In this document: one piece after another, positions 1 to 44,073 of the stretch
Layout of the letters: the number at the start of each line of letters is the position of its first letter
How positions within the stretch are numbered: position 1 is the stretch's first letter
Source of the DNA: a virus
Reading direction: 5' to 3' (one strand)
IMG/VR virus record: IMGVR_UViG_3300045284_000120
Location: 1 to 44,073 of that record
Length of the DNA stretch: 44,073 nt
Notes under the pieces: model-generated
Database searches by the model: none
What the model was told of the DNA's origin: nothing
What the model saw: the letters and a program-made list of their open reading frames with translations, nothing else
Program-made: the position numbers and the translations under genes

Positions 1-41
1 GTCAAACGCAGATTAAATTGTTGGTTAGTCAGACCAAAACA

Positions 42-752
42 ATGACAACTAAAACCTGTAGTCGGTGCCATTTGGCTAAACCGATTGAAGATTTTCAACG
101 GCATGGATTACACCGCGCTGGACAGTGTAAGCCGTGCGTTTCCGATTGGGGGAAGCAATATCGAACGGCTAATACAGAGAAAATCAAGCAATATCGAAGA
201 AGCCATCCTAGAAAACGGATTTATGATCCAGTTAAGGCAAAAGAGTATCAGTTAAAATATAGAGAAAAGCGGTTGATAGCGGCGAAGAAATACTACTTGA
301 AAAATCGCGATAGAATAAAAAAGTGGCGCGAGGTAAATAAAGAGCGGCTTCGCCAAAAAGTAAAGGAAGTCTACGCTCTACGACACGGAGAGAAACGACG
401 GGCTTACGCAAAGCAATATCAAAAGGCTAATCCCGAAAAATTACGAGCAAGGTTGAAAAAATGGGCAGCTAAAAATTCTGATTATGTTAAAGCGAAAAAC
501 GCTTGGTGGGGTGCCTATTACCGAAACGGTTTAGTAGGCGAAAAATTCTCGCCATTGACGATCTACAAACGCGACGGCGGTCGATGCCATATCTGCAAAA
601 AGTTAGTTAAAAAGACCGACGCTTCACTAGATCACTTAATACCAATTTCTAAAGGCGGTGAGCATACCGAACGGAATGTTGCGCTTGCTCATCGACGGTG
701 TAATTCAAGCCGCGGTGCGGGACGGATAGCCGCTCAGCTTCGTTTAAACTAG
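42..752 (+). CDS. HNH endonuclease beside the terminase
   Basis: Reads as 236 residues from the ATG at 42; an in-frame TTG at 18 is a weaker alternative. Near the N-terminus CSRC and CKPC form a zinc-knuckle-like pair. The middle is a Lys/Arg-rich helical stretch with repeated Tyr-x3-Asn-x-Glu-Lys units, common in phage HNH proteins. The C-terminus holds the HNH core: CHIC, then LDHLIPISKGG, then NVALAHRRCN. It lies 3 bases before the terminase gene. HNH proteins next to TerL (HK97 gp74 type) nick DNA and assist packaging; that role here is inferred from position. A free-standing homing endonuclease is the main alternative. Confidence 0.88.
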   Translation: MTTKTCSRCHLAKPIEDFQRHGLHRAGQCKPCVSDWGKQYRTANTEKIKQYRRSHPRKRIYDPVKAKEYQLKYREKRLIAAKKYYLKNRDRIKKWREVNKERLRQKVKEVYALRHGEKRRAYAKQYQKANPEKLRARLKKWAAKNSDYVKAKNAWWGAYYRNGLVGEKFSPLTIYKRDGGRCHICKKLVKKTDASLDHLIPISKGGEHTERNVALAHRRCNSSRGAGRIAAQLRLN

Positions 753-755
753 GTT

Positions 756-2405
756 ATGGGACTTCGAGGAAAAGGGGCAAGGGTTATGCCCCAAACGGTA
801 AGCGCGCTCAAGGAATTCCACGTTCCTGACGTTAAGCGCACAAAGAACCGCGCCGCGGACCTAATCAAGTGGATTCAATACCTACCAATCACGTCGGGGG
901 TGCTTGCCGGTGAGTTATTCAAAGTCAGACAATGGCAAAAAAAAGAAATCCGTCAAATCTACCGGACTGACAAAAAAGGAAAAAGAATCGTCCGCCAAGC
1001 TTTACTCACAATACCTAGAAAGAATGGGAAGACGGGGCTGGCCGCAGCTCTTGCACTGGCTCACCTATGCGGACCAGAGTCCGAGCAGAGGGGGCAAGTC
1101 TACAGCGCCGCCGCAGACCGGCACCAAGCGGCGCTCATCTACAACGAAATGAAGGCGATAATTCAGGCCACGGACCTGAAAGACCGCGTGATTATCCGCG
1201 ACTTTAACAAACATCTAGAGGACACAAAAACCGGAAGCGAATTTTTTGCTCTATCATCCGACTCTAAAACCAAGCATGGCTTTTCCGCATCGTTCATTGT
1301 TTACGACGAGCTGGCGCAGGCGCCAGACCGGAAATTATACGACGTACTGACAACCAGCACCGGCGCGCGCAAAGAGCCGCTAACGATTGTCATTTCGACG
1401 CAATCACCGGATGAACACTCGGTTATGACCGAGTTAGTGAATTACGGCCTAGACATTCAGTCCGGTGTCCATAGCGATCCGACATTTTACCCGGTTATTT
1501 ACTCCGCTCCAGAAGATTCAGATCCGTGGGATGAAAAAGTTTGGTTCGCCTGCAATCCCGCGCTTGATGATTTTCGTGATCTTTCAGAAATGCGATCCGA
1601 AGCGGTCAAGGCGAAACGAATTCCAGTCCGCGAGGCGACTTTCCGGCTTTTGTATTTGAATCAACGTATCAATGCCGAGTCGCGATTTATTGCGATGGCC
1701 GAATGGGACGCTTGTAACGGTGCCGTCGACTTAGCCGCACTCAAAGGCCGGCGCTGTTATGCCGGGTTAGACTTGGCATCAACGGCGGATATTGCCGCGC
1801 TTGTGCTGATTTTTCCCGGCGAGCCGTGCGTTGTGGTGCCCTACTTTTGGGTGCCGGAAGATAATATCGAGCTGCGAGTGACGCGCGACCGAGTGCCCTA
1901 TAATCTATGGGCGCAACAGGGACTAATCGAAGCCACGCCCGGAAACCAGATTGATTATCGCTGGATTATGCTCAAGCTCGGCCAGTGCCGAGTTGATTAT
2001 GATTTGCGTATGCTGGCGTTCGACGCGTGGGGCTCGCACAAGATTGTTTCCGATCTTTGCGATCAGTACGGCTTTACCGTCGACGAAAAGGAAGCCGACA
2101 ACTATAAAAAACCGTTGCTTGTAAAATTCGGCCAGGGGTTTGCGAGCATGAGTGCGCCGACGAAAGAATTACTTAACTACATCTTAGCGCGGCAAATCGC
2201 GCATGGCGGGAATCCAGTTTTAAGGTGGATGGCAAATAACGTCATCGTGCAAACCGATCCGGCTGGCAATATCAAACCTGATAAAAGCAAGTCGACGGAG
2301 AAGATTGATGGTATCGTAGCCCTAATAATGAGCTTAGATTTAGCGATCAGAAATCCTGAGATTGCGTCTTTTTACGATACGCATGAAATGAGAACTCTTG
2401 GATGA
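756..2405 (+). CDS. terL: Terminase large subunit (TerL)
   Basis: 549-residue packaging motor of the Terminase_1/HK97 type. It translocates DNA into the prohead with ATP and cuts the concatemer. The N-terminus MGLRGKGAR is typical of this family, which favours the ATG at 756 over the Met at 786. Walker A is IPRKNGKTG (about residues 86-94) and Walker B is FIVYDEL (180-186). The RNase H-like nuclease domain shows the expected acidic residues: D339 in AGLDLAST, D423 in AFDAWG, D518 in EKIDGIVAL. No small terminase subunit is seen in the window; it probably lies left of the start. Confidence 0.97.
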   Translation: MGLRGKGARVMPQTVSALKEFHVPDVKRTKNRAADLIKWIQYLPITSGVLAGELFKVRQWQKKEIRQIYRTDKKGKRIVRQALLTIPRKNGKTGLAAALALAHLCGPESEQRGQVYSAAADRHQAALIYNEMKAIIQATDLKDRVIIRDFNKHLEDTKTGSEFFALSSDSKTKHGFSASFIVYDELAQAPDRKLYDVLTTSTGARKEPLTIVISTQSPDEHSVMTELVNYGLDIQSGVHSDPTFYPVIYSAPEDSDPWDEKVWFACNPALDDFRDLSEMRSEAVKAKRIPVREATFRLLYLNQRINAESRFIAMAEWDACNGAVDLAALKGRRCYAGLDLASTADIAALVLIFPGEPCVVVPYFWVPEDNIELRVTRDRVPYNLWAQQGLIEATPGNQIDYRWIMLKLGQCRVDYDLRMLAFDAWGSHKIVSDLCDQYGFTVDEKEADNYKKPLLVKFGQGFASMSAPTKELLNYILARQIAHGGNPVLRWMANNVIVQTDPAGNIKPDKSKSTEKIDGIVALIMSLDLAIRNPEIASFYDTHEMRTLG

Positions 2406-2626
2406 ACGACACCGAGCCTAAATATATCGAAGTCGAATCGATCAAGGTTATTCACCTTGAGCCGGGCGACTATCTTATTTTAGAGCATCCGCGCGTTCTT
2501 TCTAACGCTGCTTACAAAAATCTTTTAGAGACAGTTTCAGAAAAATTCCCAATATTAAAAGGCCGCATTATGATTTTAGAAGAAGGCATGACGGCTAAGG
2601 TTTTACGAACTGGAGAATCCAGATGA
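2402..2626 (+). CDS. Small hypothetical protein between TerL and portal
   Basis: 74 residues, overlapping TerL by ATGA and the portal gene by ATGA, so it is translationally coupled on both sides. It is acidic and reads like a compact alpha/beta domain: YIEVESIKVIHLEPGDYL, then a helix-rich middle and KGRIMILEEGMTAKVL. No family was recognised. Its position suggests a packaging or late accessory role, but nothing in the sequence proves this. Confidence 0.75.
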   Translation: MNDTEPKYIEVESIKVIHLEPGDYLILEHPRVLSNAAYKNLLETVSEKFPILKGRIMILEEGMTAKVLRTGESR

Positions 2627-3942
2627 ATATAAAACAGAAAATCGATATAAAACAGAAAATCGGTGACGTAATCACGCGCGGCCTGCGTGCTTTGGGTATC
2701 AATACGCCGGGCCTGATGGACTATTTTTTATTTGGCCCGGGCCAATCGACGCTACCCGGCGCGCGTATTCACGAAGGCAACGCGCTTGGCGTGACCACTG
2801 TTTACCAGTGCGTGAGAGTTATTACCGACGCGATAGGGCAGTTGCCGCTCGCTATCTACAAAGAAGTTGCCGAAGGTGCGCAGAAGGCGGATGATCACCC
2901 GCTTTATCGACTTTTTCATACCGCGCCGAATCCCCTAATGCCGCCGTCCGTTTTTAAAAAATGTATGCAGGGTCATCTGTGTTTGTGGGGCAACGCCTAT
3001 GCCGAGATTGAGCGCAACGGGCGAGGGCAGGTAACGGCTTTATGGCCGTTGCGTCCTGATTCGATGCGGCTGCAGCTCTTTAATCGTAAAATCTTTTACT
3101 ATTACACGACACCGGACGGCACGGAGCGGCAGTTGCGCGACGTTTTACACCTTCGCGGCCTCTCGTCGGATGGGCTTGTCGGCTATTCTCCGATAGCTAT
3201 ACACCGGGAAAAAATGGGCTTGACTAACGCCGCGCTTGAGTATCGGGCGCGGTTTTTTGCGAATAATGCGCAGCCCGGCGGGGCTTTGCGCACACAAAAA
3301 CAGCTTGGCGACGTGGCGTATAAGCGGCTTGAGAAGTTTTGGGAAGAAAAACACGGCGGGTTGTCCAATGCCGGCCGCGTGGCAATTCTTGAGGAAGGGC
3401 TTGAGTGGCAGTCTATCGGGATGCCGGCGCAGGACATGCAATATTTGGAGGGTGCGGAGTTCGAAAAGGCCGATATTGCCGGGATTTTCGGCGTACCGCC
3501 TTACAAAATAGGGCTTTTAAAGCCCGGCACCGTCAGTTTTGCGAGTGTCGAGCAACAGGCGCAAGATATGGTTTCGGATTGCGTGGCGCCTTACGTCGTC
3601 AATTGGGAAGAGTGTTTAAATCTCGCACTGCTCACGCCGGCCGAGCAGAAGATATTTTTCTGCAAATTCTCGTTAAATGCGCTTTTACGCGGTGATTCGG
3701 AGAGTCGGGCGCGGTTTTACACGCAACTTTTCAATATTGGCGTGTTTTCTCAGAACGATATCTTGAAACTTGAGGACCGAAACACCATAGGGACGCTCGG
3801 AGATCGTCGTTATGTGCCGATGAATTACGTTCCAGTGGATATGGTCGACAAGGTGATTGAAGGCAAGACGGCGCCGTCGCAGGATTCGATTGACGTTACG
3901 CCCGCCAAACCGGCGCAGTTGAGCAATGGGGCAGCGCATTGA
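2623..3942 (+). CDS. Portal protein, HK97 family
   Basis: 439 residues, the usual length for HK97-type portals, which form the dodecameric ring at the head vertex through which DNA enters and to which the tail connectors bind. Family signatures visible: TTVYQCVRVITDAIGQLPL near residue 60, GNAYAEIERNGRGQ near 125, LRGLSSDGLVGYSPI near 175, then LTNAALEYRARFFANNAQPGG. The extreme N-terminus contains two identical six-codon units caused by an exact 18-bp tandem repeat. Follows TerL as in HK97. Confidence 0.96.
   Translation: MNIKQKIDIKQKIGDVITRGLRALGINTPGLMDYFLFGPGQSTLPGARIHEGNALGVTTVYQCVRVITDAIGQLPLAIYKEVAEGAQKADDHPLYRLFHTAPNPLMPPSVFKKCMQGHLCLWGNAYAEIERNGRGQVTALWPLRPDSMRLQLFNRKIFYYYTTPDGTERQLRDVLHLRGLSSDGLVGYSPIAIHREKMGLTNAALEYRARFFANNAQPGGALRTQKQLGDVAYKRLEKFWEEKHGGLSNAGRVAILEEGLEWQSIGMPAQDMQYLEGAEFEKADIAGIFGVPPYKIGLLKPGTVSFASVEQQAQDMVSDCVAPYVVNWEECLNLALLTPAEQKIFFCKFSLNALLRGDSESRARFYTQLFNIGVFSQNDILKLEDRNTIGTLGDRRYVPMNYVPVDMVDKVIEGKTAPSQDSIDVTPAKPAQLSNGAAH
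2627..2662 (+). repeat. Perfect 18-bp tandem duplication in the portal start
   Basis: Two identical adjacent 18-bp units (2627-2644 and 2645-2662) give the repeated residues IKQKI directly after the start codon. The duplication is in frame and adds six codons to the N-terminus. Confidence 0.95.
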
Positions 3943-4196
3943 TGGAAACAAAATCCGTGATATTAGAGGCAATCTGGATTGCTAGATTAAAGGTCCATCG
4001 TGAGGACATTACCAACAAAGCCAAAATGCGGCTTTTAGTTAATCCTAATACTCTTCGTGATCTGATGCGTGAAAGGGCATTTGCTGAGGAAAATCCGTTT
4101 CCGAAACCGGGTCAACCGTTTACTATTTTTGGAATTCCAGTTGCTGTGACTGTAGATATTGAGGGATGGGAATTAGTTTTGAGTCAAGGTAAGTGA
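3942..4196 (+). CDS. Hypothetical protein after portal
   Basis: 84 residues from the ATG that overlaps the portal stop codon (TGATG). N-terminal helix rich in charged residues, then NPFPKPGQPFTIFGIPVAV, which resembles the short N-x-F-x2-P-G motif of small phage proteins that predict a beta-hairpin. No known domain. First gene of the accessory island between portal and protease. Confidence 0.75.
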   Translation: METKSVILEAIWIARLKVHREDITNKAKMRLLVNPNTLRDLMRERAFAEENPFPKPGQPFTIFGIPVAVTVDIEGWELVLSQGK

Positions 4197-4200
4197 GAGA

Positions 4201-4250
4201 GGGACGGGGACCACGGTAACCCGGCGCAATTCCGGCGGTCTTCCCGTCCC
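4201..4250 (+). other. GC-rich hairpin in intergenic gap
   Basis: The gap 4197-4283 holds a long stem: GGGACGGG at 4201-4208 pairs with CCCGTCCC at 4243-4250. GACC (4209-4212) can pair with GGTC (4237-4240) and CCGG with CCGG inside the loop. No T tract follows, so it is not a standard intrinsic terminator. It may be an RNA processing or stability element, or a weak transcription barrier. Confidence 0.5.
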
Positions 4251-4283
4251 TTAGCGCCTACAAATATAATACTGTGTTTGAAA

Positions 4284-4514
4284 ATGGCTGTAAATAAGAA
4301 TTGGTGGAAGAAAAACAATTTCGGTATTCCGCCGGACGACTGGGGGACTTTGGTAAAATATTACTCGCATGCTTGTTACGAGGAAATTTGGCACGATTTA
4401 AATGAGGAAAACCGAGAAAAGTTTGACAAGGTTTGTAATGCTCTAAAGTTGTGCGATTGGGGTCGCTATGGGTTTTCGGAAATTGAGGCACGCGAAAAGG
4501 CTAATAATAAGTGA
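4284..4514 (+). CDS. Hypothetical protein, Trp-rich
   Basis: 76 residues from the ATG at 4284 (an in-frame TTG lies 6 bases upstream). Begins MAVNKNWWKKNNFGIPPDDW and continues as an acidic helical protein with 5 Trp. It shares a stop/start overlap with the glycosyltransferase gene that follows, so the two are likely co-translated. No family recognised; the ribosome site is weak. Confidence 0.7.
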   Translation: MAVNKNWWKKNNFGIPPDDWGTLVKYYSHACYEEIWHDLNEENREKFDKVCNALKLCDWGRYGFSEIEAREKANNK

Positions 4515-5119
4515 ATCCAAAAGTCGCCCTTGGCATCGCCTATTACCGTTCCATGTCAATGCCAACGTTTAACTCGCTTTGGCGGGTTGCGCGATATTAT
4601 CGCGGCCAGCTCGACGTTTTGACTGAAGGAAGCTGTTATGTGCATTGGAATCGTGAAGAATTGCTCGAAAAGGCACTCAGTCGGGACTACACACACCTTT
4701 GGTTTTTCGATACGGACGTGACTTGTCCGCCGGATACTCTCGACCGCTTACTTGCGCATGATGTCGACATCGTCGGCGGTTATTATCCAGTCAGACAAGA
4801 GGATCAAAGCTATTCGACGCTAAAAATCCTCAAAAATGGCGAAATCACGCCGCTAGTCCCGCCGTTGCCCAATAAACTATTCCATTGCGTCGACGGTCCC
4901 GAATTAAACGAATTAGTCACGATTCCTACCGGCTGTATGCTGATTCGCTTATCCGTTCTTAAAAAACTTAACCCGCCCTATTTTAGATGTGAAAGACCAG
5001 TCGGCGAGGATACTTATTTCTGCGCTTGGTTACATCACGCGGGGATTAAAATTTGGTGCGATCCGACTATTAGGGTGGGACATTGGGGCGAAAAGCTTTA
5101 TGAAAACCATCAGACGTGA
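4511..5119 (+). CDS. Glycosyltransferase, GT-A fold
   Basis: 202 residues from a GTG overlapping the previous stop (GTGA). Looks like a short family-2-type glycosyltransferase: an N-terminal SMSMPTFNSLWRVARYY segment, the DxD nucleotide-sugar/metal motif in LWFFDTDVTCPP (about residues 68-79), then DIVGGYYPVR, a GEDTYFCAWLHHAGI acceptor-side motif (conserved ED) and HWG near the C-terminus. Such enzymes move a sugar from a nucleotide donor to an acceptor. The acceptor here (virion protein, DNA base or host surface glycan) cannot be told from sequence. Lies in a late-operon island with a methyltransferase. Confidence 0.85.
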   Translation: MNPKVALGIAYYRSMSMPTFNSLWRVARYYRGQLDVLTEGSCYVHWNREELLEKALSRDYTHLWFFDTDVTCPPDTLDRLLAHDVDIVGGYYPVRQEDQSYSTLKILKNGEITPLVPPLPNKLFHCVDGPELNELVTIPTGCMLIRLSVLKKLNPPYFRCERPVGEDTYFCAWLHHAGIKIWCDPTIRVGHWGEKLYENHQT

Positions 5120-5333
5120 ATTTGCGGTTGATTTAACCGCGCCACATTTACGGGTAATTGCGATCGAATTACCTCACCTTGATCATTGTTTTTCGCTTAT
5201 AACTAGAAATCAGGCGGTGTATATGCGCACCTGCGATTCACCTGATTGTTGCGGTTTTGATAAAGCGTTGACCGGACGGTTGATCAGATATCGGCGGTTA
5301 TATGAGAGAATTACTACTCGGCGCAGGCCATGA
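5100..5333 (+). CDS. Small Cys-containing hypothetical protein
   Basis: 77 residues, starting within the end of the glycosyltransferase gene and running 32 bases into the methyltransferase gene. Contains CDSPDCCGF, a possible metal site, and a basic C-terminus (LYERITTRRRP). Positioned between two enzyme genes with overlaps on both sides, which supports it being translated. No family recognised. Confidence 0.6.
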   Translation: MKTIRREFAVDLTAPHLRVIAIELPHLDHCFSLITRNQAVYMRTCDSPDCCGFDKALTGRLIRYRRLYERITTRRRP

Positions 5334-5801
5334 CCGGCAGAAGCGAATCTGGTTACAGGATGACAGCAAATTTAAGAATCTAGTCACGCTCGATATCAAT
5401 CCGGACGCCAAGCCGAGCGTGATATTCGATTTGGAACTAACTACTCTGCCGTTCAAGGCCAATTTGTTTAACGAGATTCACGCCTATGAAGTGCTAGAGC
5501 ATGTCGGTAAGCAAGGTGATTGGCGTTTTTTTTTGCGCAGTTTGATGAATTTGCCCGCGTGCTGGTGCCTAATGGGACAATATTTATCACTTCTCCCGCG
5601 GCCGATAGCCCTTGGGTTTGGGGCGATCCGGGGCATACGCGGTTTATGGGGTTGGAAGTTTACACGTTTTTAGACCGAAACCAGTACGAAATTCAGCTAG
5701 GGAAAACGCCGATGACGGACTATCGGCGCTATTTTACGAGTAACTGGAAGATTATCGCGCTTAGGAAAGACGGCGCGGCGGTGCTACGGAGTATCAAGTG
5801 A
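5302..5801 (+). CDS. SAM-dependent methyltransferase, -1 frameshifted at T9
   Basis: The first frame (ATG 5302) encodes MRELLLGAGH, LVTLDINPD and HAYEVLEHVG, the motifs of a class I methyltransferase. At the T run 5526-5534 the meaningful reading moves to the -1 frame: FDEFARVLVPNGTIFITSP and the rest of the fold, to the stop at 5801. A -1 slip on T-TTT-TTT (5526-5532) gives one 166-residue protein. Without slippage the product is a 123-residue truncated form. The cause may be programmed slippage, phase variation or an error in a homopolymer. Methyl acceptor unknown; neighbours suggest sugar or protein modification. Confidence 0.8.
5526..5534 (+). promoter_or_regulatory. Nine-T slippery tract in methyltransferase
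   Basis: In the zero frame the codons are CGT TTT TTT TTG, so the heptamer T-TTT-TTT sits in exactly the register needed for -1 slippage. The frame that continues the methyltransferase fold is the -1 frame. The tract also suits polymerase slippage. Confidence 0.65.
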
Positions 5802-6025
5802 TTACTTGTGACCGATGCCAGAAACAAATTATTCCGCGAGAGGGCTATACGGAGTCAATGTTTGAGGTTATTGACGAGACGCAGGGATTAATCGCTTGCC
5901 TTGAATGCTACGATGAATACAGAAAGGGTTTTCACAAAATTAAAGACGACGTGGCAGCGGAATTGAAGCGCCGGGCTGAGAATTGGCGCAACGAGTGGCG
6001 GCGCAACTTCAAGAGGGAAAAATAA
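5798..6025 (+). CDS. Zinc-ribbon-like small protein
   Basis: 75 residues from a GTG overlapping the methyltransferase stop (GTGA). Two Cys pairs, CDRC near residue 4 and CLEC near residue 35, can bind one zinc ion. The C-terminal half is a strongly charged helix (LKRRAENWRNEWRRNFKREK). This architecture is common in small phage nucleic-acid or protein binding adaptors; function not known. Confidence 0.78.
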   Translation: MITCDRCQKQIIPREGYTESMFEVIDETQGLIACLECYDEYRKGFHKIKDDVAAELKRRAENWRNEWRRNFKREK

Positions 6026-6298
6026 ATGCAAAAATATAAACTTCTGCGGGAAAAGTTACGCAAAAAACTGAACGACAAGACGCCACTGACAAAAATTGAA
6101 AAGCGTCAATTGGCCGTGGTTAGAGAATACGACGCCAAAAGATCAGAGGAAGCGAAGCGGCGATTCTTTGAAATGGCTTATCCGTCGAAAATAATTCGTA
6201 TCGGCAAAAATAATGTTGAATTGTTTTATCGATATCCTGACGCGGTAGTGCAGTTGCGAAAAGTAAATGAGGTTAAGCGTTCGAGGGTTAAACGATGA
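6026..6298 (+). CDS. Basic hypothetical protein
   Basis: 90 residues, ATG directly after the previous stop with a purine-rich ribosome site in that gene's end. Very rich in Lys and Arg, mostly helical, with a beta-like segment near KIIRIGKNNVELFYRY. Could bind nucleic acid, but there is no recognisable domain. Overlaps the next gene by ATGA. Confidence 0.7.
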   Translation: MQKYKLLREKLRKKLNDKTPLTKIEKRQLAVVREYDAKRSEEAKRRFFEMAYPSKIIRIGKNNVELFYRYPDAVVQLRKVNEVKRSRVKR

Positions 6299-6483
6299 AA
6301 AATTCCTATCGAATTGATGAAGCCGCCGAGCGTTGGCATGTTCATCCTAAAACAGTCGAACGCGCTATTCACCGCGGCGAGGTTGACGCCTTCAAAATAG
6401 GCTCAACGTGGCGAATTCGGACCGAAGAAGTCGAGCGCGTCGAAAAAAAAACGTACTCCGTAGGACAACAAAGAACTCTGTAG
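6295..6483 (+). CDS. Helix-turn-helix excisionase/MerR-like protein
   Basis: 62 residues with the compact winged-helix pattern of the excisionase-type DNA-binding family: YRIDEAAERWHVHPKTVERA (helix-turn-helix), then a wing with the family hallmark FKIGSTWRI, then RTEEVER. Last gene before the terminator at 6592-6632. A DNA-binding protein is unusual in the middle of a packaging/head operon. It may be a late regulator, or a xis-like protein if the phage is temperate; no integrase is seen in the window. Confidence 0.82.
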   Translation: MKNSYRIDEAAERWHVHPKTVERAIHRGEVDAFKIGSTWRIRTEEVERVEKKTYSVGQQRTL

Positions 6484-6591
6484 ACACTTCCCGCTAGTTT
6501 TCTCCTATCTTATTTTCTTTTTCTCCGTAGAATCATTCACACAAGTTAAATAGTTTCGCGGACCGTACATCCGCTTAAAGCTAGTTTTTAA

Positions 6592-6632
6592 GGGCCAACT
6601 CCTGTCGACAGGCCGGGAGTTGGCCCTTTTTT
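6592..6632 (+). terminator. Strong intrinsic terminator abutting protease start codon
   Basis: GGGCCAACTCC at 6592-6602 pairs perfectly with GGAGTTGGCCC at 6616-6626, and six T follow (6627-6632). The loop carries its own palindrome TGTCGACA (6603-6610). The protease ATG is at 6633, immediately after the T run. The 3' arm contains GGGAG, the only Shine-Dalgarno-like sequence in reach, so the same hairpin may also hide the ribosome site. The upstream gap 6484-6591 shows no clear sigma-70 promoter. Confidence 0.9.
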
Positions 6633-7280
6633 ATGGAAAAAGAGCTACGAACTTTCGCACTCACTGAGATCCGCGCAATAGACGGCGCCAATCCCGTCGT
6701 TGAAGGCCACGCTGCAGTTTTCAACACAAAATCCCATGACATGGGTTTTCGCGAAATCATTCTACCCGGCGCTTTTGCCGACGCAGTGAAGGGTGACGAT
6801 GTTAAATTTTTACTAAATCACCGCGGATTACCGCTCGCGCGCACCAAATCCGGCACTCTTCACCTCTCTGAGGATAATCGCGGGCTTTATTTCAAAGCCG
6901 AACTAGACGCCAACGACCCTGATGTCCAGCGGCTTTTGCCGAAGGTGAAGCGCGGCGATTTGTCGGAAATGAGTTTCGCTTTTAGCGTCAAGGACCGCGC
7001 GACCGACGAAAAATGGTCACGCGATAAGGGCGAAATGGTGCGCTCACTCCTAAAGGTTTCGCTTTTCGACGTGTCCGCAGTCAGTTTTCCCGCCTATCCG
7101 GCCACGGATTTACAGGCGCGAAGCTATTTCGAATCAAAAATCAACGAATTAAACGCCGACACCGAAAAAGTTAAGGCGGAATTTCTCGCCGATTCCAAAG
7201 CACGCTCAGAAGCCCGCAGAAAATTTATTTCAAAGCTCGATGAGCAAAAACGGAGGTTTGTTTATGTCAGTCAACGTTAA
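6633..7280 (+). CDS. Prohead protease, HK97 family
   Basis: 215 residues, the usual size of HK97 gp4-type serine proteases that trim the capsid delta domain during head maturation. Visible signatures: VVEGHAAVFNTKSHDMG, then REIILPGAFADAV, H63 in FLLNHRG and S114 in LSEMSFAFSV (the predicted His and Ser of the active site), and LFDVSAVSFPAYPAT. Start at 6633 gives the family's natural N-terminus, although no free ribosome site precedes it because of the terminator. Overlaps the capsid gene start by 17 bases. Confidence 0.95.
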   Translation: MEKELRTFALTEIRAIDGANPVVEGHAAVFNTKSHDMGFREIILPGAFADAVKGDDVKFLLNHRGLPLARTKSGTLHLSEDNRGLYFKAELDANDPDVQRLLPKVKRGDLSEMSFAFSVKDRATDEKWSRDKGEMVRSLLKVSLFDVSAVSFPAYPATDLQARSYFESKINELNADTEKVKAEFLADSKARSEARRKFISKLDEQKRRFVYVSQR

Positions 7281-8649
7281 TGAATTGAGACAGGATCTTG
7301 GAAAAGCAGTTGAGGAATTGCGGGCGCTTCAGAATGATTGTGATAATCGCGGCGGCGAGAATGCGGAAGACGCTGAAAAATTCGCCAAGATGGAAAAGGC
7401 GATTAGTGGCCTAGAAAAACGCATCAAGAATGAAGAGTTTCTAGCCGAAAAAGAGGCTGAGTTAGCCCGCACCGCACATCAAAACGGGAATGGAAACGGC
7501 AACGGCAACGGAAATGGAAACGTTGCACTTAACGGCCAATCGCGTGACGAGTTTTATTATCCGGTTGGGCAGCATCCGTTGAGTGACATTGAATTTGAGC
7601 GCTGCGTGTCTTTGACCTTCCAAGGCTGGACGCGCGGATTTAAGCCCGGCGGCGAAGCGACAATTACGCAAAAGCACATTGACGCTGCGAAGAGAATCGG
7701 GGTGTTGGATTTACGCGCAAAGGAAATCGAACTGCCGATCAAGAAAGATTATCGCACCTTCCAGATGCACTACCGCGCCGGTTTAGACGTGGCAACCACC
7801 GGCGAAGGTAAGGAAACCATTCCGCAGGGATTCGTTAATACTTTAGAGCGCGCACTTTTGACGTATGGCGGAATGCGTCAAGTGGCAACGGTTATGCGCA
7901 CCGATAGCGGAAACGCTTTGCCGTATCCGACCATGAATGACACGACCAACAAGGGTGTGATTTTGGCGGAAGCGACGACAATCGGCACCTCGGTTGACCC
8001 GGCATTTTCCAGCATCACTTTTAACGCCTACAAGTACAGCTCCAAGGCGCTGCTGATGAGCTACGAAATCACGCAGGACTCGGCCTTTGATTTGGGCGCG
8101 TTAGCCGGCGACTGGCTCGGTGAGCGTATCGGACGCATTCAGAACGATCATTTCACAACCGGCGCAGGTTCTACCTTGCCGAAAGGGATTACAGTTGCGG
8201 CGGTCACCGGGAAAACGGCAGCGGCGACGAACACTTTCACTTCCGACGAAGTGATTGATCTTATCCATAGCGTTGATCCCGCCTATCGTGAAGGCGCTGC
8301 GTTTATGTTCCACGACACTGTTTTGGCTCTAATTCGTAAGCTTAAAGAATCGACAACAAATGCATATATATGGCAGCCCGGATTGCAGGCTGGAATTCCA
8401 AATATGCTGCTTGGTTATCCTTACACCGTCAATCAATCGATGAGCGCGGCTCTTACTACAGGTCAGAAGCTAATCGTTTTCGGGCGTCTGTCTAAATATC
8501 TAGTCCGTGACGTTTCGACTATCCGGCTCGTGCGGCTCGATGAGCGTTATGCTGATACTGATCAGATTGCTTTTATCGCTTTCATGCGAAGTGACGGCAA
8601 CCTTTTGGACGCCGGCACTCGGCCTGTTAAGTGGATGAACCTCGCGTAA
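7264..8649 (+). CDS. Major capsid protein, HK97 fold
   Basis: 461 residues from the ATG at 7264, chosen because GGAGG lies 7 bases upstream (7252-7256); an ATG at 7240 in frame lacks this. Residues 1-70 form the coiled-coil delta (scaffolding) domain that the protease removes. An Asn-Gly repeat follows, then the HK97-like core with LKSSTTNAYIWQPG-type late motifs, GYPYTVNQSMS and FGRLSKYLVRDVSTIRLVRL near the C-terminus. Hundreds of copies build the head shell. Confidence 0.96.
   Translation: MSVNVNELRQDLGKAVEELRALQNDCDNRGGENAEDAEKFAKMEKAISGLEKRIKNEEFLAEKEAELARTAHQNGNGNGNGNGNGNVALNGQSRDEFYYPVGQHPLSDIEFERCVSLTFQGWTRGFKPGGEATITQKHIDAAKRIGVLDLRAKEIELPIKKDYRTFQMHYRAGLDVATTGEGKETIPQGFVNTLERALLTYGGMRQVATVMRTDSGNALPYPTMNDTTNKGVILAEATTIGTSVDPAFSSITFNAYKYSSKALLMSYEITQDSAFDLGALAGDWLGERIGRIQNDHFTTGAGSTLPKGITVAAVTGKTAAATNTFTSDEVIDLIHSVDPAYREGAAFMFHDTVLALIRKLKESTTNAYIWQPGLQAGIPNMLLGYPYTVNQSMSAALTTGQKLIVFGRLSKYLVRDVSTIRLVRLDERYADTDQIAFIAFMRSDGNLLDAGTRPVKWMNLA
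7484..7527 (+). repeat. Asn-Gly codon repeat in capsid gene
   Basis: A run of AAC/AAT and GGN codons encodes seven consecutive Asn-Gly pairs between the delta domain and the capsid core. It is a flexible low-complexity linker; third-position variation shows that it is not a fresh simple-repeat expansion. Confidence 0.85.
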
Positions 8650-8661
8650 ACAGGGCAACCA

Positions 8662-8892
8662 ATGGCTGAAAAACAAGTTGAAGTCGATACCATCGCGACG
8701 TTTAGCGACGATGATTATGGCTGGATCGACGCGCACCAAAGAAAAACGGTGCGCGCCGATGTCGCCGAGCGGTGGATAGCCGAGAGCAAGGCGCTACCGG
8801 TGCTAGCTGAAAACCGCGCCGTAGTTGAAACGCCAGAGGGCAAATTGCCGAAGCACGAACACGCAGACCTTAGCCGTAGAAAAAAACAGTAA
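8662..8892 (+). CDS. Small head-region hypothetical protein
   Basis: 76 residues between capsid and head-tail connector. Starts MAEKQVEVDTIATFSDDDYG; the FSDDDYGWIDAHQRKTVRAD segment resembles the short proteins often found just after HK97 capsid genes, and the C-terminus is Lys/Arg-rich. A head decoration or completion role is possible but unproven. Confidence 0.75.
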   Translation: MAEKQVEVDTIATFSDDDYGWIDAHQRKTVRADVAERWIAESKALPVLAENRAVVETPEGKLPKHEHADLSRRKKQ

Positions 8893-8896
8893 ATGG

Positions 8897-9541
8897 ATGG
8901 CCTTTCAACTAATTACGTTCGACGAAATAAAGAAGATGTCCAAAGGCGGCGGTGACTGGTCGACCGAGTTTGAATACATAATAGAAAAAAGAATCATTCC
9001 TGAAATAACTAAAGGTCTTGCGAAATATTGTCACCGTCCCGATTGGGACAAAGTAGCCCGCACCGAATATTTCGGCTCAGATCGTCCTACGCGAACTCTT
9101 TTTTTAAGTTCGCCGCCGGTTTATCCCGCTGTCGCAGCAATTGTTGGTCCGCCAGCCGTCGACGCTATCGAGGCTCTACGTCTTTACCAAGATAGCGCCG
9201 ACCCGCCGACATACGGCGCAGGAACAGAACTTACCAGCGGCTTTGTTGTCTACGAGGACGAGGGGTCTATCGTGCATCGGGGAACGGGATTTATGACCGG
9301 GCCGAAGTCAATCAAAGTCACTTATACGGGTGGCTATTTGACTGCTGACGGTATTGGAACACCCGACGACGTTAGGGGCGCGGCGATAATGCAGGCAAAA
9401 ATTATTTTCGATCGGCGTGAAGAATTTGGACTTACCGGGCGATCTCTTGAAGGCGGATCAGTTAGTTTGTTAACGCCGCTATGGTTGCCGCGCCAAGTAA
9501 CGATGCAAGTAGACGATTACCGCGTCTACAGGGGCTGCTGA
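8897..9541 (+). CDS. Head-tail connector, gp6-like
   Basis: 214 residues from the ATG at 8897, just after the previous stop. Position and composition fit the phage connector family (HK97 gp6-like) whose ring sits under the portal: an N-terminal helical domain (LITFDEIKKMSK), central GTGFMTGPKSIKVTYTGGY typical of these proteins, then DDVRGAAIMQAKIIFDRREE helices. Overlaps the next gene by TGATG. Family assignment rests on order and the KVTYTGGY motif. Confidence 0.85.
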   Translation: MAFQLITFDEIKKMSKGGGDWSTEFEYIIEKRIIPEITKGLAKYCHRPDWDKVARTEYFGSDRPTRTLFLSSPPVYPAVAAIVGPPAVDAIEALRLYQDSADPPTYGAGTELTSGFVVYEDEGSIVHRGTGFMTGPKSIKVTYTGGYLTADGIGTPDDVRGAAIMQAKIIFDRREEFGLTGRSLEGGSVSLLTPLWLPRQVTMQVDDYRVYRGC

Positions 9542-10149
9542 TGGCTGGACCGACGCTGAAATTCGACTTTAAAAATCTCGGCGATTTAAACGAGGACTTA
9601 AAAAAGAGTCCGCGCAGCATTCCGGTAATCGCTCAACGGGTAATGTCGCCACGCCTGCGCGCCATCGCAAGCGAGCTAAGGGCAACTATCCCACGACGGA
9701 CGGGCCAGTTGGCGCGCAGTGTCTTTTCTTCGGTTACGCGGCCGGGCGGCTTGATGGTGTTAGCTGCCCTTGGACTTCGCACTAGAAAAATTTCAGGCCG
9801 CACGATGGTTGCCGGAAACGTCATGCAAAAAGGCGGTGCGACACCGAAAAAGCGCGCTTACCTATGGATTCCGCTACGCAGCAACACAAACATTACGCCG
9901 CAGGATTTTTTCAACGCCGAAAATACTTTTATCCGCATGAGCGGCGCGGGCAACAAGATTGCTTTTATCCGTCAAGGCAACATCGCCGTGCCGCTGTTTG
10001 TCTTGAAAAAAAGCATCCGGCCCGCGGCACCGCCGTTGCCAATCAATGAGCGCGTGGAACAACAGTTGCCAGAAATGTTGGAAGAGATCGAGGAATCAAT
10101 CGGACAAGTAATTGCGGCAAGACGCGCCGCACTGGGGGCGCTCGATTAA
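9541..10149 (+). CDS. HK97 gp10-like head-tail/tail completion protein
   Basis: 202 residues, start overlapping the connector stop. Pattern of the gp10 family: an N-terminal FDFKNLGDLNEDLKKSP, then RAIASELRATIPRRTGQLARSV, the characteristic P-x-x-T-G-x-L-x-x-S motif. A ring protein linking head completion to the tail tube. The last 38 bases overlap a possible zinc-knuckle gene. Confidence 0.88.
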   Translation: MAGPTLKFDFKNLGDLNEDLKKSPRSIPVIAQRVMSPRLRAIASELRATIPRRTGQLARSVFSSVTRPGGLMVLAALGLRTRKISGRTMVAGNVMQKGGATPKKRAYLWIPLRSNTNITPQDFFNAENTFIRMSGAGNKIAFIRQGNIAVPLFVLKKSIRPAAPPLPINERVEQQLPEMLEEIEESIGQVIAARRAALGALD

Positions 10150-10360
10150 AACGGTTCACCCGTTCGACAATGAATGGCCAGTAAAATTTTGCAACTTATG
10201 TCATCCAAAAAAGAAACTAGCCGGGCCATATTATTTGGCGCATCTAAAATATTGTCATCGGGTGCAGTGGGACAATTGGCATTTTAATCGCGGTGATTTC
10301 GGCATGAGCGGCTGGTTACACGTAGCGGGGCATTTGATGAACGCAGAAGTTGAGAATTAG
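10112..10360 (+). CDS. Small zinc-knuckle protein
   Basis: 82 residues if read from a TTG at 10112; no ATG or GTG is available before the conserved-looking part. Contains CNLC and a later H-x-K-Y-C-H (about residues 27-49), a possible zinc site, followed by an aromatic-rich tail (VQWDNWHFNRGDF). Overlaps the gp10-like gene. The start is uncertain; the Cys/His pattern supports a real protein. Confidence 0.55.
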   Translation: MRQDAPHWGRSIKTVHPFDNEWPVKFCNLCHPKKKLAGPYYLAHLKYCHRVQWDNWHFNRGDFGMSGWLHVAGHLMNAEVEN

Positions 10361-10371
10361 GAGACGGGAAA

Positions 10372-10575
10372 ATGACCGAAATATTTCAAGTAGGCGATCG
10401 CGTGCAAATTAGACAATCAACAGGTGAATACGTGGCGAGACCTTTTCTTGTTAAGGCGGTGGAATCAAATGGCGCTCGGCTGATCGTTCAAGATTACGCG
10501 CATCCAATACCCGGCGAGCGTACTGGGCAATTTGGAGAAACGGCGGCATGGTGCCGAATGTTCCAATGGCAATAA
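10372..10575 (+). CDS. Small beta-rich hypothetical protein
   Basis: 67 residues with a clear AGGAGACGGGAAA ribosome site. FQVGDRVQIRQSTGEYVARP looks like an SH3/KOW-like small beta barrel (GDRVQI is a typical strand). Function unknown; one of three small accessory genes between head-completion and tail genes. Confidence 0.72.
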   Translation: MTEIFQVGDRVQIRQSTGEYVARPFLVKAVESNGARLIVQDYAHPIPGERTGQFGETAAWCRMFQWQ

Positions 10576-10700
10576 AACGAAAATTGAAACAAGTAATTAT
10601 TTATTGTCTGGAATGTTTTCACTTCGGTATTCCAAAGTTGCCGGCGACTGAATGCGGCAACTGTAGGTCTAAGCATATCCGCTTATATAGAGAAATTTAG
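10566..10700 (+). CDS. 44-residue zinc-ribbon microprotein
   Basis: ATG at 10566, overlapping the previous gene, stop at 10700. Contains CLEC and CGNC separated by 13 residues, the spacing of a one-zinc rubredoxin/zinc-ribbon. The N-terminus is basic (MAIKRKLKQ). Presumably an accessory protein; no family recognised. Confidence 0.65.
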   Translation: MAIKRKLKQVIIYCLECFHFGIPKLPATECGNCRSKHIRLYREI

Positions 10701-10708
10701 GTGTTGAA

Positions 10709-11152
10709 TTGGCCGCTGACTCAGCAATCGAGCAGATTTTGCAAAAGGTTGAACAAATATTGCGCGCCATACCGGGGATTGCCGTGGTGAGTCGCGACGG
10801 CGTTGACGCGCTGGAAATTCAGAGTTTCCCGGCGTGCGTGATTGGCACCGGCGCGAGCGAGCCGGATCAGTTACTCAACGATTTTATAGACTGGTCACTG
10901 TTTTTAAATATTAGTTGTTGGGTTTCGGCGCAATCGAATATCTCGAAAGCGTTGGAAGCGTTCAAGGCGCAGGTTGCGGCGGCAATGGCTGCTGATTCTC
11001 ACATCGGACTCGCCGATAAGTGCTGGACGGAAGAGGGCGCGTGGAGCGGGCCATTTCCGCTGAATGAGGCGTTAACCGAAGCCGCTGAAATAAAAAATTA
11101 CACCGTGCATTACCGGACGTTGAGGACAGATCCTTACACTTTAGTGGGGTGA
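10709..11152 (+). CDS. Probable tail terminator/completion protein
   Basis: 147 residues from a TTG at 10709 (no ATG/GTG in frame upstream), preceded by AGGTG. Alpha/beta protein with AIEQILQKVEQILRAIPGI and later WSLFLNISCWVSAQ, the fold pattern of lambda gpU-like tail terminators. Its place between gp10-like and tail-tube genes supports that call. Assignment is mainly by position. Confidence 0.65.
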   Translation: MAADSAIEQILQKVEQILRAIPGIAVVSRDGVDALEIQSFPACVIGTGASEPDQLLNDFIDWSLFLNISCWVSAQSNISKALEAFKAQVAAAMAADSHIGLADKCWTEEGAWSGPFPLNEALTEAAEIKNYTVHYRTLRTDPYTLVG

Positions 11153-11155
11153 TTT

Positions 11156-11305
11156 ATGACTTACGACGAAGCATTGGCATTACCCGCCGATGAGCGGATT
11201 GAAGGCATTGTCGTTGTCGGTCCGGTGACGCCATTTGGCGGCTCGTGGGTTTTGGCCGCTGGTTCTTTGACGCTCGCTGACGCGCCGACATTAGTTGAGG
11301 AATAG
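11156..11305 (+). CDS. Tail-region microprotein, paralogue A
   Basis: 49 residues. MTYDEALALPADERIEG and PFGGSWVLAAGSLTL match the next gene position by position, so the two are tandem duplicates. The D-E-R-x-x-G-I-V and P-F-G-G-S-W motifs are the shared core. Position just before the tail tube gene suggests a tail accessory role. No family recognised. Confidence 0.7.
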   Translation: MTYDEALALPADERIEGIVVVGPVTPFGGSWVLAAGSLTLADAPTLVEE

Positions 11306-11318
11306 GAGAACGAAACCA

Positions 11319-11504
11319 ATGACGCGAGATGAAGCTAGAAACTTGTCGGATGACGAAAGAAAACCGGGAATCGTAATAGAGGGCAACGCCGCGCCTTTCG
11401 GCGGCTCGTGGACGTTTGACCCTGTAGCAAACACTTTGACGCTGCAAGAACCGCCGACCGCAGCCGGTACGCCGAAGCAGGAGGAAAAAGACAATGCCAA
11501 TTAG
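11319..11504 (+). CDS. Tail-region microprotein, paralogue B
   Basis: 61 residues from the ATG at 11319 (an upstream in-frame TTG at 11295 is ignored because the paralogue aligns from this Met). Shares MTxDEAxxLxxDER, GIV and PFGGSW plus LTL with the 11156 gene and adds a Pro/Lys/Glu-rich C-terminus. Ends inside the start of the tail tube gene and supplies its AGGAGG ribosome site. Confidence 0.75.
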   Translation: MTRDEARNLSDDERKPGIVIEGNAAPFGGSWTFDPVANTLTLQEPPTAAGTPKQEEKDNAN

Positions 11505-12432
11505 TTCAAAGCGGGGTGGAATCCTCGCGAAAATTGAATCTGTTTACGGAACCGATCCGGTGCCGACCGCGGCAGTTAACGCCGTAGCGGTTATGAATCC
11601 GCAATACACAACCGACATGCAGGTCGTTGAGCGCGATCAGATTTTACGTGATTCGCTTTCACGCTTGTCGTTCGTCGTCGGCCGGAAGCTCGCGCGTTTG
11701 ACCTTTGGCGTTGAAATGAAGGGTAGCGGCACTGCGGGAACCGCGGCACGCCACGGCCCGCTACTTCGCGCCTGCGGACTATCGGAAACGATCGTCGCGG
11801 TGACTTCGGTTACTTACGCGCCAATCAATACCGGCTTCGAGTCGGTAACAATTTACTGGTACGACGGCGAAAAATTGCACAAACTAACCGGCGCGTTTTG
11901 CACGATGAGAATCGTTGAAGAGGTTGGGCAATTTGGCCGCTATGAGTTCACCGCAACCGGGATATGGAACCAGCCGACAGATGTTGCCGCGCCGGCAATG
12001 ACATTGGACACTACCAAGCCGCAACCGGTTATCAACTTGGGCTTGACTCTCGGCGGTTATTCGCCAGTCGCCGCAACACTGAACATTGATTTAGGCGTGC
12101 AGGTTAGTGAGCGATTGGATTTCAACGCAACAGAAGGCTTGCGCGGTTTGTTAGTCACTGGCCGCGGTGTGGGCGGATCGATTGACCCTGAGACAACTAC
12201 AGAGGCTATCAATCCGTGGTACGCAAATATGAAAAACGCTACAGAAGTGGCTCTCGCGGGTAATCTCGTCGGCGCAGTAGCCGGAAATAAAGTAGCGGTA
12301 ACGGCGCCTAAAGTTCAATTAGAGGCGCCGGCACCCGGCGAAAGAAATTCACTGCGCATTTTAAATATTCCGATTCGGTTCAATCCGTCTACTGATGCTC
12401 TCAACGACGAAATATCGCTCGTCTATACGTAA
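11494..12432 (+). CDS. Major tail tube protein
   Basis: 312 residues with a strong AGGAGG site 9 bases upstream. N-terminal SSKRGGILAKIESVYGTDPVP is the typical opening of long tail-tube proteins, which adopt a beta-barrel and stack as hexameric rings to form the tail tube. Beta-rich throughout with an Ig-like-sized extra segment between about residues 170 and 290. Followed by the chaperone pair and tape measure, the canonical order. Confidence 0.88.
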   Translation: MPISSKRGGILAKIESVYGTDPVPTAAVNAVAVMNPQYTTDMQVVERDQILRDSLSRLSFVVGRKLARLTFGVEMKGSGTAGTAARHGPLLRACGLSETIVAVTSVTYAPINTGFESVTIYWYDGEKLHKLTGAFCTMRIVEEVGQFGRYEFTATGIWNQPTDVAAPAMTLDTTKPQPVINLGLTLGGYSPVAATLNIDLGVQVSERLDFNATEGLRGLLVTGRGVGGSIDPETTTEAINPWYANMKNATEVALAGNLVGAVAGNKVAVTAPKVQLEAPAPGERNSLRILNIPIRFNPSTDALNDEISLVYT

Positions 12433-12459
12433 GAAAAAAACAGAAAGGAGAAAATCGCC

Positions 12460-12816
12460 GTGGATTTAAAAGACGCACTGCAAGAAGAAATCGAATACGC
12501 GATTAACTATCGCGGCGTCAAGTTATTCTTTACCCTACGCAACCCAAACAGCGCCGAGGATCTAGAGTTTCGCCGCCGCTCGGGAAAACTTAAAGCCAAA
12601 AACGGTAAGCTGGAATCCAGCGACGAAGCGTTAAATGCGCCGCTTTGGTTGCTCGATAAGGTTAAAACGAAAGTCGAGTATTCCAACGGCACGCCGCAAC
12701 GCACGGAAATGTCTGCGGACGAATACGAAAAGATTCCGGCGCGCACCAAGCTGGCGATTATCGCTAAACACCTGGCCGACCTTGAAGGCGAAGAGGCCGA
12801 AGTCCAAAAAAACTAG
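12460..12816 (+). CDS. Tail assembly chaperone, short form (gpG-like)
   Basis: 118 residues from a GTG with AAAGGAG upstream. Sequence is charged and helical, ending HLADLEGEEAEVQKN. The stop codon directly follows a slippery heptamer, so this is the unshifted product of a two-product gene, as in lambda G/GT. It binds the tape measure protein and guides tail assembly but is not in the virion in known systems. Confidence 0.88.
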   Translation: MDLKDALQEEIEYAINYRGVKLFFTLRNPNSAEDLEFRRRSGKLKAKNGKLESSDEALNAPLWLLDKVKTKVEYSNGTPQRTEMSADEYEKIPARTKLAIIAKHLADLEGEEAEVQKN

Positions 12817-13196
12817 CTCGGGAGCTGGGCGAATTTTTAGGGCTAACCGCCAAGACTCCTAAAGGCGACCGGTGCCCTTACGGTTTACCGCCGGATATCG
12901 AGATTGAGAGCGAAACGAAATGGACGATCAACGATATTCCGCAGACGGAAGCCGACCCGCGATTATGTCAATTGATAATCGCGCAACCGGATGCCTGCGC
13001 GACTTGTCCGCTGGCGGAAGTGGAACCGGAAGAGCCGCCGTCAAAGTTCGTTCAATACTTGGTTCACCTAGACAGCTTGATAGCAGTGGGCGCACGGATT
13101 CCGTTCGAGAGTCAGCCGATGGCCGTATGGAACGGGCTGAAACTACTCAAGATCAAGCGCGACGAGAAGACGATGCGGGACATGAAGGAAAAATAG
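12460..13196 (+). CDS. Tail assembly chaperone, -1 frameshift form (gpGT-like)
   Basis: A -1 slip on A-AAA-AAC at 12807-12813 bypasses the TAG at 12814 and opens 127 more codons to the TAG ending at 13196, giving 245 residues. The extension reads ELGEFLGLTAK, CPYGLPPDIE, then CATCPLAEVEPEE and KFVQYLVHLDSLI. In known tail chaperones the shifted form is the minor product and contacts the tail tube. The next gene is the tape measure, as expected. Confidence 0.88.
12807..12813 (+). promoter_or_regulatory. -1 ribosomal frameshift site A-AAA-AAC
   Basis: Zero-frame codons CAA AAA AAC TAG place A-AAA-AAC in the correct X-XXY-YYZ register; the stop codon follows at once. The -1 frame is open for 127 codons. 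This is one of the most efficient known bacterial slippery sequences. Confidence 0.9.
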
Positions 13197-13236
13197 TTCG
13201 CTTTGAGTTTCATAGTCTTGATGCGTTGAGGGCAGA

Positions 13237-16200
13237 GTGGCAACGCGGCAAATAGAAATAAAAATTACCGGTGAGGGTGGTCAATACGAGGCAACCGTCC
13301 AGCGGATTATTGAAAAGAATAATCAATTGAACCGCGCCGCCGTTCAAGGCGCGGAACAAACGACAACCGCCTTCGGGAACCTTCAGCGAATCCTTATCAA
13401 CATTCCAAGTCTATTCGGCGGAATTGCCGCCGGCATCGCCAGTGCGTTTAGTGTCGGCGCCATTATTGGCTTTACCAAACAAATTCTTAACGCCGCTGGC
13501 GAGATTGACGATCTATCCAAGAAAACAGGATTTAGCCGGCAAACGTTATCCGGCTTAAAAAGCACCATCGAAGAAAACGGCGGCTCGCTTCAAGCCTTCG
13601 CAACAGCAATCAACAAGGCACAAAAATCTTTAGGTGACATTGAGGGTGACGGAAAAAAGGCCGGTGAAGCTCTCGCGGCAATGGGACTCAATGTTAAGGA
13701 TTTGACTAAGGCATCACCGGAACAATTCTTTGAAAAGTTTGCTCAGTCGCTTTCTCAAGTCGAAGGGCAAAATCAGCGCGTGGCTATTGCTACTAAGGTG
13801 ATGGGCCGCGCCGGCGCCGATCAGATTCCGGTAATCTTGGAATTAACGGACAAGTTTAAGCAGTTAAGAGAGCAAGGCGTCAGCGATGACAACATCAAGC
13901 AGCTCGATAAATTCGGCGATGCGCTTACGCGGTTGAAAAACGCCACGATCGGTTTAGCGCAAGAGGGTTTGGCCAATCTTATCCGTGGATTCGATAGGCT
14001 CTTTAAGATCAGCGACATTGAGAAGCAGCGCGGCGCGCTTGCCGATTATGCGAAGCAAATAGAAAACATCGATAAAACTTTAAAGACGCGCGAAAGTTTG
14101 CGATCTAAGGGATTAGGTTTTTTAACCGGGTCTGATGATGCGGAGCAATTAAAGAACCGCAGCAAAGCTCTACAAGACTTTATCGACGCCAACGACAAGC
14201 TAATCAGGCTTGAGCAGGGTGATAAAGATAAGCCCGCAATCGGCGGCGGCTCGCTTCCGGCGGTCGATGATGGCGCACTCAAGCGTCAAAACGAGGCATT
14301 AGAGCAAGCTAAAACAAAACTGCTCCAATTAAAGCTAGCCAATGCCGAAGCGGCGCGCGCCGCGGGGGATCATACAGTCGAAGTTAGAGCCTTGGCGCTG
14401 GCTTTAATCGATCAGGAATACAAGGCTGCGATTAAAGCGGCTGAAGGAAACAAGTCATATACCGATCAATTAGGCGACACCCTTTTAGCCGAGAAGGCGC
14501 AAAAGATTGCGCAGTTTGAAGCCGCAGAAGCCGCGCTAAATTTAAAGCGCGTTCTTGAAGATGCAAATCGAGAATTAGAAACCCAAGCAGAGGATGCTAA
14601 GACAACGGCCGAGGCTTGGGGGTTTTACAAAACGAGTTTAGACAATGCAAATCAAGCCGCAGTCAAAGCTATCGAGACAACAAAACAGGTAAGCGACTTA
14701 GAGGCGGATCGATTAACCATCATCGGCAAAACTAGCGAGGCCGAACGCCTGCGTTTGGTGACGCAGCTTAAATACCTTCAAGCGTTAAAAGATCAAGAAG
14801 GCATAGAGAGTTTAAATGCGCCGCTACGTGAGGCGCAGATTAAAAATGTTGAAACTCAAATTCAGCAGCTTGGCACCGTCACCATCAATGTTGGACAAAC
14901 CATAGCGGACTCTGTTGGGGGCGCATTCTCGGGCGTCATTCTCGGGACGCGAAAACTCGCCGAAGTCGGCAAGGGATTCTTGGCCGCGCTGCTCGGCGAC
15001 GTTGGACAATTCTTTACGCAGGCGCTTATCAAAAAGTTTGGTTTTGAAAACATACTTCTAACTAATGCTCAAAGCATCGGGCCACAAATAGCCGGAGCGA
15101 TCAGCAGCGGCGGCGCGAGTAGTACTGGCGGCGGTGGTATTGTTGGAAATCTGTTAGGGGTGATTGGTAAACTCGGCGGCGGTTTTTCGTCGATGCTATC
15201 GGGACTTAGTAGCCTGCTAAGTGGCGGCGGCGGCTCGTTTGGTTTTGGCAGCGCGGCTGCGGGCGTAGCCGGGCCAGCATTTGCTAACGGAGGATTTTTT
15301 TCCGGTATCAGCGGGGCCGCAGCAGGATGGAGCGGTATTACCGGCACTATAATAAATGGCCTTAGCTCGGCGTGGACTGCTTTTAGCAATACTACTCTCG
15401 TTACAACAATAGGGAGCGCCATAGCTGAAGTCGGGGCAACCGTTGCCACAAGTCTTACTGCCGTACTGGACACTATTACGGCAGCGCTCGCTAACCCTGT
15501 AACTTGGATTGCCGCGATTGTAGTCGCAGCAATCACCGCCATTTACCGAATCATCGCCAATCAGCAGGAGCGGCCAAACGCTAAATTCAGCGGCACCTTT
15601 CAAGGCGTTTCGTTCGATGAGGCATCATCGCAATTTGTCCCTGGTGATATCAACGTAGCAATCGGCCGCAAGAGCGGAATTAAAAACTCAGATGCCGGGA
15701 AGATTGCCGACAATTTGCAGCAACGTTTGACGATACTCGCCCAACAATGGACGGACATTCTAAATATTTTCCCTGACTTTATCGCAGAAGATATCCAGCC
15801 GGCGCTTGATGAAACTAATCGGCGACTAAATCAAAACTTTAAGGATTTGAAATTGTCACCGGGCGGGAGCCGCAACATTCAGCAGGAACTCGAATCATTA
15901 TCCGGCTATGCGGGATTGTTTCGATTTTTCCAGGCATTCGCACCGAGCATTGAACAAGGATTTAGATCGTCGCTACAAGGTGGCGGAATTCAGATCGGGA
16001 GTGCCGCGGGATTTGCGAATCTCGATCCTAATCGTGGATTCAAATGGGGCGCGCCACAAGAAGATTGGGATAAATTTATTGCTGCCATCAAAGACGTTGC
16101 TGGCTTGACCAGTCAACTCGGCAGCGTCGGCGCAGGTAAATTTTTAAGCGGTAGTGATCTGACCAACATCGGCGGCTTGTTCGATCAATTGTTTTCCGTC

Positions 16201-17199
16201 ACCGATGCAACCACGTTTACAAAGGCTGCAGCGGAACTCAAGGACAAGTTAAAACCGGCTTTGGATTTCCTACAACAATCGGTTCAGGAGTCAACGGACC
16301 TTTTCGGCCGAGGATTAATGGCGGCTTTAAACGCCGCAACGGAGTCGGATGCTAACAAGGCGTTTTTAGAAAGCCTTGGCGCTGGCGTCAAGGATTCTAT
16401 CTTTAACGGCATTGTTCAGAGCTTTGTTGCTTCGGCGCAGTTCGGCGATTTACTAGCGCCTATCCAGCAACAAATTCGCGAGTTCACGCAACAAGCGTTC
16501 ACTACTGGCGTGGCGCCTGATATCGGCGCTTTCCGTCGCGCGATACTTCCAACGATAGAGGCTATCTCGACTCGGGCGGGTGTTCTCGCGCCGCTTATCG
16601 CCGAGCTGCAAAAACTCGGCCTCGACGTTACGGATTCGATTACTAATCTATTTGGTCCCGAGGCCGAGGTATTAAAACCCGTTGACGAATTTCTGCAACA
16701 ATCGGTTAAGACGGCGACGGATCTTTTTGGTAGGGGATTGATCGCCGCTCTCGACGCCGCCAGCGCGTCACAGGCAAATGAAGTCTTTCTTCAAAGTCTC
16801 GGCCAAGGCGTCAAAGACATTCTTTTCAAAGGCATCACGGATGCGTTTATCGCCTCGTCGCAATTCAACGACTTGTTAGCTCCAATTCAGAAAATTATTC
16901 AGGATTTTACGGCGGAAGCGGTTACAAGCGGAAAGACGCCGGACCTTGCGGCATTCCGCGCAGCGATACTGCCGCAGATTACCGACCTAACGACAAGAGC
17001 GGAAACGCTCGCGCCGCTTATCGAAGAGCTACGAAAACTCGGCTTCGATATCAAGGATGGGCTCGGTTTAATTGCCGAGGCTTCGCCGCGCGTGGCGGTC
17101 GAAATTAATATCGAGAATTTTAATCGCGATGACGACCCGGCGTCATTGGCGCGGAAGATTCAGGACTTGCTCGGCGGGAGATTGGCGCCGGCTTCGTAA
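13237..17199 (+). CDS. Tape measure protein
   Basis: 1320 residues from a GTG with GAGGG upstream; by far the longest gene and in the tape-measure place after the chaperones. Helical N-terminal half with long coiled coils, hydrophobic segments near residues 50-80 (IPSLFGGIAAGIASAFSVG) and near 755-775 (NPVTWIAAIVVAAITAIY), and a Gly/Ser-rich middle around 630-690. The C-terminal quarter contains two tandem copies of a 141-residue unit. It sets tail length and is ejected ahead of the DNA in known phages. Confidence 0.95.
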   Translation: MATRQIEIKITGEGGQYEATVQRIIEKNNQLNRAAVQGAEQTTTAFGNLQRILINIPSLFGGIAAGIASAFSVGAIIGFTKQILNAAGEIDDLSKKTGFSRQTLSGLKSTIEENGGSLQAFATAINKAQKSLGDIEGDGKKAGEALAAMGLNVKDLTKASPEQFFEKFAQSLSQVEGQNQRVAIATKVMGRAGADQIPVILELTDKFKQLREQGVSDDNIKQLDKFGDALTRLKNATIGLAQEGLANLIRGFDRLFKISDIEKQRGALADYAKQIENIDKTLKTRESLRSKGLGFLTGSDDAEQLKNRSKALQDFIDANDKLIRLEQGDKDKPAIGGGSLPAVDDGALKRQNEALEQAKTKLLQLKLANAEAARAAGDHTVEVRALALALIDQEYKAAIKAAEGNKSYTDQLGDTLLAEKAQKIAQFEAAEAALNLKRVLEDANRELETQAEDAKTTAEAWGFYKTSLDNANQAAVKAIETTKQVSDLEADRLTIIGKTSEAERLRLVTQLKYLQALKDQEGIESLNAPLREAQIKNVETQIQQLGTVTINVGQTIADSVGGAFSGVILGTRKLAEVGKGFLAALLGDVGQFFTQALIKKFGFENILLTNAQSIGPQIAGAISSGGASSTGGGGIVGNLLGVIGKLGGGFSSMLSGLSSLLSGGGGSFGFGSAAAGVAGPAFANGGFFSGISGAAAGWSGITGTIINGLSSAWTAFSNTTLVTTIGSAIAEVGATVATSLTAVLDTITAALANPVTWIAAIVVAAITAIYRIIANQQERPNAKFSGTFQGVSFDEASSQFVPGDINVAIGRKSGIKNSDAGKIADNLQQRLTILAQQWTDILNIFPDFIAEDIQPALDETNRRLNQNFKDLKLSPGGSRNIQQELESLSGYAGLFRFFQAFAPSIEQGFRSSLQGGGIQIGSAAGFANLDPNRGFKWGAPQEDWDKFIAAIKDVAGLTSQLGSVGAGKFLSGSDLTNIGGLFDQLFSVTDATTFTKAAAELKDKLKPALDFLQQSVQESTDLFGRGLMAALNAATESDANKAFLESLGAGVKDSIFNGIVQSFVASAQFGDLLAPIQQQIREFTQQAFTTGVAPDIGAFRRAILPTIEAISTRAGVLAPLIAELQKLGLDVTDSITNLFGPEAEVLKPVDEFLQQSVKTATDLFGRGLIAALDAASASQANEVFLQSLGQGVKDILFKGITDAFIASSQFNDLLAPIQKIIQDFTAEAVTSGKTPDLAAFRAAILPQITDLTTRAETLAPLIEELRKLGFDIKDGLGLIAEASPRVAVEINIENFNRDDDPASLARKIQDLLGGRLAPAS
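16249..17070 (+). repeat. Tandem 141-residue repeat in tape measure
   Basis: Unit 1 starts at 16249 (LKPALDFLQQSVQ) and unit 2 at 16672 (LKPVDEFLQQSVK), a period of 423 bases. Both contain DLFGRGL, LxSLGxGVKD, FxDLLAPIQ and TRAxxLAPLIxEL. The units have diverged, so the duplication is old. Confidence 0.85.
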
Positions 17200-17957
17200 T
17201 GGCACTAGCAATCACATTTGCCGGTTTAGCTATCGATGGTGTTTTCGATTGGGGTGAGGATTTGCCTTCGCGCGTTCAGTCCGAAACGTTTCCGCGCCGG
17301 CACGGTTCAATCGTCCAAAGCCTAGCGTTTCTTGGCCCGCGCACCGTTACTCTTTCCGGCGAGGTTGTTAAGGCCGATGAGACAAGCCTGAAAAGTTATT
17401 TAAACGCGCTTTCCCAGACGCTAACCGACCGCGGCCGCGACCGGCTCTTTCTGCGCAACGACAACCGATATCTAAACGCGATTAAGACGGCGTTTAGCTA
17501 TCGGTTTCAAGGCGGGCGGTTGCCGGCAAGTATCGCGCAGTTTTCGATTAGTTTCTTGGCCGATGATCCGTTTTGGTACAACTCGACAACCGACAGCGTT
17601 TTGACTTCCAACATCGTTGCCTCGCCGACCGTTATTGCGGTCACTAACAACGGCGGGAGCAAGACGCCGCCGCTTATCGAAATCAAGGCGCTCGGCTCTG
17701 CCGTTACCGGTGTCAAAATTTCCAACGGCAGTACGGGGCTTTTTATTAGCTACACCGGCACGATAAACGCGGGCGCGACATTATCGATTGATTGCGCGGA
17801 CTTCAAAGTGTTGGCGAATGGGGGGAATGGGCTGAACTTAATCGGGACGGGTAGCAGTATCGACATGCAGTTGGAGCCGGGATTGAACAATTTTGTTTAT
17901 GAAGGTGCCGTGACTGGTGTTGACGTGAATATTTTGTGGTTGCCGCGGTGGAGTTAG
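17199..17957 (+). CDS. Distal tail protein (Dit-like)
   Basis: 252 residues; ATG overlaps the tape-measure stop. N-terminal half follows the siphovirus Dit/'tail protein' pattern: TFAGLAIDGVFDWGEDLPSR, then SIVQSLAFLGPRTVTLSGEV and ASIAQFSISFLADDPFWY. The C-terminal half is beta-rich with TTPPLIEIKALGSAVTG-like galectin-type strands and ends LEPGLNNFVYEG. It caps the tube and forms the hub platform. Confidence 0.87.
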   Translation: MALAITFAGLAIDGVFDWGEDLPSRVQSETFPRRHGSIVQSLAFLGPRTVTLSGEVVKADETSLKSYLNALSQTLTDRGRDRLFLRNDNRYLNAIKTAFSYRFQGGRLPASIAQFSISFLADDPFWYNSTTDSVLTSNIVASPTVIAVTNNGGSKTPPLIEIKALGSAVTGVKISNGSTGLFISYTGTINAGATLSIDCADFKVLANGGNGLNLIGTGSSIDMQLEPGLNNFVYEGAVTGVDVNILWLPRWS

Positions 17958-18184
17958 CGCCAATGTTTAGTGTTTCGCAGGTTTTTCTCGTGCCAGATTT
18001 CTTCTTCGGGAGATTTAGGCGGGCCATCATAAATAAAATCCATCAACGCGCCTATTTCGCACCTACCCCAATGCCACGCTTTTTTTTCTGGAACGGGATC
18101 GATGCGATCCTTTGCCGCAGTTTCATCAAACATCGCAGGGAAAATGCGTCGCGCATATTCGACGGCTTCTTTTCTAGTTTTCAT
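17954..18184 (-). CDS. Antisense small protein in tail operon
   Basis: 76 residues on the minus strand, start at 18184 with AGAGAAG upstream; the stop overlaps the Dit stop by a few bases. Reads as a convincing protein: MKTRKEAVEYARRIFPAMF, then WHWGRCEIGALMDFIYDGPP, a motif of a small phage/proteobacterial hypothetical family as I recall it. It sits alone against a long rightward block, so it is probably a moron gene with its own promoter. Confidence 0.82.
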   Translation of the reverse strand: MKTRKEAVEYARRIFPAMFDETAAKDRIDPVPEKKAWHWGRCEIGALMDFIYDGPPKSPEEEIWHEKNLRNTKHWR

Positions 18185-18220
18185 TTCTTCTCTGTACTCT
18201 CAATCGGAGTGATTATCTAG

Positions 18221-19720
18221 GTGGCTGTAGTCTGGACAACCGTTGACCTCGTAGGCACCAAAAACGGTGTCAACGTCAATTTCGTTGTGCCGACCGTGCC
18301 CGACGGCACAACGCTTAGGATTATTTTCAACGGGCGGTTTCTCTATCGCGTTTCCGGCACCCCTACTGCTACCGAGTACGTCCAATCAGGCACAACGATC
18401 ACGCTCGGCCTTGCGCCTGCGGCTACCGATACCGCATGGGCAATGTTCAGCACAACGGGCGTTGTCCTTTCGTCGTCGTCTGTGCCGGCCGCCTCAAGGA
18501 AGAATTTCTATTGGACGATCGAATTAAGGGACAAAAACGGCTCGCTAATTGAAATCCTGCAACCGGACGTTAGCCGGCTGGGCTGGGAATACAACACCGT
18601 CGGCGGCTGCGGCGAATGCGAAATAGCGCTGCGCAGGGACTTTGACAATTACGGCGCCGTCGACTTGGACTGGGATGTTCAAATCTGGCGCGGCTATGAC
18701 CCGCTAGGCAGTCAAGGAACACGCCTACCAGCGCAGTTGCCGTTTGTCTTGGGCTCTACGTTAGCCGGCTCGCGGGAGCTGCGTTATAGCGGCTTTGTGC
18801 GTGAAATAACCCCTATTTTCGACGAGGTGGAGAGTGTCAGGCTTCGTTGTTCGGGCTACTCCCGGCAACTGGAATATCTGGCGGTATTCGACGCTACGAC
18901 GAGCGGGCCGGTGACCTATACCAATTTGGAAGTCAGCGCGATTGCGCGCGACCTGATCGATAGCTTTGTGGTGCTCGGCAGCAAAGTGAAGCGCACCGCG
19001 GCTTTGGCGCTCGTGCAGAATACCGGCGCCATTATCCAAGACGTAACGTTCAACGGCAGTGTTTGGGACGCTCTAAAATTCCTAGCCGATATCGGCGGCA
19101 ATGCGGAGTACGGCGTTAGGGCGGATCGTGAAATCTATTTTCTGCCGCGCCAAAACGTCAACAAGCAAACATATGTCCTCGGCAACAACGTCAAAATGTT
19201 TGAAGCGAGCCGAACCACCGACGATATTGTAAACCGCGTTTTTCTCCAGGGCGGCGACGGAACTTATTACAGGCTTGCAAACGGGGCTTACCAGTCGGGC
19301 TACCAGAAAGAGCGCGTTGTTTTGGTGCCGGCGATCAGCAACGCCACTGATGCCACGCTATGGGGAATCTCTTATTTTTCTCGGTTCGGCGCCTCGCAGC
19401 CGAAAGGGACGCTAAACCTAGCCGCAAGCGATGACTGGATTGAAAACGTGGGCAACCCGATTGGGCTCGTGCGCGTGCTTGGCGGGATCATGTTCATCTC
19501 AGGCACTACACGCCTACCGGCGCTGTTACCCGTGGAACTCGCCAAAACGCTCGGCGCAACTACGGATCAAAGTTTTCGCGTGGCGGGTGTTACCTATGCG
19601 CCGACGGAGAATGGCTTACAAATCAATATCCAACTCGGCGAGCGGTCAAGCAGTCTTGCCGATCAGTTTCGCAATATTGAGTATCAATTGGGATCCCTTC
19701 GGCAAGGACTGGCGGCATAA
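18221..19720 (+). CDS. Tail hub / Gp37-like tail protein
   Basis: 499 residues from a GTG. Residues 1-85 are a separate beta domain (TTVDLVGTKNGVNVNFVVP ... TITLGLAP) that recurs as the next gene. From about residue 100 the protein resembles the siphovirus ReqiPepy6 Gp37-like hub family: FYWTIELRDKNGSLIEILQP, GECEIALRRDFDNY, RYSGFVREITP, LRCSGYSRQLEYL and VNRVFLQGGDGTYY. Such proteins close the tail tip below Dit. Family call by recall, supported by order. Confidence 0.8.
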   Translation: MAVVWTTVDLVGTKNGVNVNFVVPTVPDGTTLRIIFNGRFLYRVSGTPTATEYVQSGTTITLGLAPAATDTAWAMFSTTGVVLSSSSVPAASRKNFYWTIELRDKNGSLIEILQPDVSRLGWEYNTVGGCGECEIALRRDFDNYGAVDLDWDVQIWRGYDPLGSQGTRLPAQLPFVLGSTLAGSRELRYSGFVREITPIFDEVESVRLRCSGYSRQLEYLAVFDATTSGPVTYTNLEVSAIARDLIDSFVVLGSKVKRTAALALVQNTGAIIQDVTFNGSVWDALKFLADIGGNAEYGVRADREIYFLPRQNVNKQTYVLGNNVKMFEASRTTDDIVNRVFLQGGDGTYYRLANGAYQSGYQKERVVLVPAISNATDATLWGISYFSRFGASQPKGTLNLAASDDWIENVGNPIGLVRVLGGIMFISGTTRLPALLPVELAKTLGATTDQSFRVAGVTYAPTENGLQINIQLGERSSSLADQFRNIEYQLGSLRQGLAA

Positions 19721-19963
19721 ATGGGAATCGGCCAGTGGAAAATTGTCGACCTGACGGGCACGAAAAACGGGAGCAATACCGCGTTTACGATTCCCGACGT
19801 GCCGGACCTCAGCACGCTGCTAGTCGTTTTCAATACTTCGAGCCTTTATCGCGTCGCATCAGCGCCAACGATCATGCAGTACACCATCAGCGGCACGACG
19901 ATAACTTTAGGCTTGGCGCCGAACTCAACCGATAAACTTTGGGCTAATTACGATGTGGCGTAA
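19721..19963 (+). CDS. Stand-alone copy of hub N-terminal domain
   Basis: 80 residues, ATG directly after the hub stop. Aligns along its length with residues 5-75 of the hub protein: VDLxGTKNGxN, xxPDxxxL, LYRV, SGTTITLGLAP and WA. This is an intragenic duplication that has become a separate gene. Probably a virion beta-sandwich, perhaps a carbohydrate- or tail-binding module; the function is inferred only. Confidence 0.82.
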   Translation: MGIGQWKIVDLTGTKNGSNTAFTIPDVPDLSTLLVVFNTSSLYRVASAPTIMQYTISGTTITLGLAPNSTDKLWANYDVA

Positions 19964-20996
19964 ATTTCTAATCTTATTTCTGTTGATTCCGGCGCTCGCC
20001 GACGCGCAACTTATCAGGCGGGAAACTATTCAGGCGGGTATTATTTTCTGTGACGACGCCACGGCTACCGACACCTATACTTGCCCAAACCCGACGCCGG
20101 CACTCGCTGCCTATGACTCTAAGATTCTGGTTATCTTCCGGCCAAATACCAACAACACCGGCACGGCGTCGTTAAATATTAGCGGATTAGGCGCGATCAC
20201 CATTGTTGCATTTGACGGCTCGACGCTTGCCAATAACGCGCTTGTTGCCGCCAGCCGCTATATCTTGGTTTATAACGGCACCAACTTTGTTTTGTATAAT
20301 CCAGCGACTTCCGGCGGCGGTTTATCCGGCCTGACTGATGATTTTATTTTAAAGGCCAACGGCACCACGGCAGCGGAAATCTCGACAATCAAGGACGACG
20401 GCGCCGGAAATATTAGTTATGGAACCGTCTCAGGGAACCGTCACGAGTTTACTTTTACCGCAGCGACGGCGGTGCGTACTATTACCTTCCCGAATGAATC
20501 GGGCACCCTTGCATTTCAAAAAATCAAAGCATCATGGGATGCCGACGCAATCACGCAAGACGGCACTTTCTGCACCGATCCTATCACTGGCCAGATTAAC
20601 AGTGGGCCGCGCACGCGATGGTTTCTCTGCGCGGACAACAACGGCTCAATTTTCGAGGGTAAAATAGTCAACCTACCTTACGCGATTACCGCGGCGGCGT
20701 TTACGGTGCTGCTCAATCACGCTACGACGGAATCAATTACCTTTGCCGGGGAGTTTTCGGCGCAGTGTCGTGCATCGGCAACGACGGTGAACAGCACTTG
20801 GGGAACCGCGGTTACGGCGAACGTAGCAATCACAACAGCAAATCAACCAGTACAGGCGACGGCGGCGGCTGTCATACCGAACGGAACATGCTCGGCCGGC
20901 TCAACGTTGTTTTGGCGTTATGTGGTTGTCGCTGCATCGTTTTCAGCCAACGCAGCCAACGCGCGCATCATGGGCGTTTACATGGCAGGTGAATAA
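19953..20996 (+). CDS. Tail-fibre-like protein with Sec signal peptide
   Basis: 347 residues, ATG overlapping the previous gene. N-terminus MWRKFLILFLLIPALADAQL is a textbook signal peptide with an A-x-A cleavage site before Gln. The middle carries fibre-type text: LKANGTTAAEISTIKDDGAG, then HEFTFTAATAVRTITFPNES and GTLAF, which recur in phage tail fibres. C-terminus is beta-rich. A secreted fibre is contradictory for a cytoplasmic assembly pathway. First of seven such genes. Confidence 0.85.
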   Translation: MWRKFLILFLLIPALADAQLIRRETIQAGIIFCDDATATDTYTCPNPTPALAAYDSKILVIFRPNTNNTGTASLNISGLGAITIVAFDGSTLANNALVAASRYILVYNGTNFVLYNPATSGGGLSGLTDDFILKANGTTAAEISTIKDDGAGNISYGTVSGNRHEFTFTAATAVRTITFPNESGTLAFQKIKASWDADAITQDGTFCTDPITGQINSGPRTRWFLCADNNGSIFEGKIVNLPYAITAAAFTVLLNHATTESITFAGEFSAQCRASATTVNSTWGTAVTANVAITTANQPVQATAAAVIPNGTCSAGSTLFWRYVVVAASFSANAANARIMGVYMAGE

Positions 20997-21653
20997 GTGC
21001 GGCATACTTATATAATACTTATTCTGCTTTTTTTTGCTGCCAACGCAGGCGCGGCGACGATTACGGATGACTTTACTCGCGCCGATAACTCGGACATTGG
21101 CGCGAATTGGGACAACGGCTATAGCACGTCGACGGCCTGCGCGATTGTTAATAACCGTGTCCGCAACCCGGCTTCCGGCGATGGGTGCGTAGAGACGTGG
21201 AATGCAAACTCATTTGCTAACAACCAATGGGCGCAGGCAAGTTTTGCAACATACGACACTACGTCAGTCGCTCGCATAGCGGTAATATTACGAGCGGCGA
21301 CGCCGCCAACCGGCGACTATTATCGGATCACGGCGCGTCGCAATTCCGGCGGCGCAACGACGACAATCCAAAAATTTATCGCCAACGTAGGAACTACGCT
21401 TGCAACCGAAAGCGCTATCACTTGGGCAACGGGCGACGTGTTGTATGCGGACGTATCCGGTACGACGATCACCGCCAAAAGGAACGGCGTCACAGTTTTT
21501 ACTGCCACCGATTCGGCTCTTACCGCGGGGCGGATCGGCTTATACATCTCGATTGATGGAACGGTTGACGGTGCGGAAATCGAAAGTTTTTCCGGCGGCG
21601 ATTTAACGACGGCGGGAGGCCGTCGCAAAGTGGGAGTGATGGCGTTTCAATGA
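20997..21653 (+). CDS. Secreted lectin-like protein
   Basis: 218 residues from a GTG. Signal peptide MRHTYIILILLFFAANAGAA with A-G-A cleavage site. The mature part begins TITDDFTRADNSDIGANWDN, the usual opening of LamG/concanavalin-like beta sandwiches, and includes YYRITARRNSGG and RIGLYISIDGTVDGAEIESF, which fit that fold. Probable glycan-binding module. Overlaps the next gene by ATGA. Confidence 0.8.
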   Translation: MRHTYIILILLFFAANAGAATITDDFTRADNSDIGANWDNGYSTSTACAIVNNRVRNPASGDGCVETWNANSFANNQWAQASFATYDTTSVARIAVILRAATPPTGDYYRITARRNSGGATTTIQKFIANVGTTLATESAITWATGDVLYADVSGTTITAKRNGVTVFTATDSALTAGRIGLYISIDGTVDGAEIESFSGGDLTTAGGRRKVGVMAFQ

Positions 21654-23356
21654 AACGCGGGTTTTTAGCCGGGTTTTTGTTACTTCTAGCAATAGATGCT
21701 GAAGCGGCGACCTATTGGGTAAAGGCCGGGACTAATAGCAGTTGCGCGGCAGCATCCGGTTCAAGTGACCCTGGTTTTTATCGAAGCACAATTACTAACG
21801 GACTATCCTGTCTTGCGCCGGGTGATACGCTCAACATCACGTCTGGTTCTTATGCAGAAAGGATCGTCGCCGGCACTAATATTTTCACCACGCAGTCAGG
21901 CACGTCCTACGCGAACGCAACAACAATTCAAGGCATAGGGACCGTGACCTTGAACAGCAGCGCGGGTAGCTGCATCCAACTTTCTACGCCGGCCGCTGGG
22001 ACGGTTTATCGGTATATTGTTTTCAAGAATTTTATCTGCGACGGTGCGGCCACTTCGCTTCCAGGTACGCAGTTCGGTTTAACGATTGGTGGCGGTGCCA
22101 ACGGCGGCACCATCGATCACATCAAGCTCGACGGGCTGGAAGTGAAAAATTATAAGCTCACGGCGGTTGGGGTTGGTGGGGATGATCAAGTCGGAACCGA
22201 CTTATGGGTGACGGGCTTGAGCGTCCACGATAACGGGACCGTGGCGGGCTTTACTTTGCCGGGCGATCCCAGCCCAAGTTATGGTCATTGTTTTTATGTA
22301 GAGGGCGGCGGCAACGCGATATTTGAATACAACATATGTAAAAACCAAGCCTCTCAGGGCTTCCAACAATATGCCTCTAACGCAGCGACGAATAATATAT
22401 ATCGCAACAACTGGGTTGAGAATACCGGGATAGCCGACGCTCGTGGTGCTTCGGCATTCGGTATTAGCAATGGAGATGGTGTAAAGATTTACAACAATAC
22501 AATCATTAACAACCAAAACGGCATCGGTTCGTCAGTCGCTAATGCTGTAATTTACAACAATACTCTCTACAACGACGGCATCGGCCATGTAGGGCCGGGC
22601 TGCTGCTATGCGGACATTCATATTGACGCGGGCAGTGCGACGGTAAAAAACAACCTTCTTTACAATAACGCTATCAATTCGATAGCGAGCCTTGGTGGTA
22701 CTCTCACCCAATCCAACAATTTAGCAACTTCAACCGATCCATTTATTAACGCAGCGGCTAAAGATTTTAGACTGAAATCCACTTTTTCGGCGGCTATCGA
22801 CCAAGGGACGGCCAACATCGCGCCGGGGATTACGATACCCGCATGTTCAGGGGGCACGACTACGGGTTGCTACAACGGCACCGCGCCGGACATTGGGGCG
22901 ATGGAAACCGGCGTTCCTACTGCTGGCGGCGGACCGCCAACGATCACGCCTAATCTTACCAGCGTTGGCGCGGGCGCGCCGATTTTACTTACTGTCGATG
23001 ACGACGACGTAAATGAACGTATAGAAGTGACCGGCGATTGGATAGGCATATTCGCGCCAGGCGCAGCCGTGCCGGCGGGTGGAGTCATTGACGGGATAGC
23101 TTTGTTCGATTGGTTTTATATGAACGGCAGTAAAACCTCGCCGGCGTTAGCTATCAGTGACGCCGTTATCCCATTTACTGCGCCGACAACGCCGGGAAAA
23201 TATGAATTCCGCTTTTATCAGGACAACTCAAACTTAGAAGTCGACAGGTTGGCTACTGCGGCGTTTACGGTTATCACGTCGGGCATCGTGATGAAGTTTA
23301 ACATCAGTACTTTGAAAATTGGGCCAAGCGTCACTTGGAAAATTGGGACGCCATGA
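21650..23356 (+). CDS. Secreted right-handed beta-helix protein
   Basis: 568 residues. Signal peptide MKRGFLAGFLLLLAIDAEAA (A-E-A site). Residues 20-400 are a pectate-lyase-type parallel beta-helix: repeated YNNT, IYNNTIINNQNG, VIYNNTLYNDG and KNNLLYNNAI rungs, with GDTLNITSGSYAER at the N-terminal cap. The C-terminal part, EVTGDWIGIFAPGAAVPAGG to GKYEFRFYQD, is an Ig-like domain. Beta-helix tailspikes often cleave polysaccharide; no catalytic residues can be named here. Confidence 0.85.
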   Translation: MKRGFLAGFLLLLAIDAEAATYWVKAGTNSSCAAASGSSDPGFYRSTITNGLSCLAPGDTLNITSGSYAERIVAGTNIFTTQSGTSYANATTIQGIGTVTLNSSAGSCIQLSTPAAGTVYRYIVFKNFICDGAATSLPGTQFGLTIGGGANGGTIDHIKLDGLEVKNYKLTAVGVGGDDQVGTDLWVTGLSVHDNGTVAGFTLPGDPSPSYGHCFYVEGGGNAIFEYNICKNQASQGFQQYASNAATNNIYRNNWVENTGIADARGASAFGISNGDGVKIYNNTIINNQNGIGSSVANAVIYNNTLYNDGIGHVGPGCCYADIHIDAGSATVKNNLLYNNAINSIASLGGTLTQSNNLATSTDPFINAAAKDFRLKSTFSAAIDQGTANIAPGITIPACSGGTTTGCYNGTAPDIGAMETGVPTAGGGPPTITPNLTSVGAGAPILLTVDDDDVNERIEVTGDWIGIFAPGAAVPAGGVIDGIALFDWFYMNGSKTSPALAISDAVIPFTAPTTPGKYEFRFYQDNSNLEVDRLATAAFTVITSGIVMKFNISTLKIGPSVTWKIGTP

Positions 23357-23637
23357 TTTTTAGAATAATAATTCTGCTTTTGCTTTTTCCCGGTGTCGCC
23401 TTAGCCCGCGATCCTGCGCAGGTGCGCGCGTTTCGCAAAAGCAATCCATGTCCGGTGACACAGAAAACGACGGGCGCTTGTCCCGGTTTTGTAGTCGACC
23501 ACATTGTGCCGTTGTGTTTCGACGGCGCCGATTTACCGGGCAACATGGCATGGCAGGAAGTAAGGGCAAGTTACAAAAAGGATGTGTTCGAGCGCCAAGC
23601 GTGCGCGTTAAAAAAGAAAATGATTGATCTGAAATGA
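23353..23637 (+). CDS. Secreted HNH nuclease
   Basis: 94 residues; start overlaps the previous stop (ATGA). Signal peptide MIFRIIILLLLFPGVALA with A-L-A site, so the mature protein is about 76 residues. It contains CPVTQKTTGACPG, then the HNH-like core FVVDHIVPLCFDGADLPGNM, then YKKDVFERQAC. The four Cys suit an oxidising periplasm (disulphides) or zinc. An exported DNase may degrade DNA at the envelope, for instance of a superinfecting phage; this is inference. Confidence 0.82.
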   Translation: MIFRIIILLLLFPGVALARDPAQVRAFRKSNPCPVTQKTTGACPGFVVDHIVPLCFDGADLPGNMAWQEVRASYKKDVFERQACALKKKMIDLK

Positions 23638-23647
23638 AAGCGGCCCG

Positions 23648-23971
23648 ATGAATAAGTATCGAATAATTTTAATCGGGAGCGTGATTTTTTGGTTGATTGT
23701 GGTTATCGCGGTTGGTTGGCAGATTCTTTTACGTCTAGCGGTCCGCGCGAATATGGCATCTTTCCTTATGATTGCGGTTGTCAGCGCAGCCGAGCCGGAA
23801 GATAAGGAACTGCAAATTTTACAACTCCAAAAAATCATCGCCGAGCAATCAATGGCGCAGCTTATGAGGGACGAGATGGTGAAAGAGTACGTCAGGATTC
23901 GCGGCAACTATGACAAGCTCAACGCGGATATCGAAGCCAAGGAAAAAGCCAGGGGGAAAAAGAGCGAATGA
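23648..23971 (+). CDS. Membrane-anchored coiled-coil protein
   Basis: 107 residues, one N-terminal membrane helix (YRIILIGSVIFWLIVVIAVG) and a second hydrophobic stretch (MASFLMIAVVSAA), then a charged coiled-coil tail from about residue 55 (EPEDKELQILQLQKIIAEQ). Topology resembles an inner-membrane spanin or a signal-anchored protein. Stands between secreted HNH and two secreted fibre genes. Confidence 0.7.
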   Translation: MNKYRIILIGSVIFWLIVVIAVGWQILLRLAVRANMASFLMIAVVSAAEPEDKELQILQLQKIIAEQSMAQLMRDEMVKEYVRIRGNYDKLNADIEAKEKARGKKSE

Positions 23972-24621
23972 AAAAGATTGTAGCTTTTATATTTGCTTTT
24001 AGTTTGTGGACCGGATCTCCGTGCTTCGCCGCTTGGCACTTGTACTTAGTTCCTGTCATCGGCGCCGGCACAAACGATGCCGCCGATGCTCGCCAACCTA
24101 AGTATGTAGCAGCGCTAAGTGGTGTTAAGTGGGGCGCGGTAGATTACGGTTTTCAACCCTTCATGTTAGTCGCCGCCGATGTGGACGGCGCAACTGATAC
24201 CGCAGCGACAGCACAACCGGACGTGACTAGGATACCTGACAACCTAGATCAATTGATTGGCGCGGGTGCGCTAGGGGCGGTGCAGACGGCGTTGGAAAAT
24301 AGAAATATCCCTGCGGGATGGGTTACTGCTGCGCTCAGTTATAGAACGGTACTGAGGACTATTTGGGGGTTTTTCGCTTTTATCCAACGCTATTCGGTTG
24401 TCTCAGGCAATACCAACCCTATACTTGCCGCGTCAATAAACCTAGATACGCAATTCAATCAATTACCTTCAGGGGCGCAAACTAATTTGCAAACTACGGC
24501 GACGAGTCTGGGCTTGAGCGCGGCAGGGCTTACGGGAACAAGTACGCTTAGACAAATCCTGAAAAACATTTCGGACCAATGGGGTCAACGAGCCTTTACG
24601 GTGGGCGGTATTACTATATGA
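23968..24621 (+). CDS. Secreted hypothetical tail-region protein
   Basis: 217 residues. Signal peptide MKKIVAFIFAFSLWTGSPCFA with a C-F-A site; nearly the same signal sequence as the next gene. Mature part AWHLYLVPVIGAGTNDAADA, then a Gly/Ala/Thr-rich helical C-terminus. No known domain. Overlaps the next gene by ATGA. Probably an appendage or envelope protein of the same group as its neighbours. Confidence 0.75.
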   Translation: MKKIVAFIFAFSLWTGSPCFAAWHLYLVPVIGAGTNDAADARQPKYVAALSGVKWGAVDYGFQPFMLVAADVDGATDTAATAQPDVTRIPDNLDQLIGAGALGAVQTALENRNIPAGWVTAALSYRTVLRTIWGFFAFIQRYSVVSGNTNPILAASINLDTQFNQLPSGAQTNLQTTATSLGLSAAGLTGTSTLRQILKNISDQWGQRAFTVGGITI

Positions 24622-25442
24622 AAAAATTTATAGCCTTTATATTCGCGCTTACGCTTTGCGCGGTAGCATCGCCAAGCTTTGCTGCATCCGGCTGCACCTA
24701 TCCCGGCACGCTCGACTCATATGTTGACAAGATAGCCGGTGACTTTTTGACGCTGGCGGATGTAAACAGCCGCAGTTGCGCAATTGAAAAACTAGAAACC
24801 GGCCCGCTCCGTCCTAACGACGGTACCGCGGCCGCGCCAGCTTACGCTTTTCGGTCGGCTGCGAGTTCCGGCATGTACTACACAAGCGGCTCGCCCTTGA
24901 TTGGTTTTTCAATAGGCGGGGTGACTGTAGGGACAATTACCAGGGCTGCATCATCCGTCAATTTTATAAATCTACTCGCAACGGCTACGGGTACAGGGCC
25001 GCAAATTGTTTCGGCTGGCACGGATACGAATGTGCCGCTGGTTTTAAATACCAAAGGTACGGGGGTTATAAACCTTGCCGTCGGCGGGACTATCATGCAG
25101 GCCATCGACAGCAGCGGCCGCATTTCTTTTGGCACGACGCAACTCGCCGGCACAGGCGCAAACGATGTAATCATAAAAAATTTAGCATCGGTGCGTGCTG
25201 TAAATGCGGCTGGGACGAGCACCTTGCAGACCGTAACCCTTGACGCTTCCGACCGGTTACTTCTCGGTGGTACAGGCGTCACAGATATAATTTGGTCCAA
25301 AGCGCTAGTAACGCTAGGCGCCGGCTCTACGGCAACGCTCGGCTTGGCCGGTACACCGGGGCCAACAACGTCAACTCAAAACAGTTGGATGCGTGTTGTT
25401 GATTCTTCTAATAATGCTTTTTTTGTACCGGCGTGGAAATGA
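24618..25442 (+). CDS. Tail-fibre protein with Sec signal peptide
   Basis: 274 residues from the ATG at 24618, which overlaps the previous stop. Signal peptide MKKFIAFIFALTLCAVASPS ending FA (P-S-F-A site). The mature part has the well-known fibre motif GTAAAPAYAFRSAASSGMYY, then GFSIGGVTVGTITRAA, repeated beta segments and LLGGTGVTDIIW. This clearly is fibre-type sequence, yet the gene starts with an export signal. Confidence 0.87.
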   Translation: MKKFIAFIFALTLCAVASPSFAASGCTYPGTLDSYVDKIAGDFLTLADVNSRSCAIEKLETGPLRPNDGTAAAPAYAFRSAASSGMYYTSGSPLIGFSIGGVTVGTITRAASSVNFINLLATATGTGPQIVSAGTDTNVPLVLNTKGTGVINLAVGGTIMQAIDSSGRISFGTTQLAGTGANDVIIKNLASVRAVNAAGTSTLQTVTLDASDRLLLGGTGVTDIIWSKALVTLGAGSTATLGLAGTPGPTTSTQNSWMRVVDSSNNAFFVPAWK

Positions 25443-25455
25443 AAAGGAAAATCCT

Positions 25456-26109
25456 ATGAAATTTAGATGGCTGTTTCTAGCGTTCGCGTTGCTCGGCTTA
25501 CCGGCTATAGCTAACGCGCAGAAAACCTGTACACCTCTGACCGCTACCTCGCAGAACTGTGTTGTGACGCTGACTTGGGCGATCACCGGCGTTGACGCAA
25601 CGCACCCGGCGCCGACGAGTTTTCAACTCAGGCGTGGCGACGGCGGCGGCCCAAAGTCTGTAATTGGCACGGTAAACGCGCCGACGATGTTGTTGCAAAA
25701 TACCTTCACCGATAGCGGCGGCGTCGATCACTGTTGGGACGCGGTTAGCATTCTTGGCCCTGCGTCAAGTGTTGCATCGACGCAAGCGTGCTGGACCTCG
25801 CCGGCAATCGTAGTGCAGGGGCCGCTTGTGCCGCCAACGCCGAGCGGGTTTACCGTGTCGTCGGTGTCGTCAGGTACGATTGAGCTTAGTTGGGCAACAA
25901 CGGACATGGCTGAGGCTTACAAATGGGAGCGACGGAAAGGCAATCAACCAAAACTAATAGAGAAAACTGGGACGGTACTGGCTGCTATTACGAGCTATCG
26001 GGATAGTTATTTAAGACGGGCGACAACATACTGTTATGACGTGGCGGCAATTAATGTATCGGGGATTTCGGGCGCTACTCCTGTATTGTGCGCGACGACA
26101 AGACCTTGA
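25456..26109 (+). CDS. Secreted fibronectin type III protein
   Basis: 217 residues, AAAAGGAAAATCC upstream. Signal peptide MKFRWLFLAFALLGLPAIAN with A-N-A site. Two fibronectin type III-like domains follow: one with VTLTWAITGV ... SFQLRRG, the other with GTIELSWATTDMAEAYKWER and TTYCYDVAAINVSGIS. Cys pairs suggest disulphides. Likely surface-binding module of the secreted group. Confidence 0.85.
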   Translation: MKFRWLFLAFALLGLPAIANAQKTCTPLTATSQNCVVTLTWAITGVDATHPAPTSFQLRRGDGGGPKSVIGTVNAPTMLLQNTFTDSGGVDHCWDAVSILGPASSVASTQACWTSPAIVVQGPLVPPTPSGFTVSSVSSGTIELSWATTDMAEAYKWERRKGNQPKLIEKTGTVLAAITSYRDSYLRRATTYCYDVAAINVSGISGATPVLCATTRP

Positions 26110-26306
26110 GACATTCCGAAATAAAGAGAGTTTGCAGGTGCTTCATTTGCGAGCGCGACGATATACCGGTCGAAGAGATGTCAGGTAAAAGGTGCGCTCT
26201 TTGCGAGAGAGATTACACAAATTTTCGGCGCGCATTCAAGTTAGAACACAATCGATGGCCGACCATGAAGGAGTTTAAGGACGATGAGGTTAGTGAGACA
26301 ACATGA
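26088..26306 (+). CDS. Small zinc-finger protein
   Basis: 72 residues from a GTG at 26088 inside the end of the previous gene; a TTG at 26106 is the alternative. CFIC and CALC, 18 residues apart, form a probable zinc site. The rest is a basic helix with LEHNRWPTMKEF. Function unknown; overlaps the next small frame by 4 bases. Confidence 0.65.
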   Translation: MRDDKTLRHSEIKRVCRCFICERDDIPVEEMSGKRCALCERDYTNFRRAFKLEHNRWPTMKEFKDDEVSETT

Positions 26307-26437
26307 CAACCGAGCAGCGTAAAAAAATGCAGGCGGAACTGGCCGCGCTTAATAAGAAGATTTGTCGCGCTTGAAGCGTTACTGAACGGGTACAACAGAA
26401 AAAAGAGTCATCTTGAAATGCTGTTGGCGAGGACGTG
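26303..26437 (+). pseudogene. Short helical gene, probably frameshifted
   Basis: ATG at 26303 gives MTTEQRKKMQAELAALNKKICRA, then stops at 26374. A +1 shift just before it continues ALEALLNGYNRKKSHLEMLL to the stop at 26437. Together these make a natural-looking 45-residue coiled coil. Either a frameshift mutation, a programmed +1 event or a sequencing slip. Confidence 0.4.
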
Positions 26438-26438
26438 A

Positions 26439-26756
26439 TTGGCACTTGCGAACACGACGGATATTTGGAGCGCAGCCGGGACGGTTTTTATCGTGGTTGT
26501 TATTAGCGCGCTTACGGTGATGGGAGTTTGGGAGCATGACAATCGCAAAGAAGAGCATCAAGCGCTTGAGGCATTGATTCGGGTAGAAAACGAATCGGTC
26601 AGGATTAAAATGGATGCGGTAATTTGTACCAGCAAACTGAATCTTTTTTCGCAAACATTGCCGAAGGGGCAAGCAATCAGTTGGCATGATATCCCGCAGG
26701 AATATTGGCCTTGTATGCCGAAGAATTTTATTGATGAGCGGAAAACTATTCGTTAA
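26439..26756 (+). CDS. Membrane protein with periplasmic Cys tail
   Basis: 105 residues from a TTG with GAGG upstream. One membrane helix (GTVFIVVVISALTVMGV) after a short N-terminus, then a charged helix and two Cys (VICTSK and WPCMP). Topology suits an inner-membrane protein with a periplasmic domain; spanin or antiholin roles are possible. Starts the block of small membrane proteins. Confidence 0.65.
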   Translation: MALANTTDIWSAAGTVFIVVVISALTVMGVWEHDNRKEEHQALEALIRVENESVRIKMDAVICTSKLNLFSQTLPKGQAISWHDIPQEYWPCMPKNFIDERKTIR

Positions 26757-26776
26757 CGTCGGATAGGAGAAACTAA

Positions 26777-26977
26777 ATGAGTTTATTTATTCGGGTGCTT
26801 CAAGTGCTGCTGGCTATCGCCTTTGTTGTCTTAGCTTATTACTGCGTAATTTGGGTCTTAGGGATGCTCGGCATAAGTGTGCCGGATCACATTTTAAAAG
26901 TGATTTTCGTGATCCTTGGTCTACTCGCAGTCATTGGTGGACTGTCAGGGCGATTTGATAACTGGTGGAAGACATAG
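26777..26977 (+). CDS. Two-TM small membrane protein (holin candidate)
   Basis: 66 residues with AGGAGA upstream. Two hydrophobic helices (VLLAIAFVVLAYYCVIWVL and LKVIFVILGLLAVIGG) and a Trp-rich, charged C-terminus. Size and topology fit class II holins but also common phage membrane proteins of unknown role. Confidence 0.7.
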   Translation: MSLFIRVLQVLLAIAFVVLAYYCVIWVLGMLGISVPDHILKVIFVILGLLAVIGGLSGRFDNWWKT

Positions 26978-26984
26978 CGCCGTG

Positions 26985-27677
26985 GTGACAGCAAAAACAA
27001 ATCCAACAGGTATTCCAATCGATGCCAGCGGCGGGCCAACAATAGACCCGACGAAAAACGTTCTCGACCTTGTTACTGCGGCAATCGGGCGTCAGGACGA
27101 TTTGCGCGAAGCCAGCGAAAAATTAGCCGTGATGCAGCTTACTTGTCAGAAAGAGGTTGGGGATTTACGGGAGAGACATGCAGAGGTTATCAGGGACCTT
27201 CAGGCACGGCACTTATCTGAACTGAGCAAAGCCGAGGCGGCAAGATTAGATTCTATTCGGCAAATTGATCGTGAGGAAGGCGGTAAGACGGCGGCGCAGA
27301 TTTCCGCGGCGGTGCAGACACTCGCATCGCAGACTCAAGCAAACGCCGAGACTCTTAGGAATCAAGTGGCACAAACAGCAGAGACGTTGAGAAACCAGGT
27401 AGCGACAACCCAACTAGCTTCGCAGAATACTTTTAACACTACGGTTGCGGAATTTAATAAACGCATTTCGCAATTAGAATTGTCCTCGTCTGAAGGCAAG
27501 GGGAAGCAGACTTTATCCGATCCGATGCTTTTGGAAATGGTTGCAGAAATGAAGGCAACAAATAGAACGCTGGCAGTCGGGGGCGGGAAAGCTGAAAGTA
27601 TGAGTCAATTCCTCGGCTGGATTGTTGGAATCGCGGGGGCGGTTGTGGCGGCTATCGTTTTTATAATGAAGGGATAA
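26985..27677 (+). CDS. Coiled-coil protein with C-terminal TM
   Basis: 230 residues if read from the GTG at 26985 (a GTG lies just before it at 26982; an upstream TTG at 26916 overlaps the previous gene). Long coiled coil with repeated ETLRNQVAQTAETLRNQVAT units at about residues 120-140, and a C-terminal membrane helix GWIVGIAGAVVAAIVFI. Tail-anchored topology; could act with the small membrane proteins in lysis or in the envelope. Confidence 0.7.
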   Translation: MTAKTNPTGIPIDASGGPTIDPTKNVLDLVTAAIGRQDDLREASEKLAVMQLTCQKEVGDLRERHAEVIRDLQARHLSELSKAEAARLDSIRQIDREEGGKTAAQISAAVQTLASQTQANAETLRNQVAQTAETLRNQVATTQLASQNTFNTTVAEFNKRISQLELSSSEGKGKQTLSDPMLLEMVAEMKATNRTLAVGGGKAESMSQFLGWIVGIAGAVVAAIVFIMKG

Positions 27678-27890
27678 ATGGAATCCGAACAACTCAACGG
27701 ATATGTGCGGCCTGCCGTTACCATCGCGTTCACTGGGACGTTTTGTTACCTCTCGATCATCGGTACAATTACACCAGACGTGTTTGTCCCGACTGTAACT
27801 ATGGTGCTGATATACTGGTTTAAGTCACGCGATGAGCAGAAACAAGGCGAGCAGATCATTGCGCAGATTAAGGAAGCTAAGAAAGAATAA
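27678..27890 (+). CDS. Holin-like membrane protein
   Basis: 70 residues, ATG directly after the previous stop. Two membrane segments (AVTIAFTGTFCYLSIIGTI and VFVPTVTMVLIYWF) and a charged helical C-terminus (QGEQIIAQIKEAKKE). This is the usual make-up of a small phage holin that forms membrane lesions at lysis time. The best holin candidate, but no endolysin is recognised beside it. Confidence 0.7.
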   Translation: MESEQLNGYVRPAVTIAFTGTFCYLSIIGTITPDVFVPTVTMVLIYWFKSRDEQKQGEQIIAQIKEAKKE

Positions 27891-27905
27891 ATAAAGGAGA
27901 AAGTT

Positions 27906-28139
27906 ATGAAAAAGAAACCAACGGCTAAGAAACCAGTTAAAGTGGATCACTGGCAAAAACAGGCGAATCATTTTCAGAAAATCCTCGACGACATGTCGGC
28001 AGTTGTTGCTGATCCGGCGACAACGCCAGAAGATTTAGCCGAGGCGCAGCAAACTATCATTGACATGACGGCCAATCTGGCGCGGTTGGTGGACAAGCAC
28101 GCCGTGCGATTGTCGGCAAAGCACGCGCCAGCGGTATAA
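27906..28139 (+). CDS. Small basic helical protein
   Basis: 77 residues with AAAGGAGAAAGTT ribosome site. Lys-rich start (KKKPTAKKPVK) followed by a charged helix and a hydrophobic-poor tail. No family recognised. The next 25 bases contain a short CGGCA/TGCCG hairpin. Confidence 0.7.
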   Translation: MKKKPTAKKPVKVDHWQKQANHFQKILDDMSAVVADPATTPEDLAEAQQTIIDMTANLARLVDKHAVRLSAKHAPAV

Positions 28140-28164
28140 ACGGCAAGGGAGATGCCGGTCTTAA

Positions 28165-28332
28165 ATGACGGACAGCGCGCTAGAAATCGTCGGCTTTGCA
28201 TTTCGTACACTATTTTATCAATGCCTAATTTTAGGCGTAGGCGTTTTAAACATCGTGATTGACAACTATCTAGTAATTCTTTTGATCCTGCTCGTCTGTG
28301 TCGGCGTGCGCATGGTTTGGAGAGTGAGATAA
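28165..28332 (+). CDS. 55-residue two-TM membrane protein
   Basis: Begins MTDSALEIVGFAFRTLFYQC and consists almost entirely of hydrophobic segments (CLILGVGVLNIVI; LVILLILLVCVGVRMVW). Two helices with a very short loop. Stop is 2 bases before the lipoprotein start. A minimal holin or antiholin is possible. Confidence 0.65.
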   Translation: MTDSALEIVGFAFRTLFYQCLILGVGVLNIVIDNYLVILLILLVCVGVRMVWRVR

Positions 28333-28334
28333 TT

Positions 28335-28712
28335 ATGAAGGACATTAATGTCTTTATAGCGCGGGCTAATTTCTTTGCGGCGCTCGCTATTTTTATGGCC
28401 ATGCTGGCTATCGTGTTGAGCCTTACCGGTTGCACCGCGCGGGATCAATCGGCAAAGACAATAGCGACTTATGAGATCAGCGCGGATGGTATCAAGAAAA
28501 TTAATTACGAAAGCACGAAGGAACAGCAAGGGCTAACCTTCGACTTGCAGGAAGAGAGCGGCAAGGTCAAGAGCGTTAAGATCCGCGCCGATCGATCAAC
28601 CACCAATGATGAGTCGGTGACAGCATCAATGGCGGTGCAGTTAAAGATGCTGGAATTATTACAGACCTTAACGGGGCTTGCGGCAAAAGCGGCGATGACC
28701 GGCGGAAGCTGA
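28335..28712 (+). CDS. Lipoprotein
   Basis: 125 residues from ATG 28335 (an upstream in-frame ATG at 28317 is less likely). Hydrophobic segment AALAIFMAMLAIVLSLTGCT with the lipobox LTGC, so a lipid-anchored protein after cleavage by signal peptidase II. The rest is a charged domain with YEISADGIKKINYES and a coiled-coil-like tail. Could be an outer-membrane spanin partner. Confidence 0.78.
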   Translation: MKDINVFIARANFFAALAIFMAMLAIVLSLTGCTARDQSAKTIATYEISADGIKKINYESTKEQQGLTFDLQEESGKVKSVKIRADRSTTNDESVTASMAVQLKMLELLQTLTGLAAKAAMTGGS

Positions 28713-28915
28713 TGACCGAACTCGAAATCATCGACAAGGTTTACGAAAATTGGGTTGAGCAAGCAACGGCACAGTTGTTTTCGGTACTGATACTTGAGGA
28801 CAATAACGGGACCGTTGCTCACGAGAGCGCGGAGCGCCGATTCAGATACGCGCTAAAAATGGCGGCGGGCACACGCGACCGCGCCAAGGGTTTGATTCAA
28901 GGGACGGAACGATGA
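28712..28915 (+). CDS. Small helical hypothetical protein
   Basis: 67 residues, start overlapping the lipoprotein stop (TGATGA), end overlapping the next start (ATGA). Charged alpha-helical sequence (AERRFRYALKMAAGTRDRAK). Function unknown. Confidence 0.72.
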   Translation: MTELEIIDKVYENWVEQATAQLFSVLILEDNNGTVAHESAERRFRYALKMAAGTRDRAKGLIQGTER

Positions 28916-30522
28916 CCACCGCAAACGAATTTTGGCAAGGCTATGCGCCGGAAGTGAAGGTGCAGCCGGGCAATCCCGAGGCGCAAAAGTACGGCAAAAT
29001 GTGGGAGCGGCCGGAATATCGCGTGATGGCGCCGGGTGAGATATTCGCCGGGTTGTTTCTTACCATAGCGAAGCCTGCGAAAGGGGCTCGGGTAATCGAC
29101 TTCGGTTGTGGAACCGGCCGCGGTGCTGCGAAGCTCGCGCAGGCAGGGCTGCAAGTCACGATGATTGATTTCGTGCGTAATTGTCTTGATCCGGCAGTTA
29201 AGGACATAGTCGACGGGCCAGATCCTAAACTCTATTTCATCAAAGGCGATTTGGAAAAGCCTATCGCCGTCACTGCGGAGTATGGCTTCTGCACCGATGT
29301 CATGGAACATATTCCGCCGGATAAAGTCGGCGTCGTGCTCGATAATATCCTCAAGGCCGCGCAGCACGTCTGGGTTTCAATCGCCATGTTTGAAGATGCT
29401 TGCGGCGAGCTAATCGGCGAAAAGCTGCACTTGTCGGTGCATAAGTTTGACTGGTGGCGTGCGCAATTCGAGGCACGCGATTGCGTGATAAAATACGGAC
29501 AGAGTACAGGCGACGGCAAATATGCTCACTTCTACGTTTCCGCTTGGCAGGACGGCAAGGCGATTGTTGAGCATGGTGTAATAAATACCGAGCAGGAACA
29601 GATACGCACCAACGTCCGGCATAACTGCGAACAGGGCTGGACGCCATGCCAGCCACACGAGGGCAACGATTTTGAGTGCATGATTCTCGGCGGCGGGCCG
29701 TCTATGGCTGCTTTCGAGGACGAGATAAAAAAGAATCGCGCCGACGGGGTAAAATTGCTCACTCTTAACGGAGCATATAATTGGGCAGTGCATCACGGCA
29801 TTACCCCGTCGGCGCAGATCGTTGTCGATGCGCGGGCGTTCAATGCGCGGTTTGTTGATCCAGTTGTGGACGGCTGCAAATATCTGATTTCTTCGCAATG
29901 CGATCCGTCGGTGTTTGATAAACTGCCGCAAAATTGGCGCATTCGTCGGCCTGATGGTGAATTTCAACGATGGGGGCATGGTCGAGAAGATGCCGGGCAC
30001 ATTTTAGAATATGACTCCGAAGAAGATGCGAGACAGACATGCAACTATTTGGCGAATGATTACGCCATTACTGGCTTAGTGCCGGAATTATTTATTAGTA
30101 CCTATATATGGCACACCTCGGCGGAAATGATCGCGGATATTTTGCAAGAGTTTTATCCAATCCAGTATTGGGCGATACCCGGCGGCTCGACGGTGCTGTT
30201 GCGGGCGATTCCATTGATGCGGATGCTCGGCTATCGCAAGTTTATTCTTTATGGGTGTGATTCCTGCGTCACCAACGGCAATCATCACGCCTACGAGCAA
30301 AAAGAAAACGATAGCGAGCCGGTATTTCCGGTTGTAGTTAATCCCGGCGGGCGCGTTTTCCAATGCACGACTTGGCAAATTTCACAGGGGCAGGAGTTCA
30401 TTGATTTGATTCGCTACCTTGGCGAGGAAATCGAGCTAGACGTTAGGGGCGACGGGCTATTGAGTCATATTTTGCAGGTGGGTGCGGAGCAGGCGGAGAT
30501 TCAAGAGATTAAGCTGGACTGA
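28912..30522 (+). CDS. Fusion: methyltransferase plus DUF115-like domain
   Basis: 536 residues. N-terminal half is a class I methyltransferase: motif I VIDFGCGTGRG (61-71), then VTMIDFVRN and FCTDVMEHIPPDKVG. The C-terminal half from about 255 matches the DUF115/MptE-like fold of Maf flagellin-modifying proteins: CMILGGGPSMAAFEDEIKK, LLTLNGAYNWAVHHGI, IVVDARAFNARFV and GGSTVLLRAIPLMRMLGYRK. DUF115 members transfer sugars or bind nucleotide-like substrates. Overlaps both neighbours. A role in modifying phage or host glycans is inferred. Confidence 0.85.
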   Translation: MTTANEFWQGYAPEVKVQPGNPEAQKYGKMWERPEYRVMAPGEIFAGLFLTIAKPAKGARVIDFGCGTGRGAAKLAQAGLQVTMIDFVRNCLDPAVKDIVDGPDPKLYFIKGDLEKPIAVTAEYGFCTDVMEHIPPDKVGVVLDNILKAAQHVWVSIAMFEDACGELIGEKLHLSVHKFDWWRAQFEARDCVIKYGQSTGDGKYAHFYVSAWQDGKAIVEHGVINTEQEQIRTNVRHNCEQGWTPCQPHEGNDFECMILGGGPSMAAFEDEIKKNRADGVKLLTLNGAYNWAVHHGITPSAQIVVDARAFNARFVDPVVDGCKYLISSQCDPSVFDKLPQNWRIRRPDGEFQRWGHGREDAGHILEYDSEEDARQTCNYLANDYAITGLVPELFISTYIWHTSAEMIADILQEFYPIQYWAIPGGSTVLLRAIPLMRMLGYRKFILYGCDSCVTNGNHHAYEQKENDSEPVFPVVVNPGGRVFQCTTWQISQGQEFIDLIRYLGEEIELDVRGDGLLSHILQVGAEQAEIQEIKLD

Positions 30523-30689
30523 TGATGCAATTGCCTAACTGGGTCAACGAAACGATTCGCAAGTTTGTAGCGCCGCCGACGGGCAAGGTGATTATTGAAT
30601 TGGAGTGCTATCAGAACGGCGTAACGAAAATGGAAATCGGCGGGGTGACGAGGACTAAACCGGAAAAGGAAGTTGAGGAAGCTCGATGA
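30522..30689 (+). CDS. 55-residue hypothetical protein
   Basis: ATGATG overlapping the previous stop. MMQLPNWVNETIRKFVAPPT then IIELECYQNGVTKMEIGGV and a charged tail. Beta-hairpin-like middle. Short spacing and overlap with both neighbours argue for translation; no family recognised. Confidence 0.6.
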   Translation: MMQLPNWVNETIRKFVAPPTGKVIIELECYQNGVTKMEIGGVTRTKPEKEVEEAR

Positions 30690-30841
30690 ATATCCCAATT
30701 CAGGCAGATAGCATTCTGCTGGAAATGGCAAAGCGCGATCCCGAACGCTTGCGGGATATTTTAATTGTCTCTCAAGTCGAGGTGCGAGAAGTTACGCAAG
30801 AAGAATTTGATCGTATTAAAACTGAGGTTAAGAGAGTATAG
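30686..30841 (+). CDS. 51-residue hypothetical protein
   Basis: Overlaps the previous gene by ATGA. MNIPIQADSILLEMAKRDP then a helical, charged tail EVTQEEFDRIKTEVKRV. Its stop is 10 bases before the homing-type nuclease. Function unknown. Confidence 0.58.
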   Translation: MNIPIQADSILLEMAKRDPERLRDILIVSQVEVREVTQEEFDRIKTEVKRV

Positions 30842-30851
30842 TCGGGCCACA

Positions 30852-31613
30852 ATGAAGATTTGTAAGGAGATAGGTTGCGGGCGAAAATATTTCGGTGCCG
30901 GCCTTTGTTCAATGCACTATTCTCGTTTACGTCGTCACGATAATTTAGACAAGCCTGTAAAAGTTCCGTGGAACAAGGGCGCAAGAAGCGTGCGAGATTT
31001 ATGTGGGGAGTCAGGTTGTTCAAATCATATTCATTCTCGCGATCCTAAACTTTGCAAAATCCACTATCAGCGTTTCATGAGACACGGCGATACGGCTCGC
31101 CGATGGCCGCCGACTCTGGGAGTTAAATGGACACCGGAACATTCAGCCAAATTTAGCGCGGTGATGCTCGGACGAACAATATCACCCGAAGGAAAACAAC
31201 AGAGAAGCGCGGCATTGATGGGCAGAGTATTCTCTAAAGAAACAAAAACAAAGATGAGGCTGGCAAAATTGGGGAGATCGTTACCGGAACAACATGCCAG
31301 AAACATTTTGCTCAATAAAAAATATCTGCGCAGGGAATATAAAGGACATAATTTCCGATCTTCCTATGAATTAAGACTAGCGCAGGCTTTCGATGCTAGA
31401 GGGATTCGCTGGGAGTATGAGCCAACACGATTTGATTTAGGCGACTCAAGTTACATTCCCGATTTTTATCTGCCTGATTTAAAAGTTTACTGGGAAGCTA
31501 AAGGTTATTTTTGGCCTAAGAGCATTGAGAAGGTGCGGCGGTTTCGTTTGTTGAATCCTGACAAGCCTCTCATCGTTGCGAACGATGCGGTTATCAAGAT
31601 GATGGAAAAGTAA
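30852..31613 (+). CDS. PD-(D/E)XK homing-type endonuclease
   Basis: 253 residues from the ATG at 30852. Two zinc-finger units of the type C-x4-C-x9-C-x2-H (4-22) and C-x4-C-x11-C-x2-H (51-71) recall the DNA-binding heads of phage HNH proteins. Three NUMOD3-like repeats follow (TPEHSAKFSAVMLGR, SPEGKQQRSAALMGR, SKETKTKMRLAKLGR). The C-terminus is a PD-(D/E)XK nuclease: SYELR (E173), YIPDFYL (D204) and YWEAKGY (E215, K217). No HNH motif is present. Probably a free-standing mobile endonuclease. Confidence 0.83.
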   Translation: MKICKEIGCGRKYFGAGLCSMHYSRLRRHDNLDKPVKVPWNKGARSVRDLCGESGCSNHIHSRDPKLCKIHYQRFMRHGDTARRWPPTLGVKWTPEHSAKFSAVMLGRTISPEGKQQRSAALMGRVFSKETKTKMRLAKLGRSLPEQHARNILLNKKYLRREYKGHNFRSSYELRLAQAFDARGIRWEYEPTRFDLGDSSYIPDFYLPDLKVYWEAKGYFWPKSIEKVRRFRLLNPDKPLIVANDAVIKMMEK

Positions 31614-31682
31614 AAACCTCTTGCAATCTGTACGTGTCCCGTACATAAAAAAAATAATTCTAGGGCAGTTCGTCGATGACAT

Positions 31683-31708
31683 GAAGCCTTCCAAAATTGG
31701 AGGGCTTC
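31683..31708 (+). promoter_or_regulatory. Hairpin enclosing the ribosome site of the next gene
   Basis: GAAGCCTTCCAA at 31683-31694 can pair with TTGGAGGGCTTC at 31697-31708 (one G-T pair). The 3' arm holds GGAGGG, the Shine-Dalgarno for ATG 31712. In RNA this would mask the ribosome site. Confidence 0.6.
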
Positions 31709-31711
31709 ACT

Positions 31712-32206
31712 ATGGCGGCAGGGACATGGAAAATTTATACCAAGGCCAAAAAAATTATTGGAACGGGTGGCGGGGCGATGACTGCTGGTGGAATTACTTT
31801 AGGAGTAGGAGTTTTTAAACTTTCACTGCACAGAGCAAGCGCTAGTGCTAACATCCTCAAAGTCTCAATCGGCGGTATTTCAACTTTTGCGTCTGTACCG
31901 GGCGAGATAAGCGCGGTTGGCGGCTATGTCGCAGCAGGGCGCAACTTGCTACCGGCAACCGGACAGTGGACAACCGGCGCAAGCACTAAGCAATTAAAAT
32001 TCACTTACTCGACGGTTGGGCTTGTGTATACGGCGAGCGGCGCGAGCTTGAGTAATATCAAGTATGCGCTGATCCGCACATCGTCGGGCGCGGCCGCAGG
32101 CAAGGTGCTTTGCTTCTGCACGTTGTCAACGGCGGCGTTTACGATTACGAGCCCAAATACGCTCACAATATTGCCTGCGGCGACGGGCGTGTTCACCTTG
32201 GCTTAG
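31712..32206 (+). CDS. Phage appendage protein
   Basis: 164 residues, GGAGGG 8 bases upstream (the longer in-frame TTG start at 31697 is unlikely). MAAGTWKIYTKAKKIIG, ITLGVGVFKLSLHRAS and ASVPGEISAVGGYVAAGRNL recur in phage appendage/structural proteins as I recall them. Beta-rich; likely part of the virion tail tip. Confidence 0.75.
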   Translation: MAAGTWKIYTKAKKIIGTGGGAMTAGGITLGVGVFKLSLHRASASANILKVSIGGISTFASVPGEISAVGGYVAAGRNLLPATGQWTTGASTKQLKFTYSTVGLVYTASGASLSNIKYALIRTSSGAAAGKVLCFCTLSTAAFTITSPNTLTILPAATGVFTLA

Positions 32207-32217
32207 GTCAAAGTGTT

Positions 32218-33375
32218 GTGGCTTTCCCGTTTGACCTAGCCGTTGGCGCATGGGGAATATCGCCGTCGGTCGGCAATTACCGCCTAAACGATGTCGCTGT
32301 AAGTCCGAGTCCCGGCGGCGTGGTATCGCAGATCATGTCCGAGTGGGGCGGCGCCTGCTACGACACGACTCGAAAAGATTTGCTCGTCGCCGGGGGTGGT
32401 CATACAAATTATGCGGGCAACGAAATATATGCTTTTAGTGTGGACTCTAGTAGCGGAAATTTTTTGACTTGGCGGCGCAAGATAACAGCGTCGACACGAA
32501 CAGACGGAACCGCTATAGAGGAATATTCAGACGCCACGCCATCGTCATCGCATACCTATTGCGGCTTGCTGTATTTGCCTGTTCAAGACGTAATGGTCAG
32601 ATTGCCGGGGGTTTATACGTTTGGTTCGACTGGTACATTTACAATAAGAACATATCATTTTGCTGCTTCAACCGAGACGCCTACTTCGACGGGTGCGGGA
32701 AAATGGACGCGTAAAGACGATGCACCTACAATTTCTCCCGGCGGTGCCCCCGGCCCGCGCGCCGATGCCGTGTATAGCGCAAGCACCGGGTTTGTTTTTG
32801 CGCAGCATCTTAACGGATTGGCGCGATATGACCCTTCGGCAGGGACATGGACAGGCGTCACAACGGCTGAGGGGCCACAAGGCTTAACCCATACTGCTGA
32901 TGCGTTAGCGCTCACCAGTCCGGAAAAATTTGTCCGCGTCGGCGACGGGCACACCTATATTCGCCAAATAACGACTCCTTACTCCTATGTTGATTCAGAG
33001 AGCGGGGCAACCACTAGCGGGAATACGGCGATTGAAGGCGTTGGGGTTTTACCGGGTTGCCTTTGGGATACAAACGGCAGTCAAATCGTCTGCTGGGCTG
33101 GAACGCTGACGGGCGGCACGGACAACCGAGATTATTACACGCTTAACGTAGCAACTAAAGTATGGACACGACACGCGGGAACCGGAGATACGCCGGATAA
33201 TCCCACGAGCAATGGAATGTATGGCCGATTCTTCTATGTAGGCGACGGGCTTTGTGGGGTAGTCAATACAACGACATCGAATGTTTATTTTCTAAGGGTG
33301 AGCGCCTCGACTGTCCCGCCTGGCGATCCGGTTGGTTCAATTCGGCCGCGGACTACTGTTTCGATCGTGCCGTAA
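32218..33375 (+). CDS. Kelch/galactose-oxidase-like beta-propeller adhesin
   Basis: 385 residues from a GTG at 32218; the frame is open further upstream but overlaps the previous gene. Propeller-type blades: WGGACYDTTRKDLLVAGGGH, GLLYLPVQDVMVRLPG, GAPGPRADAVYSASTGF and ATKVWTRHAGTGD, with the Gly-Gly and Trp spacing of kelch repeats. Likely binds glycans. No signal peptide, in contrast with the earlier adhesin group. Confidence 0.75.
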   Translation: MAFPFDLAVGAWGISPSVGNYRLNDVAVSPSPGGVVSQIMSEWGGACYDTTRKDLLVAGGGHTNYAGNEIYAFSVDSSSGNFLTWRRKITASTRTDGTAIEEYSDATPSSSHTYCGLLYLPVQDVMVRLPGVYTFGSTGTFTIRTYHFAASTETPTSTGAGKWTRKDDAPTISPGGAPGPRADAVYSASTGFVFAQHLNGLARYDPSAGTWTGVTTAEGPQGLTHTADALALTSPEKFVRVGDGHTYIRQITTPYSYVDSESGATTSGNTAIEGVGVLPGCLWDTNGSQIVCWAGTLTGGTDNRDYYTLNVATKVWTRHAGTGDTPDNPTSNGMYGRFFYVGDGLCGVVNTTTSNVYFLRVSASTVPPGDPVGSIRPRTTVSIVP

Positions 33376-33379
33376 ATTT

Positions 33380-34123
33380 ATGCCAGACATTACGAGCAAT
33401 TTAGTAGGTTACTGGGCGCTCGACGACGGAACCGGAACGACTGCGATCGATTCGGGCTCTGGAGCTAATAACGGGAGTTTGATTAATACGCCGACGTGGT
33501 TATTGCCTGGAAAGATAGGTGCGGCTGCGTTAACTCTCAATGGGTCAAATCAGTACGTTACTATGGTAGACCCGGTGAATCTCAGACCCGGCACTAACGG
33601 CTTCACGGTGGCGGCATGGGTGAAAACAACGATGACTGCAAGGGGAATGATTTTCACGAGCTACCATGCATTTTTAGATTTAATTATGTTTGAAATGGGC
33701 AGAAATGCCGCTGGCCGTTTCAATTTTGAATGGCGCGATCAGACGAGTGCTAATGGTTTCGAATATACCGGTGCAACTTACAATGACGGCAACTGGCATC
33801 ATCTGGCGGGCGTGCAGCGTCAGACCGACGGAGTTTATTTATTTGCAGACGGTTTGCCGATTGGCAATGTGTCACAACCTACCCTCACTTCTAGCCTCTC
33901 CACAAATGCGCAGGCTTGGCAAATCGGTGCCTACGACGGCGCCAACGCTCCATTTAACGGTTCCGTTGATGACGTGCGATTTTATCATCGCTCGCTCGCC
34001 GATGCTGACATTGCGGCTTTATTCGCTCTAGGTGCTGCCGGACCCGCCACCGCAAAAGCCTTCTATACTAATTTTCAGAAAACTAAACTCCGTCAACCGA
34101 TTACTGCGGGGAGGGTGATATAA
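33380..34123 (+). CDS. LamG/concanavalin-like adhesin
   Basis: 247 residues from ATG 33380 (a longer in-frame start at 33332 overlaps the previous gene). Canonical LamG text: LVGYWALDDGTGTTAIDSGS, LTLNGSNQYVTM, FTVAAWVKTT, DGNWHHLAGVQRQTDGVYLF and VDDVRFYHRSLADADIAALF. Binds carbohydrate or protein ligands; expected at the tail tip. Confidence 0.9.
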   Translation: MPDITSNLVGYWALDDGTGTTAIDSGSGANNGSLINTPTWLLPGKIGAAALTLNGSNQYVTMVDPVNLRPGTNGFTVAAWVKTTMTARGMIFTSYHAFLDLIMFEMGRNAAGRFNFEWRDQTSANGFEYTGATYNDGNWHHLAGVQRQTDGVYLFADGLPIGNVSQPTLTSSLSTNAQAWQIGAYDGANAPFNGSVDDVRFYHRSLADADIAALFALGAAGPATAKAFYTNFQKTKLRQPITAGRVI

Positions 34124-34987
34124 ATGCTTTTGCTTGCCGCTACTACAGACAAACTCGGCCTGATCACCACCACGACCGCCGATATTCATGTTCACATTTC
34201 TTATATTGATCGTAACTCAAGCACGCTCGCCGCGTCTGGTGGCGGAAAGCAAAACACCGCGATCACGTCAGTCGTGGCCTCGCCGGGTACGGATATTCTT
34301 GCCGTGCCTGGGGCCAGTACGCTTAGAAATATCGAGACAATCAATATCCGAAACGCGCATGCGAGCAGCTCCAACACCGTCACCGTAATTTTTAACCAGA
34401 ATGCCACAATCTTTGAGCTATTCAAGGCCACGCTGGCGGCTGGCGAGGTGCTCAGTTACGTTGAAGGCATAGGCTGGTTTATTAACGGCGCGGTGCCTTC
34501 CGGGCCGATCTTGTTTAAGTCGCTTGCCGCCGATGATACGGGCGGTCAACTCGTCGCCACGGCGCAGCCCTGGTTTCCGACGGCCGGCGGCGTGACCGTC
34601 CAGGCGGCGACTACCTACCAGTTTGAGGGGCAGTTGATGCTTGCAACAGGTGCCACGACGCATACGACGGGCACCCTTTTCGCAGGGACAGCAACCCTCA
34701 CATCAATCGATTACCATGCGAGAATATTCTCAACGGCGAATCTTACCATTGGCACTACGATCTCTTACATTCGTGTATCAGTTGCGACCGTCATTGTGCT
34801 CAACGCTACATCAACCGCAGTAGAGACAGTAATTCAGATGCGGGGTGTGGTCAAGATCAACGGCGCAGGCACATTCATCCCGCAGTTCCAATTTTCGGCT
34901 AATCCAACGACACCTTGCACTACTCGACGCGGTAGTTATTTCGCAATGCAGGCGATGGCCGCCGACACTCAGGGAACCTGGGCGTAA
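34124..34987 (+). CDS. Structural hypothetical protein
   Basis: 287 residues directly after the LamG gene. N-terminal MLLLAATTDKLGLITTTTAD and IHVHISYIDR resemble a family of small phage virion proteins as I recall them; RNIETINIRNAHASSSNTVTV is beta-rich. The C-terminal half, FPTAGGVTVQAATTYQFEGQ, resembles fibre C-terminal domains. Likely an adhesin or fibre. Confidence 0.78.
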   Translation: MLLLAATTDKLGLITTTTADIHVHISYIDRNSSTLAASGGGKQNTAITSVVASPGTDILAVPGASTLRNIETINIRNAHASSSNTVTVIFNQNATIFELFKATLAAGEVLSYVEGIGWFINGAVPSGPILFKSLAADDTGGQLVATAQPWFPTAGGVTVQAATTYQFEGQLMLATGATTHTTGTLFAGTATLTSIDYHARIFSTANLTIGTTISYIRVSVATVIVLNATSTAVETVIQMRGVVKINGAGTFIPQFQFSANPTTPCTTRRGSYFAMQAMAADTQGTWA

Positions 34988-36799
34988 ATGAGCCTTTACG
35001 GGCTACTCGATAGACAAGGTTTTCCGACTTGGTTCGGCACCGAGCTGAACGGGCCGGGCTGGTACGACGAAACGCTCGTTGATGCCGGGCCTAATAAAGT
35101 CATAACACCGTTAACTGGCTCGCTGAATATTTCGGGAGCTGCACCAGGGATTCCCGTCCAAATCACTCCTGGTACGGGAATACTTCGCTTCGGGCTTAAC
35201 TCCTACGGTATTAACGCGAGTGCCGGCAGTTTGGCGATTACCGGCTACGCGCCGACCGTTCAAGTTTCGTCAGGGGTTACGATCACGCCGGCGACTGGCT
35301 CTTTAATGATTGTCGGCGTGGCACCAAGCACGCGGCAAAACATATTCATTACGCCGGCAACCGGAACCTTGACGATTACCGGCAACCCACCAACGCTGGC
35401 AACGCCTATATCAATAACCCCGTCGGTGGGTGCTTTAACTTTGGTGCCAATCGCGCCGACAATGTTGCAGAACGCTATCCGTGGGCCGCCCGCCGCTGCG
35501 TTGGCCCTAACCGGTGCTGCTCCGACTCTCATCACAGACACCCGCATCACGCCAGCCGCCGGCACCTTGACGCTAACCGGCATTGCGCCGACCGTCCAAG
35601 TCTCTTCCGGCGGTAATACTAATATCACTCCGCTAGTCGGCTCGCTTACCATAAGCGGTCTAGCGCCGTCCCTTATCCGCGGCACTATAATCACGCCGAC
35701 GGTTGGGGCGCTGACGCTTGCCGGGGCTGCGCCAACCGACGTGATCGGAACCATAATCACGCCTGCGGCCGGCGCTCTTACGCTTGCCGGTAACGCGCCG
35801 ACCGATGTCGCCGGAACACTCATTACCCCGACAGCCGGCGCTCTAACCCTAACCGGCAACGCGCCGGGCATAATCGAAAGTAAATCGGTAACACCGCAAA
35901 CCGGCACGCTTACCATTACCGGATTTGCGCCGACCTTCCCTGGCGCTACCAATATCACGCCGCAAACAGGCGGTTTAACGCTCTCAGGTGCCTCACCTAG
36001 CCTAGCGTTTCAAAACATCGTAATACCATTAACCGGAACGTTATCGTTAATTGGCGGGGCGCCTGCGCTTGTTACAGATACCCGTTTGACGCCTTCGGCG
36101 GGTGCCCTGGCGATTTCTGGTAATACGCCGGTTGATATTGTCGACACAAGGATAACCCCAGCCGCCGGTTCCCTGATTTTTACCGGTTTTCAGCCGAGTT
36201 CCGCGGGCGTCATCATCCCTGGCACCGGCTCGCTAGTCATTACCGGAAATCAGCCGGGGGTTAGATTCACCATTACGCCGACAACTGGCTCTCTAAGTTT
36301 CACGGGAAACGCGCCAGCCGTCCTTCAAAGCCGCATCATTACCCCAATTGCAGGGACATTGACGGCAAGCGGCGTTGCGCCGTCACTATTCAAAGACAAC
36401 CGAATCCAACCGGCTCAGGCTGATCTAGCTATCATCGGCAACGCGCCAACTATGGCGCTGGCTATCCGGCCGCAGGCCGGGGCGCTGGCAATCAGCGGGG
36501 TTGCGCCGGCTGCGATTCGAAGCAATGTCATCCGGCCGTTGGTAGGGGTGCTAACCTTAACCGGCAACGCGCCGACCCTGGTATCCATTTCCGTTAGGCT
36601 GTTTACGCCGGGTACGGGTTTGTTGACGATTACTGGCGGACAGCCGACCGTCAACACGACGCAGCCGGAAATCACATTTTTGCTAGATTTGGTTTCGGAA
36701 GTAGTCCAAATAACCGAGATTCAATCTGATATTGTCGCCGTGGTGGAGCTGGAATCGGAAACCGTCATTATTGTCAAAATTGAGTCGGAGGTAACATGA
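34988..36799 (+). CDS. Repeat protein of about 22 x 22-residue units
   Basis: 603 residues. After MSLYGLLDRQGFPTWFGTEL it consists of about 22 units, each about 22 residues, with consensus ITPxxGxLxxxGxAP. Examples: ITPATGTLTITGNPPT, ITPTVGALTLAGAAPT, ITPTAGALTLTGNAPG. The pattern suggests a beta-solenoid or stacked hairpin rod, probably a long fibre shaft. The last 50 residues (LLDLVSEVVQITEIQSD) are an unrelated Glu/Val-rich tail. Overlaps the next gene by ATGA. Confidence 0.88.
   Translation: MSLYGLLDRQGFPTWFGTELNGPGWYDETLVDAGPNKVITPLTGSLNISGAAPGIPVQITPGTGILRFGLNSYGINASAGSLAITGYAPTVQVSSGVTITPATGSLMIVGVAPSTRQNIFITPATGTLTITGNPPTLATPISITPSVGALTLVPIAPTMLQNAIRGPPAAALALTGAAPTLITDTRITPAAGTLTLTGIAPTVQVSSGGNTNITPLVGSLTISGLAPSLIRGTIITPTVGALTLAGAAPTDVIGTIITPAAGALTLAGNAPTDVAGTLITPTAGALTLTGNAPGIIESKSVTPQTGTLTITGFAPTFPGATNITPQTGGLTLSGASPSLAFQNIVIPLTGTLSLIGGAPALVTDTRLTPSAGALAISGNTPVDIVDTRITPAAGSLIFTGFQPSSAGVIIPGTGSLVITGNQPGVRFTITPTTGSLSFTGNAPAVLQSRIITPIAGTLTASGVAPSLFKDNRIQPAQADLAIIGNAPTMALAIRPQAGALAISGVAPAAIRSNVIRPLVGVLTLTGNAPTLVSISVRLFTPGTGLLTITGGQPTVNTTQPEITFLLDLVSEVVQITEIQSDIVAVVELESETVIIVKIESEVT
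35090..36660 (+). repeat. About 22 degenerate 66-bp repeats
   Basis: DNA counterpart of the repeat protein; the period is near 66 bases with some units a codon or more longer or shorter. Units share ITPxxGxL and GxAP codons but differ widely in DNA, so the array is old. Confidence 0.85.
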
Positions 36800-37146
36800 G
36801 CATACAAATCGTTGATTCCTTACAGGCGGGCGTCGTCGGGGCGATTATCCGCGTGACTTGCGTCCGACCCCAAACAGCCGCGGAAAAGGCCAGCGGCGCG
36901 GCGCGCGTGCCTATAGATATTTCGGCGACTACCGTCAAAGAGTTGATTTTCCTCAAGCCGAGCGGATTGGTTGTTACTAAGACAGCGGTCTTTACTACGG
37001 ACGGCGAGGACGGCGCGCTGCAATGGGTAACACAGGCGGGCGACGTTGAGCCGTGGGGCACTTACGTTGTGCAGCCAAATATTGCTATTCCCGGTTTTAC
37101 CGGGCGCGGGCAGCGCGTGCCGGTTGAGGTGCTGAAGAATCTCTAA
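36796..37146 (+). CDS. BppU/Ig-like baseplate-type protein
   Basis: 116 residues, last gene of the rightward late block. Sequence with GAIIRVTCVRPQTAAEK, KELIFLKPSGLVVTKTAVFT, GALQWVTQAGDVEPWGTYVV resembles the N-terminal domain of upper baseplate proteins, a beta-sandwich attached to fibres. Ends head-on against the leftward operon with a 4-base stop overlap. Confidence 0.72.
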   Translation: MSIQIVDSLQAGVVGAIIRVTCVRPQTAAEKASGAARVPIDISATTVKELIFLKPSGLVVTKTAVFTTDGEDGALQWVTQAGDVEPWGTYVVQPNIAIPGFTGRGQRVPVEVLKNL

Positions 37147-37700
37147 TTGCAGCCCAAATCATTCATTACGTTGTATTGCGCCCCTATTAAGCTATCAGTC
37201 CGGCTATACTTGCCAGCGTTGAGCCGAGTCATTATTTCGTAATAGATATCCCTATTGGTGACCGGTAATCCAGGCTTGCACCGCAGCCCGTTTTGCTGGG
37301 CGGTGTTAGATATCTCAGCAACGTAGCGCATCGCGTAATCCTGCGGCACTCGTGAAAAGGTGTTAATTGTTGCCTTGTTGGCATCCGGTATCGTCATTAG
37401 ACCAAAAAAGCCGTAGGGACGATTTGGATCTAGGGCTTCAGGGGGTACGACGAGGGGCGGGATGATGAAAAAGCAGGATTGCGTTAATAGGAGAATTGCG
37501 ATCAGAAATAATGTTTTCATAAAATATTTTGATGTTACCTTATTTAATTCTTCCAATGCTGAGAGATTGTCTATGCAATTGTGTTCGGGAACCCTCAAGA
37601 CAATTGCGTCGTTTGAAGTAATGTCGACCCATTCGCGTCTTCCGTCACTATTTATATATCGTCTGCCACAGAGTGCGCAAATTTTCGTTGATTCATTCAT
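37143..37700 (-). CDS. Zinc-knuckle ORF with internal secreted-protein start
   Basis: Minus strand, 185 residues from ATG at 37700. N-terminal part has CALC and a later HNC that could bind zinc. An internal ATG at 37520 begins MKTLFLIAILLLTQSCFFII, a signal peptide with a lipobox-like LLTQSC, preceded by AAGGTA. A signal peptide works only at an N-terminus, so the 125-residue form from 37520 is probably the main or second product. Mature part has VVPPEALDPNRPYGFFG. Function unknown. Confidence 0.65.
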   Translation of the reverse strand: MNESTKICALCGRRYINSDGRREWVDITSNDAIVLRVPEHNCIDNLSALEELNKVTSKYFMKTLFLIAILLLTQSCFFIIPPLVVPPEALDPNRPYGFFGLMTIPDANKATINTFSRVPQDYAMRYVAEISNTAQQNGLRCKPGLPVTNRDIYYEIMTRLNAGKYSRTDSLIGAQYNVMNDLGCN

Positions 37701-37758
37701 AGTGCGTCTTTAGTCACGTTTGACGGGTTTGTCAATATCTTTGTCAAAATCGTTATCT

Positions 37759-38154
37759 TTAACGTTCATAATCGGTGCGGCCGGGATATTCCAGGCTACC
37801 TTTCAAGCGGGATATGCGACGGCGCACTTGGTCAACAGTTTCCTGTTTATTCTCTGACAGAGCAGCGGTTAGCATCTTTATCTCGTTCTGGATTTCTTCT
37901 GACAACCGACGAATCCGATCCTTCAAAGCAGCATTCTCGGCGCGCAGGTCAGCCACGCCTGCTTTGATTTTGCCAATTATGTCATCGGGCGTGCGCTTCC
38001 GGTTAAACTCAGGGCGCGGGTACTCCTTAATGATCGTAACTGTCTCATCGTCGGTTGGCATGACTTGCGCTTGAGCAACTTCGGAACCTTTGCCATAGGC
38101 GGACAAGGAACGACTGATAATGTCGTCTTGGTTAACCTTGTAAGTGCTTGGCAT
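37759..38154 (-). CDS. Coiled-coil protein
   Basis: 131 residues on the minus strand; start codon follows the previous stop (TGAAATG). N-terminus MPSTYKVNQDDIISRSLSAY, a hinge (PRPEFNRKRTPDD) and a C-terminal coiled coil about residues 60-115 (LRAENAALKDRIRRLSEEI). Part of the leftward operon; perhaps a regulator or partner of the repressor-like protein. Confidence 0.7.
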   Translation of the reverse strand: MPSTYKVNQDDIISRSLSAYGKGSEVAQAQVMPTDDETVTIIKEYPRPEFNRKRTPDDIIGKIKAGVADLRAENAALKDRIRRLSEEIQNEIKMLTAALSENKQETVDQVRRRISRLKGSLEYPGRTDYER

Positions 38155-38155
38155 T

Positions 38156-38401
38156 TCAGAAGAAACTCGTTGTAACGTCTGATAAGATATACAATGAAAG
38201 CAAGTACTTAGAGCGCATCTTTAGTGCCGAGTTATGTAAACTTCGTTTATTCCTGTCCCGATTTCCGCCTCTGATGGCTCTCAGCTTGGCCCGGCGAAAT
38301 ATGATTTTTATCTCGCTGTGTAATCTTATGAACTGAGCGGGAGTTAACGTCCTTAGATATCGCGCCAGCTCCGTGTCGTTTAATGATCCTCGTCGCATCA
38401 T
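38156..38401 (-). CDS. Small basic protein overlapping the repressor-like gene
   Basis: 81 residues, minus strand. Strong ribosome site AAAGGAG just before the tandem start ATGATG (38401, 38398). MMRRGSLNDTELARYLRTLT reads like a helix-turn-helix start, then basic helices and a hydrophobic C-terminus (YLLSLYILSDV). Stop sits one base before the next start. It overlaps the last 155 bases of the 38247-38660 gene in another frame. Confidence 0.6.
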   Translation of the reverse strand: MMRRGSLNDTELARYLRTLTPAQFIRLHSEIKIIFRRAKLRAIRGGNRDRNKRSLHNSALKMRSKYLLSLYILSDVTTSFF

Positions 38402-38660
38402 TCAACTCCTTTGGTTGTTGAGATGCAGACTTCTTAATCAATTCTTGTGCCGGATCAATTCCCAATTCCTCACATAGCGGAAGCAGCTTCATAATAATCA
38501 CCGTAAACAGCTTTTCTTGATTCCTACCGGCGACAATTAAGCGCCGCGCGTCCATTTCTCCCACGTCTAAAACTCTTGCCAGCGCTCTTGGGCGCTGCGT
38601 TTCGGGTAATTCTGGAAACTTTTTTTCGATTATTTCTGCAATGATTTCTTTGAGTTTCAT
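38247..38660 (-). CDS. Repressor-like helix-turn-helix protein
   Basis: 137 residues, minus strand, first gene of the leftward operon and divergent from the early operon. RPRALARVLDVGEMDARRLI has the LA-x2-L-x-V-x4-A-x2-L pattern of a helix-turn-helix. The N-terminal half (ELPETQ, EELGIDPAQELI) is convincing; the Lys/Arg/Gln-rich C-terminal part overlaps another gene and may not be needed. A Cro/CI-type role in the switch is inferred from position. Confidence 0.65.
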   Translation of the reverse strand: MKLKEIIAEIIEKKFPELPETQRPRALARVLDVGEMDARRLIVAGRNQEKLFTVIIMKLLPLCEELGIDPAQELIKKSASQQPKELNDATRIIKRHGAGAISKDVNSRSVHKITQRDKNHISPGQAESHQRRKSGQE

Positions 38661-38689
38661 AGGCCGTTAATTTATCTCTAAAAAAGTTG

Positions 38690-38718
38690 TTGACAAATTT
38701 TTACGTTATCGTTATAGT
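38690..38718 (+). promoter_or_regulatory. Rightward early promoter
   Basis: Near-perfect sigma-70 promoter: TTGACA at 38690-38695, 17 bases, TATAGT at 38713-38718. It fires into the gene at 38768. The best promoter in the window. Confidence 0.85.
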
Positions 38719-38755
38719 TTTTGTTATCAATTCAACAATAACGCTAACCATAACG
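38704..38755. promoter_or_regulatory. Operator-like CGTTAT/ATAACG cluster
   Basis: CGTTAT at 38704-38709 and 38710-38715, TGTTAT at 38722-38727, and the inverted copies ATAACG at 38738-38743 and 38750-38755. The cluster overlaps both promoters and has 12-base steps in each half, a layout expected for repressor binding. Confidence 0.65.
38711..38738 (-). promoter_or_regulatory. Possible leftward promoter
   Basis: On the minus strand TTGTTG (38738-38733) and TATAAC (38716-38711) are 16 bases apart and overlap the rightward promoter. Would drive the gene that begins at 38660. The -35 match is weak. Confidence 0.4.
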
Positions 38756-38767
38756 GAGAATACACTA

Positions 38768-38965
38768 ATGGCACTGAAAAGGAAACGCCTCAAGAAGAGA
38801 ACTTGCCCGGTTTGCGATAAGCGATTTCAGCCCAAAAACCCGCGAAAGATTTACGACAGCAATCTATGTGCCATGAAGTTATATCGCTGGCGTGTGGCGC
38901 AAAAGCTCGAACGGTTGGCGGAGTTGGAGCGGGGAGCGGCGGTAATAACCCAAGCTACAGGTTAA
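38768..38965 (+). CDS. Early zinc-finger protein
   Basis: 65 residues from ATG 38768 with GGAG upstream; an upstream in-frame TTG at 38687 lies in the promoter and is rejected. Basic start ALKRKRLKKRT, then CPVCDKRFQPKNPRKIY, a common phage zinc-ribbon. The second pair is normally C-x3-C or similar; here YDSNLC has only one Cys, so zinc binding may be incomplete. Likely DNA-binding, first early gene. Confidence 0.78.
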   Translation: MALKRKRLKKRTCPVCDKRFQPKNPRKIYDSNLCAMKLYRWRVAQKLERLAELERGAAVITQATG

Positions 38966-38969
38966 TTGA

Positions 38970-39068
38970 ATGATCCTCGTCATCTTCAACCGCGTGCTGA
39001 TGGTGCTTATCTTCATCCTGTTTCTAAGCGTGGTTAGGAGCTGCGCGATGGTGCTGCTCAATCCGTGA
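38970..39068 (+). CDS. 32-residue hydrophobic peptide
   Basis: MILVIFNRVLMVLIFILFLS followed by VVRSCAM. One membrane helix; ends two bases before a ribosome site for the next gene. Shares the S-C-A-M end with the peptide at 40414. Small size makes it uncertain. Confidence 0.45.
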   Translation: MILVIFNRVLMVLIFILFLSVVRSCAMVLLNP

Positions 39069-39081
39069 AACAGAGGAAACT

Positions 39082-39276
39082 ATGAGCTTATACAAAGTGA
39101 CCGATCCGGGCGACTACTACAGGCTTAAAGGCGAGACGGCGAACTTGCTGCGCGACACGATTTGGCGTCTGAAGCAGTTAAAGGATTGCGAGCCTTATGC
39201 TGTAGAGAGCGAGTACCAGCGAGCAATTGATTTCCTAGAGAAGCGGCTGGAAATGGCCCTCTACGTCGGCGACTAA
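39082..39276 (+). CDS. Early helical hypothetical protein
   Basis: 64 residues with GAGGAAAC upstream. MSLYKVTDPGDYYRLKGETA, then helices (LLRDTIWRLKQLKDCEPYAV). Charged, probably a small helical bundle. No family recognised. Confidence 0.68.
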   Translation: MSLYKVTDPGDYYRLKGETANLLRDTIWRLKQLKDCEPYAVESEYQRAIDFLEKRLEMALYVGD

Positions 39277-39277
39277 G

Positions 39278-39358
39278 ATGAACGAACTGGACGCCATTGT
39301 CTACGGTATCGTCGTAGCCGGAGTGATCGTGGTGGCTTTAGCGATGTTCAAGTGGTGA
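39278..39358 (+). CDS. 26-residue membrane peptide
   Basis: MNELDAIVYGIVVAGVIVVA then LAMFKW; a single hydrophobic helix with a charged end. ATG lies just after the previous stop. Plausible small membrane protein, low certainty. Confidence 0.4.
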   Translation: MNELDAIVYGIVVAGVIVVALAMFKW

Positions 39359-39361
39359 AAA

Positions 39362-39520
39362 ATGAAACAGCCGAAAAAGACAATCGAGCAGGCCGAAGCA
39401 GCGGGCTATGACTGCGGCAAGAACGGGGCGAATACTGCTAACTGCGATTTTACTTTGTTTGCTACGCCAGAATTAACCGCTGCATGGGAGCGCGGGAAGA
39501 AAAGAGCGGATAATGAATAA
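39362..39520 (+). CDS. 52-residue hypothetical protein
   Basis: ATG at 39362, MKQPKKTIEQAEAAGYDCGK then TANCDFTLFATPELTAAWER. The G-Y-D-C-G-K ... AAWERGK pattern recurs in phage early proteins. Two Cys. Overlaps the next gene by 8 bases. Confidence 0.62.
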   Translation: MKQPKKTIEQAEAAGYDCGKNGANTANCDFTLFATPELTAAWERGKKRADNE

Positions 39521-39689
39521 GCAACTGACCGACACACAAAAAGTTTTCCTGCTCGCAAAGATCAACGGCACTGACTATTTCGGGGAAACTTTGCCACGGC
39601 AAAATATTAAGTGGCCCGAATCAACTTGGTTGTCACGTCGGATGGACCAATTGAGAGAAAAGGAATTAGAGCGTGTTAAGAAACTGTAA
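39513..39689 (+). CDS. 58-residue hypothetical protein
   Basis: MNKQLTDTQKVFLLAKINGT then a winged-helix-like pattern: WPESTWLSRRMDQLREKELE. Possibly a small DNA-binding protein. Overlaps the HNH gene start at 39673. Confidence 0.58.
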   Translation: MNKQLTDTQKVFLLAKINGTDYFGETLPRQNIKWPESTWLSRRMDQLREKELERVKKL

Positions 39690-40221
39690 TTTTTGCGGGA
39701 CTCAGTATGAGGCTAAGGTTGCCGTACTTGGGCGCGGTATGGGCCTTTACTGTTCCAAAACATGCAGCAATTTAGCTCGCCCGAAAATTCCATCCATACG
39801 TCGATTCTTTGCGATGGTGCAACTCAATATTAAAACCGGCTGTTGGCTGTGGCTGGGTCAAATAAATAATTGGGGCTATGCCGTATTTTCCGAAAGAGGC
39901 GAAAACATTCCTGGCTATCAATGGAGCTTTCGATATTTCAAAGGTCCGATACCAGACGGTCAGCAGCCCGATCATCTTTGTAGAATCCGTCCCTGTGTTA
40001 ATCCCGATCACCTTGAAGCGGTTCCAATGAAGGTCAACATCCTTCGAGGAACATCCGTCTCGGCAATCAACGCTAGAAAGACCACCTGTAGCAGAGGACA
40101 TGAGTTCGACGGCTTCGATCAACGATACGGGTTTAGATACTGCAAAACCTGCAAGCGTGAAGTGAAGTTACTCAGGAAGGAGCGGGGCGATGAGCTGGCC
40201 AGTGAAAATCTTAGAGATTGA
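39673..40221 (+). CDS. HNH homing endonuclease (HNH_3 type)
   Basis: 182 residues from a GTG overlapping the previous gene. CNFCGTQYE and LYCSKTCSNLAR near the N-terminus form a zinc ribbon, followed by TGCWLWLGQINNWGYAVF, and the HNH_3-type core QPDHLCRIRPCVNPDHLEAV and NILRG. A further CSRGHEF and CKTCKREV at the C-terminus. Members are usually mobile endonucleases. Confidence 0.87.
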   Translation: MLRNCNFCGTQYEAKVAVLGRGMGLYCSKTCSNLARPKIPSIRRFFAMVQLNIKTGCWLWLGQINNWGYAVFSERGENIPGYQWSFRYFKGPIPDGQQPDHLCRIRPCVNPDHLEAVPMKVNILRGTSVSAINARKTTCSRGHEFDGFDQRYGFRYCKTCKREVKLLRKERGDELASENLRD

Positions 40222-40405
40222 GATGGGACACGCAACGAATTGTCATGGCAACGGTGAGTATCTGGCGAAGGAGTTTGTTCACATGCGATCACACCGATGG
40301 TTAAGATTTGTCTGTAATGACACCGATTGCAACTTTAGGGCGCTGCTCAACGAGCGCGAGATTGATGAAGTGTTTAAGCGGTTACTAGCAAGCGAAAACA
40401 AGTGA
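40190..40405 (+). CDS. Small Cys/His early protein
   Basis: 71 residues starting inside the end of the HNH gene. Contains NCHGNG and CNDTDC, a possible zinc site, with HMRSHRWLRF between them. No family recognised; likely a small early protein. Confidence 0.62.
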   Translation: MSWPVKILEIEMGHATNCHGNGEYLAKEFVHMRSHRWLRFVCNDTDCNFRALLNEREIDEVFKRLLASENK

Positions 40406-40413
40406 GGCACCCC

Positions 40414-40503
40414 ATGACCATCGCCCGACAACTTTCAATAGAGTTTTTTATAGCTCTGATTTACCTGATTCTGCGCGTGGCGTCGTGCGCGATGGGGGGA
40501 TGA
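40414..40503 (+). CDS. 29-residue hydrophobic peptide
   Basis: MTIARQLSIEFFIALIYLIL then RVASCAMGG. One membrane helix; ends overlapping the next start (ATGATGACG context). Shares the S-C-A-M end with the peptide at 38970. Confidence 0.42.
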   Translation: MTIARQLSIEFFIALIYLILRVASCAMGG

Positions 40504-40793
40504 CGATGGCACTAGATCCACTTGAATACGTTCTTAACCGCATGGAGTGGGCTGCGCAATCGTCGGCGCCAGCCGCAAATGGTTATCCCGAAGCACGCCG
40601 GGAATTACTCCAAGGCATAGCCGATTTGAGAGCCAAGGCTAACGCCCATGCCGCGAACGAAAAGCTGATCGCCGCGCTCGTGGAGGCGCTGGAAGATTTA
40701 GTTAGGTGCGCTAATGACGATTTAGGTTTTCCACTTAAAGAAAAATGGATTAAAGCCCGCGCCGTCTTGAAGCTCGCCAAAGGAGAAAAATGA
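40500..40793 (+). CDS. Early helical protein
   Basis: 97 residues from ATG 40500 (a second ATG at 40506). Sequence: LDPLEYVLNRMEWAAQ, then charged helices ending KWIKARAVLKLAKGEK. All-helical; no family recognised. Followed by an ATGA overlap. Confidence 0.68.
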   Translation: MTMALDPLEYVLNRMEWAAQSSAPAANGYPEARRELLQGIADLRAKANAHAANEKLIAALVEALEDLVRCANDDLGFPLKEKWIKARAVLKLAKGEK

Positions 40794-40999
40794 CAATCAC
40801 TTACCGTGAATTTATCCATTCACTATTACTCGGCGCAAGGATGCTGGACGAAACTTGCCCGCAGATAAAAACCGAGGACATCATTTGGCGAATGTGGTCG
40901 TTCGACGATGCTGGTGTGCATTACATCGAGCCGGAAGAACGGGACAAACAAAAGTGGAACGCATGGCGACCGTATATCGACGCAGGGGTGAGACAATGA
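40790..40999 (+). CDS. Early hypothetical protein
   Basis: 69 residues. MTITYREFIHSLLLGARMLD and then acidic, aromatic sequence (RMWSFDDAGVHYIEPEER, WNAWRPYI). Overlaps both neighbours by ATGA. No family recognised. Confidence 0.68.
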   Translation: MTITYREFIHSLLLGARMLDETCPQIKTEDIIWRMWSFDDAGVHYIEPEERDKQKWNAWRPYIDAGVRQ

Positions 41000-41205
41000 C
41001 GCGGGAACAAATAGAAAAGGCATGGGCTAACAAACCTTTACCAGATGACAATCTGTTCCTTGATGGACTTGTGGTGGAGTTTGCTATTGATCAAATCAAC
41101 CTCGCGCTCGAAGAAGTGGCGCTTATTGTTGGTAATCAAAAATGGTCACTCGAAACGACTTATGCACAAAAAGTCCGCGCCCTGAAAATCGGAGAAGCAC
41201 AATGA
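40996..41205 (+). CDS. Tandem paralogue 1 (QINLALEE protein)
   Basis: 69 residues: MTREQIEKAWANKPLPDDNL and AIDQINLALEEVALIVGNQ, ending VRALKIGEAQ. Shares MTR, QINLALEE and RALKIGEA with the next gene, also at DNA level. A small helical protein of an early tandem pair. Function unknown. Confidence 0.72.
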   Translation: MTREQIEKAWANKPLPDDNLFLDGLVVEFAIDQINLALEEVALIVGNQKWSLETTYAQKVRALKIGEAQ

Positions 41206-41417
41206 CGCGGAAAGATTTAGAACAGGCAGTCTACGAAGAATCGCATAACGGGGATTTTCAGTTTGTTCCTTGGTCGAATGCCTGCGTTATTAACTTCACC
41301 ATCCAGCAAATCAACCTCGCACTCGAAGAGGCGGCGAAAGAAATCGAGGGTACTCCATACGCAAATAGCGCAGGACCGCGATTAATCCGCGCCCTGAAAA
41401 TTGGAGAAGCAAAATGA
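41202..41417 (+). CDS. Tandem paralogue 2 (QINLALEE protein)
   Basis: 71 residues: MTRKDLEQAVYEESHNGDFQ, then TIQQINLALEEAAKEIEGTP, ending LIRALKIGEAK. Clearly a duplicate of the gene just upstream. The two genes are joined by an ATGA overlap. The C-terminal codons are nearly identical between the copies. Confidence 0.72.
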   Translation: MTRKDLEQAVYEESHNGDFQFVPWSNACVINFTIQQINLALEEAAKEIEGTPYANSAGPRLIRALKIGEAK

Positions 41418-41551
41418 AAAATCAGGAACTAATCGAGATAGCCGAGCAGCAGGCGCACGACGATGGCGAATGTGAAGGCGTGCCGTTCTGCGCGTACTGC
41501 CTGGACGCATGGGAAGAAGCGAATCAAGAAGCATTGGACTACGGCAAATGA
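41414..41551 (+). CDS. 45-residue acidic Cys protein
   Basis: MKNQELIEIAEQQAHDDGEC then GVPFCAYCLDAWEEANQEAL. Three Cys, one as CAYC. Very acidic. Flanked by ATGA overlaps on both sides. Confidence 0.62.
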   Translation: MKNQELIEIAEQQAHDDGECEGVPFCAYCLDAWEEANQEALDYGK

Positions 41552-41901
41552 GCAAGCCGGAACGCACCGAATTGGAAAACCGCATCATTGTAGCCGAGGA
41601 ACGCGGCGCGACGTGGGCAAGTATGCACGAGATCGCCATGCAGTTGGAAGAGGATAAAAAAAACTATCTGGCGGCATTGATGAATGACTTGGATGACGGC
41701 AATACATCGGAAGCCAAACTAGAGCGCAAAGCGCGTGGGTCTCACCAGTACCGCGACTACATCAGAGATATGTGCATCGCCAAGGGTGAGGAGCTGCGGG
41801 CCAAGGTGCGTTACGACAACGCCCGCGACTATTTCGAGGCGGGAAGATCACAGGAATCAACAGAGCGCGAGAAGATGAAAACACTCAAATTTATTCCGTA
41901 A
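41548..41901 (+). CDS. Early charged helical protein
   Basis: 117 residues from ATG 41548. Mostly charged helix: ELENRIIVAEERGATWASMH, then EEDKKNYLAALMNDLDDG and YFEAGRSQESTEREKMKTLK. No family recognised. Confidence 0.7.
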   Translation: MSKPERTELENRIIVAEERGATWASMHEIAMQLEEDKKNYLAALMNDLDDGNTSEAKLERKARGSHQYRDYIRDMCIAKGEELRAKVRYDNARDYFEAGRSQESTEREKMKTLKFIP

Positions 41902-41918
41902 TCAGGAAGGAAAACACC

Positions 41919-42365
41919 ATGAACGTAAAAATAGAGGCAGCAACAAGGGAATTAAGGCCGCTCAAGGGCGCACGTCCAGGATCGCAGCTTTATACCGGCC
42001 TAAAGATCGGCGGAAGTTGGTACAACCTAGCCGGCGATCACCGCAATCTTTACAACAAGGTCGTGGATCTCGAACTTGACGGCAACATGGCGAGCTTCGC
42101 ATCGCCACAAACACCACCGGCACTACACCAAGCACCGCCACCGCCTCCACCACCCGCGGCAATGAACGGACACACACCGCGCTGGCCGAACCGCGAGGCC
42201 GCGGTTGATGCCTATGTGTTCTATGCAACGCAGGTCAGTAAATACATCAGCGATCCTTACGCCATTGCGAAGGCTGCGAACTGCCTTATTTCGATTGAGA
42301 GTAACGGCGAGATAAACCCGGTGCATCGTGAAGGCGTGGCCGAGCCGTTTCGAGGGGCGGCATGA
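41919..42365 (+). CDS. Two-domain protein with polyproline linker
   Basis: 148 residues with AGGAAGGA upstream. N-terminal 65 residues are beta-rich (LKIGGSWYNLAGDHRNLYNK), then a linker with seven consecutive Pro, and a helical C-terminal domain (PNREAAVDAYVFYATQVSKY). Overlaps a RecB/Cas4-type nuclease by ATGA. This layout is suggestive of a single-strand DNA-binding or recombination partner, but no motif proves it. Confidence 0.65.
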   Translation: MNVKIEAATRELRPLKGARPGSQLYTGLKIGGSWYNLAGDHRNLYNKVVDLELDGNMASFASPQTPPALHQAPPPPPPPAAMNGHTPRWPNREAAVDAYVFYATQVSKYISDPYAIAKAANCLISIESNGEINPVHREGVAEPFRGAA

Positions 42366-43294
42366 TCGTTGACCTCCTAGAAAACTTTTACCACAAGCGC
42401 GCCGATTCCGGTAGCCGCAATCCGTTTAGAGCCTCCCGCGCCGGCCATTGTGAGCGGGCGATGGGCTACGACAAGCTAGGTATTGAAGGCGAGCCAATTA
42501 CGCCGCGGCGGGCTGCTGTGTTCCGGCATGGAACAATCCTTGACGGCGCGCTCAAGGCGGATCTTGCCGCTGTACTCGGGGATCGCTTCGTCAATCTTGA
42601 TGACCTCGGGGTCAACGCCTGCGAGATTGAAGGCGTGCGAATTACGTTCACGCCTGACGGCGCGTTTCAGACCGACACTGGCGAAATCGGCATTGTGGAA
42701 ATTAAGACGATGAGCGATTGGGGATTTGAAAGGGCGATGAAAGGGGAAATTGATCATGCATATCTCTGCCAAGCCTGGACCTACTCTTATGGAACTTCCT
42801 TCAACCCTGTCGTTTTCCTTTGCTATCGGAAAGAAACGTCGCATTTCTGTGAAGTTATTTTTGACCGCAACAGAAACGACGTGGCAATCACACAGAGATT
42901 TGGTGGCGATCCGCAAGCTCTCTACATCGGCGATCCATTGCTTATCGCAGAGATCCGGTCTCCCTTTGATCCAAGTGTTGAGGACGAGGTTAGAGGAAAA
43001 TTCAGGCGGCTTGCGGAAGTCAAAAAGGAAAGTGATCTCGCCGGTGGCGTCAAGGCTATCGAATGGGAAACCGTAAAGGTCCAAGGCAAGGATAACGCCG
43101 CGGCATGGGCTAACGCACATCAAGCGGATATGTCGCTGGCGGTCAGGTCGGGAAGTTGGTTCACGTTCGGCACCGGCCGGAAGATTGCCGGTTTTCCGTG
43201 CAATTATTGCAGCCACATCAAGCGATGCCTTGGTGCTCAATTAGAATTTACCGCAGGTAATAAACCGTTATGGGTGATAGATGCAGCAGCCTAA
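42362..43294 (+). CDS. PD-(D/E)XK nuclease, Cas4/RecB-like with FeS cysteines
   Basis: 310 residues. RecB/Cas4-type nuclease motifs: H56 in FRHGTILDG, D99 in FTPDGAF, E113 and K115 in IVEIKTMSDW, then Q137 and Y141 in CQAWTY. C30 near the N-terminus and C280, C283, C289 in PCNYCSHIKRC match the four-Cys layout that binds an iron-sulphur cluster in Cas4 and AddB. Probably a DNA exonuclease for phage recombination or replication, working with the proline-rich protein upstream. Confidence 0.85.
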   Translation: MIVDLLENFYHKRADSGSRNPFRASRAGHCERAMGYDKLGIEGEPITPRRAAVFRHGTILDGALKADLAAVLGDRFVNLDDLGVNACEIEGVRITFTPDGAFQTDTGEIGIVEIKTMSDWGFERAMKGEIDHAYLCQAWTYSYGTSFNPVVFLCYRKETSHFCEVIFDRNRNDVAITQRFGGDPQALYIGDPLLIAEIRSPFDPSVEDEVRGKFRRLAEVKKESDLAGGVKAIEWETVKVQGKDNAAAWANAHQADMSLAVRSGSWFTFGTGRKIAGFPCNYCSHIKRCLGAQLEFTAGNKPLWVIDAAA

Positions 43295-43625
43295 CCAGCC
43301 AACCCTATTCGACCCGCCCGAGCGCGCCAAGACCGACGCCATCGCGCAGGTGGAAAGAAATAATAGAGAGTTTGTGTATCTAGCCTACGAACTCTTGCAA
43401 GGTCTAGCATTTTGTCAATCCACGATAACGACGCTTGATGTTTGGGCGCGGTTAGAGTTGTGCGTTGCACCTTTACCAACCAACCCGCGCGCCATGGGTC
43501 CAGTCTTCCTCCGTGCCCGTCATGCCGGCCTGATCACGCCGACTAACCAATGGGTGCCGAGCGGCAGGGTGAGCGACCATAACCAGCAGCTTAGGGTGTG
43601 GCGAAGCGAGGTTTATCGGGGATGA
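43281..43625 (+). CDS. Early hypothetical protein
   Basis: 114 residues overlapping the nuclease end. LFDPPERAKTDAIAQVERNN and then a winged-helix-like domain with VFLRARHAGLITPTNQWVPS and RVSDHNQQLRVW. Similar proteins occur beside phage replication genes. Likely a small DNA-binding protein. Confidence 0.7.
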   Translation: MQQPNQPTLFDPPERAKTDAIAQVERNNREFVYLAYELLQGLAFCQSTITTLDVWARLELCVAPLPTNPRAMGPVFLRARHAGLITPTNQWVPSGRVSDHNQQLRVWRSEVYRG

Positions 43626-43765
43626 AAAGTAAACCAAAACAAAAAGTTGTTAGGTTGCTCGCCTGTCCGCATTGTAAACGCGGTGTTTGGCGCGGGCGAT
43701 TTTTGGGCGTCGGTTACCTTCATGTCGAAAACGGCAAGGTTTTAGGATGGTGTCACAATCCATGA
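43622..43765 (+). CDS. 47-residue zinc-ribbon protein
   Basis: MKSKPKQKVVRLLACPHCKR then GRFLGVGYLHVENGKVLGWC. Cys pairs CPHC and a later C near the end; basic. ATGA overlaps on both sides. Confidence 0.62.
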   Translation: MKSKPKQKVVRLLACPHCKRGVWRGRFLGVGYLHVENGKVLGWCHNP

Positions 43766-43911
43766 CCACCCGCGAAAAACTCTACCACGACGCGCTAATG
43801 GCTATCGCCACGTTGATTGCTAACCGGGCGCTGAATCCAGCGGAGCGCAGGCAGATAATAACGCGGCGCGAGCAGGTGATTGAGGTTTGGGAAAGGGTGT
43901 TTGGAAAATAG
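43762..43911 (+). CDS. 49-residue helical protein
   Basis: Begins MTTREKLYHDALMAIATLIA (ATG 43762) and ends QVIEVWERVFGK. All-helical. Overlaps the zinc-ribbon gene by ATGA. No family recognised. Confidence 0.62.
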   Translation: MTTREKLYHDALMAIATLIANRALNPAERRQIITRREQVIEVWERVFGK

Positions 43912-43918
43912 TAGATCA

Positions 43919-44073
43919 ATGCCAACGATCACAAGATGGTTTAATGTGAGTCACGATATAAACGCTGATCCTGAAATGTGGGAATTGCGCGAGAAATTCG
44001 GCGACCGGGCTGGATTTGTTTGGCTTGAATGTCTCAGTATTGCCGATAGGAATAGCGGAAAGATAGGTCCAAA
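43919..44073 (+). CDS. Probable replication initiator, cut by window end
   Basis: First 51 codons only. TRWFNVSHDINADPEMWELR then FGDRAGFVWLECLSIADRNS resembles the N-terminal winged-helix of phage replication organisers, where a short 'W-x-E-L-R-E-x-F-G' pattern is usual. The rest lies beyond 44073, so the function is provisional. Confidence 0.6.
   Translation, partial: MPTITRWFNVSHDINADPEMWELREKFGDRAGFVWLECLSIADRNSGKIGP

Follow-up and report, generated by a model that had tools for sequence, protein, structure and literature searches.

The genes between positions 19953 and 26109 of an uncultured tailed phage form a run in which all eight look signal- or anchor-bearing, and the encoded proteins, fibre-like and others, very probably leave the cytoplasm. 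Textbook tailed-phage virions are built entirely in the cytoplasm. The phage is represented by an IMG/VR contig of 44,073 bp with both ends open, called here, at its full length, the window. It carries HK97-type packaging and head genes (TerL at 756, portal at 2623, protease at 6633 and capsid at 7240) and a tape-measure-like gene at 13237, and the genes that follow include:

17199: Dit (PF22768, phrog_33)
18221..19720, plus strand: tail-tip protein of 499 aa, without signal peptide, after Dit
19721..19963, plus strand: protein of 80 aa, a copy of the tail-tip N-terminal domain, no signal
19953..20996, plus strand: fibre-like protein of 347 aa, predicted Sec signal MWRKFLILFLLIPALADA cut before Q, 6 Cys in the mature part
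20997..21653, plus strand: lectin-like or virion-type protein of 218 aa, predicted Sec signal, 2 Cys in the mature part
21650..23356, plus strand: putative right-handed beta-helix protein of 568 aa, predicted Sec signal, 10 Cys in the mature part
23353..23637, plus strand: small HNH-nuclease-like protein of 94 aa, predicted Sec signal, 4 Cys in the mature part
23648..23971, plus strand: coiled-coil-like protein of 107 aa, predicted signal or anchor, absent from the preliminary description
23968..24621, plus strand: 217-aa member of an environmental phage family, predicted Sec signal, with a signal-free homologue
24618..25442, plus strand: fibre-like protein of 274 aa, predicted Sec signal, 2 Cys
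25456..26109, plus strand: fibronectin-III-like protein of 217 aa, predicted Sec signal, 6 Cys in the mature part
31697..37146, plus strand: second fibre-like block (kelch, LamG and repeat proteins), no signals, Cys-poor

The tail-tip gene is the final large ordinary tail gene ahead of the exported block, and the 80-aa gene behind it overlaps the start of 19953. The block is densely packed, with 4-base overlaps at 21650, 23353, 23968 and 24618. Its GC and GC3 agree with the remainder of the phage, and an origin of the block as recent cargo from a host is for this reason not supported. The second fibre-like block, whose LamG domain matches PF13385 (E=3e-24), serves as a within-phage contrast to the exported one.

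Signals were scored with a rule-based Sec/SPase-I predictor, which gives 11.9-14.0 for 10 E. coli signal peptides and at most 7.2 for 6 negatives. The preliminary description had placed Sec signals on seven genes of the region, and all seven are confirmed at their starts: these same-strand genes score 11.2-14.0, within the range of known signals, and each has a positive n-region, a hydrophobic core, a c-region and an AxA-type cleavage site. Cleavage, marked here by a slash, is predicted at ADA/Q in 19953, AGA/A (or ANA/G) in 20997, AEA/A in 21650, ALA/R in 23353, CFA/A in 23968, SFA/A in 24618 and ANA/Q in 25456. At a threshold of 12 or more, six of the seven pass, while 23968 scores 11.15; the gene at 23648 also passes with 13.2, its N-terminus being unusually long and atypical for a signal. 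These are the only seven of the 230 six-frame ORFs of at least 50 aa in the window to reach 12, and zero lie outside 19953-26109. The predictor takes the best start of each ORF, which biases it toward matches, but the controls had equal freedom: 30 random second-order Markov genomes yielded a mean of 0.4 ORFs at 12 or above, and among 295 ORFs of 11 other phage contigs four score at least 12 and one at least 13.

Cysteines that occur in even numbers and are gained or lost in pairs are the pattern of disulfide-bonded periplasmic proteins. A parity rule (structural strand, score of at least 12, at least 90 aa, no lipobox and no second membrane segment) kept 25 genes from seven phage records, and the mature part holds an even number of cysteines in all 23 of those that have any. 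These 23 genes fall into about 15 blastp families, so their sampling is not fully independent, and one of them, L055:468, is a probable lipoprotein passed by the filter, without which the count is 22/22. Cysteine makes up 1.67% of the window's mature exported proteins versus 0.53% of its non-exported structural proteins (p=1e-5). The differences between homologues are also paired, the 23968 protein having 0 Cys in the window and 2 in record L041, and the 19953 protein 6 in the window and 8, one extra pair, in its orthologue in a second metagenomic phage, IMGVR_UViG_3300010375_000042 (L016 below).

Orthologues of all seven genes are present in L016 and retain their signals, that of the HNH-like orthologue being weak. 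L016 keeps the gene order 19953, 20997, 21650, 23648, 24618, 25456, with a 74% identical tail-tip orthologue immediately 5' of the block and a counterpart of the 80-aa gene that is matched by the tail-tip profile A6 (E=4e-20); its HNH-like gene lies elsewhere and its 23968 orthologue near the opposite contig end. The position of the HNH-like gene shifts between genomes. The 19953 orthologue is 78% identical, with near-identity across PALADAQLIRRETIQ and the mature part and divergence in the n- and h-regions; such divergence beside a conserved mature part is usual for signal peptides. The 20997 orthologue also bears a signal, the 21650 orthologue (43% identical) likewise has 10 Cys, and those of 23353 and 25456 are 68% and 47% identical, the latter with 4 Cys. 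The counterpart of 23648 begins MRESLPTIVMMAIALLLALVVSRVSFGAEPEDK. The 24618 orthologue is 38% identical overall, with residues of about 25-80 strongly conserved and a divergent C-terminus. Real export is supported by the even cysteine counts and by the signals conserved in relatives. The earlier view that Sec signals on fibre-, lectin- and enzyme-like genes of a tail region are real and unexpected is supported as well.

Signal-free counterparts of the block proteins are found in other phages. The protein encoded at 19953 has a domain known from recognised fibres of phages, which is present in signal-free fibre-like proteins of L002-L007, L010, L012-L014 and L021 and in the prophage tail-region genes L075/L076. 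A homologue of 23968 in L047, which is 59% identical and signal-free, starts M-AWHLYLVPVIG precisely at the cleavage point of the window protein, while the homologue in L041 has a signal; the L047 homologue of 20997 is signal-free as well. Export signals have therefore been added to ordinary phage modules, or removed from them, with a clean join at the N-terminus.

Predicted signal-bearing genes are common to several related soil and environmental phages, in head as well as tail regions. In G002 such a gene (142 aa, 4 Cys) directly follows the major capsid gene, and its homologue in the head operon of L052/G015 lies two genes past a capsid-like gene. G015 also encodes, at its far (tail) end, a fibre-like signal-bearing protein of 527 aa with 10 Cys. 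The structural region of G007 has three signal-bearing genes, one of them below the stricter parity rule, and L047/G014 has a signal-bearing fibre-like protein, an 844-aa protein with 22 Cys and an Fn3-like protein. The TerL proteins of G002, G007 and G015 are 55-80% identical to that of the window, which found no TerL match in G014.

Within the window, the exported proteins belong to separate blastp families and have no N-terminal domain in common. The claim of two clear fibre motifs in the preliminary description stands for 19953, whose domain occurs in signal-free phage fibres; 24618 matches nothing in Pfam, PHROGs, NCBIfam, PDB or phages, the L016 orthologue being its sole relative, and is called fibre-like from the style of its sequence only. 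The 20997 protein matches a virion structural protein (phrog_2804, E=2.8e-5) and, weakly, PF23918. The beta-helix assignment of 21650 comes from its L016 orthologue, which matches PF13229 (Beta_helix) at E=4e-12, and 25456 matches PF00041 (E=7e-4) and phrog_7440 (E=2e-5). AlphaFold models of 21650 and 19953, built from two-sequence alignments, were discarded (pLDDT of about 40). For 23353 no HNH match rises above the cut-off in profile and PDB searches, the weak ones being phrog_589 (E=0.07) and the Cas8f-HNH structure (E=0.39), but an HNH-like motif, VVDHIVPLC..GAD..NM, is conserved with the L016 orthologue, and a relative with a signal-like start in the spring phage MW202512 (L022) matches PF01844 at E=0.033. 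The HNH-like nuclease has no obvious part in a virion and fits better with action at the envelope, in exclusion or on extracellular matrix. No virion-binding domain was identified in the block proteins.

Block proteins found almost no matches among 50,697 phage records. The region has no DNA-level likeness to any cultured phage, and searching cultured phages with the block, at both DNA and protein level, returned a single match, one HNH-like relative. No genome was matched in a host search with the tail-tip protein, and a host search with TerL gave one weak match, an Acidovorax MAG; TerL matches of 40-48% occur in 4 of 398 genomes of the phylum of this MAG, and the 3 prophage regions scanned among them, which are more distant from the window, lack a block of signal-bearing structural genes like the one described here.

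Export alone is the well-supported part of any functional model for these predicted proteins. Our tentative preference is for accessory virion or adhesion proteins that mature in the periplasm. The late structural module would encode virion-type modules (fibre, lectin-like, beta-helix and Fn3) and a small HNH-like nuclease, each with a Sec/SPase-I signal. Translocated into the periplasm of the host, probably a diderm, the proteins would lose their signals by cleavage and acquire disulfide bonds. There they would build up while heads and tails are assembled in the cytoplasm. At lysis the oxidised, stable proteins would encounter the virions, and they may then have an accessory role in adhesion or decoration, on these particles or on surfaces and debris in the vicinity. 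This model is preferred over an envelope or exclusion system because the proteins are kin to virion modules and each kind lies beside its virion counterpart, decoration-like signal genes by the capsid and fibre-like ones by the tail tip. Soluble proteins are freed at lysis anyway, so export is useful only for oxidative folding or for action before lysis. It is conceivable, if doubtful, that some group of tailed phages sends part of its virion proteins, of tail-fibre and head-decoration type, through Sec, forms their disulfides in the periplasm and joins them to completed virions at lysis or later, which would be an assembly in two compartments; our literature search found no tailed-phage precedent for virion parts passing through the periplasm.

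Llp of phage T5 masks the receptor of T5. A system directed at the envelope, acting before lysis in the periplasm or at the outer surface in superinfection exclusion or receptor masking, is a possible but rather unlikely explanation here; as part of the same reading, fibre and lectin domains would bind phage receptors and the HNH-like protein would cut incoming DNA. A pre-lysis envelope role may account for export equally well, the Sec signals appear to be real, a nuclease-like gene is among those exported, and lambda Lom is a signal-bearing gene that adjoins tail genes (PMC12309495). However, profile searches found no outer-membrane beta-barrel, autotransporter, lipobox or known surface anchor in the seven proteins, the genes are packed inside the late structural module and not set apart as a moron, and eight distinct proteins are many for one exclusion function. 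Of the envelope-directed system put forward in the preliminary description, real export holds, while display or secretion at the surface for glycan binding, superinfection block or masking is unsupported, since no anchor was found. Such display is possible, but in a diderm host Sec alone leaves proteins in the periplasm, and a role on virions after lysis fits at least as well.

The domain mix is also like that of secreted bacterial enzymes, and the phages are metagenomic in origin, so the beta-helix, lectin, Fn3 and HNH-like proteins could be a secreted cocktail that acts on polysaccharide, eDNA and debris and aids the diffusion of virions in soil. This is unlikely, as beta-helix catalysis is only putative and lysis frees cytoplasmic proteins too, which leaves disulfides or pre-lysis action as the need for export. 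Lysogenic conversion, in which proteins made by a prophage alter the lysogen surface, is improbable: exported phage proteins such as Lom are known in lysogens (PMC12309495), but the block lies inside the structural module, its gene starts overlap, and none of the genes scanned was recognised as an integrase, a weak argument for an open-ended contig of which a subset of genes was scanned. Very improbable is an absence of export, with the N-terminal hydrophobic stretches as assembly or membrane-contact segments or products of chance, for although the signals are rule-based predictions from sequence, the predictor calibration and chance rate, the even cysteines, the conserved cleavage motif of 19953 beside its diverged n- and h-regions in L016, and the signal-free L047 homologue of 23968 that begins at the cleavage point all speak against it.

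A conserved block of exported, Cys-paired virion-type proteins, with relatives in head and tail regions of several uncultured lineages, would imply either periplasmic maturation of some virion parts or an unrecognised set of exported adhesins that acts in infection. Annotation pipelines could flag such genes if they used signal prediction together with gene position.

Among known systems, the virion proteins pIII and pVIII of filamentous phages are coat proteins synthesised with signal peptides. Such phages are assembled at the membrane, whereas the window phage is tailed and its head and tail are expected to be put together in the cytoplasm. The domain of 19953 is also carried by ordinary tail fibres, but these have other N-terminal regions and no signal peptide. 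The mosaic adhesive trimer (MAT) fibres of Bdellovibrio resemble phage fibres, have signal peptides, are exported by the bacterium and share a beta-rich N-terminal domain of about 130 aa directly after the signal (PMC10769870). The block is like them, by description, in being phage-fibre-like, signal-bearing and predicted to act outside the cytoplasm, but MATs are encoded by a bacterium and serve prey recognition, while the block proteins are phage-encoded, short and mutually unrelated. PDB searches of A1, A3 and A4 returned no MAT chain, and no S74 chaperone was matched by Pfam in the block, a weak point as MATs without S74 exist. Lom of lambda and comparable outer-membrane proteins of phages, like the block, come from a signal-peptide gene among siphophage tail genes (PMC12309495), and Lom is found by the same predictor with a score of 13.5. 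Lom is, however, a single beta-barrel outer-membrane protein, and the block combines paired cysteines with domains of fibre, lectin, beta-helix and Fn3-like type; no Lom/Ail-type outer-membrane domain was matched by Pfam in any of the seven. The signal-peptide endolysins of tailed phages also use the host Sec (e.g. PMC8951688), but they are single lysis enzymes and the block encodes structural-type proteins. A literature search, in which subscription journals were thinly covered, found no tailed phage for which exported proteins of virion type, encoded in a block, are described. Sec-exported proteins of tailed phages are thus already known singly, as Lom and the endolysins, whereas a block of predicted exported virion-type proteins appears to be new, and there is a chance that the system exceeds a variation on phage-encoded Sec-exported proteins.

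Inside the second fibre block of the relative phage L016, L041:1438-3213 encodes a 591-aa protein whose N-terminus, MNRRDFLK, is twin-arginine-like and matches PF10518 TAT_signal too weakly to pass the cut-off (E=0.0028). NF041518 identifies a choice-of-anchor Q domain in the protein (E=7e-14), whose Cys count is odd (9); it may be a folded fibre-like protein exported by the Tat pathway. In the window, the gene at 34988-36799 encodes a 603-aa protein with many short repeats of the pattern ITPxxGxLxLxGxxP, and similar repeats are found in the TerL-sharing phage G007 (L042:10253-11542).

L016 has counterparts of the following window genes: the short gene at 19721-19963, a copy of the domain with which the tail-tip protein begins; the methyltransferase domain fused to an MptE-like domain (PF01973) at 28912-30522 (12254-13696 in L016); and the gene at 28317-28712 (11347-11730 in L016), which has a lipoprotein-like N-terminus with an LTGC lipobox. 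This last gene possibly encodes an outer-membrane spanin, which would be consistent with a diderm host.

Small proteins with a signal or a signal-like start are also encoded among head genes:

L045:10071-10499 (-), small signal-bearing protein with 4 Cys, homologue of L052:8045-8473
L052:8045-8473 (+), small signal-bearing protein with 4 Cys, homologue of L045:10071-10499
L022:15843-16121, HNH-like protein whose start resembles a signal, podovirus MW202512, Manatee Spring

The small head-operon gene directly follows the capsid gene in phage G002; in phage G015 (L052) it comes behind two signal-free genes. The podovirus protein, which is flanked by head genes on both sides, is 57% identical to the product of window 23353 across most of the mature part.

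Follow-up and report, generated by a model that had tools for sequence, protein, structure and literature searches.

What does the 107-bp gap at 38661-38767 of this viral record control, and which protein acts on it? The window analyzed here is the whole record of 44,073 nt. Genes for terminase, portal and an HK97-type major head protein lie at its left, and the structural genes run rightward up to about 37146. A cluster of three leftward genes (38660-37143) follows, and the gap, at 29% GC, divides this cluster from rightward early genes that begin at 38768 and include an HNH endonuclease and a Cas4/RecE-like exonuclease (42362). The record is a fragment of an incomplete genome and comes from an unclassified environmental tailed phage, a siphophage-like virus; between 30000 and 44073 it has no DNA-level match in 50,697 phage records. 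Statistics, position and synteny in one relative all give good support to a regulated divergent promoter region in the gap. We regard it as a real phage control region of a familiar, ordinary kind, most likely a repressor site that silences early genes. The genes on either side are:

37143 to 37700, minus strand: third left-cluster gene, lipoprotein-like, with 46% identity to L004:3345-3683 (L004 being the relative described below).
37759 to 38154, minus strand: second left-cluster gene, a predicted coiled coil with low-confidence family matches only.
38247 to 38660, minus strand: left gene, 137 aa, the proposed cognate regulator, in the position of an XRE-like protein of L004.
38768 to 38965, plus strand: gene that opens the rightward early set, encoding a zinc-finger-like product of 65 aa, with its counterpart at L004:4598-4816.

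Within and beside the gap, the following control elements were read from the DNA:

38690 to 38695 and 38713 to 38718, plus strand: rightward early promoter, -35 TTGACA, 17 bp, -10 TATAGT (11 of 12 consensus bases).
38696 to 38691 and 38674 to 38669, minus strand: candidate leftward promoter, TTGTCA, 16 bp, TAAATT (9 of 12 consensus bases).
38704 to 38755, no strand: proposed operator array, GTTAT at 38705, 38711 and 38723 on the plus strand and ATAAC at 38738 and 38750 (GTTAT on the minus strand).
38754 to 38759, plus strand: a good Shine-Dalgarno, CGGAGA, of the 38768 gene, found by direct reading and overlapping the last GTTAT-type motif.

The rightward promoter is the top sigma70-like site of the whole window, scoring 13.8 against 12.3 for the runner-up on a simple, approximate position weight matrix built from general knowledge, and its predicted start lies at about 38725. 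The leftward promoter is the weaker of the two. Its -35 element consists of the complementary bases of the rightward -35 element, and because these bases are shared the two promoters should compete for polymerase. Leftward transcription is predicted to start at about 38662, about 2 nt ahead of the ATG of the 38660 gene, which has no Shine-Dalgarno sequence; the leftward mRNA may therefore be leaderless. Direct reading around the -35 element at 38690 revealed no TTGC pair of the kind that forms a CII-type site (TTGC-N6-TTGC).

The array itself is symmetric. Four of its five words are full CGTTAT, the word at 38722 being TGTTAT; plus-strand words follow each other at 6 and 12 bases, the two minus-strand words at 12. 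The words at 38711, 38723, 38738 and 38750 form an exact nested dyad, GTTAT-N7-GTTAT-N10-ATAAC-N7-ATAAC, centered at 38732.5, and the fifth (38705) sits one hexamer outside it. Owing to the 6-bp period there is also a second register at about 38729.5, with imperfect 27-nt arms (38699-38725 and 38734-38760) in which GTT recurs every 6 bp. Five GTTAT/ATAAC words within 50 bp were reached in none of 2000 dinucleotide-shuffled versions of the gap (shuffle mean 0.62), and the densest 60-bp stretch elsewhere in the window holds two. Across the window, exact GTTAT-N7-GTTAT occurs twice, both times in the array, and exact GTTAT-N10-ATAAC is likewise confined to the array; CGTTAT itself is not enriched (27 occurrences, 28.6 expected). 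The gap's best inverted-repeat score was equalled by 3 of 2000 shuffles and is exceeded in two other regions of the window; the dyad score is thus unremarkable alone and becomes remarkable when taken together with the number of words and the presence of the promoter. No second operator was found. When viral contigs were scanned with the arm pattern CGTTATNGTTANNGTTNTTGTT, 18 loci came up, none of them a comparable array; most matches fall within long open frames, as Asn-rich or simple repeats, and the few that do not are tandem repeats of a simple kind.

The array covers the rightward spacer, -10 element, start and leader, up to the Shine-Dalgarno sequence. It lies upstream of the leftward core promoter (38696-38669) and is clear of it, the nearest motif being centered about 45 bp upstream of the leftward start. 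The original prediction of a near-consensus rightward promoter, an overlapping leftward promoter and five CGTTAT-type motifs is borne out by these observations. Its 12-base motif spacing, direct and inverted, is correct for both strands but leaves out the spacing of 6 on the plus strand, and the motifs that it placed over overlapping promoters do cover the rightward promoter and leader but not the leftward core promoter. Folding of the transcript from the rightward promoter is ordinary (z +0.85), which argues that the repeats act as DNA and not as a leader RNA hairpin; such a hairpin was also rejected because the predicted transcript begins where the left arm ends.

On balance we lean towards an early control region in which the product of the left gene binds the array and blocks the rightward promoter. 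RNA polymerase would start rightward at about 38725 and transcribe the early genes from 38768 onward, the exonuclease gene at 42362 among them. A phage repressor, most likely the 38660-38247 product, would occupy the GTTAT array from the rightward spacer and -10 element to the leader and ribosome-binding site, and the filled array would then block the rightward promoter. The leftward promoter, lying outside the array, would stay usable or might even be activated with the array filled. Sequences, spacings, statistics and a layout, though not a motif, conserved in one relative are what is shown; we infer the identity of the binder, the responses of the promoters, where transcripts start and whether there is a tie to lysogeny.

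The left protein has no usable homologue in viral contigs, genomes, phages, PDB, Pfam, PHROGs or NCBIfam, and no family, structural match or confident helix-turn-helix (HTH) was detected. Structure models built from single sequences reached low confidence (pLDDT 58 and 60), and searching with their folds gave no match at E <= 0.001. An 81-aa ORF on the minus strand (38156-38401) shares DNA with the end of the left gene, read in a different frame, and ends just short of the next gene. Codon statistics favor the 38247 frame and not this ORF, and a continuation of the left gene into it was rejected.

The preference for the left protein as binder derives from L004, the sole syntenic relative (91% protein identity at the exonuclease), whose protein in the corresponding position looks XRE-like. 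The layout of L004 matches that of the window: genes for a probable regulator, for a second protein and for a lipoprotein point left, and a zinc-finger gene points right. Its left protein, L004:4454-4122, matches HTH_37 (E 1.7e-4, below the curated cut-off), HTH_3 (E 0.005) and several PHROG transcription regulators (E 0.0015 and weaker), and a low-confidence model places helices at residues 3-14, 18-25 and 29-37; it is probably a Cro/CI-type (XRE) regulator. BLASTP gave no alignment between the left proteins of the window and L004, and the first rightward proteins are 27% identical. The intergenic DNA of the two aligns well only at the left edge and over the promoter, where L004 has TTGACC-17-TATACA with the same spacing of 17. 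The GTTAT array is not kept in L004, which retains only CGTTATA of the -10 region and carries TATGCGTTA twice, 58 bp apart, in its gap. Such a difference would be expected if operator and repressor had diverged together, a process that two sequences cannot demonstrate.

Less probable, yet deserving serious consideration, is that repression or activation at the array is due to a different binder. This could be a regulator encoded in the part of the genome that the contig lacks, a factor of the host, or the 38768 protein in control of its own promoter. The lack of a detected HTH in the 38247 protein and the incompleteness of the contig speak for this, as do the small size, basic character and single CxxC motif of the 38768 protein; the probable XRE regulator in the counterpart position of L004 speaks against it, as does the weak likeness of the 38768 protein to NinG/HNH-type zinc segments. 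No Cro-type HTH was found in the first rightward gene, whose product is zinc-finger-like, and from its sequence the 38768 protein is an unlikely partner of the array.

A more specific version of binding by the left protein is doubtful. Here the 38660-38247 product would be a new small repressor without a recognisable HTH; it would polymerise along the 6/12-bp GTT repeats in both orientations and cover the early promoter from either side of the dyad. More generally, if the left protein does bind the array, the locus would add a small repressor that acts on short direct and inverted repeats and not on a classical palindromic operator. The gap offers a testable control region for uncultivated phages that lack close relatives in the phage collection searched, and the left protein is a candidate repressor without known homologues.

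We consider it improbable that the excess of words is a by-product of back-to-back -10 elements and of local duplication by slippage (CGTTATCGTTAT), without a protein dedicated to binding them. A minus-strand TATAAC does read as GTTATA on the other strand, a perfect 6-bp duplication accounts for two of the five words, and L004 retains only CGTTATA, at its -10 element. Promoter elements, however, have no need of the three other words, the 12-bp spacings or the exact dyad, and these stand above dinucleotide shuffles. Least probable of all is that the inverted array belongs to a replication origin, as iterons or as a hairpin in single-stranded DNA, and is not an operator: the DNA is AT-rich (29% GC) with GTT repeats of period 6, and a 62-nt stretch folds, when single-stranded, into one hairpin (-13.9 kcal/mol, z -4.2), but the sole match to a DnaA-box-like consensus in the whole window lies 2.4 kb off at 41160 with no cluster near the repeats, no skew switch occurs at the array, no replication gene was recognised among the scanned neighboring genes, and the array falls exactly on a near-consensus promoter.

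Repression of the early promoter by the left protein can also be compared with known switches. In the OR region of lambda, with its PR and PRM promoters, divergent promoters are combined with an operator array over the early promoter, the nearest site lies at about -45 of the leftward start, and the leftward mRNA is possibly leaderless. The window resembles lambda in each of these respects, having at the level of sequence divergent early and repressor promoters with a putative operator over the early one, a nearest site at about -45 leftward and a possibly leaderless mRNA. In contrast to lambda, it has no 17-bp CI operators, no Cro and no recognised CI, its promoters share -35 bases, and its half-sites lie 15 bp apart center to center, which is not the classical CI spacing. 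Of the lambda-type decision region originally proposed, the regulated divergent promoter region stands, whereas the decision overreaches, given a single array, no recognisable CI or Cro, no tyrosine integrase and an L004 gap without the motif. Tyrosine integrase (PF00589) was not found in the contig or in five relatives, all of which are fragmentary records, and a lysis/lysogeny decision is unproven because neither such an integrase nor a second operator was found.

Repeats in both orientations are unusual for a lambda-type dimer, and by analogy P2 C, SinR and ArdK may serve as precedents. The 99-aa C repressor of P2 binds direct repeats that flank the -10 element of Pe, so that the P2 Pe/Pc region resembles the window in having a small early repressor and direct repeats around an early -10 (PMC4752584). 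P2 C is, however, a known HTH protein, whereas the 38247 protein has no family assignment. The P2 region contains a pair of 8-bp repeats at a distance of 22 bp, whereas the array in the window consists of five pentamers in direct and inverted orientation, with spacings of 6 and 12 bp; no two direct repeats flank the early -10 of the window at a distance of about two turns of the helix. SinR of Bacillus subtilis, an XRE-type protein, recognises GTTCTYT operators in varying number and orientation, and like the window it presents a short GTT-type motif, direct and inverted, over promoters (PMC3163267). It is a host biofilm regulator, though, with a motif and spacing unlike those of the window and no detectable homology to the 38247 protein. 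ArdK binds direct and inverted repeats alike (PMC9723621). The Apl sites of phage 186 offer a further likeness, being direct repeats that lie between pR and pL at a distance of about one turn of the helix (PMC7498355), but in the window no excisionase-like gene or att site was found. By analogy only, the left-cluster lipoprotein recalls the superinfection-exclusion lipoproteins that belong to lysogeny modules, such as Ltp of TP-J34 (PMC3952083). The part of this lipoprotein in common with L004 starts at an internal Met (residue 61), and the first 60 aa are absent there.

L002 and L003, retrieved through the 38768 protein, were rejected as spurious since they show no further similarity, and L005 ends short of the control region. 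L006-L010 have one early gene in common with the window and a different control region; no counterpart of the left cluster was detected in this group, and a search for prophages in bacterial genomes with the shared early gene found nothing. A small rightward XRE-type gene (L006:4041-4265) lies among the early genes of the same group. Two repeats elsewhere in the window were also observed: a 66-bp tandem repeat of 2.8 copies (35680-35865) within a repetitive structural protein gene (34988-36799), and a tandemly duplicated short gene at 40993-41417, whose segments lie about 206-215 bp apart and are 79-94% identical (e.g. 41174-41205 and 41386-41417).
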